Part shown: positions 1-64,000 of the stretch, in pieces
Layout: each line of letters starts with the position of its first letter
How positions within the stretch are numbered: position 1 is the first letter of the stretch
Assembly: GCF_007004665.1 (NCBI RefSeq)
Contig: NZ_ML660060.1
Location: 1 to 64,000, forward strand
Reading direction: 5' to 3'
DNA: 64,000 nucleotides
Origin: Denitrobaculum tricleocarpae
GTDB lineage: Bacteria; Pseudomonadota; Alphaproteobacteria; Kiloniellales; Kiloniellaceae
The notes under the pieces: generated by a model
Database searches by the model: none
What the model was told of the DNA's origin: nothing
Seen by the model: only the letters and a program-made list of their open reading frames with translations
Made by a program: the position numbers and the translations under genes

Positions 1-264
1 AACGGCGCGCCCGAAACCTGAACAAAACATCGGTTCGCGAAACCGAAGGTCTTATGAGGACGAGCGCGCGCGGATACCCATCGTGGCCAGAAGCAAAGAC
101 CGCTTCACTCAAAGGCCGGATACATTAGCGCAGACTGCAAGTCGCCAGAACGCAACCTTCACCTTGTAAGAAAGGGGCGGGCCATACATGTTTTATGCGT
201 CAGGTATAGATGCGTTCCGCACCGTTCGAGACGTGATCCCGATTAATTGCCTAGTGTGCGGTAA

Positions 265-528
265 CTAGTCAGAAGTTCTGAGTGCCACCTGACCTCTATC
301 CAGCTCCATCGCATTCATTGCATCCATGATGGCGGCCTTTTGCTCTGAGGATATTGCAATGTCGCCTTCCAGAAGCACATCGACGAGGGTTTCCATCGCG
401 AGCCCCCACTCATTATGTTCGTATAGATATGCACGAATGTCCTCGGCATCAGCAGAAGCCACGCGAGACTTGGTCAACTCAAAAGCCGTTTTTGAGAGCT
501 GCTTACATATTTTGGAACTATACGTCAT
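265..528 (-). CDS. MafI-like immunity protein (orphan)
   Basis: An 87-residue acidic protein. Its middle, with the run EHNEWGLAMETLVDVLLE followed by a short DIAISSEQ segment, has the pattern I recognise from MafI-family immunity proteins, small cytoplasmic proteins that neutralise secreted polymorphic toxins. The family is usually 80-100 residues, so the gene looks full length. No toxin gene with a recognisable delivery domain lies beside it; the upstream neighbour is outside the window and the downstream gene at 691 is unrelated. It may be a stand-alone immunity gene or the remnant of a toxin cassette. Base composition here is lower in GC than in the operons further on, which fits horizontal acquisition. 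The family call rests on motif resemblance only. Confidence 0.6.
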   Translation of the reverse strand: MTYSSKICKQLSKTAFELTKSRVASADAEDIRAYLYEHNEWGLAMETLVDVLLEGDIAISSEQKAAIMDAMNAMELDRGQVALRTSD

Positions 529-690
529 TCGTTGATGTGACCGAGTTCAGGTTCAGTTTTGTGCGTTGATTGAAGTTGTATTGGGCACAATTTTGGACCT
601 GACACCGTTCCCGCACTGTAAATCTGGACCAAGTGTGACTATTTATAGTGGTATAGGTGGGTTCGGGTAATTCAGAGACTGCGAGGGTAA

Positions 691-1167
691 TTGGGATTGG
701 GTTTGGTGCGGAAAATCCTGTCGTTTCCGAAGAGACTCGTTTTTGCAATTCAGCACGGATACCGGTGGTACAAAGTTGATATTTCTTGCCAGGAACGGAA
801 GTTTGAAAAGGCTTTGGCGATTCTGCAAAAAATGACGCGGCGTCACCCCGCTAGAGTCAAGTTAAGCCTCAAAAAGGCTCAAGTTCTATATGCTCTCTCC
901 AGGTATCAGGCCTCTCTGACAGAGTTGGATGCCATCGTGCCGGTGCTCGAGACAGGCGGTAAACTCAGCGACGCTGAGAAGCAGTATTGCTTCGCTTATC
1001 TCTACTGGCTGGCTTTGTGTATAAAGGTCAAAACCGGCGCTGATCAGAAGAGAATGCTTGCTCAATTGCGCGACGTGAATATCAGAGCTATTGATCTGGC
1101 AAAGGTGCCGCGCGTCTGGAGATCCAATTTCCCGCTGCGGCTTCACCCGAATTGGGAGGAGCCTTAA
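691..1167 (+). CDS. Hypothetical protein, possible TPR-like helical protein
   Basis: A 158-residue basic protein that I do not recognise. Residues about 30-85 form alternating amphipathic helices (ERKFEKALAILQKMTRRHP, then a second similar pair), resembling one or two tetratricopeptide-type repeats, which usually mediate protein-protein contact. There is no signal peptide or membrane segment. An in-frame TAA lies immediately before the TTG at 691; a GTG at 706 is an alternative start, and neither has a clear ribosome binding site. The gene is flanked by non-coding DNA on both sides and has no operon partner. The function cannot be inferred. Confidence 0.5.
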   Translation: MGLGLVRKILSFPKRLVFAIQHGYRWYKVDISCQERKFEKALAILQKMTRRHPARVKLSLKKAQVLYALSRYQASLTELDAIVPVLETGGKLSDAEKQYCFAYLYWLALCIKVKTGADQKRMLAQLRDVNIRAIDLAKVPRVWRSNFPLRLHPNWEEP

Positions 1168-1332
1168 TCGACGTCCGATAGCTGGCTGGGATAAGATCCC
1201 AAGTTATGCGTCTGGCGTTCCTGCGCTCTGCGTCGATCGGAACCTGACCTACATCATACGACCTCTTCTTCTCTTCGCTACACTAGCGTCGTCAAGCTTC
1301 ACTGCTCTTTCGTTTGTGGAGAGGCACACCCC

Positions 1333-2340
1333 ATGAAGGCGATGCTGCTGAGAAAGACCGGGCCGGTCGGGGCGGAGGACGCCCCGCTGGAATTCGCTGA
1401 AGTTCCCACTCCCGAGCCAGGGCGGGGAGAGATCCGGGTGCGCGTCGCCGCCTGCGGGGTTTGCCATACGGAGCTGGACGAGATCGAGGGGCGGACGCCG
1501 CCGCCCAACCTGCCGGTGATCCCGGGGCACGAGGTGATCGGGCGGGTCGATAAGCTCGGGGCGGGGGCCGGGCGTTTCAAGGTCGGGGAGCGGGTCGGGG
1601 TCGGCTGGATTCATTCCTCCTCTGGGGCGGTGGACGAGAACATCGATCCCGCTTTCGAAGCCACCGGGCGGGATGTGAACGGTGGCTATGCGGAATTCAT
1701 GACCGTGGGCGAGACCTACGCCGCGCCGATTCCCGAGGTCTTCGGGGACGCGGAGGCGGCGCCGCTGCTCTGCGCGGGGGCGGTCGGCTACCGCTCGCTC
1801 AAGCTCGCCGAGCTGCAGGACGGGCAGCGCCTGGGCTTCACGGGCTTTGGCGGCTCCGCGCATCTGGTGCTGCAGCTCGCGCGGCATCTCACTCCCAATT
1901 CCGAGTTTTTCGTTTTTGCGCGTGACCGAAGCGCCCGGGACTTCGCGCTGGAACTGGGTGCGGTCTGGGCGGGGGATACGCACGAGCGCGCGCCGGAAGA
2001 CTTGCACGCGATCATTGACACCACCCCGGCCTGGAAACCGGTGGTCGAGGCCCTGGCCAACCTGCGGCCCGGCGGGCGGCTGGTGATCAATGCGATCCGG
2101 AAGGAAGAGGGGGACAAGGATTATCTCCAGAGCCTCAGCTACGAGCGGCACCTCTGGCTGGAAAAGGAGATCAAGTCCGTGGCCAACGTGACCCACCTGG
2201 ATATCTCGGAGTTCCTCGCCCTGGCCGCCGAGATCCCGATCCGTCCGGAGGTCGAAACCTACACGCTCGCCGACGCCAACCGGGCGCTGATCGATCTGAA
2301 ACACAAACCGGTGCGCGGCGCGAAGGTGCTGGTGATGTGA
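1333..2340 (+). CDS. Zinc-dependent alcohol dehydrogenase family protein lacking the structural zinc site
   Basis: A 335-residue medium-chain dehydrogenase/reductase, expected to oxidise an alcohol with NAD(P). The N-terminal GroES-like domain holds the catalytic zinc ligands Cys44 (in CGVCHTEL) and His66 (in PGHEV), and a Cys near residue 148 (LLCAGAVGYRSL). A Rossmann fold follows with GFTGFGGSAH. In classical members the loop after GVGW carries four cysteines that bind a structural zinc; here that loop is IHSSSGAVDENIDPAF with no cysteine, so the structural zinc is absent. The length is normal. The start ATG is preceded by GGAGAGG at good distance. It is monocistronic, with the GNAT gene downstream after a 136 bp gap. 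The substrate is unknown. Confidence 0.85.
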   Translation: MKAMLLRKTGPVGAEDAPLEFAEVPTPEPGRGEIRVRVAACGVCHTELDEIEGRTPPPNLPVIPGHEVIGRVDKLGAGAGRFKVGERVGVGWIHSSSGAVDENIDPAFEATGRDVNGGYAEFMTVGETYAAPIPEVFGDAEAAPLLCAGAVGYRSLKLAELQDGQRLGFTGFGGSAHLVLQLARHLTPNSEFFVFARDRSARDFALELGAVWAGDTHERAPEDLHAIIDTTPAWKPVVEALANLRPGGRLVINAIRKEEGDKDYLQSLSYERHLWLEKEIKSVANVTHLDISEFLALAAEIPIRPEVETYTLADANRALIDLKHKPVRGAKVLVM

Positions 2341-2476
2341 CGGGAATGAGGTCCGGATCCTGGTCCCGGGTATGCTTGTTGAACAACGCCCGAAAGACTT
2401 TTCGATCCCGCTTTTCTATCACCCGAGTTCGAGCCGTCTGATAGACTGCACGGTCCGTGCATAGGGATTCATTACG

Positions 2477-2923
2477 CTGACTGACACGCAAGCCACAGTA
2501 AGACCGGCCCAGAGCGGCGATGCCGAAGCGGTCGCCCGGCTGATCACGCAGCTCGGCTACCCCTGCACGGTAGAGCAGATGCGGACGCGGCTCGCGGCGA
2601 TGGCGGACGGGGAGCAGTATGCGACCTTCGTTGCTGAGGTTGGTGGGGCCGTGGTTGGCATGGCCGGTGCCTTCGTCGGCCGGATCTATGAAGAAGACGC
2701 GCCGGTGGGGCGTATCCTTGCCCTGGCTGTCGACAAGGGATTACGGGGACAGAATATCGGATCCCTGCTGCTGCGCGCGGCCGAGAATTGGGTAAGGTCT
2801 CAGGGGGCGGCGATGCTCCTGGTGAATAGCGGGAGCCACAGAGAGGACGCGCACCGTTTTTATAAAACCGCAGGTTATGCGCTCAAGGGGCTCTCCTTCG
2901 CTAAGGGCCTGGTGAAAAGGTAG
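2477..2923 (+). CDS. GNAT family N-acetyltransferase with non-ATG start
   Basis: An acetyl-CoA-dependent GNAT acetyltransferase. Motif A is visible (ILALAVDKGLRGQNIGSLLL, with the R/QxxGxG pyrophosphate loop), followed by the AHRFYKTAGY motif B region. The first ATG in frame, at 2579, would remove strand beta-1 and helix 1. The reading frame is open upstream to an in-frame TAG at 2462 and encodes TVRPAQSGDAEAVARLITQL, the usual GNAT opening. No ATG, GTG or TTG exists in that stretch, so translation most likely begins at CTG 2477, with AGGGA at 2463-2467 as ribosome binding site; ATT 2471 is another possibility. That gives about 148 residues, normal for the family. The acetylated substrate is unknown. 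Confidence 0.75.
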   Translation: MTDTQATVRPAQSGDAEAVARLITQLGYPCTVEQMRTRLAAMADGEQYATFVAEVGGAVVGMAGAFVGRIYEEDAPVGRILALAVDKGLRGQNIGSLLLRAAENWVRSQGAAMLLVNSGSHREDAHRFYKTAGYALKGLSFAKGLVKR

Positions 2924-3201
2924 GCAGGTGCCTGTCGCGGCCTGACTGTAAATCGCTGCACGCAAAGGCCTGGTAACGGCCTGCCGGTACCGGAGAGACA
3001 CTGCGGTTTGAGCTGGGACTGCACAGAACTTGGGCTTCACTTAACTCAATTTAATTCTTCTTTCAGACCTGCTGCTTAGCTTTCCACGCGCGAGTGGGTT
3101 TCAGACGAACGCGTGCATGCAGGAGGCCCGAGGGGCGCTCAGTCGCCTTCCGGCGGGTGCCGGCCCGGGGAGACCGGCCACCGCCTTTCGGGGAAAGATC
3201 C

Positions 3202-3263
3202 AGAGCAGATCCGGTTTAGATGGAATCGCCTTCGGCGATCCGTCGTACCGGTGAATCTGCTCT
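3202..3263. repeat. Palindromic element 1
   Basis: AGAGCAGAT (3202-3210) pairs with ATCTGCTCT (3255-3263), CCGGT with ACCGG, and ATCGCC with GGCGAT around a TTC loop at the centre. A REP-like intergenic palindrome. Confidence 0.75.
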
Positions 3264-3275
3264 AACACTATGATG

Positions 3276-3339
3276 TAGAGCGGGTTCACATGTTTTAGCG
3301 AAAACACAGAGTGTTTCCGTTAAAACATGACGCGCTCTA
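3276..3339. repeat. Palindromic element 2
   Basis: TAGAGCG (3276-3282) pairs with CGCTCTA (3333-3339), CATGTTTTA (3289-3297) with TAAAACATG (3321-3329), and AAACAC with GTGTTT around an AGA loop. It abuts the ribosome binding site of the chemoreceptor gene. Confidence 0.8.
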
Positions 3340-3349
3340 GGGGATAAAC

Positions 3350-5047
3350 GTGATCAACGACATGAAAATCAAAACGCGGCTGATACTTGGTTTCAGCTCG
3401 GTCATCCTGCTCATGATCGGCCTGACCGTGATCGCGATCACGCAGGTCAACCAGATTAACCGCGCCCTGCATGAGATCAACGAAGTCAACTCGGTCAAGC
3501 AGCGCTATGCGATCAACTTCCGGGGCTCGGTTCACGACCGGGCGATCCTGGTGCGCGACGTGACCCTGCTGCCGGATCCGGCGGAACTGCCGGCCGTGCT
3601 GGGGGAAATCGATCAACTGGCTGCCGACTACGCGACCGCCGCGCAGAACATGGATGCGCTTTTCGAGGCGCAGATGGAGATGGGCGACGAGGAGCGCAGG
3701 ATCCTGGAGTCGATCAAGGAGATCGAGGCGACGACCCTGCCGCTGTTCGCGCAGATTATTTCCCTGCAGCAGGCCGGCCAGGGTGAAGAGGCCCGGCGCA
3801 TCCTGATGGAGCAGGCACGTCCGGCTTCCGTGACCTGGCTGGCGCGGATCAACGAATTTATCGATCTGGAGGAAGCGAAGAACCAGATGGTCGGTGCGGA
3901 TGTCGATATGATCGCCTCACGCTTTGCCATTCTGATGCTGCTGCTGGCCGCTGCGGCAACCGTGATCAGCCTCGGCTTTGTCTGGTGGGCGATCCGCTCG
4001 ATCATGCCGCTGCGCAATCTGACCTGCGACATGCTGAAGCTTGCCGAGGGGGATTTGAGTGTCGAGATTCCGCCGGTGAGGTCCCGGGACGAGGTGGGCG
4101 AGATCACCAAGGCGGTTCTGGTGTTCCGCGACAACGCGCTGGAGTTCAAGCGTCTGGAGGAAGAACAGAAGGCCAGGGAAGCGCGGCAGGCGAGCGAGCG
4201 CAGGGAAGAGATGACGCGTATGGCCGATGAGTTCGATCAGCGCGTCGGCTCGGTGGTTTCCGCCGTCGAGCGCGCGGCCGTCGACATGCAGGGGCTGGCC
4301 TCGGGCCTGAGCGAGACCATGGCGCAGACCACCTCGCGCAGCGCCGCGATGGATTCGGTCTCTAAAGAAGCCTCGGGCAGTGTTCAGACGGCGGCCCAGG
4401 CGACCGAGGCGCTCTCCGCCTCGATCCGTGAGATCTCCTCGAACGTTGCCGATACAGCCGAGACCGCCAAGGCCTGTGCTCTCTCCGCGGAGACCTCCCA
4501 GAGCAAGCTGACCGACCTGCAGAGCGCGGTAGACGAAATCGACGGCGTGATCAAATCGATCAATGACGTGGCGGAACAGACCAACCTCCTGGCTCTGAAC
4601 GCCACCATCGAGGCGGCGCGCGCAGGCGAAGCGGGTAAGGGTTTCGCGGTGGTGGCGACCGAGGTGAAATCCCTGGCCGGACAGACCCACAAGATGACCG
4701 AGGAAATCTCCCAGAAGGTCGCCGACGTGAAATCCAGCGCCGAGGCGACGGCCGGCAGTGTCCTGGACATTCTCGGCCGAATTCAGTCGGTGGACGAGAA
4801 GACCGCCAGCGTTTCGACGGCCATCGAGCAGCAGGATGCTTCGACCCAGGAGATCAACGACAACATCCAGGCGGCCTCGAACGGCACCAAGGAAGTCTCG
4901 CGCAACATCGACAGCGTGCGCAGCGCCGCCGAGGACTCCTCGGCCTCCGCGGAAACCATGAAGTCCGCCGCGGACGGCCTGTCGGTCCAGGCGGTCAACC
5001 TGAAGCAGGCGGTCGACACCTTCCTAAGCGAGGTGCGCGAGGGGTAA
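3350..5047 (+). CDS. Methyl-accepting chemotaxis protein
   Basis: A 565-residue transmembrane chemoreceptor that signals through CheA/CheW. TM1 spans about residues 12-32, then a four-helix-bundle periplasmic sensor (about 35-190), TM2 (about 190-212), a HAMP domain (about 213-265), and the cytoplasmic MCP signalling domain. The signalling hairpin tip is clear at about 409-445 ([34 protein letters not shown]). The GTG start at 3350 has AGGGG just upstream; ATG 3362 would also leave TM1 intact but has no ribosome binding site. The ribosome binding site sits directly against the end of a palindromic element (3276-3339), so mRNA folding could influence translation. No che genes are nearby, so it is an orphan receptor. 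The ligand is unknown. Confidence 0.95.
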
Positions 5048-5086
5048 GTGGGGCATGGCGCTGGGGTGATGGGCTGTCCGCGGTAA

Positions 5087-6133
5087 TTAAAAGAAGCTCG
5101 CGCGGCGGATCTTGAACAGGGTTCCGGTCTCTGGGTCGAAATGCCATCCACGACGCTTGGGGAAGAAGGTGTTGCCGCCGAGCTGGATGCCCGACACTCG
5201 AATGGCAGCGTGTTTAGCCTCAGGATAGTATAAGATGAGACCTGGCTGATCGAGTAACAGCGTTGCCTTTCCTTCCAGGAATTGGATGGGCCGGACAAAA
5301 TGATTAAGAGGCATTTCTTGGGTGCGGTATCCGCGGCCGGCGGAGTGTCCCGTTTGCAAGATAACCTCTTTCCTCTGGCCCAGTTCCAGGCCACGTTCAC
5401 TTCTTGGTAATTGCGCCAGTCCCGGCTTCAGCCTTTCCTCCGCGATGCTCGTGAATTCACTGGCCGCGTCCAGCACCTCGAAGAGTTCAGGAATCTCCCG
5501 CCATTCTTCCTTCGTTACGACATGGGCAAACATCCCTTCAAGACGTCTTTCAGCGTGCTCTTTCTCTAACCAGGGTACAGCGGGGGTGAGATCAGGTGGG
5601 TCGCAGTTAATTGATTTTCCTGCTGCAATTTCCGAGACTCTGATACGAGTTGATGGCAGCTCGTAGTATGATTCAGAGACAATTGCTTCGACTACTGAAG
5701 GGGCTTTCGCGTCGTCGAAGTAGTAAGCATAGGGATAGGCCGGTGCCTTATGGTGTTGTTCTCTGGCCCGGTGCAATACCCTCATATCCTTATGAGGGAC
5801 TTTGAAAAGAACCGCTGCGCCGGACGGGAGTTTTTGAGACACCCAGTTGGGACGGTGCACAAACGCCGTATTGGCGTAGGCCAAGGGGTTGGTGGTGTGA
5901 TAGGTCGCACTCCAGACGGTGGAAACGAGCGTGTAGTCGTTCCCTTCAACACTGAACTTGATGGTCAGCGGGGTGCACCTGGACGTTTGCGGCGATACGA
6001 TATAAGGGGCCAAAAGCTTCCAGCCGATCGCGAGGACTGGAGTAGCGACCAGTAAATTGATCAAGAGAACCGGAACGCATCCGAGCAGGAGGGTAATGCA
6101 CTGTCCAATGCGGAGTATCGGGCTTTTAGTCAT
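5087..6133 (-). CDS. Hypothetical membrane-anchored protein
   Basis: A 348-residue protein that I cannot place in a family. Residues about 8-50 contain a long hydrophobic stretch (two closely spaced membrane segments or a signal anchor). The rest is a soluble region with several Trp, Tyr and His residues, and looks periplasmic. It is convergent with the chemoreceptor gene, 39 bp from its end, and divergent from the ArsR gene. Codon and base usage are visibly less GC-rich than in neighbouring genes, which suggests it may have been acquired. The evidence that it is a real gene is its length, a plausible membrane anchor and the absence of a better frame. Nothing in the context suggests a function. 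Confidence 0.6.
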   Translation of the reverse strand: MTKSPILRIGQCITLLLGCVPVLLINLLVATPVLAIGWKLLAPYIVSPQTSRCTPLTIKFSVEGNDYTLVSTVWSATYHTTNPLAYANTAFVHRPNWVSQKLPSGAAVLFKVPHKDMRVLHRAREQHHKAPAYPYAYYFDDAKAPSVVEAIVSESYYELPSTRIRVSEIAAGKSINCDPPDLTPAVPWLEKEHAERRLEGMFAHVVTKEEWREIPELFEVLDAASEFTSIAEERLKPGLAQLPRSERGLELGQRKEVILQTGHSAGRGYRTQEMPLNHFVRPIQFLEGKATLLLDQPGLILYYPEAKHAAIRVSGIQLGGNTFFPKRRGWHFDPETGTLFKIRRASFF

Positions 6134-6323
6134 GAAACGATTTCACGATCAAATGGTTGTTTATCCATTAAGCAAGTTCTCATTATGAGGGTTTTTTGCA
6201 CATGGTGTCCGCTCTGTAACCAGTCTTTTTTTTTCGAACACGTCCGTTTTTAAATCCCTCGCGAAATCTCCTTCTATTCAGCTGGAGCGATCTTTGGGGG
6301 CTTTAAGGACTGAGTTAAGGTCC

Positions 6324-6361
6324 TTGACGAAGTTTATTCATTTATATAACAAATAAGTTAT
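6324..6361 (+). promoter_or_regulatory. ArsR promoter/operator
   Basis: TTGACG (6324-6329) and TATAAC (6345-6350) form a promoter-like pair with a short 15 bp spacer. ATAAC (6346-6350) and GTTAT (6357-6361) form a dyad that overlaps the -10 element and the start codon. Confidence 0.5.
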
Positions 6362-6725
6362 GGAACAAATTGGTTATACGCCTCAGCCTCAGAACCTGGA
6401 CGCGGTCTTCGCGGCGCTGGCGGATCCGACACGCAGGGCGATTCTGTCGCGGCTGGCGTCGGGGCAGGCCTCGGTGAACGAACTGGCCGAGCCCTTTGAG
6501 ATGAGCCAGCCGGCGGTCTCCAAGCATCTGAAGGTGCTGGAGCGGGCGGGACTGGTGGAGCGGGATATCGACAGGCAGCGCCGGCCCGCGCGTCTGAAGG
6601 CCGAGCCCATGGCGGCTGCGGTGCGCTGGCTGGAGGAATTCCAGCGCTTCTGGACCTCGAGCTTCGATGAGCTGGATGGCTTGCTCGAAGAACTGAAGGA
6701 CGCGGAACGGCAAAACCAAAAGTGA
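6360..6725 (+). CDS. ArsR/SmtB family transcriptional regulator
   Basis: A 121-residue winged-helix repressor. The helix-turn-helix core is clear (FAALADPTRRAILSRLASGQ, then EMSQPAVSKHLKVLERAGLV). The metal-binding ELCVCDL motif of ArsR/SmtB sensors is absent, so it belongs to the group that pairs with SRPBCC/AHSA1 proteins instead of sensing metals. Such a gene follows 69 bp downstream. The ATG at 6360 has no Shine-Dalgarno sequence, and a promoter-like TATAAC lies only 10 bp upstream, which suggests a leaderless mRNA. ATAAC/GTTAT half-sites overlap the start codon, consistent with autoregulation. Confidence 0.9.
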   Translation: MEQIGYTPQPQNLDAVFAALADPTRRAILSRLASGQASVNELAEPFEMSQPAVSKHLKVLERAGLVERDIDRQRRPARLKAEPMAAAVRWLEEFQRFWTSSFDELDGLLEELKDAERQNQK

Positions 6726-6794
6726 CACGGCGTGGCTGTTGGGCACCGGTAAAGTAGAGCCCAAAACAAAAACCTAAAAATAAGGAAAACGAGA

Positions 6795-7289
6795 ATGAGT
6801 GAGCTGCCGACCTATGTGCTGGAGCGCGTCTTCGATGCGCCGCGCGAGCTGGTGTGGAAGACCTGGACGGAACCGAAGCTTCTGGCGCGCTGGTACGGGC
6901 CGAACGTGGAGACCATCGTGCATCGTCTTGACGTGAAGCCAGGCGGGCTCTGGCTCAACGAGATGAAGTGGGGCGGGAACTCCCATTACGAGCGGGTGGA
7001 ATACACCGAGGTCACGCCGCCGGAGCGGCTGGTCTGGCTGCACTCGACGGCCGATGCGGAGTGGAACCTCAGCCCGAACGCCATGATGCCGGACTGGCCG
7101 CGCGTGCTGCTGACCACCGTAACCTTCGAGGAGGAAAACGGCCGGACCACCATGCGCCTGACCTGGGTGCCGCACGAGGCGAGCGCGGCCGAGATCGCCT
7201 GCTTCGCCGCTGCCATGGGCGGCATGGGCAAGGGCTGGGGCGGCGGCATGGCGCTGCTGGAAGAGCTGCTGGCGGAACTGCAGGCTTAA
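6795..7289 (+). CDS. SRPBCC (AHSA1-like) domain protein
   Basis: A 164-residue single-domain protein of the SRPBCC/AHSA1 fold, a helix-grip cavity that binds hydrophobic ligands. The opening YVLERVFDAPRELVWKTWTE and the YxEVTPPERLVW segment are typical of the family, and the length is standard. It is cotranscribed with the ArsR gene, an arrangement repeated across many proteobacteria; the SRPBCC protein is thought to act with, or be controlled by, the regulator. AAGGAAAA precedes the ATG at 6795. The ligand and any enzymatic role are unknown. A long hairpin follows the stop codon. Confidence 0.85.
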   Translation: MSELPTYVLERVFDAPRELVWKTWTEPKLLARWYGPNVETIVHRLDVKPGGLWLNEMKWGGNSHYERVEYTEVTPPERLVWLHSTADAEWNLSPNAMMPDWPRVLLTTVTFEEENGRTTMRLTWVPHEASAAEIACFAAAMGGMGKGWGGGMALLEELLAELQA

Positions 7290-7299
7290 GGGCAAGCGC

Positions 7300-7340
7300 G
7301 CTGCGTCGGGTCTGGCATGATTGCCATTACCTGACGCAGC
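7300..7340. terminator. Long stem-loop between convergent genes
   Basis: GCTGCGTC pairs with GACGCAGC, continuing with GGT/ACC and TGGCA/TGCCA around a TGAT loop, giving about 16 paired bases. There is no T-run, so it is not a textbook intrinsic terminator. Its place between the end of the SRPBCC gene and the end of the small membrane ORF on the other strand suggests a bidirectional terminator or mRNA 3' stabiliser. Confidence 0.6.
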
Positions 7341-7379
7341 TCTCGCGATGGCGCGGCGATCAGGATGGTCGCCTCTTTT

Positions 7380-7535
7380 TCAAAAGCACCCGATAAAGGT
7401 CAGGTCCAGGAGGATCGCGTTGCCCCGGACGGCCCAGAGGTGAATTGCGCCGAGGAGCAGCAGGGTGAGGGCCGCGCCGGTGAAAGCCGGAAACATACTG
7501 CCTGCAATTCGCCGTGTTGTGCCCTGCGTCATCAT
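7380..7535 (-). CDS. Small single-pass membrane protein coupled to the MFS transporter
   Basis: A 51-residue ORF starting MMTQGTTRRIAGSMF with one hydrophobic segment (about residues 14-36) and a short polar tail. Its ATG overlaps the TGA of the MFS gene in an ATGA arrangement, a classic sign of translational coupling. It is too small for most gene callers. I do not recognise the sequence. Small membrane proteins encoded this way sometimes act as accessory subunits of the transporter before them; that role is inference here. Against it: no homologue evidence is available, and conservation is unknown. Confidence 0.5.
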   Translation of the reverse strand: MMTQGTTRRIAGSMFPAFTGAALTLLLLGAIHLWAVRGNAILLDLTFIGCF

Positions 7536-8731
7536 GCGGCCGCTAACTCTTCCCTGCGAACAATGGGCCGCTCGGAGATCGGCCAGTGCAGCAGGGCGGA
7601 AATCAACCCGAGCGCGGCGCTGGCCCACCAGATCAGATCGTAGGAGCCCAGCAAGTCGTAAATGTATCCCGCCAGCCAGGCGCCCAGGAAGCCGCCGAAC
7701 TGGTGGCCCAGGAACACCAGACCGAAGAGCATCGAGAGATAGCTGGTGCCATAGATCTGCGCCACCAGGCCACTGGTCAGCGGCACGGTACCGAGCCACA
7801 GCAGGCCCATGGCCGCGCTGAAGAGGATCACGGTTGTTTCGGAGAGCGGCACCACGAGGAAGGCCATGAAGATGAGGGCGCGGGCGAGGTAGAGCAGGCT
7901 CAGCAGGTTCTTCTTGGAATAGCGCTCGCCCAGGTGTCCGCAGCCGTAACTGCCGATCATGTTGAAGATCCCGACGATGGTCAGGCCGGTCACCGCCAGC
8001 CAGGGCGCGAAACCGAAGTCCGCCAGATAGGCGGGCAGATGAATCGCGACGAAGGCGAGATGAAAACCGCAGACGAAGAAGCCTGTGTTCAGCAGCCAGA
8101 AACTCCGATCTCCACAGGCTTCGGCCAGGGCGCCGCGCAGGCTCTGACGCGGCCCCTCTTCAGACATTGCCTGGGGCGACCCGGCGATGCCCATTGAAAG
8201 CGGCAGCATCAGCAGGCAGGTTGCGGCGATGACCATAAGACCGGTCTGCCAGCCGACCAGATCGAGAATCAAATGACTGTAGGGCAGGGCGGCGAACTGG
8301 CCGATCGAGCCGCCCATGGCCGCGAGACCGAGCGCCCGGCTGCGGCGCTCCGGCGGTGCCGCCCGGCCGACCGTGCCCAGGATCACGGAAAAGCCCACAC
8401 CGCTCAGGCCCGCCCCGATCAGCAGGCCACCCATCAGCAGCTGGCCGCCCTGACCGCTCAGGGTCAGAGCGGCCAGGCCTCCGGCGTAGCAAAGGCCGCC
8501 CAGGGCTGCGACCCGGCCCGCGCCGTAACGATCGGCGATCGCGCCCGCAAAGGGCGAAAGTGCGCCCCAAACCAGGTTCATCAGGCCCATGCCGAGCGCG
8601 AAGCTGCCGCGTCCCAGGCCCAGATCGAGCGAGATCGGAGTGAGAAACAACCCCAGGCTCTGCCGGAACCCCAGGGACAGCGCCATGATGGCGCCGGCGC
8701 AAAAGACGAGAATCCAGAGAGGGCGCGTCAT
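7532..8731 (-). CDS. MFS transporter
   Basis: A 399-residue major facilitator protein with about 12 membrane segments in two six-helix halves. Family signatures include the cytoplasmic loop GAIADRYGAGRVAALGG after TM2 and RALGLAAMGGSIGQ in the first half. Its closest general resemblance is to oxalate/formate-antiporter-like and monocarboxylate MFS groups, but the substrate cannot be read from sequence. ATG 8731 has GGAG upstream. It is divergent from a LysR gene (8927), the usual arrangement for a regulated transporter. Four 15-bp tandem repeats lie in its 5' region at 8769-8828. Confidence 0.9.
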   Translation of the reverse strand: MTRPLWILVFCAGAIMALSLGFRQSLGLFLTPISLDLGLGRGSFALGMGLMNLVWGALSPFAGAIADRYGAGRVAALGGLCYAGGLAALTLSGQGGQLLMGGLLIGAGLSGVGFSVILGTVGRAAPPERRSRALGLAAMGGSIGQFAALPYSHLILDLVGWQTGLMVIAATCLLMLPLSMGIAGSPQAMSEEGPRQSLRGALAEACGDRSFWLLNTGFFVCGFHLAFVAIHLPAYLADFGFAPWLAVTGLTIVGIFNMIGSYGCGHLGERYSKKNLLSLLYLARALIFMAFLVVPLSETTVILFSAAMGLLWLGTVPLTSGLVAQIYGTSYLSMLFGLVFLGHQFGGFLGAWLAGYIYDLLGSYDLIWWASAALGLISALLHWPISERPIVRREELAAA

Positions 8732-8768
8732 GGGGAAAACTCCAGTGATGATTTTGGCTCGCGGTGCC

Positions 8769-8828
8769 GGGGCCCATGGTTTGGGGGCTCATGGTTTCGG
8801 GGCTCATGGTTTCGGGGCTCATGGTTTT
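8769..8828. repeat. Four tandem 15-bp repeats (GGGGCTCATGGTTTC)
   Basis: Four head-to-tail units begin at 8769, 8784, 8799 and 8814; the two central ones are identical and the outer ones differ at one or two bases. A partial fifth unit follows. They lie between the MFS and LysR genes, upstream of the MFS start. The unit is a multiple of three, and on the minus strand each unit reads M-S-P-E-T, but that frame does not join the MFS frame. Confidence 0.85.
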
Positions 8829-8885
8829 GGGGCGCGAGCCGTGATTGACCGGAGTCTAGGAAGGTTCTATAAATCAAGAAAGAAT

Positions 8886-8904
8886 ATTAATGTGAAATAT
8901 TAAT
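8886..8904. promoter_or_regulatory. Candidate LysR-type operator
   Basis: Two ATTAAT hexamers separated by 7 bp form a T-N11-A dyad typical of LysR recognition sites. It lies 22 bp before the LysR start codon in an AT-rich divergent promoter region, so binding could control both the LysR gene and the MFS gene. Assignment is by position and motif shape. Confidence 0.45.
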
Positions 8905-8926
8905 CAGAAAAAATGATGAAATAATC

Positions 8927-9790
8927 ATGCGCCCCGATCTGAACATCGACCTGCTGCGCTCCTTCAACGCCGTGGCCGAGACGCGGCACTTCACCCGCGC
9001 CGCCGAGCAACTGAACTGCGCGCAGTCGGCGGTCAGCATGCAGGTCAAACGGCTGGAGGCGATTGTCGGTGTGCAGCTCTTCGAGCGCTCCAAGCGCATC
9101 GTGAAGCTGACCGAAGAAGGCGAGATCTTTCGCCGCTACGCCAACCGCATGCTCTGTCTGAACGATCTGACACTGGCGGCCTTCGGGCGCAACGCCCTGC
9201 AGGGCCGGGTCCGTTTCAGTGCGACCGACACCTCCATGTGCTTCCTGCCGGCGATCCTTTCCCGCTTCGCCCAGAGCTGTCCCCTGGTGGAGTTGGAGAT
9301 CCGTTGCGAGCGCAGTTGGGAGGCGCTGGACTCCCTGCAGGCCGGTGAAACCGATCTCGCGCTCGTGACCCAGCCCTGCGGACGCAAGGGCGGCCAGCTG
9401 GTCAAGCGCGAAGCCCTGGTCTGGGCGGTCGCGCAGGGGGCGTCGGTCGAAGAGCTGGACCCTCTGCCGTTGGCGATCTTCGGTCCTGGCTGCATCTATC
9501 GTAAAGCGGCTTTGGCTGCGCTCGACGACTGCGGCCGGCGCTGGCGCCATGCCTATAACAGCGAGAGCCGGGACGGCCTCAACGTGGCTGTTGCCGCCGG
9601 TCTGGCGGTCACCGTCGTCCCGGTCAGCGCCCTGACTCCGAACCTGCGTGTGCTCAGCCCGGACGAGGGTTTCCCGCCGCTGCCGGAGATCGAAATCCTG
9701 CTTTTCGAAGCCAGCAGCGAAGCCGCCCTGCCGGTCGCAACCTTTGCCCGCACCATCGAGCAAACGCTGGCGGATAATCCCGCCCGATGA
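8927..9790 (+). CDS. LysR family transcriptional regulator
   Basis: A 287-residue LysR regulator. The N-terminal winged helix-turn-helix is clear (LLRSFNAVAETRHFTRAAEQ, then SAVSMQVKRLEAIVGVQLFE), followed by a linker helix and the two-lobed effector domain. The effector domain is slightly short but complete. It is divergent from the MFS transporter, and by the usual logic of the family it probably regulates that gene in response to the transported compound. A dyad with LysR-box spacing lies just upstream. The effector is unknown. Confidence 0.92.
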   Translation: MRPDLNIDLLRSFNAVAETRHFTRAAEQLNCAQSAVSMQVKRLEAIVGVQLFERSKRIVKLTEEGEIFRRYANRMLCLNDLTLAAFGRNALQGRVRFSATDTSMCFLPAILSRFAQSCPLVELEIRCERSWEALDSLQAGETDLALVTQPCGRKGGQLVKREALVWAVAQGASVEELDPLPLAIFGPGCIYRKAALAALDDCGRRWRHAYNSESRDGLNVAVAAGLAVTVVPVSALTPNLRVLSPDEGFPPLPEIEILLFEASSEAALPVATFARTIEQTLADNPAR

Positions 9791-9800
9791 GGGAGAGGCG

Positions 9801-10346
9801 CTAAAGCAGGTTCGCTTTTTTCAGGTTCCGCGCCCTGGCCCTGACGGAGGCAGTGGGGTCCTCCCCGGCCTTCGTGAGCAGGGTTGCCGCTGTTTCCTTG
9901 AGGCCTGTATCCCGGTGCGCCAGACGGCAGAGGGCGTCGAGTGTCCAGGCGCGCAGGAAAGGACGCTTCGCTTTGTGCCAGGGCGTGATGATGTCTGCCA
10001 ACCGCCGGGCGTTCAGGTCTTCGCTTCCGATGAACTGGACGCTCTGGGCGATGTGCAGTTGGGCCTCCCAGGCGGTTTGCGCGGTGGCGGTCTCAATGAA
10101 AGCCTCGCAGTGCGCGGCGGTCATTTCGGCGCCCAGCTTCAGCAGTTTGCGCAGCGCCCAGGTGGCGGCGATTTGCAGGCGGGTGTCTTCACTAGCCGCG
10201 AGTTCGAAGAGGCGCGCGAAGCCGGTGAAGTCCGGGCCAACCGCCTTGCAGGCGGCCTCCAGTGAGCCGGTGGTCTTGCCGTCGAATTCCAGGACCCGTT
10301 CGACGACTGCGTTTTCGAGGGCGCCGACTCTGGACTGACGCGACAT
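9801..10346 (-). CDS. HEAT/ARM-like helical repeat protein
   Basis: A 181-residue, almost wholly alpha-helical protein with paired helices such as DTRLQIAATWALRKLLKL and AKRPFLRAWTLDALCRLA, and ending in DPTASVRARARNLKKANLL. This pattern is typical of HEAT or PBS-lyase-type repeats, which act as scaffolds. There is no signal peptide. Its ATG lies 2 bp after the stop of the PLP enzyme gene on the same strand, so the two are cotranscribed. The 3' end converges on the LysR gene with a 10 bp gap. No specific partner can be named. Confidence 0.65.
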   Translation of the reverse strand: MSRQSRVGALENAVVERVLEFDGKTTGSLEAACKAVGPDFTGFARLFELAASEDTRLQIAATWALRKLLKLGAEMTAAHCEAFIETATAQTAWEAQLHIAQSVQFIGSEDLNARRLADIITPWHKAKRPFLRAWTLDALCRLAHRDTGLKETAATLLTKAGEDPTASVRARARNLKKANLL

Positions 10347-10348
10347 CT

Positions 10349-11323
10349 TTACGCCGGCAGGCTGATGCCGTCGGAGCCGGAGCCGCAGGCGATGGTGGCG
10401 ATCAGGGCGTCGTCGGGCAGGTCGACTTTGCTGGCCGCGAGCTTGCCCGCCTGAATGGCGGCGAGGGAAGCGGCGCCGGAGAGTTCCGCGCCCACACCCA
10501 TCTCAAACCAGAGCCATTGCGCCGCTGAGCGCATTTCCTCGTCGGTGACCAGGACGATGTCGTCGACATGCTTACGGATGATGTCGAAGTTCGGCTGGGC
10601 GCTGCGGCGCGGGGCGAGTGTGCCGGCCTTTGTGCTGATCTCGGAGAGGGTGATTAATTCGTCGGCCTTGACGCTCTCATAGAGGGTCGGCGCGCCGACG
10701 GCCTCCACGCCGATGATCTTGATCTCCGGCTTGATGGCTTTGGCCGCCGTGGCGATGCCGGAGATCAGCCCGCCACCACCGATGGCGACGACGATGGCAT
10801 CCAGATCGGGAGACTGTTTCAGCATCTCGACCGCCATGGTGCCCTGTCCGGCGATGACCGCCGGATTGGCGAAGGCATGTATGTAGGTCAGGCCGTCGCG
10901 CTCCGCCCGCGCCAGGGCCGCTTCATTGGCGTCGTCGTAGACCGCGCCCTCGATCACCACTTCCGCGCCCCAGGCCCGCAGCTTTTCCGCCTTGGCTTCA
11001 GGAGTTGAGCTGGGCAGGTAGATGACCGCCTGCGCGCCCAGGGACCAGCCCGCGTAGGCCACGCCCAATCCGTGGTTGCCACCGGATGCCGTGATGATGC
11101 CGCGCTTCAAGTCCGCCGCGCTGAGCTGCAGGGCCGCGTTCATGGCGCCGCGCGGCTTGAAGGAGCCGGTGACCTGCAGGCATTCCAGCTTGACCATCAT
11201 GGGATTGGGGGCCGGTTCCTCGCGGATGAAGCGGGTCCTGAGCAGCGGCGTGCGGCGCACCCGGTCCTTGATGCGGGCAAAAGCGCCCTGGATGTCGTCG
11301 AGGGTAACGGGCGTAGTGGTCAT
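10349..11323 (-). CDS. Threonine dehydratase-like PLP enzyme (fold type II)
   Basis: A 324-residue pyridoxal-phosphate enzyme of the serine/threonine dehydratase family, expected to deaminate a hydroxy-amino acid to a 2-oxoacid. The PLP lysine is Lys56 in SFKPRGA, the phosphate-binding loop is GGGGLISG, and the C-terminal ACGSGSDG closes the site. There is no C-terminal ACT regulatory domain, so it is the catabolic or short form and not allosteric biosynthetic IlvA. Similar proteins include threo-3-hydroxyaspartate dehydratase and ectoine-utilisation EutB, so the exact substrate is open. The ATG at 11323 has AAGGA upstream; in-frame starts up to 11359 would add 12 residues of non-family sequence. 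Confidence 0.85.
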   Translation of the reverse strand: MTTTPVTLDDIQGAFARIKDRVRRTPLLRTRFIREEPAPNPMMVKLECLQVTGSFKPRGAMNAALQLSAADLKRGIITASGGNHGLGVAYAGWSLGAQAVIYLPSSTPEAKAEKLRAWGAEVVIEGAVYDDANEAALARAERDGLTYIHAFANPAVIAGQGTMAVEMLKQSPDLDAIVVAIGGGGLISGIATAAKAIKPEIKIIGVEAVGAPTLYESVKADELITLSEISTKAGTLAPRRSAQPNFDIIRKHVDDIVLVTDEEMRSAAQWLWFEMGVGAELSGAASLAAIQAGKLAASKVDLPDDALIATIACGSGSDGISLPA

Positions 11324-11479
11324 GCGGTCGGGTCCTTGCTGAAGCATTAAGGCGGTCACTTGGCGTGATGATTCGGGGCGAAGAATCGCAAATGGAAAGA
11401 TGATCGAAATTCCCCGCGCCGTAAACGCCGCAGGTGACCGGCGGCGGTTCTGCCCTGACGTGATACGGGAGAGAAAACC

Positions 11480-11506
11480 CTAAACTTTTTGGCAAATCAC
11501 TAAACC
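11480..11506. promoter_or_regulatory. Candidate operator, distal pair of AGTTTAG-type half-sites (minus orientation)
   Basis: CTAAACTT at 11480-11487 and CACTAAACC at 11498-11506 are reverse complements of the AAGTTTAG and AGTTTAGTG elements found at 11649-11669. The two copies are 20 bp apart, about two helical turns, so a dimeric regulator could contact them on one face. The regulator is unknown. Confidence 0.45.
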
Positions 11507-11640
11507 AAATCCTGCCAGGAGTTGAATAGCGGGTTGCGCTAAACACCGAAATTTTGGCGCAATACAACCGAATTTTGCCCTGATTTCGAGGGATTTTAGG
11601 TGATTTTCGCAATTGATGCTGCGGTGCGGATCGAACGTGT

Positions 11641-11669
11641 TTGACAAAAGTTTAGTAATAAGTTTAGTG
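11641..11669 (+). promoter_or_regulatory. Promoter of the ABC/Dha operon overlapped by direct repeats
   Basis: TTGACA at 11641-11646 and TTTAGT at 11663-11668, with a 16 bp spacer, form a plausible sigma-70-type promoter. Two direct repeats of AGTTTAGT (11649-11656 and 11661-11668, 12 bp apart) occupy the spacer and the -10 element, the expected position for a repressor site. Confidence 0.5.
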
Positions 11670-11830
11670 TTTTTCCTGCCGACGCACAGAATGCGGCAAG
11701 AAGGGGCCGTCGGTCTGCGACGTCAGAGTCATCGCAGGTTCAGGAATATCGCCCCCGGACAATATCAACGAGAGACCGGTCCGGGCTTTGCTCGGAAGCA
11801 GAGAAACGGCGGTCTCCAAGGGAGGAAAGC

Positions 11831-13165
11831 ATGCGGAGATTTGGAGCCTGTTTGGCCGCGGCTGCGCTGAGCGTGACGGCTGTGACGGCAATGAGCACCC
11901 AGGAGGTTCAGGCGCAGGACAAGGAACTGACCCTCTGCTGGGCGGCCTGGGATCCGGCCAATGCCCTGGCCCAGCTGGGGAAAGACTTTACCGCCGAGAC
12001 CGGGATCGAGATGAACTACGAGTTCGTGCCCTGGACCAACTTTGCGGACCGTTTCATCAATGAACTGAATTCCGGCGGCAAGCTCTGTGACCTGCTGATC
12101 GGCGACAGCCAGTGGATCGGCGGTTCGGCGACCTACGGCCACTATGTCAAGCTGAACGACTTCTTCGAAAAAGAAGGCATCTCCATGGACGACTTCGCCC
12201 CGGCGACCGTTCATGCCTATTCGACCTGGCCGAAGGGGACGCCGAACTACTGGGCGCTGCCGGCCATGGGCGATGCTCTGGGGTGGGTTTACCGCAAGGA
12301 CTGGTTCGCCCGTCCGGAACTGCGCGAGGAATTCAAGGCGAAGTACGGCCACGAGCTGGAGGTGCCCAAGAACTGGGATGAAGTAAAGCACATCGGCGAG
12401 TTCTTCCAGGGCCGGGAAATCGACGGCAAAACAGTTTACGGCCTGGGGATCTATACGGAGCGCGGCTCCGAGGGCATCACCATGGGCGTGACCTCGGCCA
12501 TGTATTCCTGGGGCTTCGAATACCAGAATCCGGACAAGCCTTACGACATGCCGGGCTATGTGAACTCGCCGGAGGCGGTCGAGGCGCTGGAGTTCTATAA
12601 ATCCCTTTACGACTGCTGCACACCGCCGGGCCACTCGGATGCCTATATGGTCGCCAATCTGGACGCCTATAAGTCCGGCCAGGTCGCCATGCAGATGAAC
12701 TGGTTCGCCTTCTTCCCCGGCATCGCCAAGGATGAAGACGTGGGCGGCGACAAGTCGGGTTTCTTTGTCAATCCGGCTCAGAAGGTCGCGGCCTCCACGC
12801 TCGGCGGACAGGGCATTTCGGTGGTGGCCTATTCCGATAAGAAGGACATGGCGCTGGAATACATCAAGTGGTTCGCCAAGTCCGATGTGCAGAAGAAGTG
12901 GTGGTCCCTGGGCGGCTACTCCTGTCACGTGGATGTGCTCAACGATCCGAACTTCCCCAACACCGCGCCCTTTGCCGCGGACTTCCTGAAGGCCATGGAC
13001 GGGGTGAAGGACTTCTGGCAGGAGCCGACCTATGCCGAGCTGCTGCAATCCATGCAGAAGCGGGTCCATGATTATGTGGTTGCCGGGAACGGCACCGCGC
13101 AGGAGGCGCTCGACAAGCTGGTCGTCGACTGGACCGAAGTCTTCGAGGACGACGGCAAGCTATAG
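11831..13165 (+). CDS. ABC transporter substrate-binding protein (carbohydrate/polyol type)
   Basis: A 444-residue periplasmic binding protein of extracellular solute-binding family 1. A Sec signal peptide spans residues 1 to about 28 (ending VQA), with no lipobox cysteine, so the mature protein is soluble. The body shows the usual two-lobe pattern, with an aromatic-rich ligand region (LCWAAWDPANALAQL, WPKGTPNYWALPAMGDALGW). It is the first gene of a long plus-strand operon. GC-rich hairpins separate it from the permease genes, consistent with higher expression of the binding protein. The DhaKLM genes at the end of the same operon suggest dihydroxyacetone, glycerol or a related polyol as ligand; that is inference. 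Confidence 0.9.
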   Translation: MRRFGACLAAAALSVTAVTAMSTQEVQAQDKELTLCWAAWDPANALAQLGKDFTAETGIEMNYEFVPWTNFADRFINELNSGGKLCDLLIGDSQWIGGSATYGHYVKLNDFFEKEGISMDDFAPATVHAYSTWPKGTPNYWALPAMGDALGWVYRKDWFARPELREEFKAKYGHELEVPKNWDEVKHIGEFFQGREIDGKTVYGLGIYTERGSEGITMGVTSAMYSWGFEYQNPDKPYDMPGYVNSPEAVEALEFYKSLYDCCTPPGHSDAYMVANLDAYKSGQVAMQMNWFAFFPGIAKDEDVGGDKSGFFVNPAQKVAASTLGGQGISVVAYSDKKDMALEYIKWFAKSDVQKKWWSLGGYSCHVDVLNDPNFPNTAPFAADFLKAMDGVKDFWQEPTYAELLQSMQKRVHDYVVAGNGTAQEALDKLVVDWTEVFEDDGKL

Positions 13166-13196
13166 TCCTTCGTTTCATTGTTCGAGGCTGATTCAC

Positions 13197-13273
13197 GCTT
13201 CATTTTGAAGCCAAAGTGAAACGATCAGGCTCAAGGTGTTAAACTAGGCCGGCCGGGCAAGGACCCCGGCCGG
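13197..13273 (+). terminator. Hairpins between binding protein and permease genes
   Basis: GCTTCA/TGAAGC (13197-13211) is followed by CCGGCCGGG (13249-13257) pairing with CCCGGCCGG (13265-13273) around a 7 nt loop. There is no T-run. It likely stabilises the binding-protein mRNA 3' end or attenuates read-through; it does not look like a full stop, because the next gene of the same system starts at 13308. Confidence 0.6.
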
Positions 13274-13307
13274 TCCAGGGAACCCCTATATCTTCTGGAA
13301 GCGTTTC

Positions 13308-14270
13308 ATGACGGATCAATCCAGCGATAGTTCGGCCGAGGGTCTCACCGAACGGGTGGCGAAAGCCACGCCCGCCGCGGTCGTGCAAAAGGTGCGCGGG
13401 CTTTCCGACAGGGCGATCGCCTGGCTCTTTATTTCGCCGACGATCTTCCTGCTGCTGGCGATCAATATCTTTCCGCTGATCTGGACGGTCTATCTCTCCT
13501 TCACCAACTACCGCGCCAACCGTCCCGGGCGTCCCATCGAGTGGGTCGGCACGCGCAACTACGAGCGGCTGCTGGGCAACGAGGATATATGGGGTTACCT
13601 CCAGGCGACCGCGCACTTCGTGGTCTGGACCATGATCATCCAGGTCATCATCGGCCTGGGCCTGGCGCTGCTGATCAACCGCAATTTCAAGGGCTCGAGC
13701 TTCTGGACCACGGTGATCCTAATCCCCATGATGCTGTCACCGGCGGTTGTGGGCACCTTCTGGACCTACCTCTATCAGCCGCAGACCGGCATCTTCAGCT
13801 ACATCATCAACCTCTTCGTCTCCGTCGGGCCCATCGACATGATCGGCTCGGTCGATCTGGCGCCCTGGTCGATCATCATCGTCGATACCTGGATGTGGAC
13901 CCCCTACATCATGTTGCTCTGCCTGGCGGGGCTGCGCTCGATCCCGGACTACCTCTACGAAGCCGCCGAAATCGACCGGGCCAATGCCTGGCAGAAATTC
14001 TGGTACATCACGCTGCCCCGGATCATGCCCTTCCTGATGCTGGCGGTGCTGTTCCGCGGGATCGAGAATTTCAAGATGTTCGACATGGTGGTCGAGCTGA
14101 CCTCCGGCGGGCCGGGTTCGACCACGGAGGTGGCCTCGATCAATCTCAAGCGCGAGGCCTTCGAGAAGTGGCGGACCGGCTATTCCTCGGCCTTCGCGGT
14201 GATCCTTTTCGTCACGGTCTTCGGCCTGGGCAACATCTATGTCAAAGCCCTGAATAAGGTGAAGCAATGA
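13308..14270 (+). CDS. ABC transporter permease, carbohydrate type, subunit 1
   Basis: A 320-residue inner-membrane permease with a hydrophilic N-terminus (about 40 residues) and six predicted membrane segments. The EAA loop that docks to the ATPase is visible (EAAEIDRANAWQKFWYITLP), with the consensus glycine replaced. It belongs to the MalF/UgpA-like half of CUT1 importers. Its stop codon overlaps the start of the second permease by 4 bp (ATGA), so the two are translationally coupled. It forms the channel with the 14267 gene product. Confidence 0.92.
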   Translation: MTDQSSDSSAEGLTERVAKATPAAVVQKVRGLSDRAIAWLFISPTIFLLLAINIFPLIWTVYLSFTNYRANRPGRPIEWVGTRNYERLLGNEDIWGYLQATAHFVVWTMIIQVIIGLGLALLINRNFKGSSFWTTVILIPMMLSPAVVGTFWTYLYQPQTGIFSYIINLFVSVGPIDMIGSVDLAPWSIIIVDTWMWTPYIMLLCLAGLRSIPDYLYEAAEIDRANAWQKFWYITLPRIMPFLMLAVLFRGIENFKMFDMVVELTSGGPGSTTEVASINLKREAFEKWRTGYSSAFAVILFVTVFGLGNIYVKALNKVKQ

Positions 14271-15238
14271 GCGCCGCCATCACATCCGCCGCAACCACCA
14301 AGGCCCATTCGGTGGTCGAGAGTTCGAGCCGGGGCAAGTGGCTCGCGGGACTGCTGGTGGTCGCCTACGCGCTGATCACCCTGATCCCGCTGGTCTGGAT
14401 CCTGGCGACCAGCCTGAAGTCGCCGCCGGATTCCATTTCCTATCCGCCGAAGGTGATCTTCGAGCCGAGCCTGGAAGGCTACGTGAACCTCTTCACCACC
14501 CGCTCGCGCCAGACCGAGGAATACATCGAAAACCTGGGACCGGCGGAGACCTGGTACGACGAGATCGTGCGCAAGCGCAACATGGTGATTGTCGGGCCCT
14601 CGCGTTTCGTCGACCGCTATATGAACTCAGTGGTGATCGGTTTCGGCTCGACCTTCCTGGCGGTCTTTCTGGGGACGCTGGCGGCCTACGGCTTCTCGCG
14701 CTTTAAGGTCCCGCTGAAGGACGACCTGCTGTTTTTCATTCTCTCGACGCGCATGATGCCGCCGATCGCGGTCGCCATCCCGATCTATCTGATGTACCGC
14801 GAGCTCGGGCTGTCGGATACGGCGCTGGGCATGATCCTGCTCTACACCGCCGTCAATGTCTCACTCTCAGTCTGGCTGCTGAAGGGCTTCATGGACGAGA
14901 TCCCGCGCGAATACGAGGAGGCCGCGGTGGTGGACGGCTACACCCGTCTGCAGGCCTTCTGGAAAGTGGTGCTGCCCCAGGCCCGCGCGGGCATCGCGGC
15001 GACGGCGATCTTCTGTCTGATCTTTGCCTGGAACGAATATGCCTTCGCCCTGCTGCTGACCAGCGGCAACGCGCAGACCGCGCCGCCCTTTATTCCGATC
15101 ATAATAGGCGAGGGCGGCCTGGACTGGCCCGCGGTCGCCGCCGGCACCACGCTCTTCCTGCTGCCGATCGTCTTTTTCACCGTGCTGCTGCGCAATCAGC
15201 TTTTGCGGGGCATCACCTTCGGAGCGGTGCGCAAATGA
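14267..15238 (+). CDS. ABC transporter permease, carbohydrate type, subunit 2
   Basis: A 323-residue MalG/UgpE-like inner-membrane permease with six membrane segments. The EAA loop reads EEAAVVDGYTRLQAFWKVVLP. The first periplasmic loop (about residues 65-125) is longer than in MalG-type proteins and charged (RSRQTEEYIENLGPAETWYD), which may contact the binding protein. It overlaps the genes before and after it by 4 bp each, which ties its translation to both the first permease and the small membrane protein. Confidence 0.92.
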   Translation: MSAAITSAATTKAHSVVESSSRGKWLAGLLVVAYALITLIPLVWILATSLKSPPDSISYPPKVIFEPSLEGYVNLFTTRSRQTEEYIENLGPAETWYDEIVRKRNMVIVGPSRFVDRYMNSVVIGFGSTFLAVFLGTLAAYGFSRFKVPLKDDLLFFILSTRMMPPIAVAIPIYLMYRELGLSDTALGMILLYTAVNVSLSVWLLKGFMDEIPREYEEAAVVDGYTRLQAFWKVVLPQARAGIAATAIFCLIFAWNEYAFALLLTSGNAQTAPPFIPIIIGEGGLDWPAVAAGTTLFLLPIVFFTVLLRNQLLRGITFGAVRK

Positions 15239-15459
15239 ACCAGGGAACGCAACAGAGTGAAGCATCACAAGGGGTGGCCCGTTTCTTCAAGCCCCGCTTC
15301 TTCAAACGAGGCCCCTGGGAGAACTTTGCGACCCTCCTCATCGCGCTGGGCATCTTCATGCTGATGCAGCCCTTCTCGATCGATCTCTTCGGCTATTCCT
15401 TCGCGGTGATCCTGACCGGTACGGTCGGCTTCGTCATCGTCAGTCATTTTCCGGAGTAG
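15235..15459 (+). CDS. 74-residue two-pass membrane protein of the ABC importer operon
   Basis: A small protein with a charged N-terminus (about 30 residues) and two hydrophobic segments (about 33-48 and 53-70). The start ATG overlaps the second permease stop (ATGA). It sits between permeases and ATPases, the place held by the DUF2160-type small membrane protein in rhizobial glycerol importers, although the sequence here is not obviously DUF2160. Position and coupling suggest an accessory subunit of the transporter; the mechanism is unknown. I see no enzymatic motif. Confidence 0.75.
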   Translation: MNQGTQQSEASQGVARFFKPRFFKRGPWENFATLLIALGIFMLMQPFSIDLFGYSFAVILTGTVGFVIVSHFPE

Positions 15460-15465
15460 GTGCAC

Positions 15466-16563
15466 GTGGCCGAGATTAGAATTGAAAATCTGCACAAGAC
15501 CTTCGGCGATTTTACCGCCGTGCGGGACTCGTCCTTTACGGTGAAGGACGGCGAGTTCTTCGTCATGCTGGGTCCCTCCGGCTGCGGCAAGACCACGACC
15601 CTGCGCATGATCGCCGGGCTGGAACTGCCGACCTCGGGCCGGATCTATCTGGACGGCGAGGATGTGACCAACCGGCGCGGCGGCGCGCGGGATATTGCCT
15701 TCGTGTTCCAGCTCTTCGCACTCTATCCCCATATGAACGTGCGCAAGAACATCTCCTTCCCCCTGCGTATGGAGGGACGGCCCCGCAAGGAGATTCGCGA
15801 ACGCACGGAGGAGGTCGCGCGCATGCTGCAGATCGATCACCTGCTGGACTCTCCGGTGGGCGGGCTTTCCAGCGGCGACCGGCAGCGGGTGGCGCTGGGC
15901 CGGGCCGTGGTGCGCCGCGCCAAGGCCTTCCTGATGGACGAGCCGCTGGGCGCTCTGGATGCCCAGTTCCGCGAGTTGATGTGCGAGGAACTGCGTCTGC
16001 TGCACCTGCGGGTCAAGGCGACCACGGTCTATGTGACCCACGATCAGATCGAGGCCATGTCCATGGCCGACCGTATCTGCATCATGAACAATGCTGAGGT
16101 GCTGCAGATCGGGCCGCCGTCGGAGGTCTATGCTCGGCCGGCGACGCGTTTCGTGGCGGGTTTCGTCGGCTCGCCGGCCATGAACTTCATCGCGGGCGAA
16201 GGCGGTCTGGAAGCCGGCAGCGAGGCGGTGCAGGTGCGCGGTTCGCGCATCGCCATTCCACGTCTGCACGAGGACCTGACCTCCCCGGAAGCGATCCTGG
16301 GGGCGCGCCCCGAGCATATTCGGATTTCCGATCAGGGCGCACTGCGCGGACGGGTCTTCGCGGTGGAATACATGGGTACGCGGCAGCTGATCACGGTCGA
16401 TACGGACTCCGGCCGCCTGCGCGTGCGGGCGCCCAATACGGTGCGGGTCAGTGACGGCGAAGCCGTCGGCCTGGATTTCGACTCCGAGAAGATCGTTGTC
16501 TTCGATTCCCGCACCGACCGGGCGGTCGCCAGCGCGCTGCAAGCGGGAGGTCAGCGTGGCTGA
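15466..16563 (+). CDS. ABC transporter ATP-binding protein, carbohydrate type, subunit 1
   Basis: A 365-residue ATPase of the MalK/UgpC group. Walker A is GPSGCGKTTT, the Q-loop is AFVFQLFALYPHM, Walker B is FLMDEPLGALDA, and the H-loop is YVTHDQ. A C-terminal TOBE/OB regulatory domain follows. The signature motif is unusual: LSSGDRQRV where LSGGQ is expected. That site completes the ATP pocket of the partner subunit, so the two sites of the heterodimer are probably unequal. GTG 15466 (with GGAG at 15453) gives the typical MAEIRIENLHKTF opening; GTG 15460 is an alternative. It overlaps the second ATPase gene by 8 bp. Confidence 0.9.
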   Translation: MAEIRIENLHKTFGDFTAVRDSSFTVKDGEFFVMLGPSGCGKTTTLRMIAGLELPTSGRIYLDGEDVTNRRGGARDIAFVFQLFALYPHMNVRKNISFPLRMEGRPRKEIRERTEEVARMLQIDHLLDSPVGGLSSGDRQRVALGRAVVRRAKAFLMDEPLGALDAQFRELMCEELRLLHLRVKATTVYVTHDQIEAMSMADRICIMNNAEVLQIGPPSEVYARPATRFVAGFVGSPAMNFIAGEGGLEAGSEAVQVRGSRIAIPRLHEDLTSPEAILGARPEHIRISDQGALRGRVFAVEYMGTRQLITVDTDSGRLRVRAPNTVRVSDGEAVGLDFDSEKIVVFDSRTDRAVASALQAGGQRG

Positions 16564-17611
16564 GATCGCACTTCAAGCCATATCCAAAAGCTTCGGGAGC
16601 ACCCGGGCGGTCAAGGATCTCGACCTGACGGTGCGCGACGGCGAGTTCGTGGTGCTGCTGGGGCCGACCGGGGCGGGCAAGACCACGACACTGCGGCTGA
16701 TCGCGGGCCTCGAAAAGCCGGAGGCGGGGCGGGTATCCATCGACGCTATGGACGTCACGGAAACCCCGACCTCCGCCCGCAACGTGGCCTTCGTGTTTCA
16801 GCAGTACTCACTCTATCCGCACTACAGCGTTCTTGAAAACCTGGCTTTTCCCCTGAAAGCACCGGGCCAGGATCTGAGTGCGGAAGAGATCGAGGCACGG
16901 GTGCGGGAGATCGCCGAACTGCTGCGCATCGATCACAAGCTGGAGAACCGCGCCACGGCCCTGTCCGGCGGCGAAATGCAGCGGGTGGCCATCGGACGGG
17001 CCCTGGTGCGCAATCCGACGGTCTTTCTGATGGACGAGCCTTTGTCTTCGCTGGATGCCAAGCTGCGTGAGGACCTGCGGGTAGAGCTGAAGCGGATTCA
17101 GCGGGACCTGGGTGCGACAATTGTCTACGTGACCCATGACCAGCTTGAGGCTATGACCCTGGCGGACCGGATCGGCGTGCTCGACGAGGGCGAGCTGGTA
17201 CAGATCGGCGACCCGCGTGAAGTCTATGAGACTCCGGCGAGCGTCTATGTGGCGCAGCGGCTCGGCAGTCCGCAGATCAATCTGCTGGCGGTGGGCATGC
17301 TGGACCTGCCGTCGGTTCCACCCTCTGCCACGACCCTCGGGGTCCGGCCCGAAGACATCGTTCTGGACCAAGGTGAAGGCGCGCTCGCCAGGGTGATCAA
17401 CGTGGAGCATCTGGGCGTCGAGACGGTGATTCTGCTTGAACTGGCGGGGCAACACCTGCATGCCCTGCTCGGCGATGCCGCCAGCCTGGAAGAGGGCGCG
17501 GAGATTTCCATCAGCGTGCGGGAGGGCGCGGCGCTGTTTTTCGATACAAACGGCAAACGCGTCGATTTGGTCACGGCAAGCGCGCGTGAGGAGGCGGTTT
17601 ATGGAACCTGA
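16556..17611 (+). CDS. ABC transporter ATP-binding protein, carbohydrate type, subunit 2
   Basis: A 351-residue ATPase paired with the previous gene product to energise import. Walker A is GPTGAGKTTT, the Q-loop FVFQQYSLYPHY, the signature LSGGEMQRVAIGRAL, Walker B FLMDEPLSSLDAK and H-loop VTHDQ, all near consensus. A C-terminal TOBE-like domain spans about 235-351. Start GTG 16556 has GGGAGG upstream and overlaps the previous gene; longer in-frame starts would run through the coding sequence of the previous gene. Its end overlaps the DhaL start by 11 bp, which physically links transporter and kinase genes. Confidence 0.9.
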   Translation: MAEIALQAISKSFGSTRAVKDLDLTVRDGEFVVLLGPTGAGKTTTLRLIAGLEKPEAGRVSIDAMDVTETPTSARNVAFVFQQYSLYPHYSVLENLAFPLKAPGQDLSAEEIEARVREIAELLRIDHKLENRATALSGGEMQRVAIGRALVRNPTVFLMDEPLSSLDAKLREDLRVELKRIQRDLGATIVYVTHDQLEAMTLADRIGVLDEGELVQIGDPREVYETPASVYVAQRLGSPQINLLAVGMLDLPSVPPSATTLGVRPEDIVLDQGEGALARVINVEHLGVETVILLELAGQHLHALLGDAASLEEGAEISISVREGAALFFDTNGKRVDLVTASAREEAVYGT

Positions 17612-18209
17612 GACAATCAAGGCGCTGATCCGCCGGACCCACGAGGTCATTCTGGCGCATGCGGAAGAGCTGACCGATCTGGATCAGGCGATCGGCGACG
17701 GCGATCACGGGATCAACATGAAGCGCGGTTTTGACGCCATTGCCGCGGCGGCGGACGCCATCGCAGAGCTGCCCTGCGGGAAGGCGCTGGAGAAGGCCGG
17801 TATGACCCTGGTGATGTCGGTCGGCGGCGCGTCCGGGCCGCTCTACGGCTCGCTGCTGATGGCCATGGGCAAGGCGATGCCCGAGGCACCGGATTCGGTC
17901 GGTGATATAGCGAAAGCCTTTCAAGCCGGCGTCGAGGCGGTGATGAAGCGCGGCAAATCCGAGGGCGGCGAGAAGACCATGCTGGAGGTCCTGCTGCCGG
18001 TCGCGACGTCCTTGAAAGACGCCGGCGCGTTGGATATCGGCGTGCTTCGCAAAACCGCTGACGCGGGCCTGGCCTCGACAAAGGATATGAAGGCGACCAA
18101 GGGTCGGGCGTCTTTTCTGGGCGAGCGCTCCATCGGGCATCTCGACCCCGGCGCGCGTTCTTCCGCGCTGCTGATCCACGCTGTTTGTGACGTAATCGAA
18201 GGTAAGTAA
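17601..18209 (+). CDS. dhaL: Dihydroxyacetone kinase, ADP-binding subunit DhaL
   Basis: A 202-residue DhaL subunit of PTS-dependent dihydroxyacetone kinase. It holds a tightly bound ADP, which is rephosphorylated by DhaM and donates the phosphate to dihydroxyacetone on DhaK. The Mg-nucleotide aspartates are in DLDQAIGDGDHGINMKRG, the helical-barrel glycine motif is SVGGASGPLYG, and the C-terminal GERSIGHLDPGARSS is typical. ATG 17601 lies inside the end of the ATPase gene (11 bp overlap); longer in-frame extensions are shadow of that gene. DhaM follows after 4 bp. Confidence 0.95.
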   Translation: MEPETIKALIRRTHEVILAHAEELTDLDQAIGDGDHGINMKRGFDAIAAAADAIAELPCGKALEKAGMTLVMSVGGASGPLYGSLLMAMGKAMPEAPDSVGDIAKAFQAGVEAVMKRGKSEGGEKTMLEVLLPVATSLKDAGALDIGVLRKTADAGLASTKDMKATKGRASFLGERSIGHLDPGARSSALLIHAVCDVIEGK

Positions 18210-18213
18210 GGCT

Positions 18214-18603
18214 ATGTCGGATTTTGTTGGCATCGTAATCGTGTCCCACTCGCCGAACGTCGCCAAGGGCACGGCGGATATGGTGCGGGAGATGGTCGGG
18301 GATGAGGTGAAGGTCGCCTACTGCGGCGGCAACGCCGACGGCGGACTGGGAACCGACGTGGCCGCCATTCATGGGGCGATCGATTCGGTCTTCGGCGCGC
18401 AGGGCGTAGCGGTTCTGGTCGATCTGGGCGGCGCGGAAACCAATAGCGAGATGGCGATCGAAATGATGGACGAAGAGCGTCAGAAGGCGATTGTGATCTG
18501 CAACGCGCCGATTGTGGAAGGCGCGGTGATGGCGGCCACGGAAGCGGCGGGCGGCGGCAGCCTGGACGAAGTGCGCGCGACTGCGGAGGAATTTCTGTCA
18601 TGA
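18214..18603 (+). CDS. dhaM: PTS-dependent dihydroxyacetone kinase phosphotransferase subunit DhaM (EIIA-like only)
   Basis: A 129-residue DhaM. It carries only the EIIA-mannose-like domain, with the phospho-accepting His12 in VIVSHSPN, and ends there. In E. coli DhaM this domain is fused to HPr-like and truncated enzyme-I-like domains; here these functions are the separate genes that follow. Phosphate passes PEP, enzyme I, HPr, DhaM, DhaL-ADP. The start has no overlap with DhaL, but the stop overlaps the HPr start by 4 bp. It is a confident call from the motif and the context. Confidence 0.93.
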   Translation: MSDFVGIVIVSHSPNVAKGTADMVREMVGDEVKVAYCGGNADGGLGTDVAAIHGAIDSVFGAQGVAVLVDLGGAETNSEMAIEMMDEERQKAIVICNAPIVEGAVMAATEAAGGGSLDEVRATAEEFLS

Positions 18604-18914
18604 GCGAACTGCCTGCTGAATCTTCCGATGCGAAGGAAGCGTTGGCGAGTGGAGCGGCGACGATCCAGGACCCCACGGGGCTGCATGCCCGTCCGGCGGT
18701 CAAGCTGACCAAGCTCGCCAAGGCTCACGACGCCACGATCGAGATCCGCGCAGGCGAGGAGGGCAAGTGGGTCAATGCCAAGTCGCCCAACGCGGTGATG
18801 AAACTGAAGGCCGGCAGCGGTGAAATTCTTTTCGTGCGGGCACAGGGTGCGCAGGCCGACGAAGCCGTGAAGGCTTTGGTTGCCCTGATCGAGCGGGATT
18901 TCGAAGCTGAATGA
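18600..18914 (+). CDS. HPr-family phosphocarrier protein with N-terminal extension
   Basis: A 104-residue HPr. The phosphorylation site is His29 in DPTGLHARPA (His15 in canonical HPr). The serine region is also kept (NAKSPNAVMKL, Ser62 matching Ser46), so regulatory phosphorylation by an HPr kinase is chemically possible; no kinase gene is in the window. About 14-18 residues at the N-terminus (SELPAESSDAKEALASG) have no counterpart in classical HPr. Translation is coupled to dhaM through an ATGA overlap. Most likely it is dedicated to DhaM phosphorylation and not to global PTS. Confidence 0.92.
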   Translation: MSELPAESSDAKEALASGAATIQDPTGLHARPAVKLTKLAKAHDATIEIRAGEEGKWVNAKSPNAVMKLKAGSGEILFVRAQGAQADEAVKALVALIERDFEAE

Positions 18915-18937
18915 CGGCCGCTTTTTTTTGATGCCTG

Positions 18938-20551
18938 ATGAGGACCATGACTGAGACTTCGCAAGAGCGCATTCTGAGCGGATTTGCCGCGTCCGACGGC
19001 CTTGTGGTGGGCCGTGCCGTGCGGCTCGTCTCAACCGCGGAACTGCAACGCCTGGCAGGCTCGCCGGAGGAAGAGCGCAGCGTCCTCGCGGGCGCCATCA
19101 CGCGCGCCACGGAAGAACTCGAGGCGCTGGCCGAAACGCAGGACGAGATGGGGGCCGGGATTCTGGAGTTTCAAACCGCGCTGCTCGAGGACGAGGACCT
19201 GCTGGCGCCGGTCTATGCGGCCGTCGAGGCGGGGCAGCCCGCGGATCAGGCCTGGATCAGGATCATCGACGGCGAGGTCACCGAATACCGGGAAGGCGAG
19301 GACGATTATTTCAAGGCGCGCGCGGACGATCTTCTGGACCTCAAGGAGCGCGTGCTGGCGGCGCTGCACGGCAGGGAGACGGCGCAGGTTAAGCTGGATG
19401 GGGACATCATCATTGCCCGGGACCTGACGCCCTCGCGCTTTCTGGAACTGGACTGGAGCCTCTATCGGGGTGTTGCGGTCTGCGGCGGCAGTCCAACCAG
19501 CCACGTGGCGATTCTGGCCCGCGCGCGCGGCGTTCCGCTGGTGGTTGGATTGGAGGACGCGCTCGAGACGCTCCAGGAAGCCTGTCCCGCCGTGCTGGAT
19601 GCCGAAAGCGGGCGTCTGATCCTGGCACCGGAGTCCGCAACCCTGGAAGCCATCGGGCGGCGTTTGCGCGCCCGCGAAGCCGACGATGCGGCGGCGGAGT
19701 CTTTGCTGGGCGAGCCGGCGGTCACGGCGCAAGGCGAGCGGATCGAGATCCTGATCAATGCCGATGACCCCAAGGTCCTGGCCGAGGTTCCGGTCGCGAA
19801 CTGTGACGGGATCGGCCTGACGCGCACCGAGTTCCTCTTCAGCGACGGTGCGCTGCCCGACGAGCAAAAACAGTTTGAGGTCTACCGCGATCTCATGACC
19901 TGGGCGGAAGGGCGTCCGGTGATCGTCCGCACCCTGGACGCGGGGGGAGACAAGCCGATCCCCGGTGTCACGGTCGATGACGAGAGCAATCCCTTTCTGG
20001 GTTTGCGCGGTGTCCGCCTGTCGCTTCTGAAGCCGGAGGTCCTGAAGCTGCAGCTGCGCGCGTTGGCCCGGGCCGCGGCGCTGGGGCCTTTGAAGATCAT
20101 GATCCCCATGGTGACCGTGCCTGAAGAAGTGGAGGCGGTGCGCGCGCTGCTTGAGGCCGCTCTGTCCGAACTCACGGCCGAGGGGGTTGCGCATGCCCGC
20201 CCGCAGCTTGGTATGATGGTCGAAGTTCCGGCCGCCGCTTTGACGGCGGACCGCTTCAAGGTGGATTTTTTCTCGATCGGCTCCAATGACCTCATTCAAT
20301 ACACCACGGCCTGCGCGCGGGATAATGCGGCGGTGACCAGACTGGCGGATGCTAGAAATCCGGCGGTTCTCGAACTGATCGGGCGGACGATCGAGGCGGC
20401 GGCGCGTATGGGCGTGGAAGTCAGTCTCTGCGGCGACATGGCCTCCGACCCGCATCACATTCCGGCGCTGCTGGAGCGCGGTCTGCGGCGTCTTTCGGTC
20501 GCGCCCGCGCAGGTGGGGCGGGTCAAGCTTGCGGTGCGGCGTTATGGCTGA
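18938..20551 (+). CDS. PTS enzyme I (PEP-protein phosphotransferase)
   Basis: A 537-residue enzyme I that autophosphorylates from PEP and hands phosphate to HPr. The active His, about residue 189, is in GGSPTSHVAILARARG. PEP-binding segments are GLTRTEFLF, RTLDAGGDKP, FFSIGSNDLIQYTTA and SLCGDMASDP. There is no N-terminal GAF domain, so it is the carbohydrate-type enzyme and not the nitrogen-type PtsP. The length is a little under the usual 570. Two ATGs (18938, 18947) are possible starts; GAGGA sits between them, so the start is uncertain by three residues. The end overlaps the next gene. Confidence 0.93.
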   Translation: MRTMTETSQERILSGFAASDGLVVGRAVRLVSTAELQRLAGSPEEERSVLAGAITRATEELEALAETQDEMGAGILEFQTALLEDEDLLAPVYAAVEAGQPADQAWIRIIDGEVTEYREGEDDYFKARADDLLDLKERVLAALHGRETAQVKLDGDIIIARDLTPSRFLELDWSLYRGVAVCGGSPTSHVAILARARGVPLVVGLEDALETLQEACPAVLDAESGRLILAPESATLEAIGRRLRAREADDAAAESLLGEPAVTAQGERIEILINADDPKVLAEVPVANCDGIGLTRTEFLFSDGALPDEQKQFEVYRDLMTWAEGRPVIVRTLDAGGDKPIPGVTVDDESNPFLGLRGVRLSLLKPEVLKLQLRALARAAALGPLKIMIPMVTVPEEVEAVRALLEAALSELTAEGVAHARPQLGMMVEVPAAALTADRFKVDFFSIGSNDLIQYTTACARDNAAVTRLADARNPAVLELIGRTIEAAARMGVEVSLCGDMASDPHHIPALLERGLRRLSVAPAQVGRVKLAVRRYG

Positions 20552-21041
20552 CCCCAAGTCCGTGAATCCCAAATCCGCCAATTCCAAATCCGCCAACCAC
20601 GGGCCTGCAAACCGGAACAGTAGCGCCTTAAAGCCCGCTGCGGATCAATCGGTCGCGACCTACAAGCAAATCCTGCGCGAATTCATCGACCGGCGGCCGT
20701 CCGGCACCCGCCAACGCATCGCCAAGGCCCTGGGCACCCACAAGAGCTTCGTCTCACAAATCACCAATCCGGCCCTGCGGGTGCCGCTGCCCGCCCCGCA
20801 TGTCGCCTCGATTTTCAAGATCTGTCACTTTTCGCCGGAAGAACGGGGTGTCTTTCTGGACGCCTACCGGATCGCGCATCCCAATCAGGCGGCGGCGCTG
20901 GAGTCCGAAGAGGTCTCCGGCAAACGCATCATCATGATCGAACTGCCGGATTTCGAGGACCCTGCAAAACAGGAACGTCTGGCCGAAGCCATTGAGGAAC
21001 TTGCCGCCAGGATGATCGCCCTGGCGCGCGATGGCGGCTGA
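20544..21041 (+). CDS. Helix-turn-helix protein embedded in the Dha operon
   Basis: A 165-residue protein. Residues 1 to about 35 are a low-complexity polar tail with repeated K-S-x-N-x-K-S units. Residues about 40-110 look like a Cro/C1-type helix-turn-helix (KQILREFIDRRPSGTRQRIA, LGTHKSFVSQITNP). A helical C-terminus (PAKQERLAEAIEELAARMIAL) may mediate dimerisation. ATG 20544 overlaps the enzyme I stop by 8 bp. Its place between enzyme I and DhaK makes it the natural candidate for controlling this operon, possibly sensing phosphorylation state through DhaK or DhaL as DhaR does; that is speculative. The family is not one I can name. Confidence 0.7.
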   Translation: MADPKSVNPKSANSKSANHGPANRNSSALKPAADQSVATYKQILREFIDRRPSGTRQRIAKALGTHKSFVSQITNPALRVPLPAPHVASIFKICHFSPEERGVFLDAYRIAHPNQAAALESEEVSGKRIIMIELPDFEDPAKQERLAEAIEELAARMIALARDGG

Positions 21042-21070
21042 CCTCTACTCACACGGGAGGAGACAACGTA

Positions 21071-22075
21071 ATGAAAAAGCTGATTAATTCCGTCGACAAC
21101 GTTTTGAACGAGAGCCTGCGGGGCTTCGGCGCGGCGCACAGCGATATCGTCTCGGTGAACTGGGAACCGAAATTCGTTCAGCGCGCGGGCGGCACAGCGA
21201 AGGGAAAGGTCGCGCTGATTTCCGGCGGCGGTTCGGGACACGAACCCCTGCATGCGGGTTTTGTCGGGCAGGGCATGCTGGATGCCGCCTGTCCCGGCGA
21301 GGTCTTCACCTCCTCCACCCCGGATCAGATGCTGGCGGCAGCGCAGGCTGTCGATGCCGGCGCAGGCGTGCTCTTTATCGTCAAGAACTACTCCGGCGAC
21401 GTCATGAACTTCGAAATGGCCGCAGAGATGTATGGCGAGATGCATGAGGGCGAACAGGCGACGGTCCTGACCAACGACGATGTGGCCGTGGAAGATTCGC
21501 TCTTTACTCAGGGACGGCGCGGGGTCGCAGGGACGGTGATTGTCGAGAAGATCGTCGGCGCCGCCGCCGAGGCTGGTGCCGATCTGGCGACCTGCAAGGC
21601 GCTGGGGGAGCGGGTCAATGCGGCCAGCGGCACCATGGGCGTGGCTCTGACCAGCTGCACCGTGCCGGCCGCAGGCAAGCCGACCTTCGAGCTGGCCGAG
21701 GACGAGATGGAGATGGGCGTGGGCATCCACGGCGAGCCCGGCCGGCGCAGAGTCAAGCTGATGGAGGCCGATGCGCTGGCCGCCGAGATGATCGAGGCGA
21801 TCTGCAAGGAGGACGGACCCAGGTCGGGCGACCCGGTGCTGCTGCTGGTCAACGGGATGGGCGGCACGCCGCTGATGGAGCTGTACCTGGTGTACGATGC
21901 CGCGCGCAGGCTTTGCGAGGAACGCGGCCTGACCATCGCGCGCTCGCTGGTCGGCGACTACTGTACCTCGCTGGATATGGCGGGCTGCTCGATCACGCTG
22001 ACCAAAGTGGGTGACGAGATGCTCGGCTACTGGGATGCGCCGGTGCACACGGCAGCCTTGAGGTGGGGCGTCTAA
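21071..22075 (+). CDS. dhaK: Dihydroxyacetone kinase, substrate-binding subunit DhaK
   Basis: A 334-residue DhaK that binds dihydroxyacetone covalently as a hemiaminal and presents it to DhaL-ATP. Key parts are GGGSGHEPLHAGFVG near residue 50, the IVKNYSGDVMNFEMA segment near 100, and the covalent His near residue 220 in GVGIHGEPGRRR, matching His218 of E. coli. The length is standard. A GGGAGGAG ribosome binding site precedes the ATG by 7-8 bp. It is the last kinase gene of the operon, and the MarR gene follows after 45 bp without an obvious terminator. Confidence 0.95.
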   Translation: MKKLINSVDNVLNESLRGFGAAHSDIVSVNWEPKFVQRAGGTAKGKVALISGGGSGHEPLHAGFVGQGMLDAACPGEVFTSSTPDQMLAAAQAVDAGAGVLFIVKNYSGDVMNFEMAAEMYGEMHEGEQATVLTNDDVAVEDSLFTQGRRGVAGTVIVEKIVGAAAEAGADLATCKALGERVNAASGTMGVALTSCTVPAAGKPTFELAEDEMEMGVGIHGEPGRRRVKLMEADALAAEMIEAICKEDGPRSGDPVLLLVNGMGGTPLMELYLVYDAARRLCEERGLTIARSLVGDYCTSLDMAGCSITLTKVGDEMLGYWDAPVHTAALRWGV

Positions 22076-22120
22076 AGGGTGTAACACCGCTTAGGTTTAT
22101 GAAGCTGGACACGGGGCTGC

Positions 22121-22579
22121 ATGAAAAGCGGGATTGCGGGAAGTGCCGAAGAGGGCGAGCAGCCGGACTACCTCCTGGAGGAGCAGATCGGCTTTATTCT
22201 GCGCGTTGCTTCCCAGAAACACGGCAGCGTTTTCGCCGATCTCATGCCCGAGGACCTAACGCCGACGCGCTTTGCGGTGCTGGCGAAGCTCAATGAAAAA
22301 GGACCTTTGCCGCAGAACGAACTCGGGCGGCAGACCGCCATGGACGTGGCCACCATCAAAGGGGTTGTCGACCGGCTTTCTGCGCGCGGCCTGATCCGGA
22401 CCCGGCCCGATCCGGATGACGGGCGCAAACACTTTGTCGAGCTGACGGAGAGAGGCGGGCAGGCGATCCGCGCGGCGATCCCCCTGGGTCTTCAGATCTC
22501 CAAAGAGACGCTCAAGCCCTTGAACATCCGGGAGCGCACGACCCTGATCCGTTTGCTGCGGAAACTCTATGGCGGCTGA
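22121..22579 (+). CDS. MarR family transcriptional regulator
   Basis: A 152-residue MarR-type winged-helix regulator. The DNA-binding core is LTPTRFAVLAKLNEKGPLPQ and QTAMDVATIKGVVDRLSARG, followed by the wing (RTRPDPDDGRKHFVELTERG). Long helices at both ends form the dimer interface. It lies 45 bp after dhaK on the same strand, so may be co-transcribed with the operon, and it converges on the VOC gene. A MarR-like palindrome centred on GCATGC lies at 23136-23159, upstream of the oxidoreductase genes, and is a possible target. The effector is unknown. Confidence 0.9.
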   Translation: MKSGIAGSAEEGEQPDYLLEEQIGFILRVASQKHGSVFADLMPEDLTPTRFAVLAKLNEKGPLPQNELGRQTAMDVATIKGVVDRLSARGLIRTRPDPDDGRKHFVELTERGGQAIRAAIPLGLQISKETLKPLNIRERTTLIRLLRKLYGG

Positions 22580-22591
22580 AGGCAGCGTCGC

Positions 22592-22945
22592 CTATTTGCT
22601 GTGCGCCATGATGTTGATGAGTTTTCCCAGGGGATCACGAACATAGAAGCGGCGGACATTCCAGGGTTCGTCGGTGAGTTCATAGGTGATTTCAAAGCCT
22701 GCCGCCCTGGCGCGGCGGTAGGTTTCGTCGATGTCGTCCACCTCGATTGAAATGTCGGGCACTTCGGTTCCCGACCCGCCTTCGCTGGCGATACTGATCT
22801 GGACCGGCGCGTTTTGCGCGGATCCGTAGGTTGCGATCCAGCCCAGATCCATCAGAATTTCAAGGCCGAGAAGATCGCGGTAAAAGCTGTGTGCAGCAGT
22901 CACGTCTTCGGCCGCGATGTTGGTGACGATGCGTTTGACGGTCAT
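22592..22945 (-). CDS. VOC family (glyoxalase/bleomycin-resistance fold) protein
   Basis: A 117-residue single-domain VOC protein. The opening VKRIVTNIAAEDVTAAHSFY and the ending RRFYVRDPLGKLINIMAHSK are characteristic, and the beta-alpha-beta-beta-beta repeat pattern is complete. Members are metal-dependent lyases, dioxygenases or drug-binding proteins, and the sequence does not tell which. GGAGTGTTGA precedes the start. It converges on the MarR gene with a 12 bp gap. It is monocistronic. Confidence 0.85.
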   Translation of the reverse strand: MTVKRIVTNIAAEDVTAAHSFYRDLLGLEILMDLGWIATYGSAQNAPVQISIASEGGSGTEVPDISIEVDDIDETYRRARAAGFEITYELTDEPWNVRRFYVRDPLGKLINIMAHSK

Positions 22946-23553
22946 TCAACACTCCTATGCGTGGGCGGGGTGTTCCCCGGCCCGTATCGATCTCACTTTA
23001 GAGTGATCGCAATGCCCGGGGGGTGTCTTCTTCCAGTTGTCTTGAAGTTGGCGAATTTCATGCATAGAAAAAATTTCGGAAATCTGCTCAAAAATGCTAT
23101 AAAACAGCCGAATTTTTGATTGAAAGACCCTGTTTATCTCGTTAGCATGCTAGCGAGATTTCGGGATCCGAAACGCTTTCTTCTTGCGTTGTTAAAGCTG
23201 CTGGACAGGATCTATGCGTCGCGACTGACGCTGCTCTGCGGAGGCGTTGCTTGCTTTGGATCAAGGACAGGGGTGAAACTGGCCGTAGGGTTATATTTTC
23301 TAAGTCCGAAGTGCCGCTTTGGACGTAGGATCGCGCTGATGAGTGCTCCAGACAAGAGACACAGACACAGACAAGAGAAGCGGACGAGAAAGAGTGAGGT
23401 GAAGGTTTCGCCGGTTTCCCCTGATAGGCGATGGGGCAGGCGATCTGACGTTTGAACAGCCGGGCGGGCGGTCATGGCATCGCTGCAGGGCCAGCCAGCC
23501 GGCTTTTGAGGTGGAAAGCATGCTGTTGAGAGATGTGTTAAGGAGGCCGGTTC
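22946..23553. other. 608-bp intergenic region upstream of korA
   Basis: No supported gene. It holds TCACT-TTAG-AGTGA (22991-23004) near the VOC promoter, a 24-bp palindrome (23136-23159) and the korA ribosome binding site. A 111-codon open frame at 23120-23455 runs through the palindrome, starts with TTG without a ribosome binding site, and encodes a very basic peptide; I do not accept it. Confidence 0.6.
23136..23159. promoter_or_regulatory. 24-bp palindrome, candidate MarR-type operator
   Basis: ATCTCGTTAGCA is followed by its near-perfect inverse, centred on GCATGC, with one mismatched pair. TTAGCATGCTAA-like dyads are typical of MarR-family sites for aromatic or fatty-acid pathways. It lies 394 bp before korA and 190 bp before the VOC gene start. 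Confidence 0.45.
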
Positions 23554-25461
23554 ATGGGTAGTCAGGCCGCTTCCGCAGTCGATGTTCAGGGAACGGGTGA
23601 TCAGACAGGTCATGATCATACGGCCCCGGAACGGGTTGTCGTCCGCTTCGCCGGGGATTCCGGCGACGGTGTCCAGATTCTGGGCGCGGAGTTCGCGAAA
23701 TCCGCCGCCCTCAGTGGCCATGATCTCATTACCTTTCCGGACTTTCCGGCGGAAATCCGGGCGCCGGTCGGCACGACCTTTGGCGTCTCGGCCTTCCAGA
23801 TTCAGTTCGGCGGGCCGAAGGTTCTCACCCCGGGCGATACGGTCGATGTGCTGATCGCCTTCAACCCGGCGGCGCTGAAAACCAATCTGGCGGATCTGCG
23901 TGACGGCGGTCTGGTGATCCTGGACGAAGGGGCCTTCACCAAGCGTAATCTGGCCAAGGCGCATTACGACGTCAGCCCGCTGGAAGACGAGACGCTGGCG
24001 ACCTATCAGGTCCTGAAGATCGATATCGCCAGGCGTTGCGGCGAGGCGGTCGCGGATACCGGTGCCAGCAAAAAGGTTGCCGACCGCGCCAAGAACTTCT
24101 GGGCGCTGGGGCTGACCTTCTGGATGTTCGGGCGCAAGCGCGCGGCGACCCAGGAGTGGATCACCGAAAAGTTTGCCAAGATCCCCGAAGTGGCCGCAGC
24201 CAACCTTGCAGCACTCAACGCAGGGCATGCTTTTGGCGAGACCATGGAGATCGGCCGCGACGTGATTGGTCATCCTCTGGAGGCCAGCTTCGAGCCCGGC
24301 ACCTACCGCAGCATCACCGGCATCGACGCCATGGCCAAGGGCCTGGCGGCGGCGGCCTGCTGCGCTGGGATCAAGCTCGCCTACTGCTCCTACCCCATCA
24401 CCCCGGCTTCCGGTCTGCTGCATGCGCTGGCGGCCCTGCGCAGCAAGGGGATTGTGACTTTCCAGGCGGAGGACGAGATCGCGGCGGCCACGGCGGCCAT
24501 CGGCGCCTCCTATGGTGGCGCGCTCGGCGTGACCGGGTCTTCGGGGCCGGGTATCGCGCTGAAATCCGAAGCCCTGAGCCTGGCGGTGGCCACGGAGCTG
24601 CCGCTGGTGGTGGTCAACGTGCAGCGCGCCGGGCCTTCGACCGGCATGCCGACCAAGGCGGAGCAGGCGGATCTTTCCATGGCGCTTTACGGGCGTCACG
24701 GCGAGGCTCCGATCGCCGTGCTTGCGCCTGCGACCCCGGCGGAATGCTTCCAGACCATGATCGACGCCGCCACGATCGCGATCCGCTACATGACTCCCGT
24801 CATGGTGCTGGCGGACGGCTACATCGCCAACGCCGCCGAACCCTGGCGGATTCCCGATGTGGCGGAATTGCCGGAGATTGCCCCGCACTACCGGGACGAT
24901 CCGGAAAATTTCCAGCCCTTCCAGCGCGACGAAAAAACCCTCGCCCGGCCCTGGGTCCGCCCGGGCACACCGGAGCTGCAGCACCGGATCGGCGGCATCG
25001 AGAAGGCCGACGGCAGCGGCCATATCTCCTACGATCCCGATAACCACCAGACCATGACCGATCTGCGGGCCGAAAAGATCGCCCGGATTGCCGATATCCT
25101 GCCGCCGGTGAAGGTCGAGCGCGGCGCGGAGCGCGGGCGCGTGGCCATCGTCGGCTGGGGCTCTACCTATGGCGCGCTGAACGCGGCGGTGAAGGAACTG
25201 CTCTCCGAGGGTCTGGAGGTCGCGCATATCCATCTGCGCCACATCTCGCCCCTGGCACCCGGACTGGAGGACCTGCTGCGCGGTTTCGATCATGTGCTGG
25301 TGGCCGAGATGAACGGCGGCCAGCTCTGCCGGCTGCTGCGTTCGGAGTTCCTGATTCCGGCGGAAGGCGTCAATCAGATGACCGGGAAGCCCTTCAAGGT
25401 CGCGACCGTCAAGACGGCGCTCAGAGCGGCCTTACAGAAAGCCGAGGGAGACGCGTCATGA
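23554..25461 (+). CDS. korA: 2-oxoacid:ferredoxin oxidoreductase, fused gamma-alpha subunit
   Basis: A 635-residue subunit of 2-oxoglutarate (or other 2-oxoacid):ferredoxin oxidoreductase, which decarboxylates a 2-oxoacid to acyl-CoA and reduces ferredoxin. The N-terminal gamma domain (about 20-205, VVRFAGDSGDGVQILGAEFA) is fused to the pyrimidine-binding alpha domain (about 230-630, with YCSYPITPASGLLHAL and GSSGPGIALKSEAL). The TAAGGAGG ribosome binding site is strong. The 4 bp overlap with korB is typical. The same architecture serves 2-oxoglutarate and other acids, so the substrate is not fixed by sequence. Confidence 0.92.
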   Translation: MGSQAASAVDVQGTGDQTGHDHTAPERVVVRFAGDSGDGVQILGAEFAKSAALSGHDLITFPDFPAEIRAPVGTTFGVSAFQIQFGGPKVLTPGDTVDVLIAFNPAALKTNLADLRDGGLVILDEGAFTKRNLAKAHYDVSPLEDETLATYQVLKIDIARRCGEAVADTGASKKVADRAKNFWALGLTFWMFGRKRAATQEWITEKFAKIPEVAAANLAALNAGHAFGETMEIGRDVIGHPLEASFEPGTYRSITGIDAMAKGLAAAACCAGIKLAYCSYPITPASGLLHALAALRSKGIVTFQAEDEIAAATAAIGASYGGALGVTGSSGPGIALKSEALSLAVATELPLVVVNVQRAGPSTGMPTKAEQADLSMALYGRHGEAPIAVLAPATPAECFQTMIDAATIAIRYMTPVMVLADGYIANAAEPWRIPDVAELPEIAPHYRDDPENFQPFQRDEKTLARPWVRPGTPELQHRIGGIEKADGSGHISYDPDNHQTMTDLRAEKIARIADILPPVKVERGAERGRVAIVGWGSTYGALNAAVKELLSEGLEVAHIHLRHISPLAPGLEDLLRGFDHVLVAEMNGGQLCRLLRSEFLIPAEGVNQMTGKPFKVATVKTALRAALQKAEGDAS

Positions 25462-26456
25462 ACCAGGTTTTGACCGCGAAAGACTTCACCACCGATCAGG
25501 AAGTGCGCTGGTGTCCGGGCTGCGGCGACTACGCAATCCTGAAATCCGTGCGGACCACCCTGGCGAAGATCGGCCGCCCACCCCACGAGGTGGTTTTTGT
25601 CTCCGGCATCGGCTGTGCCGCGCGCTTTCCCTATTACGTGGACAGCTACGGTTTCCATACCATCCATGGCCGGGCGCCCGCGGTGGCGACCGGGGTGAAG
25701 CTGGCCAACCCGGACCTGGATGTCTGGGTGGTCGGCGGCGATGGGGACTTCCTCTCCATTGGCGGCAATCACCTGCTGCATGCGCTGCGCCGGAACATGG
25801 ATCTCAATCTGCTGCTGCTGAACAATGCCATCTACGGCCTGACCAAGGGCCAGTACTCGCCGACCTCCTCTGTCGGTACCCGCTCGCCCTCGACGCCGGG
25901 CGGTTCTGTCGACCGGCCGCTCAACGCGGCCCTGATGGCCCTGGGCGCGGGAGCGCGTTTCGTCGCCCGCTCGGCGGATACCCTGCAGGACCACCTGCCG
26001 GAGGTCCTGACCCGCGCGCAGGCGCACAAGGGAGCTTCATTCGTCGAGATCTTTCAGAACTGCATCGTCTATAACGACGCGGTCTGGGCGGGGATGGCCA
26101 CCAAGGCGGAATCCTTCGAGAAAACCATCCGCGTCGCCCACGGCGAACCGCTGGTCTTCGGCAAGGAGCGCGACAAGGGCCTGGTCTTCGACAGCCGCAA
26201 CGGCCGGATGGAATTGACCGAAGCCGGTGACGACGCCGAAAAGCTTGCCACAATCCACGACGAAACCAACTGGGCGCTGGCCTGTGCGCTTTCGTCCATG
26301 GAGGGCGGCGATCTACCCACCGCGCTCGGTGTGCTCTACTGCGATCCCGTGAACGACTACGGCTCGGATCAGGAAGCGCGCAATCACTTCACCACGCTCT
26401 CGCGGGACGAACTCAGCAGCTTGCTGCATGATGGCGGAACCTGGGAGGTGAAGTGA
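25458..26456 (+). CDS. korB: 2-oxoacid:ferredoxin oxidoreductase, beta subunit
   Basis: A 332-residue TPP- and 4Fe-4S-binding beta subunit that partners KorA. CPGCGDY near residue 20 and GIGCAARF near 55 supply cluster cysteines. The TPP motif is GGDGDFLSIGGNHLLHALRRN ending in LLLNNAIYGLTKGQYSPTS. No ferredoxin domain or ferredoxin gene lies beside it, so the electron acceptor is encoded elsewhere. Translation is coupled to korA by the ATGA overlap. In aerobic alphaproteobacteria such enzymes bypass or complement 2-oxoglutarate dehydrogenase. Confidence 0.92.
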   Translation: MNQVLTAKDFTTDQEVRWCPGCGDYAILKSVRTTLAKIGRPPHEVVFVSGIGCAARFPYYVDSYGFHTIHGRAPAVATGVKLANPDLDVWVVGGDGDFLSIGGNHLLHALRRNMDLNLLLLNNAIYGLTKGQYSPTSSVGTRSPSTPGGSVDRPLNAALMALGAGARFVARSADTLQDHLPEVLTRAQAHKGASFVEIFQNCIVYNDAVWAGMATKAESFEKTIRVAHGEPLVFGKERDKGLVFDSRNGRMELTEAGDDAEKLATIHDETNWALACALSSMEGGDLPTALGVLYCDPVNDYGSDQEARNHFTTLSRDELSSLLHDGGTWEVK

Positions 26457-26586
26457 AGGGAGGGTGTGAGAGCTTGTTCTGATCGTCCGGCTCATTAAAT
26501 GAAGAGCTCGTCATTGGCGTTTTGTAGAAGGCGTTGTTTCGGCTGGCGTAAACCTGGCTGCCCGATCCGTTGAAAGGACCGCCTAA

Positions 26587-26695
26587 AGCAATTTGCGTTT
26601 AAACAGACACAAAATTCGCTGCCTCTCGATCAGCAAATTGCTGATCTTGAACGCAAATTTTGAAATACACTGATTCAAGGAAAACGCAAATCGCT
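26587..26695. repeat. Palindromic intergenic element
   Basis: AGCAATTTGCGTTT at 26587-26600 is the near inverse of AAAACGCAAATCGCT at 26681-26695. Inner copies of GAACGCAAATTTTG and CAGCAAATTGCTG give further pairing, so the whole 109 bp can fold into a long hairpin. It ends 6 bp before the GST start codon. It has the look of a dispersed palindromic repeat of this genome. Confidence 0.6.
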
Positions 26696-26701
26696 GTAAC
26701 T

Positions 26702-27346
26702 ATGACCACTCTCTTTCATGCCCCGCTCACCTGCTCATTGGCGGCGCGATTCGCGGCAGCCGAGGGGGACGTACCGCTGGACATCTCTTATCTGAACCTT
26801 CGCACCAAAGAACTCGAAGCCGGAGGCTCGCTCTTTGATGTCAATCCCTTGGGACAGGTCGCGGCCCTGCAGCTTGGGGATGGCAGTCTCCTAACGGAAA
26901 CCTCGACTGTCCTGCTGTGGATTCAATCGCAATCCGGTAACGCGGATTTCCGTGTCGATCCGGACGACCCCGACTACTTTCAATTGCTCCGCTGGATCGC
27001 ATTTTGCGCGACCGAGCTGCACAAGGGATTGTTCCGGGTGCTGTTTTATCAGGAGGCCACCGATAAGGTGAAAGATCGCGTGCGGCGGCTTGCACCGCTG
27101 CGCTTCAAGACTTTGGAACAGCATCTGGCGGATCGAAATTACCTGCTGGGTGAGCGTTTCACTGCTGCCGACGCCTATCTGACCTGGTTTTTTGTGTTGT
27201 CAGGCAAAGCGCAGCTCGATCATGGCATCTATCCGAATCTAGAGAGCTATCGCCGGCGCGCGCTGTCCCGTCCGGCCATTCGCGATCTGATCGACCAGGA
27301 CCGTAAGAAGGACCGTGAAATGGGGCAGGGAATTCTGCCCGCGTGA
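26702..27346 (+). CDS. Glutathione S-transferase family protein
   Basis: A 214-residue GST. The N-terminal thioredoxin fold contains LFHAPLTCSLAARFAAAEGD (the Ser/Cys catalytic region of beta-class enzymes) and the glutathione-binding cis-Pro/Glu-Thr-Ser motif GQVAALQL...LTETSTVLLW. The helical C-terminal domain ends in LLGERFTAADAYLTWFFVL, the conserved N-capping region. The start at ATG 26702 gives the normal opening MTTLFHAP; the in-frame extension to 26660 lies within the palindromic element and is not family-like. It converges on the response regulator gene. Confidence 0.88.
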   Translation: MTTLFHAPLTCSLAARFAAAEGDVPLDISYLNLRTKELEAGGSLFDVNPLGQVAALQLGDGSLLTETSTVLLWIQSQSGNADFRVDPDDPDYFQLLRWIAFCATELHKGLFRVLFYQEATDKVKDRVRRLAPLRFKTLEQHLADRNYLLGERFTAADAYLTWFFVLSGKAQLDHGIYPNLESYRRRALSRPAIRDLIDQDRKKDREMGQGILPA

Positions 27347-27352
27347 CACTGT

Positions 27353-27724
27353 TTAGGCCGACGCGGTCAGGCGCTTGACCTCGGCGACGATGTCTTTGTT
27401 TGAGAAGGGTTTGCTCATAAAGACGTCGGCGCCGAGATTGGCGGCGGTGGCGCGGTCCTGGGCCTGCCCCTTGGCGGTGATGACGATCACCGGCAGCCCG
27501 GCAATTTGTGGCGTCCCGCGCAGTTGTTTCAGGATTTCAAAGCCGTTGGTCTGGGGTAACATGACGTCGAGGATGACGATATCCGGCGGGCTTGCCGTCA
27601 CCGCATCGATCACCTCGGCGCCGTCAAAAATCGCAGAAACCTCATAGCCTTCGCGTTTCAGAATGAAGCTCAGCGATTCGACGATGTTCTTTTCGTCTTC
27701 GGCTATCAATACCTTGGTGGCCAC
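27353..27724 (-). CDS. Single-domain response regulator (CheY-like receiver)
   Basis: A 123-residue receiver domain with no output domain. The phospho-acceptor is Asp52 in PDIVILDVMLP, the acidic pocket is AEDE (residues 8-10), and the switch residues are Thr in VITAKG and Lys in MSKPFSN. Stand-alone receivers act through protein contact, for instance in chemotaxis or phosphorelays. No histidine kinase is adjacent. The chemoreceptor at 3.4 kb is too distant for an operon link. The cognate kinase is unknown. Confidence 0.92.
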   Translation of the reverse strand: MATKVLIAEDEKNIVESLSFILKREGYEVSAIFDGAEVIDAVTASPPDIVILDVMLPQTNGFEILKQLRGTPQIAGLPVIVITAKGQAQDRATAANLGADVFMSKPFSNKDIVAEVKRLTASA

Positions 27725-27871
27725 GGCATTTCCTCGGATTCCCTGTGTCTCGCAGGCCTTTGCGGCCTTTTTCTCAGTCTATTGCGTCGGGCCTGCAATA
27801 GAAACACCTCTCTGCATCGACTCCCGATCAAGGCCATCGTAATTTGTAAGCTCTCAATCTGAGGAGGGCAC

Positions 27872-28327
27872 ATGGGACTCTTGCACCTTTCCATATCGGC
27901 ACGCGATCCAAAAATGGCCTCCGGGGTGCTCGCCGGGATCATGGGCGGGGAGGCGATGCCGTTTCCGCCCTTTCCGGAGAGTTGGATCGCGTTTTCAGAG
28001 GCTGACGACGGTTCCGCAATCGAGGTCTACCCGCTGACGCATCGGATTTATCCGGGCGATGAAACGATTGCCTGCAGTGTTCGGGCGCCGGACAACACAA
28101 AGAGCTTCGTTCATGCCGCGATCACTTCGCCGCACGCGCGCCGAAAGATCATGGATCTGGCGCAGAGTGCCGGCTGGTTGACCCGCATCTGCAACCGCGG
28201 CCCCTATGAATGCGTGGAAGTCTGGGTCGAGAACCGCCTGCTGGTCGAGGTTCTGGATCCCGATATGCAGGCCGACTACAGCAAGAGCATGAGCATGCAA
28301 AACTGGGCCGATATGTTCGGTCTCTGA
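27872..28327 (+). CDS. Hypothetical protein, VOC-fold-like
   Basis: A 151-residue cytoplasmic protein beginning MGLLHLSISARDPKMASGVL, like the first strand and helix of VOC domains, with a second possible half ending VEVWVENRLLVEVLDPDMQ. Metal ligands of glyoxalase enzymes are not evident, so it may be a degenerate or ligand-binding member. GAGGAGG precedes the ATG. It is a single gene, divergent from the response regulator and convergent with the TetR gene. The function is unknown. Confidence 0.6.
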   Translation: MGLLHLSISARDPKMASGVLAGIMGGEAMPFPPFPESWIAFSEADDGSAIEVYPLTHRIYPGDETIACSVRAPDNTKSFVHAAITSPHARRKIMDLAQSAGWLTRICNRGPYECVEVWVENRLLVEVLDPDMQADYSKSMSMQNWADMFGL

Positions 28328-28416
28328 TCCCTTTCCCCATCGCGCGGGGCCGGAGTAAATGCGGTGCCAGAGTGGACAGGCTGTCGGGCCGCACGAACAC
28401 TTGAGAGGGATCCGGG

Positions 28417-29013
28417 TTATCTGTCTTTGCGCAAAAGACCCCCGGCCAGACAGCGGAAAGCCTCGGTCACCTTTACAAAGACGGCGCGCGGATCTTCCGC
28501 GGCGGCAATCCAAAGAGAGGCATTGAGGGCCGCACCGTTGAGGAGGAGGGCGGCGGCCTCCGCATCCACCGGTTTGATGCTGCCCGCGTCGATGAGTGTC
28601 TGGATCACTTGCGTTGCCCGGCGCAGGCACGCGGTCTGGTTGGGCCATTGCGACGGGTCGCCCAGCACCGCCGGTCCGTCCAGCAGCATGATGCGCTGTA
28701 TCTCCGGCTCCAGCGCCATCTCGATGTAAGCGATGTATTCCGCGATCAGTCCAAGCCACGGCGTCTCGGCCCGTTCCTGTTCCAGGCGCAGCCGCTCGAG
28801 AATTTCCGCGTCCATCTGGTCGATGACGGCCTGTAGCAAGCCCTTTTTGTCGCCGAAGTTATGATAAAGGGCGCCACGCGTCAGGCCGGCGTCGGCCGTC
28901 AGATCATCCATCGAGGCGGCCGCGTAGCCCCTGGCCGCAAAGGCCTTTCGCGCCGAGGCGATCAGCTTGGCGCGGGTTTCTTCCATCATTTCGGCGCGTC
29001 GTTTTGCGGCCAC
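28417..29013 (-). CDS. TetR family transcriptional regulator
   Basis: A 198-residue TetR repressor. The N-terminal DNA-binding domain is clear (TRAKLIASARKAFAARGYAA, SMDDLTADAGLTRGALYHNF, GDKKGLL), and the C-terminal ligand domain is of normal length. The GTG start at 29013 has GGAG at good spacing on the minus strand. Two strong palindromes (29053-29075 and 29085-29101) lie directly upstream and overlap -35-like TTGACA elements in both directions, so autoregulation plus control of the divergent Rid-family gene is very likely. The inducer is unknown. Confidence 0.93.
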   Translation of the reverse strand: MAAKRRAEMMEETRAKLIASARKAFAARGYAAASMDDLTADAGLTRGALYHNFGDKKGLLQAVIDQMDAEILERLRLEQERAETPWLGLIAEYIAYIEMALEPEIQRIMLLDGPAVLGDPSQWPNQTACLRRATQVIQTLIDAGSIKPVDAEAAALLLNGAALNASLWIAAAEDPRAVFVKVTEAFRCLAGGLLRKDR

Positions 29014-29052
29014 CGGTTTCTCCAGGAGTGCGAACTATTGCCCGCAGGCCTA

Positions 29053-29075
29053 TTGACATACGCTGCGTATGTCAA
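29053..29075. promoter_or_regulatory. TetR operator, palindrome 1
   Basis: A perfect 23-bp palindrome, TTGACATACGC and its inverse around a central T (29064). TTGACA at either end can serve as -35 element for each divergent gene, so a bound repressor would block both. Confidence 0.8.
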
Positions 29076-29084
29076 TATCTCTCC

Positions 29085-29101
29085 ACATACGCAGCGTATG
29101 T
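29085..29101. promoter_or_regulatory. TetR operator, palindrome 2
   Basis: ACATACGC and GCGTATGT around a central A (29093): the same core as palindrome 1, with centres 29 bp apart. It lies about 79 bp before the Rid-family start codon. Confidence 0.8.
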
Positions 29102-29179
29102 AAAATTAAAAACCGCAAAATGCCTGTCTGACGTTTTTTGCGGAACCTCCCTTTGCTCCAATCGAACAGGACAAGAAAT

Positions 29180-29578
29180 ATGACCAAACGCGATGCAGTC
29201 TTCCCTGCCGGACGGCAGGCGCTCTATGAAATGCACCGTTACTCCGCCGCGATCCGCTCCGGCGATCTTCTCTTCGTCTCGGGCCAGGTCGGCAGCCGCG
29301 AGGACGGATCGCCGGAGCCCGACTTCAAAAAGCAGGTGCAGCTCGCGTTTGACAACCTGGCGGAAGTTCTGAAGGCGGCCGGTTGCAGCTTCGACGACGT
29401 CGTGGACGTAACCACCTTTCATACCGATCCGGAGGCGCAATTCGAGGCGATCTCGGAAGTTCGCACAAAGGAAATCGGTGAGAAGCCTTATCCGAACTGG
29501 ACGGCTGTGGGGGTGAACTGGTTGGCGGGCTTCGATTTCGAAATCAAGGTCATCGCCCGTATCCCGCAAGCCGCGTGA
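29180..29578 (+). CDS. Rid family (YjgF/YER057c/UK114) protein
   Basis: A 132-residue Rid-family protein. RYSAAIRSGDLLFVSGQVGS is the family core, and LAFDNLAEVLKAAGCSFDDVV follows. Canonical RidA hydrolyses reactive enamines and needs an arginine near residue 105 (PxRxxV); here that place reads PNWTAVGVNWLAGFDFEIKV, with no arginine. It is therefore unlikely to be a classical imine deaminase and belongs to another Rid subgroup. ATG 29180 has AGGA upstream; a longer in-frame start at 29138 lacks family sequence. It is controlled by the divergent TetR. Confidence 0.88.
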   Translation: MTKRDAVFPAGRQALYEMHRYSAAIRSGDLLFVSGQVGSREDGSPEPDFKKQVQLAFDNLAEVLKAAGCSFDDVVDVTTFHTDPEAQFEAISEVRTKEIGEKPYPNWTAVGVNWLAGFDFEIKVIARIPQAA

Positions 29579-29601
29579 TCGTCCCCCTGCCAAGGGTCAG
29601 T

Positions 29602-29626
29602 CCTCCGGCGCGCCATCAGCCGGAGG
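29602..29626 (+). terminator. Stem-loop after the Rid-family gene
   Basis: CCTCCGGC pairs with GCCGGAGG around a 9 nt loop, 24 bp after the stop codon. No T-run follows. A transcript end is plausible here because the next gene, 29752, has its own upstream dyad (GGACAG/CTGTCC at 29708-29727). Confidence 0.5.
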
Positions 29627-29751
29627 GTGAGGCTTCGAACGCGGTCACTAAAAGTCGTTTGAAATGACTCCGGAGCGGCTTTATCAAGTTTCGATACGGA
29701 AACGAAGGACAGACACTATGCTGTCCTCAATTCGGACCCGGGAGCAGAACT

Positions 29752-30699
29752 TTGGCTGACGCATCCACCTTCAACAGCGCCGCCTATGGCGGTTCCGGCT
29801 GGTCGCAGCGGACCGCAGGCCACGATCAGGAGATCGGGTCGCTCTGGCGGGGCGGGATCGACAGTGAGTGGCGGCAGCTTCGGACTGTGCTGTTGTGCCG
29901 GCCCGGCGCTGAGATCGCGGTCAACGATTTCAATGCGGCGCAGCAGCTGGAGGCTCTCGATCTGGTGCGGGCGCAGGAGGAGCACGATCAGCTTGCGGCG
30001 GCTTACAGGAATGCCGGTGTCGAGGTCCTGACCACACCGGCGACCGAGGCCCCGACGCCGAACCGGATGTTCTGCGCGGACCTTTTCGTGATGACCCCCC
30101 AGGGGGCGATCCTGGCGCGGCCGGCCTCGACCGTGCGCGCCGGTGAGGAGGTGGCGACGGCGCAGGCCCTGGCCGCGGCCCGCGTGCCGATCCTGCGGAC
30201 CCTGACAGGCAGCGCGACCTTTGAGGGTGCGGACCTCCTTTGGCTGGATGCAGAGACCGCGATCATCGGCCGGGGACTGCGCACGAACCAGGCGGCGATC
30301 GAACAGATTGCGCGGCTGTGCGCCGACCTCGGTGTCAATCTGACTGCTGTCGATATGCCCTTCGGCACCATGCACCTGATGGGCATGATGCGGATCGCCG
30401 ACCGAAACCTGGCCATCGCCTGGCCCAGGCGCACACCCCATGCCGCGGTGATGCTGCTGCGTGAAAAGGGCTACCGGGTCGCGTTCCTGCCGGACGAGGA
30501 TGCTGCGCAGGCCAACCGGGCTTTGAACTTCGTAACCCTCGCGCCTGGCAAAATTCTCATGCCCGGGGGCAATGACCTCACACGAGAGTGGTACGACGGA
30601 CTGGGTATCGAGGTCATCGAAACCCCCATGTTCGAGCTCCGCAAAGCCGCCGGCGCGGTCGGATGCCTGACCGGGATCGTTGAACGCGATACCGCGTGA
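29752..30699 (+). CDS. Amidinotransferase / dimethylarginine dimethylaminohydrolase-like enzyme
   Basis: A 315-residue pentein-fold hydrolase of the arginine deiminase/DDAH group. The catalytic set is visible: an acidic residue in FEGADLLW, His in MPFGTMHLMG, and the nucleophilic Cys near residue 305 in AVGCLTG. It should hydrolyse or transfer the amidino group of an arginine derivative. TTG 29752 with GGGAG seven bases upstream is the best start; no ATG gives the full first strand. It converges on the ScfR-like gene with a 22 bp gap. The precise guanidino substrate is unknown. Confidence 0.85.
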   Translation: MADASTFNSAAYGGSGWSQRTAGHDQEIGSLWRGGIDSEWRQLRTVLLCRPGAEIAVNDFNAAQQLEALDLVRAQEEHDQLAAAYRNAGVEVLTTPATEAPTPNRMFCADLFVMTPQGAILARPASTVRAGEEVATAQALAAARVPILRTLTGSATFEGADLLWLDAETAIIGRGLRTNQAAIEQIARLCADLGVNLTAVDMPFGTMHLMGMMRIADRNLAIAWPRRTPHAAVMLLREKGYRVAFLPDEDAAQANRALNFVTLAPGKILMPGGNDLTREWYDGLGIEVIETPMFELRKAAGAVGCLTGIVERDTA

Positions 30700-30721
30700 G
30701 CCGCAGTGCAATCCGGCTCTC

Positions 30722-32326
30722 TCATGTCGCGACGATCAGATCCTCCTGGCGGTGAGCACAGTCTTCACGGGTGCAGAGGCGGCAGGTCGGACCAACGGCG
30801 AGGGCTTGATCCCTTGTGGCCGTGCTGAGCGTGTCGCCATAGACGGTCTGATCCGCGTAGAGGGCCTCGCAGGCGAGCATGATGGAGAGCAAAGGCCGGT
30901 GCTGCCCGTAGGCGCTGGCGCCTTTTTCCACGGCGCAGGCGACAAAGAGAAAACGATCGTTGTTGGGAAAGGCCGCCAGACTGCAATTGACCATACCGGG
31001 CGTCTGGAACGCCCGGTAGACCGGCCAGAGGGGGCAGGCGCCGCCGTAGCGCGGGATCGGCAGCCCGGGCAGGGCATAGCGTTTCGAGACATAGCCGGAG
31101 GGATCCACGCGCATGAAGGCGAAGGGGATGCCCTCGTTTCCGGGTTTGCGCAGAGTGACCAGGCGATGGCAGACCTGCTCCAAGCTGACATCGAAGCTGT
31201 GGCGCAGGCGCTCGATGTCGTAGCGGAGCTTGACCGCCTGTTCCAGGAAACGGTCATAGGGCAGGAGCATGGCAGACGCGCAGTAGGAAGCCAGAGCGCC
31301 AGTTGCCCGGCGCCGGGCTTCGGCGCTGGTCAGAGTGCTGCTCTTTTCGATGATGGCGCTGATCGGCTCCGTCAGGGCCAGTTCCGCAGCGGTGCGTGCG
31401 AGTAGAAAACGGCGCGTCGGGCCGGGCAGGGCCTCGGCCAGAACCATTCTCTTGTCCTGGGTCGCGCCGTTGGTCTCTAACGGATGCGGTCCCGATTTCG
31501 ATCCAGGTTTAGACACCCGCTTAGACTCCCATTTAGACTCTGGGGCGGCATAGGTGATGGAGAGGCCGTAGCGTCGTTCGATCATCTCCGAAAGGGCGAT
31601 CGTGATTCCCTGCTCCTTCAGGTGCAGGCTGCTCGCCAGGGCTTCGGCGGCTGTCTCCAGCTCGGGAAAGTGGTTCTGATGTTCCTGTAAAAAATCATCT
31701 ATTTCTTCATTGGGCGAGATTGAGCGGGTCGGTGCCACTCCCTTGTCGAAAAAAGCGGCCAGGCCCTCCGCGACGCTGGAGAGCTGATCGCTTTCCGTGA
31801 GCAGGATGTTGTGAAAGCGTTCGCGCTGGTCCGGCTCGATATCGGAAACCGACTCCAGGATTTCCGAGGCCGAACGAATGGAGGCCACGTTGGTCAGCAT
31901 GCGGTGCACGGCGGCCGAGAGGAAGGGGTCCTGATTCAGCCGGTCCGCGAGGGCGATCACCGTCTGGTCGCGGTCCATGTAGGTCCGGTAGAGCACCGTC
32001 AGTGCTCGCGCCCAGTCCGGGTGACGGCCGACCAGCTCACCCGCACTTTGCGGGGACACTTTCAGATTTTGAAAGGTTGGCGATGCTGCAATCTCACCCA
32101 GGTCGTCGATCAGGCGCCGGTCGGCGGCGCCGTCCAGCTCTTCCATCCGGATATCGAGTTCATCGGCAATGCGTATCAGAAGACTACCGCCGATGTTCCT
32201 CTTTTCACTTTCTATCAAGTTGAGGTAGGAGGGGGAGACGCCAACCTTTGCCGCAAGAGCGGTCTGTGTGACGCCCAGGGTCTTGCGGCGTTCGCGTAAT
32301 TTCAGTCCGATCGGGGCCCGTGCCAT
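30722..32326 (-). CDS. ScfR-like short-chain fatty acyl regulator (XRE + DUF2083)
   Basis: A 534-residue transcription regulator. Residues about 8-65 are a Cro/C1-type helix-turn-helix (LRERRKTLGVTQTALAAKVG, SPSYLNLIESEKR). The large C-terminal part resembles the IrrE-like/DUF2083 region of ScfR, RamB and PrpC regulators, which sense acyl-CoA; it ends in a cysteine cluster (CRLCTREDCAH). The linker at about 270-290 contains a repeated S-K pattern that looks expanded. The IrrE metalloprotease HExxH motif is not seen, so it is a regulator and not a protease. It diverges from the binding-protein gene of the next ABC importer, 245 bp away, in an AT-rich region. Confidence 0.85.
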   Translation of the reverse strand: MARAPIGLKLRERRKTLGVTQTALAAKVGVSPSYLNLIESEKRNIGGSLLIRIADELDIRMEELDGAADRRLIDDLGEIAASPTFQNLKVSPQSAGELVGRHPDWARALTVLYRTYMDRDQTVIALADRLNQDPFLSAAVHRMLTNVASIRSASEILESVSDIEPDQRERFHNILLTESDQLSSVAEGLAAFFDKGVAPTRSISPNEEIDDFLQEHQNHFPELETAAEALASSLHLKEQGITIALSEMIERRYGLSITYAAPESKWESKRVSKPGSKSGPHPLETNGATQDKRMVLAEALPGPTRRFLLARTAAELALTEPISAIIEKSSTLTSAEARRRATGALASYCASAMLLPYDRFLEQAVKLRYDIERLRHSFDVSLEQVCHRLVTLRKPGNEGIPFAFMRVDPSGYVSKRYALPGLPIPRYGGACPLWPVYRAFQTPGMVNCSLAAFPNNDRFLFVACAVEKGASAYGQHRPLLSIMLACEALYADQTVYGDTLSTATRDQALAVGPTCRLCTREDCAHRQEDLIVAT

Positions 32327-32571
32327 TCTGTAACAGCCTCAATTCTTTAATATTTGTGCAGCGCAAGATAAAGAATTTACAAGTCTTGCATATAAATAAT
32401 ACGAATTTTTACAAAAAACTTCAATAGTATCAATATATTATTGTCGCTTTGACTTCAGTAACTCATCATGTTCCACGGATGCCACAACTGCATCGGCTGA
32501 CGGGCGCTGGATGGTCTCGTTCAGCGTCACAACAATCAACGTCAAAACAAGACGGCTATGGGAGGTCACTT
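32327..32571. promoter_or_regulatory. AT-rich divergent promoter region
   Basis: Strikingly AT-rich 245 bp between the ScfR-like gene and the ABC importer. TTGTGC and GCGCAAG around 32356-32369 form an inverted repeat near the ScfR-like start. The ribosome binding site GGAGGT precedes ATG 32572. An in-frame open stretch back to 32449 is not signal-peptide-like and is excluded. Confidence 0.45.
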
Positions 32572-33915
32572 ATGGACGAGATCAAAAGAGGTGTGAGTCG
32601 GCGCGGCGTGCTTAAAGGAGGGACGGCGCTGGCCGCCGGCCTGGCAGCCCCGACGTTCTTCATGCGCAATGTCTTCGCGCAGGATTTCCGGAACAATCCC
32701 GGCGACGGCGGCACGGTCACCTTCGGTTTCAACGTGCCGCAGACCGGTGCCTACGCCGATGAAGGTGCCGACGAACTGCGCGCCTACCAGCTTGCGGTCA
32801 AGCACATCAACGGCGAGGGTGACGGCGGTCTGCTCAACACCATGCAGCCTCTCTCGCTCAAGGGCGATGGTGTCCTGGGCAAGAAGGTCGTCTACGTGAC
32901 CGGTGATACGCAGACCAAATCCGATGCCGCGCGCGCCTCGGCCAAGCGCATGATCGAGAAAGACGGCGTCATCATGTACTCCGGCGGTTCGTCTTCGGGC
33001 GTGGCGATTGCGCAGCAGTCGCTGGCGCAGGAGATGGGCATCGTCTTCATGAACGGCCTGACGCACTCCAACGACACGACGGGTAAGGACAAGCGGCGCT
33101 ACGGTTTCCGGCACTTCTTCAATGCCTACATGTCGGGTGCCGCGCTGGGGCCGGTGCTGGAAGCGGAGATGGGCAAGGAACGCCGCGCCTATCACCTGAC
33201 CGCCGACTACACCTGGGGCTGGACCCAGGAAGAGTCGATCAAGAACACCACCGAAGGCCTCGGCTGGCAGACCGCCAACGCGGTCAAGACCCCGCTGGGT
33301 GCCGGTGACTTCTCGCAGTACATCACACCGGTCCTCAACTCCGGCGCCGACGTACTGATCCTGAACCACTACGGCAAGGACATGATCAACTCCCTGACCC
33401 AGGCGGTTCAGTTCGGCCTGCGCGACAAGCAGGTCAACGGCAAGGACTTCCAGATCGTCGTGCCGCTCTATTCCCGTCTGATGGCGCAGGGTGCGGGCGC
33501 GAATATCAAGGGCATCTTCGGCACCACCAACTGGAACTGGTCGCTGCAGGATGCGGGCTCTCAGGCCTTCGTCAAGTCCTTCGGTCAGGAATACGGCTTC
33601 CCGCCGTCGCAGGCCGCGCACACCTGCTATGTGCAGACCCTGCTCTATGCCAATGCCTGCCAGATGGCCGGCACCTTCTATCCGCCGGAGGTCATCAAGG
33701 CGCTGGAAGGCTTCGAGTTCGACGGCATGGGCAACGGCAAGACGCTGTATCGCGCGGAAGATCATCAGTGCTTCAAGGACGTGCTGGTCGTGAAAGGCAA
33801 CGAGAACCCCAGCAGCCAGTTCGATCTTCTTGAGGTCGTGCAGGAGGTTCCGCGCAGCCAGGTCGAGTACGATGCCGGCCTCTTCGGCGGCGAGTTGGGC
33901 CCCTACGAGGTCTGA
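32572..33915 (+). CDS. ABC transporter substrate-binding protein, branched-chain amino acid/amide type
   Basis: A 447-residue periplasmic binding protein of the type I (LivJ-like) fold. A twin-arginine signal (SRRGVLKGGTALAAGLAAP) directs folded export, with cleavage near residue 37 (VFA). The body has the NVPQTGAYADEGADE opening and repeated Rossmann-like lobes. The ligand class (amino acid, amide, urea-like) cannot be fixed. It is the first gene of a five-gene importer operon. A 13-bp hairpin downstream separates it from the permeases. Confidence 0.9.
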   Translation: MDEIKRGVSRRGVLKGGTALAAGLAAPTFFMRNVFAQDFRNNPGDGGTVTFGFNVPQTGAYADEGADELRAYQLAVKHINGEGDGGLLNTMQPLSLKGDGVLGKKVVYVTGDTQTKSDAARASAKRMIEKDGVIMYSGGSSSGVAIAQQSLAQEMGIVFMNGLTHSNDTTGKDKRRYGFRHFFNAYMSGAALGPVLEAEMGKERRAYHLTADYTWGWTQEESIKNTTEGLGWQTANAVKTPLGAGDFSQYITPVLNSGADVLILNHYGKDMINSLTQAVQFGLRDKQVNGKDFQIVVPLYSRLMAQGAGANIKGIFGTTNWNWSLQDAGSQAFVKSFGQEYGFPPSQAAHTCYVQTLLYANACQMAGTFYPPEVIKALEGFEFDGMGNGKTLYRAEDHQCFKDVLVVKGNENPSSQFDLLEVVQEVPRSQVEYDAGLFGGELGPYEV

Positions 33916-33942
33916 TTCCAAAGACGCTGATTGCACCGGTCG

Positions 33943-33973
33943 TCCCGTGGAGGGTGGATTACCTTCCACGGGA
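33943..33973 (+). terminator. Stem-loop between binding protein and permease genes
   Basis: TCCCGTGGAGGGT pairs with ACCTTCCACGGGA (one mismatched pair) around a 5 nt loop. There is no T-run. It is probably a partial terminator or 3' stabiliser that sets the ratio of binding protein to membrane subunits. Confidence 0.65.
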
Positions 33974-34131
33974 TCATCCGTAAGGCCTTGGGGTATTCTC
34001 CCGGGATCCGCGATCGTCCCGCGGAGCTGATCAAGAACCGAAAGTTCTGCGCCTGGGGACTCCGAGGTTCCTGCGGTAGATCCGTGTGATCGCCATAACA
34101 TAGAATCGCTACGTTCTTCAGGTGGACGGTC

Positions 34132-35148
34132 ATGGACACATTTGCGCTCCAACTTCTGAACGGTCTGGACAAGGGCGGTGCCTACGCGCTGATCGCCCTG
34201 GGACTGACCCTGATTTTCGGCACGCTCGGGGTGGTGAATTTCGCCCATGGCGCCCTCTTTATGCTGGGTGCTTTCTGCGCAGTGACGGTTCAGAAAATTC
34301 TGACGATCTCGGTCAAGGTGAAGGATGAGAGCATCACCTTCTTCGAGGCCTACAAGGAAGTTCCCTACCTGGAGACCTGGTTCGGCGAGACCGGTTCGGT
34401 CATTATCGACTACTCGGTGCCGATCTCGATCCTGGTGGCGATACCGGTCATGCTGCTGATCGGCCTGGTGATGGAGCGCGGCCTGATCCAGCGTTTCTAC
34501 AAACGCACCCATGCGGAGCAGATCCTGGTTACCTTCGGGCTGGCGATCGTTCTGCAGGAACTGGTGAAGGCAAATTTCGGCGCCAATCCGATCCCGACGC
34601 CCGCGCCCGAGGCCGTCGCCGGCAGCGCCAACATCGGCGAATGGCTCGGGCTGGGCAGCACGGTGGTTTATCCCTGGTGGCGGCTGATCTACCTGGCTTT
34701 TGCCGGCGTGGTGATTGCGGCGGTCTTTTCCTTCCTGCAGTTTACGACCTTCGGCATGGTGGTGCGTGCCGGCATGCAGGACCGTGAGACGGTTGGCCTT
34801 CTGGGCATCGATATCCAGCGACGCTTTTCCATCGTCTTCGGTCTGGCGGCTGTCGTCGCGGGCCTCGCGGGTGTCATGTACACGCCGATCCTGCCGCCCG
34901 ATTACCACATGGGGATGGACTTCCTGGTTCTCTCCTTCGTCGTGGTCGTGGTCGGGGGCATGGGCTCCCTGGGCGGCGCGGTTGCCGCGGGCTTCCTGCT
35001 CGGCATCCTGCAATCCTTTGCATCCATGAACGAAGTCAAAAGCATCCTACCCGGCATCGATCAGATCATTATCTATCTCGTCGCCGTAGTGATCCTTCTG
35101 GTCCGTCCCCGTGGCCTTCTGGGCCGCAAGGGCGTGATGGAGTCCTGA
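34132..35148 (+). CDS. ABC transporter permease, LivH type
   Basis: A 338-residue inner-membrane permease with about eight membrane segments. The opening LLNGLDKGGAYALIALGLTL and the loop GAVAAGFLLGILQSFA are typical of LivH/UrtB. The region after TM2 (about 60-85) carries an unusually long charged loop (VKDESITFFEAYKEVPYLET). AGGTGG precedes the ATG. The LivM gene begins 3 bp after its stop. It forms the channel with that partner. Confidence 0.92.
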   Translation: MDTFALQLLNGLDKGGAYALIALGLTLIFGTLGVVNFAHGALFMLGAFCAVTVQKILTISVKVKDESITFFEAYKEVPYLETWFGETGSVIIDYSVPISILVAIPVMLLIGLVMERGLIQRFYKRTHAEQILVTFGLAIVLQELVKANFGANPIPTPAPEAVAGSANIGEWLGLGSTVVYPWWRLIYLAFAGVVIAAVFSFLQFTTFGMVVRAGMQDRETVGLLGIDIQRRFSIVFGLAAVVAGLAGVMYTPILPPDYHMGMDFLVLSFVVVVVGGMGSLGGAVAAGFLLGILQSFASMNEVKSILPGIDQIIIYLVAVVILLVRPRGLLGRKGVMES

Positions 35149-35151
35149 GCC

Positions 35152-36297
35152 ATGACGAACAAGATCACATTACGCAGCGACAACATGATGATGGGCCTCT
35201 TCGCGCTCGCCATCCTGACCATGCCGATCTGGCTGATGCCGATCGGTGCGAGCTATCCCGATCTGATGCAGAAATTCGCGATCTTCGGGATCTTCGCCAT
35301 CGGCTTCAACATCCTCTTCGGGTTGACCGGATACCTCTCCTTCGGGCACGCGGCCTTCCTGGGCGTCGGGTCCTATACTGCGGTCTGGTCCTTTAAGCTG
35401 CTGAGCATGAACGTGGTGCCGGCGGTGATTTTCGCGGTCATCGTGGCGGGGGCCTTTTCCTTCCTGATCGGGTTCATCTCGCTACGGCGCTCGGGCATTT
35501 ATTTCTCGATCCTGACGCTCGCTTTCGCCCAGATGTCCTATAACCTGGCTTACTCCGTGCTGACGCCGATTACGAACGGCGAAACCGGGTTGCAACTGGC
35601 CAAGAGCGATCCGCGGGTGATCGACGGACTCTTCGTCGAAGCGGGCGCGGGCATTCCCTCGACCAATTTCTTCGGCATTGCCATGAGCGGTTACAGCGGT
35701 TTCTACTTCTGCGCCGTGCTCTTGATTATCGGGTTTTACATCTCGCTCAGGATCACCCGCTCGCCCTTCGGGATGATGCTCAAGGCGATCAAGTCGAACC
35801 AGAACCGCATGAGCTACACCGGCCTGAATACGCGGCCCTATGCTCTGACCGCCTTCGTGATCTCGGGCATGTATGCCGGTCTTGCCGGCGCGCTGCTGGC
35901 GGTGACCGATCCGCTCGCCGGGGCCGAGCGCATGCAGTGGACGGCGTCGGGCGAAGTGGTGCTCATGACGATCCTGGGCGGGGTCGGGACCCTGCTGGGT
36001 CCGATGCTGGGCGCCGTGATCATCAAGTACTTCGAAAACATCTTCTCCGCCTTCAATGAAACGCTTCTGAACAACATCTTCAGCTTCCTGCCCGAGGGGC
36101 TGCAGGAGGTCGTGGTTTCCGTTGTCGGACTCTTCGTCGGCGAAGGTTGGCACCTGACGCTCGGCATTCTCTTCATGATCATCGTGATCTACCTGCCCGG
36201 CGGGCTGGTCGAGGGCGCCCAGAGGGTCCGCGATTATGTCGGAAGAAAGCGGCATAAGAAGACTTCCGAAGCCCACCAACCGCAAATCGCTGAATAG
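35152..36297 (+). CDS. ABC transporter permease, LivM type
   Basis: A 381-residue permease with about ten hydrophobic segments and a C-terminal cytoplasmic tail. [20 protein letters not shown] and [20 protein letters not shown] are the LivM hallmarks. It pairs with the LivH-type protein just upstream. The tail ([19 protein letters not shown]) is charged and probably faces the ATPases. The LivG gene follows after 12 bp with AGGAGGAG as ribosome binding site. Confidence 0.92.
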
Positions 36298-36309
36298 GAG
36301 GAGCAGATC

Positions 36310-37065
36310 ATGGGAATCCTCCAGGTCCAGGACGTGAATAAGAGCTTCGGTGGCTTGAAGGCGCTGCACAACGTCAATCTCGATGTGGAAGAAGGCGCCG
36401 TGCACGCCATCATCGGCCCGAACGGTGCCGGTAAGTCGACGCTCTTGAACTGTTTTGTCGGACGTTTGAAACCGGACACCGGGTCGGTGATGTTCAACGG
36501 CACATCGCTCCTGGGCATTGCGCCGCATGAGATCAATCAGGCCGGTGTCGCCCGGGTGTTCCAGACGCCGGAGATTTTCGGCGATCTCTCGCTGATCGAG
36601 AATGTCATGATTCCGACCTTTGCCAAGCGTGACGGCGCCTATACCGTCAATGCCTGGGGGCGGATCGATCAGGCGGCGGAAATCCGCGAGAAGGCAGAGC
36701 ATATCCTCGAGGATGTCGGTCTGGCGGAAAAGCAGGAGATGCATGCCAACAGCCTGTCGCGCGGTGATAAACGCCGTCTTGAGCTGGCCATGTGCCTGGT
36801 TCAGGAACCCAAACTGCTGCTCCTGGACGAGCCGACTGCGGGTATGTCGCGCGCCGACACCAACAACACCATCGATCTTCTCAAGCGGATCGGCGAACGG
36901 GGAATCACCAAGATCGTGATCGAGCATGACATGCACGTGGTGTTCTCGCTGGCCAGCAAGATCAGCGTTTTGGCGCAGGGAACAGTGATTGCCGAGGGCG
37001 CGCCGGAGGAAATCAAGGGGGATCCGCGGGTCCAGGAAGCCTACCTGGGAGGGGCACACCTATGA
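36310..37065 (+). CDS. ABC transporter ATP-binding protein, LivG type
   Basis: A 251-residue ATPase. Walker A is GPNGAGKSTLLNCFVG, Walker B LLLLDEPTAGMS, H-loop VIEHDMHVV. The signature motif reads LSRGDKRRLELA in place of LSGGQ, as is seen in many LivG/UrtD proteins (LSxGxxRxLE). It overlaps the LivF gene by 4 bp. It works as one half of the ATPase pair of the importer. Confidence 0.92.
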   Translation: MGILQVQDVNKSFGGLKALHNVNLDVEEGAVHAIIGPNGAGKSTLLNCFVGRLKPDTGSVMFNGTSLLGIAPHEINQAGVARVFQTPEIFGDLSLIENVMIPTFAKRDGAYTVNAWGRIDQAAEIREKAEHILEDVGLAEKQEMHANSLSRGDKRRLELAMCLVQEPKLLLLDEPTAGMSRADTNNTIDLLKRIGERGITKIVIEHDMHVVFSLASKISVLAQGTVIAEGAPEEIKGDPRVQEAYLGGAHL

Positions 37066-37856
37066 GCATGACCGAGACTCCAGCGTTGCAGAGCAATGGG
37101 CCGCAGGGTAACGCGCCGCAGGCGTCCGCCGCACCCGAGAGGAACAAGGGCCCGGCCTTCTTTTCCTGCTGGGACATTCACGGCTACTACGGGGAGAGCT
37201 ATATCGTCCAGGGGGTCAGCTTCGATATCCGCGAAGGCGAGATCGTCGCCCTTTTGGGCCGGAACGGCGCGGGCAAGACCTCGACCCTGCGGACCATTGC
37301 GCGTATGTCGGACCCGCAGCTGACCCACGGCGAGATCTGGCTGGATCACAAGCCGCTCCACGAGATGAGCGATTTCCAGGCATCGCAGTTCGGCGTCGGG
37401 CTGGTCCCGGAAGACCGGCGCATCATTCCCGGCCTGACCGTCGAGGAAAACCTGCAGCTCGCCCAGATCGCGGAGCCTAAGGGCTGGTCGATCGAACGTC
37501 TCTACGAACACTTTCCGCGCCTGGCCGAACGGCGCAAGCAGGAGGGCGTCACCCTGTCTGGCGGCGAGCAGCAGATGCTGGCGGTCGCGCGCGCCCTGGC
37601 GCGGGACGTCAAGCTGCTGCTGCTGGACGAGCCTTATGAAGGTCTGGCCCCGGTGATCGTGCAGGAAATCGAGCGGATCCTGGAAGAGATCAAGGGCCTG
37701 GGGCTGACGACGATTATCGTCGAACAGAACGCCATCGCGGCCCTGCATCTGGCGGACCGGGCGATCATCCTCGACATGGGACAGGTGGCTTTCGACGGGA
37801 TCGCGCAGGAGGTCCTCGATAATGCAGAGCTGCGCCAGGAATACCTCGCGATCTGA
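37062..37856 (+). CDS. ABC transporter ATP-binding protein, LivF type
   Basis: A 264-residue ATPase. Walker A is GRNGAGKTSTLRTI, signature LSGGEQQMLAVARAL, Walker B LLLLDEPYEGLAP. About 28 residues at the N-terminus, rich in Gln, Asn, Pro and Ala, precede the family start (CWDIHGYYGESYIVQGVSF) and appear to be an addition. The overlap with LivG ensures coupled synthesis. It ends the importer operon; no clear terminator follows within the 139 bp before the next gene. Confidence 0.92.
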   Translation: MSMTETPALQSNGPQGNAPQASAAPERNKGPAFFSCWDIHGYYGESYIVQGVSFDIREGEIVALLGRNGAGKTSTLRTIARMSDPQLTHGEIWLDHKPLHEMSDFQASQFGVGLVPEDRRIIPGLTVEENLQLAQIAEPKGWSIERLYEHFPRLAERRKQEGVTLSGGEQQMLAVARALARDVKLLLLDEPYEGLAPVIVQEIERILEEIKGLGLTTIIVEQNAIAALHLADRAIILDMGQVAFDGIAQEVLDNAELRQEYLAI

Positions 37857-37995
37857 CTGTCCGGCAGTTTGGTCGGTGATTGGGGCGATCGTTGATTGGG
37901 CTGCCGTTGATTGTGGCGGTCCCAGATTGCGAAAGCAGGGCAAATAGGTCAAATTCGGGGACTTGCCCGCCACGGGCAGAAGACCCGGATTTGCC

Positions 37996-38604
37996 ATGCG
38001 CCAAACGCCCGCCAACCTCAATGCCCTGGGGCAAGAGTTTCAGATCGCTCTCTCGAAAGCTGACTGGACAGAAGCGCTTCTTCTGGCGGACAAGCTCATT
38101 GCGCTGTTACCGGAAAATCCATCCCTTGCCTACAACAAGGGCCTGGTGCTTAAGAACCTTGGGCGCGTTCCGGAATCCCTTGCCTGTTTTCAGGCTACCC
38201 TCGATCTCGCGCCGGATCACCACAACGCGCAGTTCGAACTGGCCGCCGCGCTTTTGGAGAGCGGGCAGATCGAAGAGAGTGCGCGCCGGTTCGAAGACTA
38301 CCTGGCGGCGGTGCCCGATGATGCGGACGCGTCCTTGAATCTTGGCATTGCGCTGGTGCAGCTGGGGTGTGCCGAAGCGGCTCTACCTCATTTGGGGTAT
38401 GCGCAGAGCAGGCTTGGTTCGGCGCAGGCGCTGCAATGGCTGGCGACCGCAAAGCGCGACCGCGGCGATCTGACCGCGGCGGAAGACCTGCTTGCCCAGC
38501 TGCCCGCCGATGATGCCAATGCGCAGGCGGCGCGGCTGAAGATCCTGACCCAGGGCACGAAAGGGCGTCTCGCCCTGGATACTCGGCAGTTCCGCCAACA
38601 CTAA
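37996..38604 (+). CDS. Tetratricopeptide repeat protein
   Basis: A 202-residue protein with about four TPR units, for example NPSLAYNKGLVLKNLGRVPE, HHNAQFELAAALLESGQIEE and DADASLNLGIALVQLGCAEA. There is no signal peptide, so it is a cytoplasmic protein-interaction module. ATG 37996 is the likely start; TTG 37963 would add 11 residues with no TPR character. It is convergent with the minus-strand polyamine-type operon, 3 bp from the end of the last gene. The partner is unknown. Confidence 0.8.
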   Translation: MRQTPANLNALGQEFQIALSKADWTEALLLADKLIALLPENPSLAYNKGLVLKNLGRVPESLACFQATLDLAPDHHNAQFELAAALLESGQIEESARRFEDYLAAVPDDADASLNLGIALVQLGCAEAALPHLGYAQSRLGSAQALQWLATAKRDRGDLTAAEDLLAQLPADDANAQAARLKILTQGTKGRLALDTRQFRQH

Positions 38605-38607
38605 TCT

Positions 38608-39306
38608 TTACTTTTGGCGGTAGATTTTGCGGTAGAGGCCCGGTTCTTCCTGCAATGCGTTTTGAAGTTCCAGGTGACGTTCCAGTCCGGCTGAGTCCAT
38701 CTCCGCGAAGCTCAGCTCCAGCTCTTGCCGTTTGATGGGCCAGGCCTGTGCGACAGGCGTGCCGGCGGGCAGAGTGCCTTCGAAATCCGGGTCGCTCCAG
38801 AGGGCGGGAAAGTGGACATAGCCATCGCTCCAGCGATCGCAGTCGACCAGGCCGAAAAGGGTCCGGAACGGCAGATCGAGCCGGTTGGCGGGATGTCCGA
38901 ACAGCAAAGACCAGCCCTCGGGCAGGGAGATGGTCCAGAAATTGTTGAACTTGATGGCGAAGTGATTTTCGTCGACACCGGGGACCTTCAGTGCCTGCTC
39001 CGGCACATGCACGCCGAGGGGCGAGCGGGTCATGCGGGCTTTGGGATGAGCCGGCAGGTCCCAATCCCAGGAGAAACTGCCGTCCTTGACGGTCACATCC
39101 GTGGCAAGGGGGAAGAGAATTCCGTCGCGCATGGCGTCGAGAAAAGGCGGGCACTGCTTGAGGGTGCGGACTTCGGCGTCTGCCAGCACCGCGCTTTTGC
39201 TGACAGCCGGCATCTCTCTCAGCCAATCCGGCAGGCTGCCGGAGGCGAGGGTGGGTTTTTGCAAAAAGGCGTCCCATCCCGGAAGACAGGAGAAGGCGAT
39301 CTTCAT
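38608..39306 (-). CDS. Uncharacterised protein coupled to the polyamine-type ABC importer
   Basis: A 232-residue soluble protein without signal peptide. Blocks such as CPPFLDAMRDGILFPL, SFSWDWDL, HFAIKFNNFWTISLPEGWSL, LFGHPANRLDLPF and HFPALWSDPDFEG look conserved, and recall a family of uncharacterised proteins found in marine bacteria and phages, perhaps the DUF6065 group; I am not sure of that name. Its ATG overlaps the permease stop in an ATGA. It should therefore be made together with the transporter. No catalytic motif is recognisable. A role in handling the imported compound, or none related to transport, are both possible. Confidence 0.75.
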   Translation of the reverse strand: MKIAFSCLPGWDAFLQKPTLASGSLPDWLREMPAVSKSAVLADAEVRTLKQCPPFLDAMRDGILFPLATDVTVKDGSFSWDWDLPAHPKARMTRSPLGVHVPEQALKVPGVDENHFAIKFNNFWTISLPEGWSLLFGHPANRLDLPFRTLFGLVDCDRWSDGYVHFPALWSDPDFEGTLPAGTPVAQAWPIKRQELELSFAEMDSAGLERHLELQNALQEEPGLYRKIYRQK

Positions 39307-40139
39307 CCCTTCTTTCGTGCCATAAGCGTGTGGGTGACCGCAACCACGATGGTAATCACAACAAAGATGACGCCGATGGCGTTGATCATGGGCGAGAGGC
39401 CGAACCGCATACGGCTGCCGATCTCGGTGACCAGGGTCCAGGAACTGCCGATCGCGAAGAAGGTGGTGTTGTAGTTCTCGATCGACTGCAGAAAGGACAC
39501 CACGGCGGCCGTTGCTATGGTGGGCGCCAGGAACGGCAGAGTGATGCGGCGGAAGACCATGAAGGGCGAGGCCCCCAGATCGAGGGCGGCTTCCTCCAGC
39601 ACCCGGTCCTGACGCTGCAGACGCGCCATGAAGAGCAGCATGCAGAAAGAGGCGATGAAGGAGGTTTGAGCGACTGTGGTCGTGAAGAGACCGGCCTGTA
39701 CACCGAAATAATCCCGCCAGAAGATCATAGTCGTTGCGCCCAGGACGATGCCGGGCAGGAGCACGGGTGACGCCAGGATGGTGTAAAGCAGGGTCGTGCT
39801 GCGCGATTGCATCCGCGTCAGAATGAAAGCGCCGGAGAGACCCAGCGGAATGGAAAAGGCGATGACCCCAGCTGCGATCAGCAGGGAATGCAGCAGGCCC
39901 TGCACGAAGCGCTTGTCGTTCGGAAGCTCCGCGAACCACTGCAGCGTGAAGCCCTGCCAGTCGGTGACAGAGGGGGTCGGAGAGGCGTTGAAGGCGGCGG
40001 CCACCATGAAGCCGAGCGGCAGGAACATGTAGGCGAAGAAGAGCACGAGATAGCCGTTCAGGATGGCGTCGGCCCAGTTTCGGCCGCGCTGTTGCGTGGC
40101 AGTAGTGGCTGCGGTGCTGCTGATGGAGGTCGCGCTCAT
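39303..40139 (-). CDS. ABC transporter permease, spermidine/putrescine type (PotC-like)
   Basis: A 278-residue permease with six membrane segments. The EAA loop is EEAALDLGASPFMVFRRITLP. It is the PotC/PotI half of a type I importer for polyamines or related cationic or amino compounds. The N-terminal 18 residues are polar (SATSISSTAATTATQQRG). It overlaps its partner permease gene by 4 bp and the downstream uncharacterised gene by 4 bp. The substrate is inferred only from family. Confidence 0.92.
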   Translation of the reverse strand: MSATSISSTAATTATQQRGRNWADAILNGYLVLFFAYMFLPLGFMVAAAFNASPTPSVTDWQGFTLQWFAELPNDKRFVQGLLHSLLIAAGVIAFSIPLGLSGAFILTRMQSRSTTLLYTILASPVLLPGIVLGATTMIFWRDYFGVQAGLFTTTVAQTSFIASFCMLLFMARLQRQDRVLEEAALDLGASPFMVFRRITLPFLAPTIATAAVVSFLQSIENYNTTFFAIGSSWTLVTEIGSRMRFGLSPMINAIGVIFVVITIVVAVTHTLMARKKG

Positions 40140-41443
40140 TTTGCGATATCCCTGATCCCGACCTTGAAGACTTTCATGGTCACCAGAATGAACACGATGC
40201 AGGCGACCAGCAGCGCCAGCGAGTAGGCCGATCCCTGATTCCAGGAGTCCGCTTCGAAAAAGCGGCGGTAAATCAGCTGGCTGAACCAGTCGGGATGCAT
40301 GCCGCGTCCGACGATTTCAGGCGCGGCGATCGAGCCCGCTGAAAGCATGAAGGTCATGATCGAACCCACGGCGATGCCGGGTTTGGCATGGGGAATGACG
40401 ACCCGTGTGTGGATCTTCCAGGGCGAGGCACCGAGATCGCGCGCCGCTTCGATCTGGCTTTTGTCCAGCGTGTCGATGGTGTTGTAGATGGGAAACACCA
40501 TGAAGAGGACGTAGGCATAGACCATGACGGCAAAGACCGCGCCGTTCGAGGCGACGAAACGGAAACCCTCGCCGGCGGAGAGGTCGATGAAGCCGATAAA
40601 GTCCAGCAACGTGTTCAGGATCCCGTTCCGGTCCAGGATCATGACCCAGGAGAAAATCCGCAGCAGCTCGTTGATCGCGTAGGGGATCAGCAGGCCGACG
40701 AGAATGATCGTGAGTGTGTTCTTGTTTTCCATGGTCGCAGCGGCATAGGCGACCGGGTAACAGATCACAAAAGCACAGATGGTCACGGTGAAGGCGTAGA
40801 CCAGCGTCAGGATGAAAATCTGCAGATGCAGCCCGCTCATATCGGTGAAATTCTTGAGCGAGTAGTGCTCTTTCGTGCCTGCAACGCCGGAGGAGGTATC
40901 TTCCTGAGCCTCCAGATCCGTGATCTTGGTCTCGAGCGCGCTGAGGCGCTGGTTCAATTCCGCCAGGCGGGCGGTGCGTTCACCCGCCGAGAGCGCGGGC
41001 TGTGCACCTGCGGCATTGGGCGAGGGTGCAAAGGGAGAGAGGCTCGGAGCGGACGGTGAGGGCGTCGAAGGTGAAGGCGTTGAGGGCGAGGGAGCAGAAG
41101 GAGAGGGCGCAGAAAAGGATGGCGACGGCGCTGTTGGCGTTGCCGGGCTCGGAGTGGCCGGGCTTGGAGTGGTCGGGCTTGAAGCGGCCGAACCTGAATC
41201 TGCCGGGCTATCGGTCATCTGCTCAAGCGTGCCGACCTCACGCTCCAACTGGAGCTTTTCCACGTAGGCACGGTCGATCTGCAAGGCCAGCATCGCCGTC
41301 TCACCGCCACGGTCCTCGTAGGTAAAGGCGCGCTCGATCATCCTGATCTGCGGGACGACGATCAGCAGCAGGATCCAGATGGCGACCAGAGCCACGAAGA
41401 TGCCTGTGAGGCCCAGGCCGTAGGTTCTGACCAAAGCATTCAT
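40136..41443 (-). CDS. ABC transporter permease (PotB-like) with Pro/Ser/Thr-rich periplasmic insert
   Basis: A 435-residue permease, against about 280-310 for typical PotB. TM1 is about 12-31. Between TM1 and TM2 lies an insert: a helical part (45-75), then a low-complexity Pro/Ser/Thr/Ala region (about 79-143) built from S-P-S-x-P units, then a coiled-coil-like helix (about 152-181, ERTARLAELNQRLSALETKI). From about residue 200 the standard permease resumes, with EAA loop EAARDLGASPWKIHTRVVIP. By topology the insert is periplasmic, where it could hold or recruit the binding protein. It overlaps PotC by 4 bp. Confidence 0.9.
   Translation of the reverse strand: MNALVRTYGLGLTGIFVALVAIWILLLIVVPQIRMIERAFTYEDRGGETAMLALQIDRAYVEKLQLEREVGTLEQMTDSPADSGSAASSPTTPSPATPSPATPTAPSPSFSAPSPSAPSPSTPSPSTPSPSAPSLSPFAPSPNAAGAQPALSAGERTARLAELNQRLSALETKITDLEAQEDTSSGVAGTKEHYSLKNFTDMSGLHLQIFILTLVYAFTVTICAFVICYPVAYAAATMENKNTLTIILVGLLIPYAINELLRIFSWVMILDRNGILNTLLDFIGFIDLSAGEGFRFVASNGAVFAVMVYAYVLFMVFPIYNTIDTLDKSQIEAARDLGASPWKIHTRVVIPHAKPGIAVGSIMTFMLSAGSIAAPEIVGRGMHPDWFSQLIYRRFFEADSWNQGSAYSLALLVACIVFILVTMKVFKVGIRDIAK
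41015..41209 (-). repeat. Degenerate short repeats coding the Pro/Ser/Thr-rich insert
   Basis: The DNA coding residues 79-143 of the PotB-like permease consists of imperfect 9-15 bp units of GGCGAGGGAGCAGAAGG and GGAGTGGCCGGGCTT type. Such repeats can change length by slippage. Confidence 0.7.
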
Positions 41444-41445
41444 GG

Positions 41446-42561
41446 CTAGGCGGAACTCCGGGCCATGGGGCCGGGCCGCATCACCGCCGTGTCGGCGGTA
41501 CTAAAGGCCAGGGTCATGGACTCGTCGGCGCTGAAATCCCGGTTGCCCTTGTTGTGGAGATTGACGTGGATCTCCTGCTCGCCCGAACGCAGATAAAGGT
41601 TGATCAGGGCGCCTTCGAGGTCCCGGCGCAGAAGTTGCCCTGAGATCCGGTTGCTGTCCTCATTGCCGGCTACACCATCCGCGTCGGCGATTTCAATGCG
41701 CTCCGGGCGCACGAGAACCAGCGCTTCTTCGCCGACTGTCAGGTCGTTGAAGTTTCTGCCACGGAGCAGGCCCTGGCCGGTTTCGACCTCGACCGTGGTG
41801 CCGTTCGTGTGTTTCACCCGGCCGCCAAAGACATTCTGTTCGCCAACGAAGGTGGCCGCGAAGGGCGTTTGCGGCATGTTATAGAGTTCCGCGGCCGTGG
41901 CGATTTGCTCGATCCGGCCTTCATTCATGACCGCGACCCGGTCGGACATGGCCAGGGCCTCCCCCTGGTCGTGGGTGATGTAGATGAAGGTGACACCGGT
42001 TTTGCGCTGGATGTCCTTCAGCTCCGCCCGCATGTGCTGCCGGAGTTTGAGATCGAGCGCCGAGAGCGGTTCGTCGAGCAGCAGCACCGCCGGTTCGACG
42101 GCGAGGGCGCGTGCGACGGCGACGCGTTGACGCTGGCCGCCGGAGAGTTCAGTGGGTTTTTTTTCGGCCTGGCCGGTCAAAGCCACAAGCTCCAGCAGTT
42201 CCTCGGCTTTGCGGCGGCGTTCCTGTTTGCTGACCCCGCGCGCCTCCAGTCCGAAGGCGACGTTTTCCCAAACGCTCATGAGCGGGAAGAGCGCCAGGGT
42301 CTGGAAGATCAGGGCGGTGGGGCGCTTGTTGGGTCCCAATCCATTGACCGACTGCGCGCCGATTGAAATCGAGCCGGTCGAAGGCTCCAGAAAACCGGAA
42401 ATCATCCGCAGGATGGTGGTCTTGCCACAGCCGGAGGGACCGAGAATCGAGAAGAACTCCCCCGCGTTGATCGTCAGATCGGTGGGGTGAACCGCGGTGA
42501 ATCCATTGGGATAGGTCATGGAAACACCGGACAGTTCTACGTTTTGTCCGTGCATGGTCAT
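41446..42561 (-). CDS. ABC transporter ATP-binding protein, spermidine/putrescine type (PotA-like)
   Basis: A 371-residue ATPase. Walker A is GPSGCGKTTILRMI, Q-loop LIFQTLALFPLM, signature LSGGQRQRVAVARAL, Walker B LLLDEPLSALDLK, H-loop ITHDQ. A TOBE domain follows from about residue 260. All motifs are consensus, so it should be a homodimeric motor. The exact start is uncertain: ATG 42561 or 42555 give family-like openings, while an extension to 42621 is not conserved in type. It lies second in the operon after the binding-protein gene. Confidence 0.92.
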   Translation of the reverse strand: MTMHGQNVELSGVSMTYPNGFTAVHPTDLTINAGEFFSILGPSGCGKTTILRMISGFLEPSTGSISIGAQSVNGLGPNKRPTALIFQTLALFPLMSVWENVAFGLEARGVSKQERRRKAEELLELVALTGQAEKKPTELSGGQRQRVAVARALAVEPAVLLLDEPLSALDLKLRQHMRAELKDIQRKTGVTFIYITHDQGEALAMSDRVAVMNEGRIEQIATAAELYNMPQTPFAATFVGEQNVFGGRVKHTNGTTVEVETGQGLLRGRNFNDLTVGEEALVLVRPERIEIADADGVAGNEDSNRISGQLLRRDLEGALINLYLRSGEQEIHVNLHNKGNRDFSADESMTLAFSTADTAVMRPGPMARSSA

Positions 42562-42670
42562 TTCTTGCTTTTGGCCTCGCGTTACCGGCCTGGGAAGAAG
42601 GCCGAAACCGCGGGAGCGCATTCAGGCTCCCGCGGTTCCCGATCTTTTGCAGCGCACTAGAAGCCGCAGC

Positions 42671-42696
42671 GCGTTTTCACGGATGCGCGAAAACGC
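42671..42696 (-). terminator. Stem-loop between binding protein and PotA-like genes
   Basis: GCGTTTTC and GAAAACGC form an 8-bp perfect stem with a 10 nt loop. It follows the binding-protein stop on the minus strand by about 10 bp. No T-run follows. It probably limits read-through from the highly expressed binding-protein gene. Confidence 0.6.
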
Positions 42697-42706
42697 TCAG
42701 GCGACT

Positions 42707-43831
42707 CTAGGCGTTGGTGATCTGATCGACGTATTCCTGACGCAGGGGCGCGAACCAGGGAGTGTCGGCCTGCCACCACCAGAGCGAAGCGAGATTGTCG
42801 GCATTGTAAACCTCGCCGAACTGCTTCTTGTAGTCATCGCCGGCGAAGTCCGCGGCGCCCGATACGGCTGAGTTATAACCGGTGTTCTTGCTGAGCAGAC
42901 CCGCCATTTCCGCGGTGAACATGGCATCCATGAAGGCATAGGCCTGGTCGATATTGGCCGCGCCGGAGGGCACGCCGACCGAATCCATCCAGGTGATGCC
43001 GCCTTCTTTCGGCATGCGGTATTTCCACTTGGCGTCCTCGCGGCTCAGCAGAAGACCGGTGGTATCCCAGGTCTGGCCGATCTTGGCACCGCCCTGCTTG
43101 AAGGCGTTGGTGGCCTCGGTGGCAGAGTTCCAGAAGGCTGCGATGTTTGCTTTGTGCTCGATGACGTACTTGGCACAGGCGCTCCAGACCCGGCGGGCGT
43201 CTTCTTCGGTCTTGTAGACGTCCAGCATCCGGTTGGTTTCCAGCTCGCCGATGGCGTCGAGGTAAAGACCGACACCCATGATGGCGGATTTCTGGCGGAA
43301 AGCGGCTTTGCCCGCGGCCTCCGGCAACCACAAGGAGCCGAAGGAGACCTCATCGTCGGAGAGGTTCATGACCGAGCTGTCGAAGGTGATGGCCTCGGTA
43401 CCCCAGTTGAAGGGCAGCAGGTAGCGTTTTCCGCGGTAGGTCGCGCCCAACTGCACGGAATCGTTGACCATCGATGCAATCAGATTGCCGGCGTTCTTCA
43501 GCTTGCCCTCGTCGAGCGGCTGCAGCAGGCCGTCCGGATAGTAGCTCGGGCCGTTGGTGACTGACGGGAAGATCACGTCAAAGCCCTTGCCGCCCGCGGC
43601 CTTCAGTTTCTGTTCGGCTTCGTCGTTGGAACCGTAGGTGGAGAGGTTCACTTTGATGCCGGTGTTGCCTTCGAAGAGATCGATCATGTTCTGCTGAACG
43701 TAATCGCCCCAGGCAAAGACATTGACGCTGCCGGAGGAAGCGAGCGCATCAGAGGCGCGGAGAACGGCTGGCGCGGCGGCCAAAGCACCGGCAGCCGCCG
43801 TGCTCTTCAAGACTTTGCGGCGAGAAATCAT
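42707..43831 (-). CDS. ABC transporter substrate-binding protein, spermidine/putrescine type (PotD-like)
   Basis: A 374-residue periplasmic binding protein. A twin-arginine signal (ISRRKVLKSTAAAGALAAAP) opens the protein, with cleavage near residue 31. The mature domain starts SGSVNVFAWGDYVQQNMIDL, typical of PotD/PotF, and ends with WWWQADTPWFAPLRQEYV. ATG 43831 has AGGGA upstream; the extension to 43882 precedes the Tat motif by too many residues. It is first in the minus-strand operon and diverges from a LacI regulator. Confidence 0.9.
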   Translation of the reverse strand: MISRRKVLKSTAAAGALAAAPAVLRASDALASSGSVNVFAWGDYVQQNMIDLFEGNTGIKVNLSTYGSNDEAEQKLKAAGGKGFDVIFPSVTNGPSYYPDGLLQPLDEGKLKNAGNLIASMVNDSVQLGATYRGKRYLLPFNWGTEAITFDSSVMNLSDDEVSFGSLWLPEAAGKAAFRQKSAIMGVGLYLDAIGELETNRMLDVYKTEEDARRVWSACAKYVIEHKANIAAFWNSATEATNAFKQGGAKIGQTWDTTGLLLSREDAKWKYRMPKEGGITWMDSVGVPSGAANIDQAYAFMDAMFTAEMAGLLSKNTGYNSAVSGAADFAGDDYKKQFGEVYNADNLASLWWWQADTPWFAPLRQEYVDQITNA

Positions 43832-43928
43832 AGTTTTTGTCCCTGTAATCGTCGTGAGGATACTCGCTGTTGCGAGTTTCATTATTGCAGCTCCCCTCTA
43901 ACCAAGAAGCTTTAAGGTGCTGCGTCTG

Positions 43929-43950
43929 TTTTGTGACGGTTTTGTTACAA
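43929..43950. promoter_or_regulatory. Tandem direct repeats TTTTGTGACGG/TTTTGTTACAA
   Basis: Two adjacent 11-bp repeats sharing TTTTGTxAC lie in the divergent region between the PotD-like gene and the LacI gene. Nearby GCTTGCAAGC (43979-43988) is a perfect 10-bp palindrome of LacI-operator shape. Either could be the regulator's site. Confidence 0.4.
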
Positions 43951-44035
43951 CTCTCCAATATTGACCCCATGTGCGTCCGCTTGCAAGCTCACAGCGAGTT
44001 GGTAAAGTCGGCTGCTTTTTTGGCGGAACGGATTT

Positions 44036-45052
44036 ATGGCACGCGCGACGATTAAAGATGTTGCCGAACTCGCGGGGGTCTCGATCGCCGCGGTGTCGCG
44101 TGTGCTGTCGATCAACGGCAGCGCCTCGCCCCGGATGCGCGCGAAGGTGATGGAGGCCGCCGACCAGCTCGGCTACCGGCCCAACGCCCTTGCGCGCAGC
44201 ATGATCAACGCCCGGACCAACCTGGTCGCGCTGGTGATCGGGGCGACCTCCAATGTCTTCGATGCCGCGCTGGTCGACGGACTGGCGGACCATCTCGCCC
44301 GGCGCGGCAAAAAGCTGCTGCTCACGCCGGTGGTCGATCTGGGGGCCATCGATGACGAACTGATGGGCGCGCTTGACTACCAGGTCGATGCCGCCGTCGT
44401 CGCCGCGGGAACCATGACCCGGGAGGCCTGTCTCAAGTGCGCCAAGTTGGGTGTGCCGGTGATTCTCAGCGGCCGGAATATCGATTCCCCCGGCATCGAC
44501 AGCGTTCTGGCCGACAACAAAGGCGGCGGGCGTATGGCCGCTGAGCTGCTGATGCGCTCCGGCTGCCGGCGCATTGCCTATGTGGGCGGCACTTATTACG
44601 CCTTTTCCGACCAGGAACGCCGCCAGGGTCTGGAAGATGCGCTAAAGGACGCCGGCCGGGATCTCTCGGTCGCGGTGAAGATCCGTCAGTCGGAGGAGAT
44701 GACCGGCTTCGAGGTCGCCATGGAGCTGCTGTCGCGATCTGACCGTCCCGATGGTGTTTTCTGCATCAACGATATGGCGGCGATAGGGATTCTCCAGGCC
44801 GCCGCCGCGCTCGGCCTCTCGGTGCCGGAGGATGTCGCGGTCATTGGTTTCGACAATACCGAGCTGGCGTCCTGGCCGAATTTCCGCCTCACGACCATCG
44901 ATTATCCGGTCGGCAAGATCGTCGACGCCATTATCGAAATGCTGGAAACCCGCCTGGCGCAACCAGACCTGCCTGCCCGAATCCACCGGGTGCGCACCCG
45001 CATGGTGGTCCGTGATTCGACGCCGAAGAAGCTCAGCCCCTTTCCACGATGA
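44036..45052 (+). CDS. LacI family transcriptional regulator
   Basis: A 338-residue LacI/GalR repressor. The DNA-binding domain is clear (TIKDVAELAGVSIAAVSRVL), with the hinge helix (NALARSMINARTNLVALVIG) and a periplasmic-binding-like effector domain. It is divergent from the polyamine-type importer operon, 204 bp away, and reads towards the thiamine-diphosphate enzyme gene. The most likely targets are these two. The effector is unknown. Confidence 0.93.
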   Translation: MARATIKDVAELAGVSIAAVSRVLSINGSASPRMRAKVMEAADQLGYRPNALARSMINARTNLVALVIGATSNVFDAALVDGLADHLARRGKKLLLTPVVDLGAIDDELMGALDYQVDAAVVAAGTMTREACLKCAKLGVPVILSGRNIDSPGIDSVLADNKGGGRMAAELLMRSGCRRIAYVGGTYYAFSDQERRQGLEDALKDAGRDLSVAVKIRQSEEMTGFEVAMELLSRSDRPDGVFCINDMAAIGILQAAAALGLSVPEDVAVIGFDNTELASWPNFRLTTIDYPVGKIVDAIIEMLETRLAQPDLPARIHRVRTRMVVRDSTPKKLSPFPR

Positions 45053-45204
45053 GTGCGAGGCGCGGGCTTGCATTGGTAGGGGCCTCGCTTTGGCGGGGTG
45101 GTCTTGCCTTAGGCGAGGCGCCGATGCATAAGCGAAGGAACCTCTTGGATCGCACCACCCGGTCGCGATCGTAATCTCGAAATCTTGGTGAGGATGTTTT
45201 GGTG

Positions 45205-46752
45205 ATGAACGGCGCGCAGACTTTGGTGAAAACCCTTCTGGGGGCGGGGGTTGACGTTTGTTTTTCCAATCCCGGAACCTCGGAGATGCATTTCGTTGCG
45301 GCGCTCGACGAGCATCCCGACATGAAGTGTGTCCTGGGTCTGCATGAAACCGTCGTCACAGGCGCCGCCGACGGCTACGCGCGCATGGCCGGTAAGCCCG
45401 CCGCGACACTGCTGCACCTGGGCCCTGGCCTGGGCAACGGCCTGGCGAACCTGCACAACGCCAAGCGGGCGCGCTCGCAGGTGGTCAATGTGGTCGGGGA
45501 TCACGCCACCTATCACGGCCACTTCGATGCGCCCCTGACTTCGGATGTGGAAGGTATTGCACGGCCGGTTTCAGACTGGGTGCGATCCAGCAAAACCTCG
45601 CACCGGGTGGCCGGCGACGCCGCCGAAGCCATCGCCGCAGCCAGACAAGCGCCCGGGCACATCGCGACACTCATTCTACCCGCGGACTGCGCCTGGAGCG
45701 AGGCAACGGGCCCGGCGTCTCCCATCGAACCGCCCAAGCCGCTGGCGCCCATCGAGGCAGCCGTGAGCACCGCGGTCGACTGGCTGCGCAGCGGCCGCAA
45801 GGTGGCGGTTCTCCTGGGCGACCAAGCGCTGATGGAGGAGAATCTGGAGCTTGCCGGGAAGATTTCGGCAGCCTCCGGCTGTGAGCTTTTTTCGCCGACC
45901 AGCAACCGCCGTATGATGCGCGGCGCCGGGCGCGTGGCGGTCGAACGCATCGCCTATCCGGTCGATGTGGCGCTGGCGCGCCTCGCGGACTTCGAGGTGG
46001 TGCTTTCGTTCGGTGCCGATGAACCGGTCGCTTTTTTTGCTTATCCCGGCAAGCCAAGCCGGGTGTTCCCGGAAGGCTGTGAAGTGATTCCGGTGGCCAC
46101 GGTCCGTCAGGACATTCCTGCGGCGCTGGCCGCGGTCTGCGAGGGTCTGGGTGCGCAAAACACCGCCGCGCCCGTCACGGAGCTTGCGTTGCCCGATGCA
46201 CCAACCGGCGCAATTACACCGGACGCCGCCGCCGCTGTCATCGCTCGTTCTCTGCCGGAAAACACCATTGTCATCGATGAGGCCATTACCTCGGGCCGGA
46301 GCCTGGACGGCATCACGCGCGGAGCTGTCGCTCATGACTGGCTGCAGCTCACCGGCGGCGCGATCGGGGGCGGTTTTCCCCTGGCGACCGGCGCGGCGAC
46401 GGCCTGTCCCGACCGCCCGGTTCTGGCGCTTCAGGCGGACGGCTCCGGCGCGTACTCGCTGCAGGCGCTCTGGACCCAGGCGCGGGAGGAGCAGCATGTG
46501 GTGACCCTGATCTTCGCCAACCGGGAATACCGGATTCTCAAGGGCGAGATGGCCAACGTCGGTGTGAAGACGGTCGGGAAAAACGCCCTGGGCATGCTCG
46601 ACCTGCGGCGCCCGACCATCGGCTGGGTCGATCTGGCCAAAGGCTTCGGAGTCGCAGGCGAAGCTGTGGAGAGCGTCGAAGATCTGACGGCGGCTCTGAC
46701 GCGAGGCTTCGCCGAGAAGCGGCCTTATCTCATCGAAGCGATCATGCCGTAG
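45205..46752 (+). CDS. Thiamine-diphosphate-dependent enzyme, acetolactate synthase large-subunit-like
   Basis: A 515-residue TPP enzyme with the three-domain layout of acetolactate synthase/benzoylformate decarboxylase. The PYR domain has VDVCFSNPGTSEMHF and the catalytic Glu in LHETVVTGAADGYARM; the PP domain has the metal/TPP motif ADGSGAYSLQALW ending IFANREY. The central domain is short and shows no clear FAD site. No small regulatory subunit is adjacent, so it is probably catabolic and not valine/isoleucine biosynthetic. Start choice among TTG 45199, GTG 45202 and ATG 45205 is uncertain; ATG gives the family opening MNGAQTLVK. The substrate is unknown. Confidence 0.88.
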   Translation: MNGAQTLVKTLLGAGVDVCFSNPGTSEMHFVAALDEHPDMKCVLGLHETVVTGAADGYARMAGKPAATLLHLGPGLGNGLANLHNAKRARSQVVNVVGDHATYHGHFDAPLTSDVEGIARPVSDWVRSSKTSHRVAGDAAEAIAAARQAPGHIATLILPADCAWSEATGPASPIEPPKPLAPIEAAVSTAVDWLRSGRKVAVLLGDQALMEENLELAGKISAASGCELFSPTSNRRMMRGAGRVAVERIAYPVDVALARLADFEVVLSFGADEPVAFFAYPGKPSRVFPEGCEVIPVATVRQDIPAALAAVCEGLGAQNTAAPVTELALPDAPTGAITPDAAAAVIARSLPENTIVIDEAITSGRSLDGITRGAVAHDWLQLTGGAIGGGFPLATGAATACPDRPVLALQADGSGAYSLQALWTQAREEQHVVTLIFANREYRILKGEMANVGVKTVGKNALGMLDLRRPTIGWVDLAKGFGVAGEAVESVEDLTAALTRGFAEKRPYLIEAIMP

Positions 46753-46821
46753 TTTTGACGGCTCGCGCTGCGTCGGTTCCGGCCCGCTCATCCTCCCGGC
46801 CGCTTTGTGGGGTTTGATTAT

Positions 46822-46839
46822 GTTCGGCTAGCGCCGAAC
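46822..46839. terminator. Stem-loop after the TPP enzyme gene
   Basis: GTTCGGC pairs with GCCGAAC around a 4 nt loop, between the convergent TPP-enzyme and GntR genes. It lies directly against a larger inverted repeat. Confidence 0.5.
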
Positions 46840-46918
46840 CGGCACCAGCCCGCTCCCCCTCCCAACCACCCAATGCGATTATCCTGCGGGTAGTTGGGAG
46901 GGGGAGCGGGCCGGCACC
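46839..46918. repeat. 18-bp perfect inverted repeat flanked by 8-bp direct repeats
   Basis: CCCGCTCCCCCTCCCAAC (46849-46866) and its exact inverse (46893-46910) enclose 26 bp. CCGGCACC occurs on both sides (46839-46846 and 46911-46918). The layout is that of a very short mobile-element-like unit with target duplications, or of a palindromic intergenic repeat. Confidence 0.75.
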
Positions 46919-46934
46919 GCAAATTACAAAATAC

Positions 46935-47615
46935 TTACCCCTCACTCCGTTCCCGAAGAAAGCGGATCAGCGCCTGTCCGGCGTTGTGGATGTGGGCGGC
47001 GGTCAGGGTGACGGCCTTGCGGGCGTCGCGCTTGAAGCAGGCGTCCAGAATGGCGTCGTGATCGCGTCTCGCGCGGGCCATGCCCTCGGTCAGGTCGAGC
47101 TGGGCGCGCACATAACGCTCGACCCGGTCGTTGGCGCCCTGCACGATTTCCAGGTAATAGGGCCGCCCTGAATCCCGATAGAGCGCCGAATGAAAGAGAC
47201 GGTTAAGGTCGCCCCATTTTGCAGGGTCTGTCTCTGCGGCAAAGGCCTCGCAATAGCCTTTTGCCAGCTCGAGAGACTCCGGGGTCATGGATTCGACCGC
47301 GTACTCGATCAGTTTGGATTCCACCAGACCGCGGAACTCGAAGATTTCCTCGATCTCGCTGGGCGACATGGAGGCGACGACAACGCCCTTGTAGCGGACC
47401 GAGGTGACCAGGCCCTGGGCTTCCAGGCGCTTGAGAGCCTCGCGGACGGGAATGCGGCTGACGCTGAAGAGCTTTGCGACGCTTTCCTGCCGGATGGTCT
47501 CGCCTTCGGCCATTTCCCCCCGGATGATCGCGTCCCGCAGGGCGTCGTAGATGACGTCCGAAGTGGAGGCGGTGAGGCTCAGGTTGACGGCCTTCAGATT
47601 CAGTTCGCTCGCCAC
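46935..47615 (-). CDS. GntR family transcriptional regulator (FadR/FCD type)
   Basis: A 226-residue GntR regulator. The winged helix-turn-helix is at about 20-85 (DALRDAIIRGEMAEGETIRQ, ISR-like IPVREALKRLEAQGLV), followed by an all-helical FCD ligand domain with metal-site histidines (NRLFHSALYRDSG, RDHDAILDA, LTAAHIHNAG). The GTG start at 47615 has GAGAG upstream. It is divergent from the DHDPS-family gene, with a palindrome ATTGGATCCAAT between them. By position it regulates the hydroxyproline-type genes. Confidence 0.92.
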   Translation of the reverse strand: MASELNLKAVNLSLTASTSDVIYDALRDAIIRGEMAEGETIRQESVAKLFSVSRIPVREALKRLEAQGLVTSVRYKGVVVASMSPSEIEEIFEFRGLVESKLIEYAVESMTPESLELAKGYCEAFAAETDPAKWGDLNRLFHSALYRDSGRPYYLEIVQGANDRVERYVRAQLDLTEGMARARRDHDAILDACFKRDARKAVTLTAAHIHNAGQALIRFLRERSEG

Positions 47616-47665
47616 TCACGTCTCTCGTTCTGTTGCGTTCCGGTTCAAAACTAACTCTAGTCTAA

Positions 47666-47677
47666 ATTGGATCCAAT
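47666..47677. promoter_or_regulatory. Candidate GntR operator ATTGGATCCAAT
   Basis: A perfect 12-bp palindrome in the 168-bp divergent region, 51 bp from the GntR start. TTGGATCCAA closely resembles known FCD-type GntR sites (TTGTATxCAA-like). Confidence 0.6.
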
Positions 47678-47783
47678 ATACTATAGTTGATCTCAGAACG
47701 AAACCAATGCCGCTGAGCCGGGCCGGACAAAAGCTGCAAAAACACCGGGCGGACCAGCGGACGAACAACGAGGGCGCGAGATC

Positions 47784-48692
47784 ATGTGGAAGGGTATTTT
47801 TCCGGCGGTCACCACGAAGTTCACCGAAGACGGCGGGCTCGATCATGACGAGATGAAGCGCTGCTTCGACCTGCAGATCGACGCCGGCTGCGACGGGATT
47901 ATTGTCTGCGGGTCCCTGGGGGAAGGCTCCATGCTGTCCCAGGAGGAACGTCTGGAGGTCATGAAGACCGCGCAGGCCTCGGCGGGAGATCGTCCGGTCC
48001 TGATGACCGTGGCGGAGGCCGCTACCCGGGAAGCCTGTGCCCTGGCCGAAAAGGCCGCCAAGGCAGATGCCTCGGGCCTGATGATTGTGCCCAGCCCGAT
48101 CTATCACACCAATCCGGAAGAGACGAAAGCGACCCTGCGGGCCGTGGCCGAGGCAAGTGATCTGCCGATCATGATCTATTCCAATCCGGTGGCCTACCGG
48201 GTCGACGTCACGCCCGACGTGATGGAGGATCTGGCCGACGATGCGCGCTTCGTGGCGATCAAGGAGTCCTCGGATAACATCCGCCGGACCACGGACATCA
48301 TCAACCGCCTGGGCGACCGCTACGATGTTTTCACCGGTGTCGACAATCTGGCCTTCGAGGCGCTCTCGGTCGGGGCCGTCGGCTGGGTCGCCGGTCTGGT
48401 GGTGGCCTTTCCGAAGGAGACGGTGGCCATTTACCGCCTGATGAAGGCGGGCCGGGTCGACGACGCCCTGCAGATTTACCGCTGGTTCCGGCCGCTGCTG
48501 GATCTCGATGTCTCGACCTATCTGGTGCAGAACATCAAGCTTGCCGAAGCCCTGGAGATCAAATCCAACGACCGGGTGCGCATGCCGCGCATGCCGCTGT
48601 CGGGCGCGCGCCGGGCCGAGGTCGAGAAGATCATCATGGATGCGATCGCCAGCCGTCCGGTGCTTCAGGATCTCGATTCGCTGGTCGCTTGA
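47784..48692 (+). CDS. DHDPS-family aldolase/deaminase (likely 1-pyrroline-4-hydroxy-2-carboxylate deaminase)
   Basis: A 302-residue TIM-barrel enzyme of the dihydrodipicolinate synthase/N-acetylneuraminate lyase family. The Schiff-base Lys is in FVAIKESSDN (about residue 163), the catalytic Tyr in IMIYSNP, and the carboxylate loop is GSLGEGSML. In hydroxyproline catabolism a member of this family deaminates and dehydrates 1-pyrroline-4-hydroxy-2-carboxylate to 2-oxoglutarate semialdehyde. The neighbours (enolase-superfamily dehydratase, proline-racemase-family enzyme, D-amino-acid dehydrogenase) support that role over lysine biosynthesis. Confidence 0.85.
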   Translation: MWKGIFPAVTTKFTEDGGLDHDEMKRCFDLQIDAGCDGIIVCGSLGEGSMLSQEERLEVMKTAQASAGDRPVLMTVAEAATREACALAEKAAKADASGLMIVPSPIYHTNPEETKATLRAVAEASDLPIMIYSNPVAYRVDVTPDVMEDLADDARFVAIKESSDNIRRTTDIINRLGDRYDVFTGVDNLAFEALSVGAVGWVAGLVVAFPKETVAIYRLMKAGRVDDALQIYRWFRPLLDLDVSTYLVQNIKLAEALEIKSNDRVRMPRMPLSGARRAEVEKIIMDAIASRPVLQDLDSLVA

Positions 48693-48738
48693 TAAAGTCG
48701 CCTGAGCAGACGGAAGGATCGTCCGGGAGGGGGCAGGA

Positions 48739-49839
48739 ATGAAAATCACCGGGATCAGGGTCTATCAGGTCGACCTGCCCCTGAAGGAAGGCCGCTACAG
48801 CTGGTCGAACGGCAACTTCGTGGAGACCTTCGACGCCACGGTGGCCGCGGTCGAGACCGACGCGGGCCTGACGGGTTACGGCGAGTGCTGTCCGCTGGGT
48901 TCGGCCTACCTGCCTTCCTACGCCCTGGGGGTGCGTTCGGGGCTTGCTGAGATCGGACCGAAGCTGATCGGTCTGAACCCGACCGATCTGGGGCCGCTGA
49001 ACCGGCATATGGATGCGGTCTTACGGGGGCATCCTTATGTGAAGTCGGCCATCGACGTGGCCTGTTGGGATATTCTTGGCAAGGCCACCGGGATGCCGGT
49101 CTATAAGCTGCTGGGCGGCGCGGAACAGGACGAGGTGCAGCTTTACCGGGCGATTTCTCAGGAAAGCCCGGCGGAGATGGCAGCGAAGATCGCGGGCTAC
49201 CGCGCCGAGGGCTATCACAAATTCCAGCTTAAGGTCGGCGGGGATGCCGACACCGATATCGAGCGTATCCGCACCTGTGCCAAGGAAATGCAGAAGGGCG
49301 ATACCCTGGTGGCGGATTCCAACACGGGCTGGAGCATGCACGAAGCCGCGCGGGTCGTGGCCGCCGTGCGCGATGTGGACGTCACTATCGAGCAACCCTG
49401 TCCGACTTACGAGGAGTGCCTGGTGACGCGGCGCCGCACGGCGCTGCCCTTCGTGCTGGATGAGGTGATTGACGGCGTCGGCACTCTGATGCGGGGCATC
49501 GCCGACGGGGCCATGGATGTGATCAACCTCAAGATCTCAAAGGTCGGCGGTTTCACCAAGGCGCGGGTCATGCGCGATATCTGTGTTGCCTCCGGCATTC
49601 CCATGACCATCGAGGACACCTGGGGCGGCGATATCGTGACCGCCTCCATCGCCCATCTGGCGCGCGCGACGCCGGAAGAGTTCGTCTTCTCGGCTACGGA
49701 TTTTAACAGCTACGGTACGGTGGAGATTGCCAGCGGCGCGCCCAAGCGGGTCCAGGGCCGTATGACGGCGGCGGAGCGTCCAGGTTTGGGAATTGAGCCG
49801 CTTTTCGATGTGCTCGGTGACCCGGTGCTTTCCATCTGA
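48739..49839 (+). CDS. Enolase-superfamily enzyme, cis-3-hydroxy-L-proline dehydratase / hydroxyproline betaine epimerase-like
   Basis: A 366-residue muconate-lactonizing-type enolase-superfamily enzyme. The two acid/base lysines are Lys165 (KFQLKVGG) and Lys267 ([10 protein letters not shown]). Metal ligands sit in [14 protein letters not shown] and LDEVIDG. The opening [25 protein letters not shown] strongly resembles the group that contains cis-3-hydroxy-L-proline dehydratase and 4-hydroxyproline betaine 2-epimerase (HpbD). These activities differ by few residues, so I do not choose firmly; the dehydratase is favoured since no betaine demethylase genes are here. GGAGG precedes the start. 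Confidence 0.85.
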
Positions 49840-49857
49840 TTTAAAGGACGGAACGGC

Positions 49858-50886
49858 ATGCGCGCCAGCAAAGTCATACATGTCGTTTCCTGCCACGCGG
49901 AGGGCGAGGTCGGGGATGTCATCACCGGCGGTGTGATGCCGCCACCGGGCGAGACGATCTGGGCGCAGTCACGCTGGATCGCCGAAGATCAGACGCTGCG
50001 TAATTTCATGCTCAACGAGCCGCGCGGTGGCGTCTTCCGCCACGTGAACCTGCTGGTGCCGCCGAAAGATCCGCGCGCGGCGGCCGGCTGGATCATCATG
50101 GAACCCGAAGACACGCCGCCCATGTCCGGTTCCAATTCAATCTGCGTGGCGACGGTTTTGCTGGACTGCGGAATGGTCCCGATGACCGAGCCGCAGACGC
50201 GCATGATCCTGGAGGCGCCGGGTGGCCTGGTGGCGGTCACCGCTGACTGCCACAAGGGCAAGGCGGAACGCATTACGGTCCGCAATCTGCCGTCCTTTGC
50301 CGACAAGCTGGATGCGGTGCTGGAGGTCGCGGGGCTCGGGACGCTTCGGGTCGATACCGCCTACGGCGGCGATAGCTTTGTCATTGCCGATGCTAAGGAT
50401 CTCGGCTTCGCCATCACACCGGATGAGGCGCGGGAGATCTCGGAGACCGGTGTGCGGATCACTGACGCGGCCAACGAGCAACTGGGTTTTGCGCATCCGG
50501 AAAACGCCGAATGGACTCACATTTCCTTCTGTCAGATTGCGGCGCCGCTGGAGCAACAGCCCGACGGTCTGCACGGGCGCAATGCGGTGGCGATCAAACC
50601 AGGGAAACTGGATCGCTCCCCCTGCGGCACCGGCTGCTCGGCGCGCATGGCGGTTATGCATGCAAAGGGAGAGTTGAAGCTGGGTGAAGGCTTCGTAGGG
50701 CGCTCGATCATCGGCTCACGCTTCGATTGCCGGATCGAGGAAGAGATCGCACTGGGTGATCAAGCGGCCATCGTGCCTTCCATTGCGGGACGCGCGTGGA
50801 TTACTGGAACGCATCAGCATATGCTCGACCCGGACGATCCCTGGCCGGGCGGTTACAAAGTCGGCGACACCTGGCCAGTGGCTTAG
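49858..50886 (+). CDS. Proline racemase family protein (hydroxyproline 2-epimerase type), Ser/Cys active site
   Basis: A 342-residue proline-racemase-fold enzyme. In the classical family two cysteines act as acid/base. Here the first position is Ser90 ([10 protein letters not shown]) and the second Cys256 ([12 protein letters not shown]). From memory of the superfamily, trans-3-hydroxyproline dehydratases keep the first Cys and change the second to Thr, while some 3- and 4-hydroxyproline epimerases are Ser/Cys; so an epimerase converting L- to D-hydroxyproline is more likely than a dehydratase. The gene converges on the D-amino-acid dehydrogenase, which would oxidise the D-isomer. Confidence 0.85.
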
Positions 50887-50903
50887 AAGAGGAAACTGGC
50901 GCT

Positions 50904-52163
50904 TCAGAACCTGGCTGGTGAAATCATGGAAAGATCGCTGTTCGCGGCTTTGCCCTCAAGGCAGTCGGCGATGATCCGGCCTGTGCCGGGCGCCATGCCG
51001 AGGCCGTAATGACTGTGGCCGAAGGCGGCGATCAGGTTATGGAACCCGGGGACCGGCCCGATGGCCGGAAGGTTGTCCGGGAAGGAGGGGCGGATGCCCA
51101 TCCACTGCCTTTTAGCGCCTGTGTTCAGTCTCGGCAGAAGACGTTTCGCAAGGGGTTCCAAAGCCTGGGCGCGGGCATAGTTCGGTGGGGCGTCGAGGCT
51201 GGCGAATTCGGCGGTGCCCGCGACCCGTACGCCGCCGTTCATGGAGCTGACAATGATCTTGGCGCCGGCATCCTGGATGGAATTGTTGAGCGCGACCTGC
51301 GGCTCGGTGAATTCCAGATGATAACCCCGCTCGGCGATGAGTGGCAGATAAATGCCGAGAGGCCGCAATAACTCTGCCGACCAGATCCCTACAGCCAGAA
51401 CGAGCTTTCTGGTAGGGATCAAACCCTCCGTCGTTTCCAGGTTGTGGGTCCCATCTTCCCGGGGCCGCAAGGCCGTCACCTCACACCGCCGGAAGGCGGC
51501 GCCACACGTCTGCGCCTGCGCCGCCAGAACCTTGCAGAGTTTACCGGGGTCCCGTGCGCGCGCCTGATCTTTTACGAGAGCGGCGGAGTGGTAGCCGGGG
51601 GCGAGGTCGGGTTCCAAATCCCGCAATTCTTCACCGCCGATGATCTCGACCTTCGCCCCTCGCGCGCTCCGCAATCTGTAAGGCAGGTCCTCGAGTGCCG
51701 GCTTTGTGTCGCCCCGATAGACACTGACGTGCATGCTCTCGGCCAGGAGGTTCTCATGGCCCGTGCCCGAGAGATACCGGCGGTAGAGCTCGAGATTCTC
51801 AAGCATCAGCAGGCTCATGGCATCGGAGATTTTCTCGACCTTTTCCGGCGTCGCGTTGCACAGAAAGGACCAGGCCCAGGGCAGAATCGAAGGCAGATCG
51901 CGCCAGCGGACCTTCACCGGGCCTTTGGGGTCGAGCAGCCAGCGTGGCACGGATTTCCAGACCTCCGGCGTACACTGCGGGACCACAGACCAGGGTGAGA
52001 TCACGCCTGCGTTGCCGTAGCTGGTTTCTTCGCCGGGATCTTTGCGGTCGATGATCGTCACGGTGAGACCGCGTTCCAATGCGCTGAGCGCGCAGCAGAC
52101 ACCGACGATCCCGGCGCCCAGGATCGTGACGTCGGCCGCTTCCTTGCCGGACTCTCTCTTCAT
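50904..52163 (-). CDS. FAD-dependent D-amino acid (D-hydroxyproline) dehydrogenase
   Basis: A 419-residue DAO/DadA-type flavoprotein. The FAD-binding dinucleotide fold is at the N-terminus (VTILGAGIVGVCCALSALER), with ETSYGNAGVISPW next and the C-terminal FAD loop GFHNLIAAFGHSHYGLGMAP. It would oxidise a D-amino acid to the imino acid and pass electrons to the respiratory chain. In the hydroxyproline pathway this is the step from D-hydroxyproline to 1-pyrroline-4-hydroxy-2-carboxylate. It begins 1 bp after the TRAP gene stop, so is the last gene of the TAXI-TRAP operon. Confidence 0.88.
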   Translation of the reverse strand: MKRESGKEAADVTILGAGIVGVCCALSALERGLTVTIIDRKDPGEETSYGNAGVISPWSVVPQCTPEVWKSVPRWLLDPKGPVKVRWRDLPSILPWAWSFLCNATPEKVEKISDAMSLLMLENLELYRRYLSGTGHENLLAESMHVSVYRGDTKPALEDLPYRLRSARGAKVEIIGGEELRDLEPDLAPGYHSAALVKDQARARDPGKLCKVLAAQAQTCGAAFRRCEVTALRPREDGTHNLETTEGLIPTRKLVLAVGIWSAELLRPLGIYLPLIAERGYHLEFTEPQVALNNSIQDAGAKIIVSSMNGGVRVAGTAEFASLDAPPNYARAQALEPLAKRLLPRLNTGAKRQWMGIRPSFPDNLPAIGPVPGFHNLIAAFGHSHYGLGMAPGTGRIIADCLEGKAANSDLSMISPARF

Positions 52164-52164
52164 C

Positions 52165-54387
52165 TCAGCCTGTCACCTGACTCGCGTTTGTTCTGCGTTG
52201 GGCGAGCAGTTGCAGCAGGGCGACCGGCGCCAGGATCGCGAGTGACACCAGATCAGCCTGCCAGCTTGGCGCGATGAAGATCAGCCCCGCGACCGCACAG
52301 AGCAGGCGCTCGATGACACTCATGGGCGCCAGGAAGTACCCGACAACCGCTGCCGAAAGAGCAAGGACCCCGGCGATACAGCTTATCGCACTGTAGGAGA
52401 ACTCGAGTGCGTCAAAGCCGGTTGAAGATACGAAGAGCAACACCGGCGCGTAGACGAAGGCCATGGGCGCCACGATCTTGCCCAGCCCGAGGGTAAAGGC
52501 CGAGATGCCGGTTCTGAAGGGATTGGAATTGGCGATCGCCGCGGCGGCATAGGCGGAGGTGCAGACCGGTGGTGTGATCTCCGAGACCACGCCGTAGTAG
52601 AGCACGAACATATGGCTGGCGATCGGCGGCACACCCAGCTGCGCGAGCGCGGGCTGCGCGACCGAGACCAGCATGATGTAGAGCGCCGTGGTCGGAATGC
52701 CCGCGCCCATCAGAATACAGGCGGTGGCGATCAGCAGCAGTGAAAGGAAGAGCTGCAGATCGGCCTGGGTGAAGATGTCGAAGGCGCCGAAGGGGATCAG
52801 TTCGTAGAGGCTTTGCGCCATAGCCGCAGCCCCGGAAGTGACCATGAAGCCGATGCGAAAACCGATGCCCGTGGTGTTGATCACACCGACGACGATGCCC
52901 ACCGCGGCCGAGGCGGCGCCGACTGCCAGAGCGTATTTCACGCCGGTTTCGACGGCTTCGGATAGTTCCGGCATCCTGATCCGCTCCTGCGGATTGAAGA
53001 CGCCGAGAACCGCGCCGGAACAGAGGATGACGGTCATGGTGAGATCGAAGCCGCCGCCCAGGAATTTCCAGACCACGAAGGCGATAAAGGCAATGGGAAA
53101 GAGCAGCGTGACGGGCGCCGAAATCCGGGCGGCCCCGACGATCAGGGCCATGGAGATGCCGCAGAAGGCGGACATGTAGGGGGTGTAGCCGGTAAAGAGC
53201 ACGACCAGCAGCGCCACCAGCGGAATCAGATTGGCCCAGCCCTCGCGCCAGACCGCCCCCAAGCGGGGCAGCAACTCTGCGCTGAGGCCCTTGAGGTCCA
53301 GCTTGCGGGCCATCAGATGAACAACCGCGAAAACGCCGACATAGTGCAGCAGCGCCGGAAAGATCGCGGCAATGACGATGGTGGTGTAGGGGAGCTCCAG
53401 GAATTCCGCCATGATAAAGGCGGCCGCCCCCATGATCGGCGGCGTGATCTGTCCGCCCGCCGAACTGGCGGCTTCGACGCCGCCCGCGAAGTGACCGGGA
53501 TAACCCAGGCGCTTCATGTTGGGGATGGTCAGTGCGCCGGTCGACACGGTATTGGCGACGGAGGAGCCGGAGATCGTGCCGAAAAAGGCGGAGGATACCA
53601 CCGAGACCTTCGCGGGACCGCCGGTGTAGCGTCCGGCCAGAATGGTCGCGTTATCGATGAAGAGCTTGCCCAGACCCGTGCGCTGGGCAATGACGCCGAA
53701 GAGGACGAAGTGAAAGACGATGGTCGAAACCACCCACAGCGTCACCCCGAAGATGCCCTCCGCAGGAAAATAGATATTGTTGATGAACTGCCGCCAGTTG
53801 GTGCCCGGATGATTGAGTATCCCCGGATAGTACTGGCCGAAGAGGGCGTAGGAAATGAAGACGCAGATGATCAGGGGCAAGACCCACCCCAGGGTTCTGC
53901 GTGCGAGATCCAGCACCAGGATGATCAGAACACTGCCGAAAAAGATGTCGTAGGTGTTGGGGTTACCTTGCCGGAAGGTCTGCTCGGTGATGCCCAGGAA
54001 ATCGATGCCCCGCCAGGCCGCTCCGATGTAGAGGGCGCTGACAATACCGAGAGACATCAGCAGGTAATCATAAAGCGGTACGTTGCCCGGACTGAGGATA
54101 GAGCGTTTCATGGCCAAGGCGTTCCTGGAGCGCACCAGGGGGAAGAGCGCATAGGTCATGATGAAAAGGCCGGTCAGGTGCAGGCCCATATGCCAATAGT
54201 CGACCGGCAGGCCGAAGCCCGCTGTGATGAAGTGGTAGATGGCGAAGACCAGCGCAACGGCACGCAGAAGCCTGGCGACAGGAACGGAAACCTCTCGCGT
54301 CGAAGAGGCTTCATCGTATTTTTCCTCGATAGCGGCGAGTTCTTCCGCCGTGAGCTCATGGTCCCGGTTCACGGTTGGATCCGACAT
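52165..54387 (-). CDS. TAXI-type TRAP transporter, fused permease (4TM/12TM)
   Basis: A 740-residue secondary transporter permease in which the small (DctQ-like) and large (DctM-like) subunits are fused, as is usual for the TAXI group. About 16-18 hydrophobic segments are visible. The large-subunit signature includes FFGTISGSSVANTVSTGALT and GAGIPTTALYIMLVSVAQPA. The cytoplasmic N-terminus is polar (about 35 residues). It works with the binding protein encoded just upstream, driven by an ion gradient. Sharing an operon with a D-amino-acid dehydrogenase suggests import of an amino-acid-like compound. Confidence 0.93.
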   Translation of the reverse strand: MSDPTVNRDHELTAEELAAIEEKYDEASSTREVSVPVARLLRAVALVFAIYHFITAGFGLPVDYWHMGLHLTGLFIMTYALFPLVRSRNALAMKRSILSPGNVPLYDYLLMSLGIVSALYIGAAWRGIDFLGITEQTFRQGNPNTYDIFFGSVLIILVLDLARRTLGWVLPLIICVFISYALFGQYYPGILNHPGTNWRQFINNIYFPAEGIFGVTLWVVSTIVFHFVLFGVIAQRTGLGKLFIDNATILAGRYTGGPAKVSVVSSAFFGTISGSSVANTVSTGALTIPNMKRLGYPGHFAGGVEAASSAGGQITPPIMGAAAFIMAEFLELPYTTIVIAAIFPALLHYVGVFAVVHLMARKLDLKGLSAELLPRLGAVWREGWANLIPLVALLVVLFTGYTPYMSAFCGISMALIVGAARISAPVTLLFPIAFIAFVVWKFLGGGFDLTMTVILCSGAVLGVFNPQERIRMPELSEAVETGVKYALAVGAASAAVGIVVGVINTTGIGFRIGFMVTSGAAAMAQSLYELIPFGAFDIFTQADLQLFLSLLLIATACILMGAGIPTTALYIMLVSVAQPALAQLGVPPIASHMFVLYYGVVSEITPPVCTSAYAAAAIANSNPFRTGISAFTLGLGKIVAPMAFVYAPVLLFVSSTGFDALEFSYSAISCIAGVLALSAAVVGYFLAPMSVIERLLCAVAGLIFIAPSWQADLVSLAILAPVALLQLLAQRRTNASQVTG

Positions 54388-54411
54388 TATGTCCCCCTGA
54401 TTCCTCCACCG

Positions 54412-54444
54412 CCCGGCGGCGGCGATTTTGGTGCCGCCGCCGGG
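54412..54444 (-). terminator. Perfect 11-bp stem-loop between TAXI binding protein and permease genes
   Basis: CCCGGCGGCGG (54412-54422) pairs exactly with CCGCCGCCGGG (54434-54444), loop 11 nt. There is no T-run. It lies 36 bp after the binding-protein stop on the minus strand. Confidence 0.7.
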
Positions 54445-54480
54445 TACTTCAGACGCAATGCGCGTTTTTCCGGCGGAGTC

Positions 54481-55494
54481 TTACTTCAGCAGGCCGGCTT
54501 CTTTGTAGAAACGCTCCGCACCCGGGTGCAGCGGAACGCCGAGGCCAAGAACGCCGTCGAGCGCCGTTTCGGCAGTGATCTGCTTGCCCTTTGCGTGGCC
54601 GTTGTCGAGCAACTTACGGGTGTTCTTGTTCCAGAGCGCTTCGGTGATGCCGTAGATCAGCTCTTCCGGCTGATCGGCGGAAACCACCAGCATGGCGCTG
54701 ACCGCCGGCGTGACGGTGTCGCTGTCGATCCCTTCATAGGCGCCGCCTGGAATCTTTGAGGGAATGTAAGAAGGGATAATCTCGTTGATTTTCTTGATTT
54801 CGTCGTCGCTGAAGGAATAAAGGCTCATCCCCTTCGTGGACGACAGCTGCACCATCGCGGCCACCGGCCAGCCCGCCGCATAGAAGTAGGCATCGAGCTG
54901 ACCATCCGACAGGCGCTCGGCGGACTGCGAGTTGTTTAGCTCGGCTTCGTCCATGTTGTCGCGGGTGACGCCGTAGGCTTCCAGCATCTGCAGCACGGCG
55001 ACCTGGGTGCCCGAGCCCGCCTGTGCAATGCCGACCCGCTTGCCTTTCAGGTCCGCAAGCCCGTTCAGATCACCGCCCTTGGGCAGAACGAGATGCAGAT
55101 CCTCCGGGAACAGGTTGGCGATGACGCGCAGCTTGGGATGCGGTTTTCCCTCGAACTTTCCGGTCCCCGAGTACATGGCCAGCAGTGTGTCGGCGGCTGT
55201 CATGCCGGCTTCCAGCTCGCCGCTCTGAACGGCAGCGTTGTTTTGCACCGAGGCGTTCGTGGACTGTGCAATGGCGATCAGGCCGGGCACGCCACATTGT
55301 CCCCCTTCGTCGCAGGCGCGTGAGCCTGGCGGGGCGGAAATGGCGTTGGCGATGGTCCCGCCGATCGGGAAGTAGGTGCCGCCGGCGCCGCCGGTGCCGA
55401 TACGGAAAAAGGTCGGTGTCTGTGCCTGTGCTGTCGCCGCTAAAATCGCCGCGCCGCTGATTGCGGCGGCGAGGACTGTTGTTCTTATTTTCAT
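54481..55494 (-). CDS. TAXI family TRAP transporter solute-binding subunit
   Basis: A 337-residue periplasmic binding protein. A Sec signal peptide spans residues 1 to about 24 (TAQA). The mature N-terminus reads FFRIGTGGAGGTYFPIGGTIANA, the hallmark of the TAXI group, and LNGLADLKGKRVGIAQAGSG is the other conserved block. It is first in the operon with the fused permease and the D-amino-acid dehydrogenase. It diverges from a LysR regulator. Known TAXI ligands include glutamate-like and other acids; hydroxyproline here is inference. Confidence 0.93.
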   Translation of the reverse strand: MKIRTTVLAAAISGAAILAATAQAQTPTFFRIGTGGAGGTYFPIGGTIANAISAPPGSRACDEGGQCGVPGLIAIAQSTNASVQNNAAVQSGELEAGMTAADTLLAMYSGTGKFEGKPHPKLRVIANLFPEDLHLVLPKGGDLNGLADLKGKRVGIAQAGSGTQVAVLQMLEAYGVTRDNMDEAELNNSQSAERLSDGQLDAYFYAAGWPVAAMVQLSSTKGMSLYSFSDDEIKKINEIIPSYIPSKIPGGAYEGIDSDTVTPAVSAMLVVSADQPEELIYGITEALWNKNTRKLLDNGHAKGKQITAETALDGVLGLGVPLHPGAERFYKEAGLLK

Positions 55495-55571
55495 GGGTCT
55501 CTCCCCTGTTGCTCCCAGCCGACCCCATTGATCGGCAACACGAAATGGTAAGAGCGGCGGGATATTTGCTC

Positions 55572-55598
55572 AAATTATTAATTTCTCTATATTTATAG
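55572..55598. promoter_or_regulatory. Two adjacent palindromes in the LysR/TAXI divergent promoter
   Basis: AAATTA-T-TAATTT (55572-55584) and CTATA-TT-TATAG (55587-55598) are perfect dyads side by side, about 23-49 bp before the LysR start. They are candidates for LysR recognition and activation sites. Confidence 0.5.
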
Positions 55599-55620
55599 AA
55601 AAAATTTATGAGGTGGTGTT

Positions 55621-56574
55621 GTGAATCTGAAACAGATGTCGGCCTTCCGGGAGGTGATGCTGACCGGATCGGTTTCCGAGGCGGCGCGGAACCTGAACCG
55701 CACCCAACCCTCCATCAGCCACATGATTTCCGGTTTGGAAGACGAGCTGGGTATGCGGCTTTTCGAGCGGCAGCGCGGCCGCCTGCACCCGGTGCCCGAA
55801 GCCCAGTACCTCTTCAAGGAATGCACCGACGTCCTCAACCGTATCAGCAGCGTCAGTCAGAACATGCAGCGTATGAAGACGATGGAAAGCGGTGAGCTCA
55901 AGATCGTTTCCATGCCGGGACCGGCCACGGTTATCCTGCCCGAGCTGATCTGCCAGCATCTTGGGACGAAGCCGGAGGTCAAGGCGACGTTATTGTCCCG
56001 CAGCTCGGACGCGGTCCAGCAGCTGGTCGGGTCTCAGCAGTTCGATCTGGGCATCGCGGACCATGACCCGGCCCGGACCATCGAAGCCTCGCTGGTGTCC
56101 GCCGAGACCTTTTTCTTTGATTGTATCTGTGCCGTTCCGGCGGAGGACCCGCTGGCAGACCTGCCGGTGATCACGCCTGCGGAGCTCTCCGGGAAACCCC
56201 TGGCGACGCTCTTTACCGAGCATCGCAGCCATATCCTGACCCGCCGCGCGTTCGAGGCCGAGGGGCAAAGTCTCAATGTGCGTTTTGTCGGGCAGTTCTT
56301 CCACCCGCTTTTGACCTATGTGGAGCAGGAGTTTGCTTGCGCGATCATCGATCCTGTAACGGCGGAGTCCTGGCTATCCCGGGCCGCGCAGCCCAACTCC
56401 ATCGTCTTTCGCCCCTTCGCGCCGGCAATTGAGTTCGGCATCGACCTGCTGACCCCGGCCTACCGCCCGGCGTCGCTGCTCGCCGGATCCTTCGCGGACC
56501 GCCTGATCGAGGTCTTCATGAAGATCGGCGCACGGCGCATGGGGCAGGGCTCGTCGGGCGAGGCGGTTGCCTAA
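55621..56574 (+). CDS. LysR family transcriptional regulator
   Basis: A 317-residue LysR regulator. The helix-turn-helix is LKQMSAFREVMLTGSVSEAA and TQPSISHMISGLEDELGMRL, followed by a full effector domain. The GTG start at 55621 has AGGTGG upstream and gives the family opening MNLKQMSAF. It is divergent from the TAXI-TRAP operon and likely regulates it. Its stop overlaps the stop of the convergent GMC oxidoreductase gene. The opening helix resembles LysR proteins of opine/octopine catabolism (OccR/NocR), compatible with an amino-acid-like inducer. Confidence 0.92.
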   Translation: MNLKQMSAFREVMLTGSVSEAARNLNRTQPSISHMISGLEDELGMRLFERQRGRLHPVPEAQYLFKECTDVLNRISSVSQNMQRMKTMESGELKIVSMPGPATVILPELICQHLGTKPEVKATLLSRSSDAVQQLVGSQQFDLGIADHDPARTIEASLVSAETFFFDCICAVPAEDPLADLPVITPAELSGKPLATLFTEHRSHILTRRAFEAEGQSLNVRFVGQFFHPLLTYVEQEFACAIIDPVTAESWLSRAAQPNSIVFRPFAPAIEFGIDLLTPAYRPASLLAGSFADRLIEVFMKIGARRMGQGSSGEAVA

Positions 56575-58181
56575 CTCTCAGCCAGGACCAGGTCGGCGCC
56601 CTTTTCTCCGACCATGATCGCGGGAGCGTTTGTGTTGCCGGAGGTCACCGCCGGAAAGACTGAGGCGTCGATCACGCGGAGGTTCTGCAGGCCGTAGACC
56701 TTGAGTTTGTGATCGACCACGTTCTCAGCCGGTGATGGGCCCATGCGGCAGGTGCTGACCGGGTGAAAGACGGTCGAGCTGCGTTTGCGGATGTCGGCGA
56801 TCATGGCCTCGTCGCTTTCGACCGCGCGTCCGGGCTGCAGCTCTTCCTCGATGAGGGCTGAGAGGGACGGAGTTGCAGCGAGTTTGCGCAGGAAACGCAC
56901 GCCCTCCAGCATTTCCTGCAGATCGTGATTGGTGGAGAGGGAGTTGGGGTGGATGTCCGGCTGGACCGCCGGATCGCTTGAGCTGATCTGCAGATAGCCC
57001 CGGCTGGTGGGACGGCAGGGTGAGATCCCCAGCAGGAAACCCGGGTAGGGATCGGGAGACATGAGCGGGCGCTTGCCCGGCGGCGCCTTGATGTAGCTGA
57101 CCGGCGAGAAATAAAGCTGCATATTCGGGCGCTCGATGTCGGGCCGGGTGCGGAAGAAACCGCCGCCCTGATTGACGCTGAGGCAGAGCGGTCCCTGGCG
57201 CAGCAGCAGGTACTTCATCCCTGCCCAAAGCTTGCCGTGCCAGGGATGCAGTTCATTGTTAAGGGTTGGCCTGCGGGCGCGGTAGAGATGGTCGACCCCC
57301 AGATGATCCTGCAGGTTCCGGCCGATCGCCGGGCTCTCATGCAGGACTTCGATGCCGAGAGGCTTCAGGACATCGGCGGGGCCGACGCCGGAGAGCTGCA
57401 ACAGCTGCGGCGAGGCGATCGATCCGGCGGAGAGAATGACTTCCCGCGCCGCGCGCGCCTGACGAAGCCGGCCGCCTTGCCGGTACTCGACGCCGACGGC
57501 CTTCTTGCCCTCGAAGAGAATACGGGTTGCCTGGGCCTTGCCTTTGACCCGCAGGTTGGGGCGTTTCATGGCGGGCCGCAGATAGGCCCGGGCCGCCGAC
57601 ATGCGGATACCGTTTCGTGTGGTGATCTGGTAGAGGCCGACACCTTCCTGGGTTTCGCCGTTGAAATCCTCATTGCGGCGCAGGCCCGCTTCCATGGCGC
57701 CCTTGATGTAAACCTCATTCAGCGGGTGCACATGCCGGGAAACATCCGCGACATGCAGCGGGCCGCCGGTCCCGCGCCAGGCATCGGCGCCGCGCGCATT
57801 GTCTTCGGACTTCTTGAAGTAAGGCAGGACGTCGTCCCAGCCCCAACCCGGATTGCCGAGCTCTTTCCAGGCGTCGAAATCGGCGGCCTGACCGCGGATG
57901 TAGACCATAGCATTGATGGAGGAAGAGCCCCCCAGCACCTTGCCGCGCGGCCAGTAGCCCTCGCGGTTGTCCAGGCCGGGGTCCGGGGCGGTCCGGTACA
58001 TCCAGTTGACGCCCGGGTCGTAGAAGGATTTGCCGTAGCCGATAGGCATCTGCACCCAGAAGCGCCGGTCGCTGTCGCCGGCTTCCAGAAGCAGAATGCG
58101 ATGCTTCCCGTTCGCACTCAGACGGTTGGCCAGGACGCAGCCTGCCGAACCGGCGCCGACGATGATGTAGTCGTAGTTCAT
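56571..58181 (-). CDS. GMC family FAD oxidoreductase (choline dehydrogenase-like)
   Basis: A 536-residue glucose-methanol-choline oxidoreductase that oxidises a primary or secondary alcohol. The FAD fold opens the protein (YDYIIVGAGSAGCVLANRLS). GMC signature 1 is GKVLGGSSSINAMVYIRGQ and signature 2 VILSAGSIASPQLLQLSG. The catalytic His is in FHPVSTCRMG and the C-terminal Asn region is SGNTNAPAIMVGEKGAD. ATG 58181 gives the usual opening; GTG 58199 would add six residues, and neither has a good ribosome binding site. No betaine aldehyde dehydrogenase is adjacent, so choline is not assured as substrate. Confidence 0.92.
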   Translation of the reverse strand: MNYDYIIVGAGSAGCVLANRLSANGKHRILLLEAGDSDRRFWVQMPIGYGKSFYDPGVNWMYRTAPDPGLDNREGYWPRGKVLGGSSSINAMVYIRGQAADFDAWKELGNPGWGWDDVLPYFKKSEDNARGADAWRGTGGPLHVADVSRHVHPLNEVYIKGAMEAGLRRNEDFNGETQEGVGLYQITTRNGIRMSAARAYLRPAMKRPNLRVKGKAQATRILFEGKKAVGVEYRQGGRLRQARAAREVILSAGSIASPQLLQLSGVGPADVLKPLGIEVLHESPAIGRNLQDHLGVDHLYRARRPTLNNELHPWHGKLWAGMKYLLLRQGPLCLSVNQGGGFFRTRPDIERPNMQLYFSPVSYIKAPPGKRPLMSPDPYPGFLLGISPCRPTSRGYLQISSSDPAVQPDIHPNSLSTNHDLQEMLEGVRFLRKLAATPSLSALIEEELQPGRAVESDEAMIADIRKRSSTVFHPVSTCRMGPSPAENVVDHKLKVYGLQNLRVIDASVFPAVTSGNTNAPAIMVGEKGADLVLAES

Positions 58182-58283
58182 TCTGGAGGTTGCTGACACG
58201 GGGTTGTCTCGCCTTCATTGATGATCCGTGGGGGAGACTAAGTGACGTGCCTGTGGTGCGTCAGGTCCATTTTCGACATCCTG

Positions 58284-59810
58284 TCAGACCACTCGGCCTG
58301 TCCCGGCATTGGGGTGAACGCCCTCCAGGGCGCTGGCGAGCGTGGTGACACCCGCGACGATATCCGGTGGTTTGATGCCGCTGAAGCCCAGGACCAGTCC
58401 GTTCCTTTGCGTGGGGGCGATGGAAAAGCGCTCGATGGGCGTCACCGTAATGCCCTTTTGCCCGGCCGCCGCCGCCGCCTCATTCTCTCTGAGGTCGTCC
58501 GGCAGCAGGCCGATGGTGTGAAGACCGGTGTCGGTGGGCACAATCTCGAGCAGGCCCGAAAGATGTTCCCTGGCGGCGTCGCAGAGGACCTGATGGCGCT
58601 CCGCGTAGATCTTGCGCATGCGCCGAATGTGGGCGGCGAAGTGGCCTTCCTCCATGAAACTTGCGACGACAGCCTGGTTGGCCGAGGGCACGCCCTGCAA
58701 AAAGGCATTGCTGACCTGGTTGAAGACATCGACCAGGGCCGGGGGCGATACAAAATACCCCAGGCGCAGCGCGGGGAAGAGGGTCTTGCTGAAGGTCCCG
58801 ACATAGATCACGCGGCCCGTCGCGTCGACGCTTTTCAGGGTCGGTTGCGGATGTCCGCCGTAACAGAACTCGCCGTCGTAATCGTCTTCGATGATCAGCG
58901 CTTCGGCCTTGTCCGCCGCCTTTAAAAGGGCGAAACGCCGCTCAAGCGACATGGTCGAACCCAAGGGTTGCTGATGGGCCGGCGTGACGAAGGCAAGGCG
59001 GAAATCAGGGGCCAGACGCAGGCCTTCTTCGACCATCAGGCCATGGTCATCGACAGGCATGGGGATCAGGTTTGCGCCACAGGCGACCAGGGAGTTGCGG
59101 GCGCCGATAGCGCCGGGATTCTCGAACCAGACCTTGTCGTTGAGATCGAGCAGCAGGCTGCCGATCAGATAAAAGGCCTGCTGCGCGCCGCCGACGATAA
59201 AGATCTGCTCGGGCTCACAGGCGATGCCCCTGTTGGCCCGGAGATGGGACGCGACGGCACGGCGCAAAGGCCCGTAGCCATGCGGGTCGCTATAGCCCAT
59301 AACGATGTTGCGCTGATCGCGCCAGTGCTTGGACATCTGGCGTGACCAGAGAGCCAGGGGAAAAGCATCGAAGGCCGGCATGGCGGTGGTGAAGGCGCGG
59401 GGTTTGTGCGGCAGGCGTTCGTTGAACATCTCCGAGGCCCTGGCGATCGTGCGTGAGAGACGGGGCTTGCTGAGTGGTTGCTGCGCCGCGTCGGTGGGCG
59501 GGGATGCCGCCGCAGGACGGTTTTCCCTCAGCGCGTCGCTGACAAAGGTGCCCGCGCCGGTGCGGGACTCGATCAGCCCCTCGGCGGCCAGGCGCTCGAA
59601 AACCTCGATGACGGTGGTTCTGGAGATGCCGAGGTCTTTCGCCAGGGTGCGGCTCGCGGGCAGGCGCTCGCCCGCGTTGAGACCGCCGGAGAGGATCATT
59701 TCACGGATCGCCGTGAAGACCTGAGTGGTGACCAGTCGCCCGGACTCGCGGTCGATATGCAGAGAGAGCAGCAGGGCGCCGCCGCTTCGTTTGACCATTG
59801 GGACCGGCAT
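58284..59810 (-). CDS. MocR-type regulator (GntR HTH fused to aminotransferase-like domain)
   Basis: A roughly 508-residue MocR/PdxR/GabR-type regulator. Residues about 15-85 are a GntR winged helix (AIREMILSGGLNAGERLPAS, GISRTTVIEVFERLAAEGLI). The rest is a fold-type I PLP aminotransferase-like domain with the PLP lysine in YVGTFSKTLFPALRLGY. It senses an amine or amino acid through PLP. ATGs at 59810 and 59798 are both plausible, while the longer frame to 59900 is not family-like. It diverges from the mandelate-racemase-type gene, and a shared motif lies upstream of that gene and of the 62637 binding-protein gene. Confidence 0.9.
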   Translation of the reverse strand: MPVPMVKRSGGALLLSLHIDRESGRLVTTQVFTAIREMILSGGLNAGERLPASRTLAKDLGISRTTVIEVFERLAAEGLIESRTGAGTFVSDALRENRPAAASPPTDAAQQPLSKPRLSRTIARASEMFNERLPHKPRAFTTAMPAFDAFPLALWSRQMSKHWRDQRNIVMGYSDPHGYGPLRRAVASHLRANRGIACEPEQIFIVGGAQQAFYLIGSLLLDLNDKVWFENPGAIGARNSLVACGANLIPMPVDDHGLMVEEGLRLAPDFRLAFVTPAHQQPLGSTMSLERRFALLKAADKAEALIIEDDYDGEFCYGGHPQPTLKSVDATGRVIYVGTFSKTLFPALRLGYFVSPPALVDVFNQVSNAFLQGVPSANQAVVASFMEEGHFAAHIRRMRKIYAERHQVLCDAAREHLSGLLEIVPTDTGLHTIGLLPDDLRENEAAAAAGQKGITVTPIERFSIAPTQRNGLVLGFSGIKPPDIVAGVTTLASALEGVHPNAGTGRVV

Positions 59811-59844
59811 CCTTCCTGGAGTCTGACCACGTTTTCGCAGATCA

Positions 59845-59871
59845 AGTGGTATTGTAGAATGTTTAAAATGG
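59845..59871 (+). promoter_or_regulatory. Candidate MocR-regulon site 1
   Basis: A 27-bp block with core TGGTAT (59847-59852) followed by TGTTTxAxAATGG. It matches a block at 62468-62494 at about 20 of 27 positions. TGGTAT is the inverse of ATACCA, the direct repeat bound by the MocR-type regulator GabR. Confidence 0.55.
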
Positions 59872-59901
59872 ATCTTATCTCCAGTCCAATTCATTGTCAT
59901 A

Positions 59902-59913
59902 TCGATTAATCGA
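59902..59913. promoter_or_regulatory. Perfect palindrome TCGATTAATCGA
   Basis: A 12-bp perfect dyad in the divergent MocR/dehydratase region, 76 bp before the dehydratase start. It is a possible regulator or promoter element. Confidence 0.4.
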
Positions 59914-59970
59914 AAAGATCTTTCACCCCTGTTTGAGCTGGAAGCAGGGCAAAATCAGACATCGAAGCCA

Positions 59971-59981
59971 AAGCGGTATTG
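59971..59981 (+). promoter_or_regulatory. Candidate MocR-regulon site 2 (AAGCGGTATTG)
   Basis: It repeats the AAGTGGTATTG of site 1 with one change, 8 bp before the ATG of the dehydratase. Its closeness to the start would let a bound regulator block transcription or translation initiation. Confidence 0.45.
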
Positions 59982-59988
59982 CGTTCTT

Positions 59989-61092
59989 ATGAAAATCAAA
60001 TCCATCGAGACCTTCTCAACTCAATACGTCGGTTTCGTCCGGGTGACCACGAGAGACGGCGCGCAGGGCTGGGGCCAGGTTTCGACTTACAATGCGGACA
60101 TATCATCCCTGGTGCTGCACCGTCAGGTCGCGCCCTGGGCGCTGGGAGAGGATGCACGCGATATCGATTCCCTGGTCGATAGCATCACCGAGCGCGAACA
60201 CAAATTTCCCGGCTCCTACCTGCGGCGTGCGATCGGCGGACTGGACACTGCGCTCTGGGATCTGCACGGCAAGCTGGCCGGTAAAAGCGTCTGTGAGCTG
60301 CTGGGCGGGACGCCCCGGCCGATCCGCGTCTATGCCTCCTCCATGAAGCGCGACGTCACGCCCGCGCAGGAGGCCGAGCGTCTTCTCACGCTGCGGGACC
60401 GCGACGGCTACGATGCCTTCAAATTCCGGATCGGCGCGGAATGCGGGCACGATGTTGACGAGTGGCCGGGCCGGACCGAGCAGATCGTGCCCATGATGCG
60501 CAAGGCCATGGGTGATGGCACAGCTTTGCTGGTCGACGCCAACAGCGGCTTTTCACCCAAGCGGGCCATCGAGGTGGGCCGGATGCTGGAGGACAACGGC
60601 ATTTCCCACTACGAAGAACCCTGCCCCTACTGGGAGCTGGAGCAGACCAAGGAGGTGACCGATGCGCTCGACATCGATGTCACCGGCGGGGAGCAGGACT
60701 GCGATCTGGTGAACTGGCGCCGGATCATCGGGATGCGCGCGGTCGATATCGTGCAGCCGGACGTGAGTTATCTCGGCGGCATGACCCGCACCCTGCGGGT
60801 GGCCAAGATGGCCGAGACGGCGGGGCTGCCCTGCACGCCGCACTGCGCCAACCTCTCACTGGTCACGCTTTTTACCATGCATCTCCTGGGCGCGATCCCA
60901 AATGCCGGCAAGTATCTGGAATTCTCCATCGAAGGCCCGGACTACTATCCCTGGCAGGAGGGACTCTACGAGCGCTCACCCTACGATATCACCGATGGTA
61001 AGGTGACAATCCCCGATGCGCCGGGTTGGGGCGTGGAGCTCTCTCAAGCCTGGCTGGACGCGGCGGACTATCAGATCAGCGAAATGAGTTGA
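59989..61092 (+). CDS. Mandelate racemase/muconate lactonizing enzyme family protein (probable acid-sugar-type dehydratase)
   Basis: A 367-residue enolase-superfamily enzyme of the mandelate-racemase subgroup. Metal ligands are in LLVDANSG (Asp), YEEPC (Glu) and GGEQD (Glu). The His-Asp dyad is in [10 protein letters not shown] and CTPHCANLS. The KxK position reads FKFRIG (Lys-x-Arg). Members usually dehydrate or epimerise acid sugars or related hydroxy-acids. The ATG at 59989 has no ribosome binding site. It is divergent from MocR and 64 bp before the amine oxidase gene. Since MocR proteins sense amines, the substrate could be an amino-hydroxy-acid; unproven. Confidence 0.88.
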
Positions 61093-61156
61093 GTCCAGAC
61101 CGGGGCCGGGCCAACATCTTGTCTCCTTTGGATGGCCGGATCGACAGGGAGCTCTC

Positions 61157-62452
61157 GTGAGTTCAAATCTCTTCACCGATGATTTCAAGACCGACCCCTA
61201 CTGGTGGGAGGATACGCCGCGACCCCGGATCGAAGCGATCGAGCTACCCAAGACCGCGGACGTGGTGGTGATCGGTTCTGGCTACACCGGTTTGAATGCA
61301 GCCCTGGAGACCGCGCGCGGCGGGCGTGACACTCTGGTGCTCGATGCCGAGGCAGCGGGCTGGGGCTGCAGCACGCGCAACGGCGGGCAAATCAGCACCA
61401 GTGTGAAGTCGGACCTGGAGAGCCTGAGCGCGAAATACGGCCAAGACAAGGCCTTCGCGATCATGAAGGAAGGTCATAACGCGCTCGCCTGGATCGAGGA
61501 CTTCGTGGGCCGGGAAAAAATTGATTGCCATTTCAAGGTGCCGGGCCGGTTCCACGCGGCCCATTCGGCGGCGCAGTTTGAAGCCCTGGCTGTGGAAGTC
61601 GGGCATGATACGCCGGGTCTGGAGATCGGCGCAGAGCTGGTGCCCCGCGGGGAACAACGCCGTGAGTTGGGCACGGACGCCTACCATGGCGGTGTCGTTT
61701 TTCCAAAACACGCCTCCCTCGATCCGGGGCGCTATCATCAGGGACTTCTGGACCGGGTCCTTGAAGCCGGTGCCGCTGTGATCGAGCACTGCGCCGTGAC
61801 CTCGGTCGAGCGCAAGACGGACGGCTTCCAGGTCACGACTCCGCGCGGCAGCGTTCTGGCCCGTGACGTGGTGGTTGCCACCAACGGCTATACCGGAAGC
61901 GTGACGCCCTGGCAGCGGCGGCGGGTGATTCCGATCGGCAGCTACGTGATTGCGACCGAGCCTCTGGTGCCGGATCTCATGAACCGTCTGATGCCCAAGG
62001 ACCGGATCGTCAGCGACACGCGCAAGGTGGTCTATTACTACCGGCCCTCGCCGGACCGGACCCGTATCGTCTTCGGCGGGCGGGTGTCGCACAACGAGAC
62101 GGATCCCCTGACCAGCGGGCCGAAGCTGCATGCCGCCATGACCGGGCTCTTCCCGGAACTGGCGGAGACCCGGATCAGCCATTCCTGGGTCGGCTTCGTC
62201 GCCTATACCTTCGATGAATTGGCGCACATCGGTCAAAAGGACGGCTTGCACTACGCCATGGGCTACTGCGGTTCCGGGGTTTCCATGGCCAGCTATCTGG
62301 GTATGCGCACGGGACAAAAGATTCTCGGGCTCCGGGAGGGCCGGACCGGCTTTGACGATCTGACTTTTCAAACCCGGCCCTTTTACAGCGGCAATCCCTG
62401 GTTCCTGGGCGCTTCGGTCATGTACTACCGCTGGCGTGATGCCCGAAGTTGA
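61157..62452 (+). CDS. FAD-dependent amine oxidoreductase (PuuB/DAO type)
   Basis: A 431-residue flavoenzyme like gamma-glutamylputrescine oxidase and related DAO-fold amine oxidases. The dinucleotide fold is ADVVVIGSGYTGLNAALETA, followed by GWGCSTRNGGQIS, and the C-terminal FAD contact is MGYCGSGVSMASYLG. The family's N-terminal DPYWWEDTPRP segment is present. GTG 61157 has GGGAG upstream. It probably oxidises a secondary or primary amine to an aldehyde or imine. It sits between the dehydratase and an importer for polyamine-like compounds, which fits one catabolic path for an imported amine. Confidence 0.9.
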   Translation: MSSNLFTDDFKTDPYWWEDTPRPRIEAIELPKTADVVVIGSGYTGLNAALETARGGRDTLVLDAEAAGWGCSTRNGGQISTSVKSDLESLSAKYGQDKAFAIMKEGHNALAWIEDFVGREKIDCHFKVPGRFHAAHSAAQFEALAVEVGHDTPGLEIGAELVPRGEQRRELGTDAYHGGVVFPKHASLDPGRYHQGLLDRVLEAGAAVIEHCAVTSVERKTDGFQVTTPRGSVLARDVVVATNGYTGSVTPWQRRRVIPIGSYVIATEPLVPDLMNRLMPKDRIVSDTRKVVYYYRPSPDRTRIVFGGRVSHNETDPLTSGPKLHAAMTGLFPELAETRISHSWVGFVAYTFDELAHIGQKDGLHYAMGYCGSGVSMASYLGMRTGQKILGLREGRTGFDDLTFQTRPFYSGNPWFLGASVMYYRWRDARS

Positions 62453-62467
62453 GGCTTCTCGAGTCCA

Positions 62468-62494
62468 ATTGGTATCTTAAATTGTTGAGAATGG
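62468..62494 (+). promoter_or_regulatory. Candidate MocR-regulon site 3
   Basis: TGGTAT at 62470-62475 with TTGTTGAGAATGG after it; about 20 of 27 positions agree with site 1. AGTCCAATT overlaps its left end (62462-62470) and also occurs at 59883-59891 in the MocR promoter region. Confidence 0.55.
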
Positions 62495-62636
62495 CCCTTC
62501 CTGCCAGACCATTATAAAGTCGTAAAATCGTAACCTGAAACAAGAAGCGCGGCTGCGTTGCCTTTCCCCACGTAGGAGGGCGCGAATGGCAGACCGATAA
62601 AGACTAAAGACAGGCGACAGATGAGGAGGCACGAAA

Positions 62637-63713
62637 ATGGGAAAAGAAGAAAGCTTTAGCAGTAGATCAAGGACCGGCATTGCGGCGGCTGCAATGGCTC
62701 TGGCAGCCGGTGGTTTTGTCTCGGGGGCCACGGCTCAGGAGAAAGTCACCATCGCATCCTGGGGCGGGTCTTACCAGGACGCCCAGAGTAAGGCGCTCTT
62801 CCAGCCCGCGGAAAAGGCGACGGGGATCGCGGTGACCGAAGAAACCTACGGCGGAATGTCGGACGTACGCCTGAAGGTCAAAGCCGGGGCCATGACCTGG
62901 GACATCGTGGCCAGCGGATCCGGCAGCGCGGCGCGTGCGGGCGCCGAGGGCCTGCTTGAGCCTCTGGACTACGACGTCATCGACGTCTCGAATTTCTATC
63001 CGACCCTCAAAATGAAATACTGTGTCGGCGGCGATGTCTTCTCGACGGTTTTCGCCTGGAACACCGAGACTTACGGTAAGAACGGGCCGCAGAGCTGGGC
63101 CGACTTCTGGGACGTTGAGAAGTTTCCCGGCAAGCGTGCGTACCGCGGCAAGGTCGCCGGCGCGCTGGAGCCGGCCCTGATGGCCGACGGCGTGCCCATG
63201 GACCAGGTCTACGAGGTGCTCTCGACCGAAGAAGGTATCGAGCGCGCGCTGAACAAGATCCGCGAACTCAAGCCGCACATTGCGGTCTGGTGGAGCTCAG
63301 GCGCGCAGCATGCGCAACTGATGAAGGACGGTGAGGTCGATATGACCACCGGCTGGAACGGACGTTTTGATGTTGCCATCAATGACGGCGCGAAGGCGGC
63401 CTACAGCTTCAATCAGGCTCTGCTGGATTACGATTGCTTCGCAATCCCCAAGGGTGCGCCGAACAAAGATACGGCCATGAAATTCCTGGCCGAGATCAGC
63501 AAGGCCGAGTACCAGGCCAATCTGCCGAAGTACATCACCTATGGGCCGACCAACAAGATGGCCTACGAGATCGGCAAGATCGACAAGGCGGTTGCCGAGA
63601 AACTGCCGTCGCATCCGGACAACGCCAAGCTGCAGCTGCCGGTCGATATCGAGTGGTACGGCAAGTTCGAGCAGAAAGCTTCGGCGATGTATCAGGATCT
63701 GGTGACCGAATAG
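62637..63713 (+). CDS. ABC transporter substrate-binding protein (PotD/PotF-like)
   Basis: A 358-residue periplasmic binding protein. Residues 1 to about 34 are the signal peptide (ending ATAQ). The mature part begins KVTIASWGGSYQDAQSKALF, the pattern of spermidine/putrescine and related amine binding proteins. AYSFNQALLDYDCFAIPKGA is the usual C-lobe block. GAGGAGG precedes the ATG. An ATPase gene follows after a 180-bp structured spacer, and permeases presumably lie beyond the window. A MocR-type site at 62468 suggests coregulation with the oxidase and dehydratase. Confidence 0.92.
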   Translation: MGKEESFSSRSRTGIAAAAMALAAGGFVSGATAQEKVTIASWGGSYQDAQSKALFQPAEKATGIAVTEETYGGMSDVRLKVKAGAMTWDIVASGSGSAARAGAEGLLEPLDYDVIDVSNFYPTLKMKYCVGGDVFSTVFAWNTETYGKNGPQSWADFWDVEKFPGKRAYRGKVAGALEPALMADGVPMDQVYEVLSTEEGIERALNKIRELKPHIAVWWSSGAQHAQLMKDGEVDMTTGWNGRFDVAINDGAKAAYSFNQALLDYDCFAIPKGAPNKDTAMKFLAEISKAEYQANLPKYITYGPTNKMAYEIGKIDKAVAEKLPSHPDNAKLQLPVDIEWYGKFEQKASAMYQDLVTE

Positions 63714-63731
63714 TACGCGGTCATCGGGAAT

Positions 63732-63849
63732 AGGGGTGGCGCTGGGGCGTCGGAGCGCTTGTCGCTGTCCGGCGTTCCGTTCTTGATGTATTTTTTCGGG
63801 AACGATCAGACTCTAGTTTTTGCGGGTTAGAGTTGCGCCACCCCTTTTT
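63732..63849 (+). ncRNA. Candidate structured RNA: three hairpins closed by an 11-bp stem, then a T-run
   Basis: AGGGGTGGCGC (63732-63742) pairs exactly with GCGCCACCCCT (63835-63845), directly followed by Ts up to 63849. Inside lie three hairpins: 63748-63754 with 63768-63774 (plus an inner GCG/CGC), CGTTCC with GGAACG (63773-63778/63799-63804; shares two bases with the first), and ACTCTA with TAGAGT (63810-63815/63828-63833). A Rho-independent terminator with an elaborate stem, or a regulatory leader of the ATPase gene, are alternatives. Confidence 0.4.
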
Positions 63850-63893
63850 CGATAGACCGGAGCTGTTCCAGCGATCGGTACGAGAGGTTTGTT

Positions 63894-64000
63894 TTGAACG
63901 AGATGACTCCGGCAGCTTCGTCGGCCGGTTCTCCGGCAAATACGCCGGCAGGTGGCGCGCTGCCGATCACGATCCGCGACGCCACCAAGGCTTACGGCCG
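63894..64000 (+). CDS. ABC transporter ATP-binding protein, N-terminus only (cut by window end)
   Basis: The first 35 codons of an ATPase: a polar, Ala/Pro-rich leader (about 24 residues) and then ITIRDATKAYG, the first strand of a PotA-like nucleotide-binding domain. TTG 63894 has GAGAGG six bases upstream; ATG 63903 is the other candidate but is 15 bases from it. Walker motifs lie beyond the window. By position it is the motor of the importer whose binding protein is encoded at 62637. Confidence 0.75.
   Translation, partial: MNEMTPAASSAGSPANTPAGGALPITIRDATKAYG

Follow-up and report, generated by a model that had tools for sequence, protein, structure and literature searches.

The closest described counterpart of the locus analysed here is a cluster that is already known, blr3566-blr3577 of Bradyrhizobium diazoefficiens USDA110, all twelve genes of which were reported to be up-regulated in a blr7984 mutant and lower in bacteroids (PMC5017801, 2016). 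The passages available from that paper describe the uptake of substances and sugars, leave the imported substrate unnamed and give blr3576 as a 'hypothetical protein'. For dihydroxyacetone (DHA) itself, a putative role in entry has been given to the facilitator GlpF in Escherichia coli (PMC6643234), and work on haloarchaea and on Spiribacter calls the PTS DHA kinase itself the uptake system (PMC3863723, PMC3832224, PMC5496347, PMC9684190). The accessible passages on DHA uptake concern the PTS kinase and not an ABC importer (PMC5023246, PMC5496347, PMC9684190) or are mentions in passing (PMC3333776, PMC3832224), and the searched text of PMC4052901 contains none of the terms dhaK, dhaL and dihydroxyacetone. 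A DHA ABC importer appears neither among the open-access literature matches listed nor in the passages available, including those from PMC8632152 and PMC3333776.

The window (the whole stretch of 64,000 nucleotides analysed, from Denitrobaculum tricleocarpae) carries at positions 11831-22075 twelve genes, all on the plus strand, as the first-pass annotation had proposed: a binding protein, two permeases, a 74-aa membrane protein, two MalK-like ATPases, DhaL, DhaM, HPr, enzyme I, a helix-turn-helix (HTH) protein and DhaK (Table 1). Compared by annotation alone, the twelve gene functions and their order match those of blr3566-blr3577. The PTS DHA kinase DhaK-DhaL-DhaM has its subunits and active-site residues in common with the window, whereas here DhaM consists of the IIA domain alone, HPr is a protein of its own, the operon also encodes a complete enzyme I, and an importer stands ahead of them. 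The gene junctions had been described as mostly overlaps of 4-11 bp, which holds for permease A/B (4 bp), permease B/74-aa protein (4 bp), ATPase 1/2 (8 bp), ATPase 2/dhaL (11 bp, the overlap that had been singled out), dhaM/HPr (4 bp) and enzyme I/HTH (8 bp), but the remaining junctions are gaps: 142 bp separate the binding-protein gene from permease A, 0-6 bp lie ahead of ATPase 1, and the intervals are 4 bp between dhaL and dhaM, 23 bp between HPr and enzyme I and 29 bp between HTH and dhaK. The starts listed for ATPase 2 (against 16451 in the ORF list) and for dhaL are the most likely ones. No RNA element reached the Rfam gathering thresholds within 11350-22130.

Table 1. Features of the importer-DHA kinase block and its upstream region (positions in the window).
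Feature	Position	Strand	Remarks
Inverted GTTTAGT copy, upstream	11499..11505	-	
TTGACA, possible -35 element adjacent to the tandem motif	11641..11646	+	inferred from sequence
Tandem GTTTAGT-N5-GTTTAGT, proposed HTH-protein operator	11650..11668	+	
Substrate-binding protein	11831..13165	+	444 aa, SBP_bac_1; proposed DHA-binding
Strong hairpin, 142-bp gap downstream of binding-protein gene	13247..13275	+	z -3.6 (whole 142-nt gap)
Permease A	13308..14270	+	
Permease B	14267..15238	+	
74-aa conserved small membrane protein	15235..15459	+	proposed importer accessory; no Pfam/NCBIfam match
ATPase 1 (MalK/UgpC-like)	15466..16563	+	alternative ORF start 15460
ATPase 2 (MalK/UgpC-like)	16556..17611	+	
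DhaL	17601..18209	+	
DhaM, EIIA-Man domain only	18214..18603	+	
HPr	18600..18914	+	
Enzyme I	18938..20551	+	
HTH protein, 165 aa, proposed operon regulator	20544..21041	+	
DhaK	21071..22075	+	TIGR02363; sole Dak1 match in genome

By its components the importer belongs to the CUT1 type, with an SBP_bac_1 protein, two BPD_transp_1 permeases and a MalK-like ATPase with TOBE domain all matched, and carbohydrate or polyol transport is predicted for it. The kinase proteins exceed their family cut-offs: DhaK with 489.4 bits (TIGR02363, cut-off 406.25), DhaL with 225.3 (TIGR02365, 138.3), DhaM with 140.5 (TIGR02364, 98.25), and HPr and enzyme I over those of TIGR01003 and TIGR01417, respectively. Residues H57, D110 and H220 of DhaK, which belong to the substrate site, are kept in 74/74 sequences. 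In alignments confined to ORFs of 0.8-1.35 times the window length, and with the window included, the same holds for D33 and D35 of the DhaL Asp cluster (87/87), the phosphorylatable H12 of DhaM (50/50), H29 of HPr (47/47) and H189 of enzyme I (48/48). These proteins are predicted to form a DhaKLM-type kinase that phosphorylates DHA at the expense of PEP, with the relay chemistry taken from the known families. Another HPr and other enzyme I-like genes are encoded in the same genome outside the block.

The arrangement of the block is conserved among relatives. Among 108 orthologous loci examined for gene order, many of them related, so that the counts are not independent, the six importer genes keep an identical order on one strand in all 103 that hold all six, and the complete order of twelve genes is kept, again on a single strand, in 43 of the 49 loci with all twelve genes, which argues that the arrangement is not due to chance. 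Where both genes could be placed, permeases A and B overlap in 98/107 loci and the two ATPase genes in 97/100 (both counts include three sister loci), and the genome-context check of the ATPase 2/dhaL junction found the overlap in 49 of 76. The binding protein of the window has its nearest relatives in Kiloniellaceae/Pelagibius. Those of the other loci are 62-97% identical to it, and 114 columns are invariant among 52 aligned sequences from all kinase types. Separate transcription of the transporter and dha genes is argued against by the co-induction of the twelve Bradyrhizobium genes (PMC5017801).

The linkage of this importer to DHA kinase is the observation that carries most of our interpretation. 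DhaK and/or DhaL adjoins the importer in 98/98 loci long enough to judge, comprising 70/70 in a first set of 80 (10 loci end at the contig before the kinase is visible and were left out), all 20 other importer-bearing genomes in a survey of 385 genomes drawn evenly from the class (18 once L127 and L132, which share contigs with the already counted L047 and L080, are dropped) and 10/10 plasmid loci (these 10 were taken from 51 records whose identity is 60-80%; of the 114 records below 60%, 3 were taken). Three kinds of kinase occupy this position: a DhaM-containing PTS chain in 44 + 7 + 5 loci (first set, class survey and plasmids; in L039, L041 and L103 DhaL and DhaM were seen, and DhaK not), DhaL-DhaK with no DhaM in the block in 24 + 4 + 1 = 29/98, and a fused ATP-type kinase only in 2 + 7 + 4 = 13/98, with a PTS set lying about 10 kb beyond it in one case. 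A sister importer, encoded on plasmids of Rhizobium/Sinorhizobium and with a binding protein about 44% identical, has its importer genes arranged as here, including an annotated small gene in the corresponding position, whereas its annotated neighbours are an oxidoreductase, a mandelate-racemase-like protein and an isomerase, and both DHA kinase and the upstream motif discussed below are absent from its vicinity in 3/3 loci. Because a DHA kinase, of varying kind, adjoins the importer in every judged locus and the sister importer in none, DHA is the likeliest substrate, the substrate presumably being what stays constant across the kinase types. A private PTS as the obligatory partner of the importer was rejected, as 12/12 Paraburkholderia/Caballeronia genomes (out of 24 such loci in the first set) and a Roseibium genome lack a DhaM (TIGR02364) match; all 13 DhaM-less genomes searched have one EIIA-Man match elsewhere, and this protein could serve there as phosphate donor.

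In a rival reading the importer would take another small ketose or aldehyde, such as erythrulose or glyceraldehyde, to be phosphorylated by DhaK/DhaL instead of DHA. Kinases of the DhaK family are able to use other small ketoses, and erythrulose-acting members are known; the general sugar-binding fold of the binding protein would also suit such a substrate, as would those kinases that fall below DHA-kinase cut-offs, namely the fused kinases of L075, L143 and L145, which score highest with TIGR02361 yet remain under its cut-off, and the Enterovibrio DhaK (L060), below that of TIGR02363. We nevertheless regard this as unlikely, since DhaK of the window and of the DhaM-less variants L093 and L138 passes the TIGR02363 equivalog cut-off, and since no tetrose-converting enzyme is a constant neighbour, given that no cluster outside the block exceeds 35 of the 100 loci examined (the commonest is a LacI-type regulator). 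Import of a larger sugar or polyol, converted by enzymes encoded elsewhere to DHA that the operon then catches, appears similarly improbable. It would accord with the nearest solved structures of the binding protein (16-23% identity), which, among the best 50 listed and where the title names a ligand, concern di-/oligosaccharides or sulfoquinovose compounds and not trioses, with the neighbours of the sister importers, and with a Gfo/Idh oxidoreductase and/or isomerase-like gene 1-5 kb upstream in about 10 distinct genomes (neighbours were named by eye from sequence, and some may be shadow ORFs). However, no converting enzyme is constant, and DHA kinase is the only constant catabolic partner.

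Glycerol, from which a dehydrogenase encoded elsewhere would make DHA, is a much less probable substrate still. The layout of the block, with two ATPases, two permeases, a small membrane protein and a binding protein, is shared with the glycerol ABC operon (glpR-glpD-ATPases-permeases-DUF2160-binding protein), whose importer genes carry the names glpSTPQUV. That operon is, however, linked to glpD and not to dha, has a different small protein and encodes subunits 26-35% identical to those of the block, and the candidate was set aside once the genome was found to have its own glpR-glpD-glycerol importer-DUF2160 operon at C1, as well as a glycerol kinase. glpD is not among the genes of the block, the binding proteins of the two operons are 26-33% identical over their aligned parts, and no dehydrogenase is a constant neighbour of the importer. 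The 74-aa protein was likewise rejected as a DUF2160 protein (no Pfam match; hhalign E 0.14 with the DUF2160 protein of the genome); its match is instead to a small protein belonging to another importer of the genome (prob 90, E 1.4e-6, 30 columns). The 98/98 linkage to DhaK and/or DhaL and the separate glycerol importer operon favour DHA itself as the substrate. The earlier suggestion of a self-contained operon for DHA import and PEP-driven phosphorylation, equipped with a private enzyme I and HPr, is supported. The further suggestion that the ATPases are gated post-translationally by whether HPr, DhaM or DhaL is phosphorylated found no support and seems very unlikely, despite the co-encoded genes and the frequent ATPase 2/dhaL overlap, because the PTS part is exchangeable (orthologous importers stand beside a fused ATP-type kinase or DhaL-DhaK with no PTS gene in the block) and the only domains of the ATPases above Pfam cut-offs are ABC, TOBE and OB, together with an AAA model that overlaps, so that no extra regulatory domain is seen.

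For regulation, the HTH protein is a better candidate than PTS phosphorylation. DHA kinase operons are controlled by DhaR and DhaS/DhaQ, whereas the protein encoded here is 165 aa long, has a lambda-repressor-like model and gave no match to those kinds. Its Pfam match (HTH_31, E 0.15) is below cut-off, and its AlphaFold model (pLDDT 81) has lambda repressor as the best solved structure, with prob 1.00 and an E of 0.034 (none at or below 0.001). Upstream of the block, the tandem GTTTAGT-N5-GTTTAGT is the sole exact copy of the spaced pattern in the genome, and only this exact copy is telling, because with up to one mismatch the pattern and a reversed control both give 2 matches. Three GTTTAGT sites in 64 kb are not unusual for the window alone (9/100 shuffles reach 3). 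Across loci, 114 sites were counted against a shuffle maximum of 4, and the heptamer is present in 47/49 loci with the HTH gene (L053 and L073 have the gene but no exact motif) against 1/39 complete loci without it in the block, a fraction better read as 1/38 because the L059 contig ends inside ATPase 2. This count separates cut from complete loci, which a first comparison had mixed, and leaves out L057 (44 bp of upstream sequence); 24 of the 39 are Burkholderiaceae by record title. In the genome of the single exception an HTH gene is retained at a distance of about 16 kb. As the motif had first come to attention in the window and its ranking used these very loci, it was retested on loci unused for discovery, where it occurred in 5/5 with and 0/5 without the HTH gene, some of them from genera or families already sampled. 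We therefore propose the HTH protein and GTTTAGT as a putative regulator/operator pair of the operon. A sigma-70 promoter scan reported no promoter-like site.

Overall, the locus of this Pelagibius-type alphaproteobacterium is probably a self-contained operon for DHA uptake and phosphorylation under HTH control, and its importer is, on comparative genomic grounds, a strong candidate for a dedicated DHA importer. Periplasmic DHA would be captured by the binding protein and pumped in with ATP by the two permeases, the two ATPases and the 74-aa membrane subunit. Enzyme I, HPr, DhaM and DhaL would then relay phosphate from PEP to the DHA bound by DhaK, and the product, dihydroxyacetone phosphate, would enter glycolysis. 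The HTH protein may switch the operon by binding the tandem GTTTAGT, which overlaps the likely core promoter, and we infer that it is a repressor relieved while DHA is being processed.

Beyond this organism, the evidence leans towards a family of ABC importers dedicated to DHA that has so far gone unrecognised, with hosts among alpha-, beta- and gammaproteobacteria that range from rhizobia to marine bacteria. This family would be associated with three kinds of DHA kinase, and its PTS form would have its own small HTH regulator at GTTTAGT sites. If the importer binds DHA, at least 98 loci could be annotated with a substrate where they now bear a generic name, and the HTH/GTTTAGT pair would be a candidate DHA-responsive switch. 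It would then pay soil, nodule and marine bacteria to spend ATP on scavenging free DHA, for which they would compete as an ordinary environmental nutrient.

The twelve genes named in the first-pass annotation were confirmed in the window, all on the + strand and in the order binding protein, two permeases, 74-residue membrane protein, two ATPases (together the importer), DhaL, DhaM, HPr, enzyme I, HTH protein (165 residues) and DhaK. In a family search of the window proteins, DhaL, DhaM, HPr, enzyme I and DhaK exceeded curated NCBIfam cut-offs, and Pfam families matched the binding protein, the two permeases and the two ATPases; neither the 74-residue protein nor the HTH protein had an above-cut-off match in NCBIfam or Pfam. 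With their most probable starts, ATPase 2 and dhaL overlap by 11 bp. Among the mapped loci, the MarR-family gene that follows dhaK occurs only in L030, L031 and L035.

Positions of features in the window and in two comparison loci
Feature	Location	Position	Remark
Twelve-gene operon	window, + strand	11831-22075	
15-bp unit tandem array	window	8768-8833	4.4 copies; upstream of a gene that by eye looks LysR-like
GTTTAGT, inverted copy	window	11499	upstream of binding-protein gene
GTTTAGT, tandem pair	window	11650 and 11662	upstream of binding-protein gene
ATPase 2, likely start	window	16556	
dhaL, likely start	window	17601	
Run of eight Ts	window	18922-18929	between HPr stop and enzyme I start; may be a slippage site or a weak terminator
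MarR-family gene	window	22121-22579	immediately after dhaK
DhaL-DhaK pair without DhaM	L093	15644-17283	also in 28 other loci
Same-layout importer	L126 (own genome, C6:174000-193900)	7855-13956	binding protein, two permeases, two ATPases

A binding-protein search of genome contigs returned 183 relatives, and the best 80 were retained as loci; among these, the closest belong to Kiloniellaceae/Pelagibius (99% for an uncultured Kiloniellaceae genome, 97% for Pelagibius sp.). An evenly drawn sample of 385 genomes of the class contained 21 genomes with a match at E 1e-60 or better, own genome included, and the 20 others were taken with their flanks. Together with ten plasmid loci, and minus two repeated contigs, these form a set of 108 orthologous loci. 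The order of the six importer genes is kept in all 103 loci that hold all six, and 43 of the 49 loci with all twelve genes show the entire order on one strand, the six deviating loci having dhaK inverted or sited before dhaL.

The constant partner of the importer is a dihydroxyacetone (DHA) kinase. DhaK and/or DhaL are present in all 70 best-80 loci that extend far enough (the other 10 end before a kinase is visible), and a kinase accompanies the importer in 20/20 class-sample loci (18/18 once two already-counted contigs are removed) and in 10/10 plasmid loci. The type of kinase varies: with classes assigned by tblastn score, 98 loci divide into 56 with a DhaM-containing set (11 of which additionally carry a second, ATP-type-like kinase), 29 with DhaL-DhaK without DhaM and 13 with a fused ATP-type kinase only. 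In one of these 13, Hahella L054, a DhaL-DhaM-HTH-DhaK set lies ~10 kb past the ATPases, and three Enterovibrio loci hold DhaL, DhaM, HPr, HTH protein and DhaK in a block from which enzyme I is absent. DhaM was not found in any of the 12 Paraburkholderia/Caballeronia genomes searched; ATP or an EIIA-Man protein are candidate phosphate donors for DhaM-less pairs. Unlike the window-type importer, a sister importer on Rhizobium/Sinorhizobium plasmids (~44% binding-protein identity) showed no DHA kinase at the three loci taken, either within 7.6-9.1 kb downstream or upstream in the stretch.

Because the importer accompanies DHA kinases irrespective of where their phosphate comes from, the substrate that it carries would most simply be DHA. 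The DHA import proposed in the first-pass annotation is thus probably right, on this genomic linkage; its further proposal, gating of the transporter by the PTS, finds no support, the PTS link being exchangeable. The structure model of the binding protein is confident (pLDDT 87) and has a sugar-binding fold, and the ligands named in the titles of its structural neighbours (50 rows listed, 16-23% identity) are a di- or oligosaccharide or an acarbose-type or sulfoquinovose compound. Such model-based matches are neutral on a triose ligand, neither for nor against, and a DHA dimer as the ligand is speculation. Genes named by eye as Gfo/Idh oxidoreductase-like and/or xylose-isomerase-like recur upstream of the binding-protein gene (L061, L072, L080, L130, L133, L134, L136, L137, L138 and L140).

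The HTH gene travels with the GTTTAGT motif. Three sites per 64 kb are not unusual in number (9/100 shuffles); all three window sites fall inside one gap, and the tandem form with the window's spacing has a single exact occurrence in the own genome. Over the 400 bp preceding the binding-protein gene, the motif occurs in 47 of 49 loci with the HTH gene in the block (114 sites versus a shuffle mean of 1.2 and maximum of 4 in 50 shuffles), in 8 of 9 cut loci and in 1 of 39 loci classed complete without the HTH gene. This sole exception is Hahella, whose HTH gene lies ~16 kb from its binding-protein gene. Ten orthologous loci outside motif discovery gave 5/5 with the gene and 0/5 without, and the motif is absent at the sister-importer loci (0/3). 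In HTH-less forms a LacI-type gene tends to stand upstream instead (27/36 versus 4/41 HTH-bearing loci, among loci whose upstream stretch is 2.5 kb or longer). The HTH protein model has a statistically weak similarity to lambda repressor; we read the protein as a putative repressor overlapping the promoter, though it might instead activate.

DhaK of the window is the single Dak1 match in the own genome, which comprises 34 contigs and 6.44 Mb. Another HPr adjoins an enzyme I on contig C8 (beside genes read by eye as EIIA-Man-like and HPr kinase-like) and two more proteins carry a PEP-utiliser domain, which makes the window relay an additional copy. Glycerol is served by separate machinery on contig C1, where a glycerol kinase lies ~120 kb from an operon whose genes read, in order, as a regulator, glpD, an ATPase pair, a permease pair, a DUF2160 protein and a binding protein. 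The further importer on C6 (permeases at 39-44% identity) includes a 102-residue small membrane protein related to the 74-residue one and adjoins genes reading as oxidoreductase, isomerase-like and amidohydrolase-like.

The gene cluster itself is already known. Going by annotation, Bradyrhizobium blr3566-blr3577 shares the gene order, and its twelve genes are all up together in a regulator mutant (PMC5017801); PMC8632152 tabulates its binding-protein gene among nodule-stage genes, and the consulted parts of both papers do not name DHA as the imported substrate. No description of a DHA ABC importer was recognised in the open-access literature searched, mostly at listing level. Public annotation of two relatives reads 'ABC transporter substrate-binding protein' or 'extracellular solute-binding protein', with the HTH gene a 'hypothetical protein'. 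What appears new is the assignment of the substrate via kinase swapping, together with the family of small subunits and the pairing of regulator with motif.
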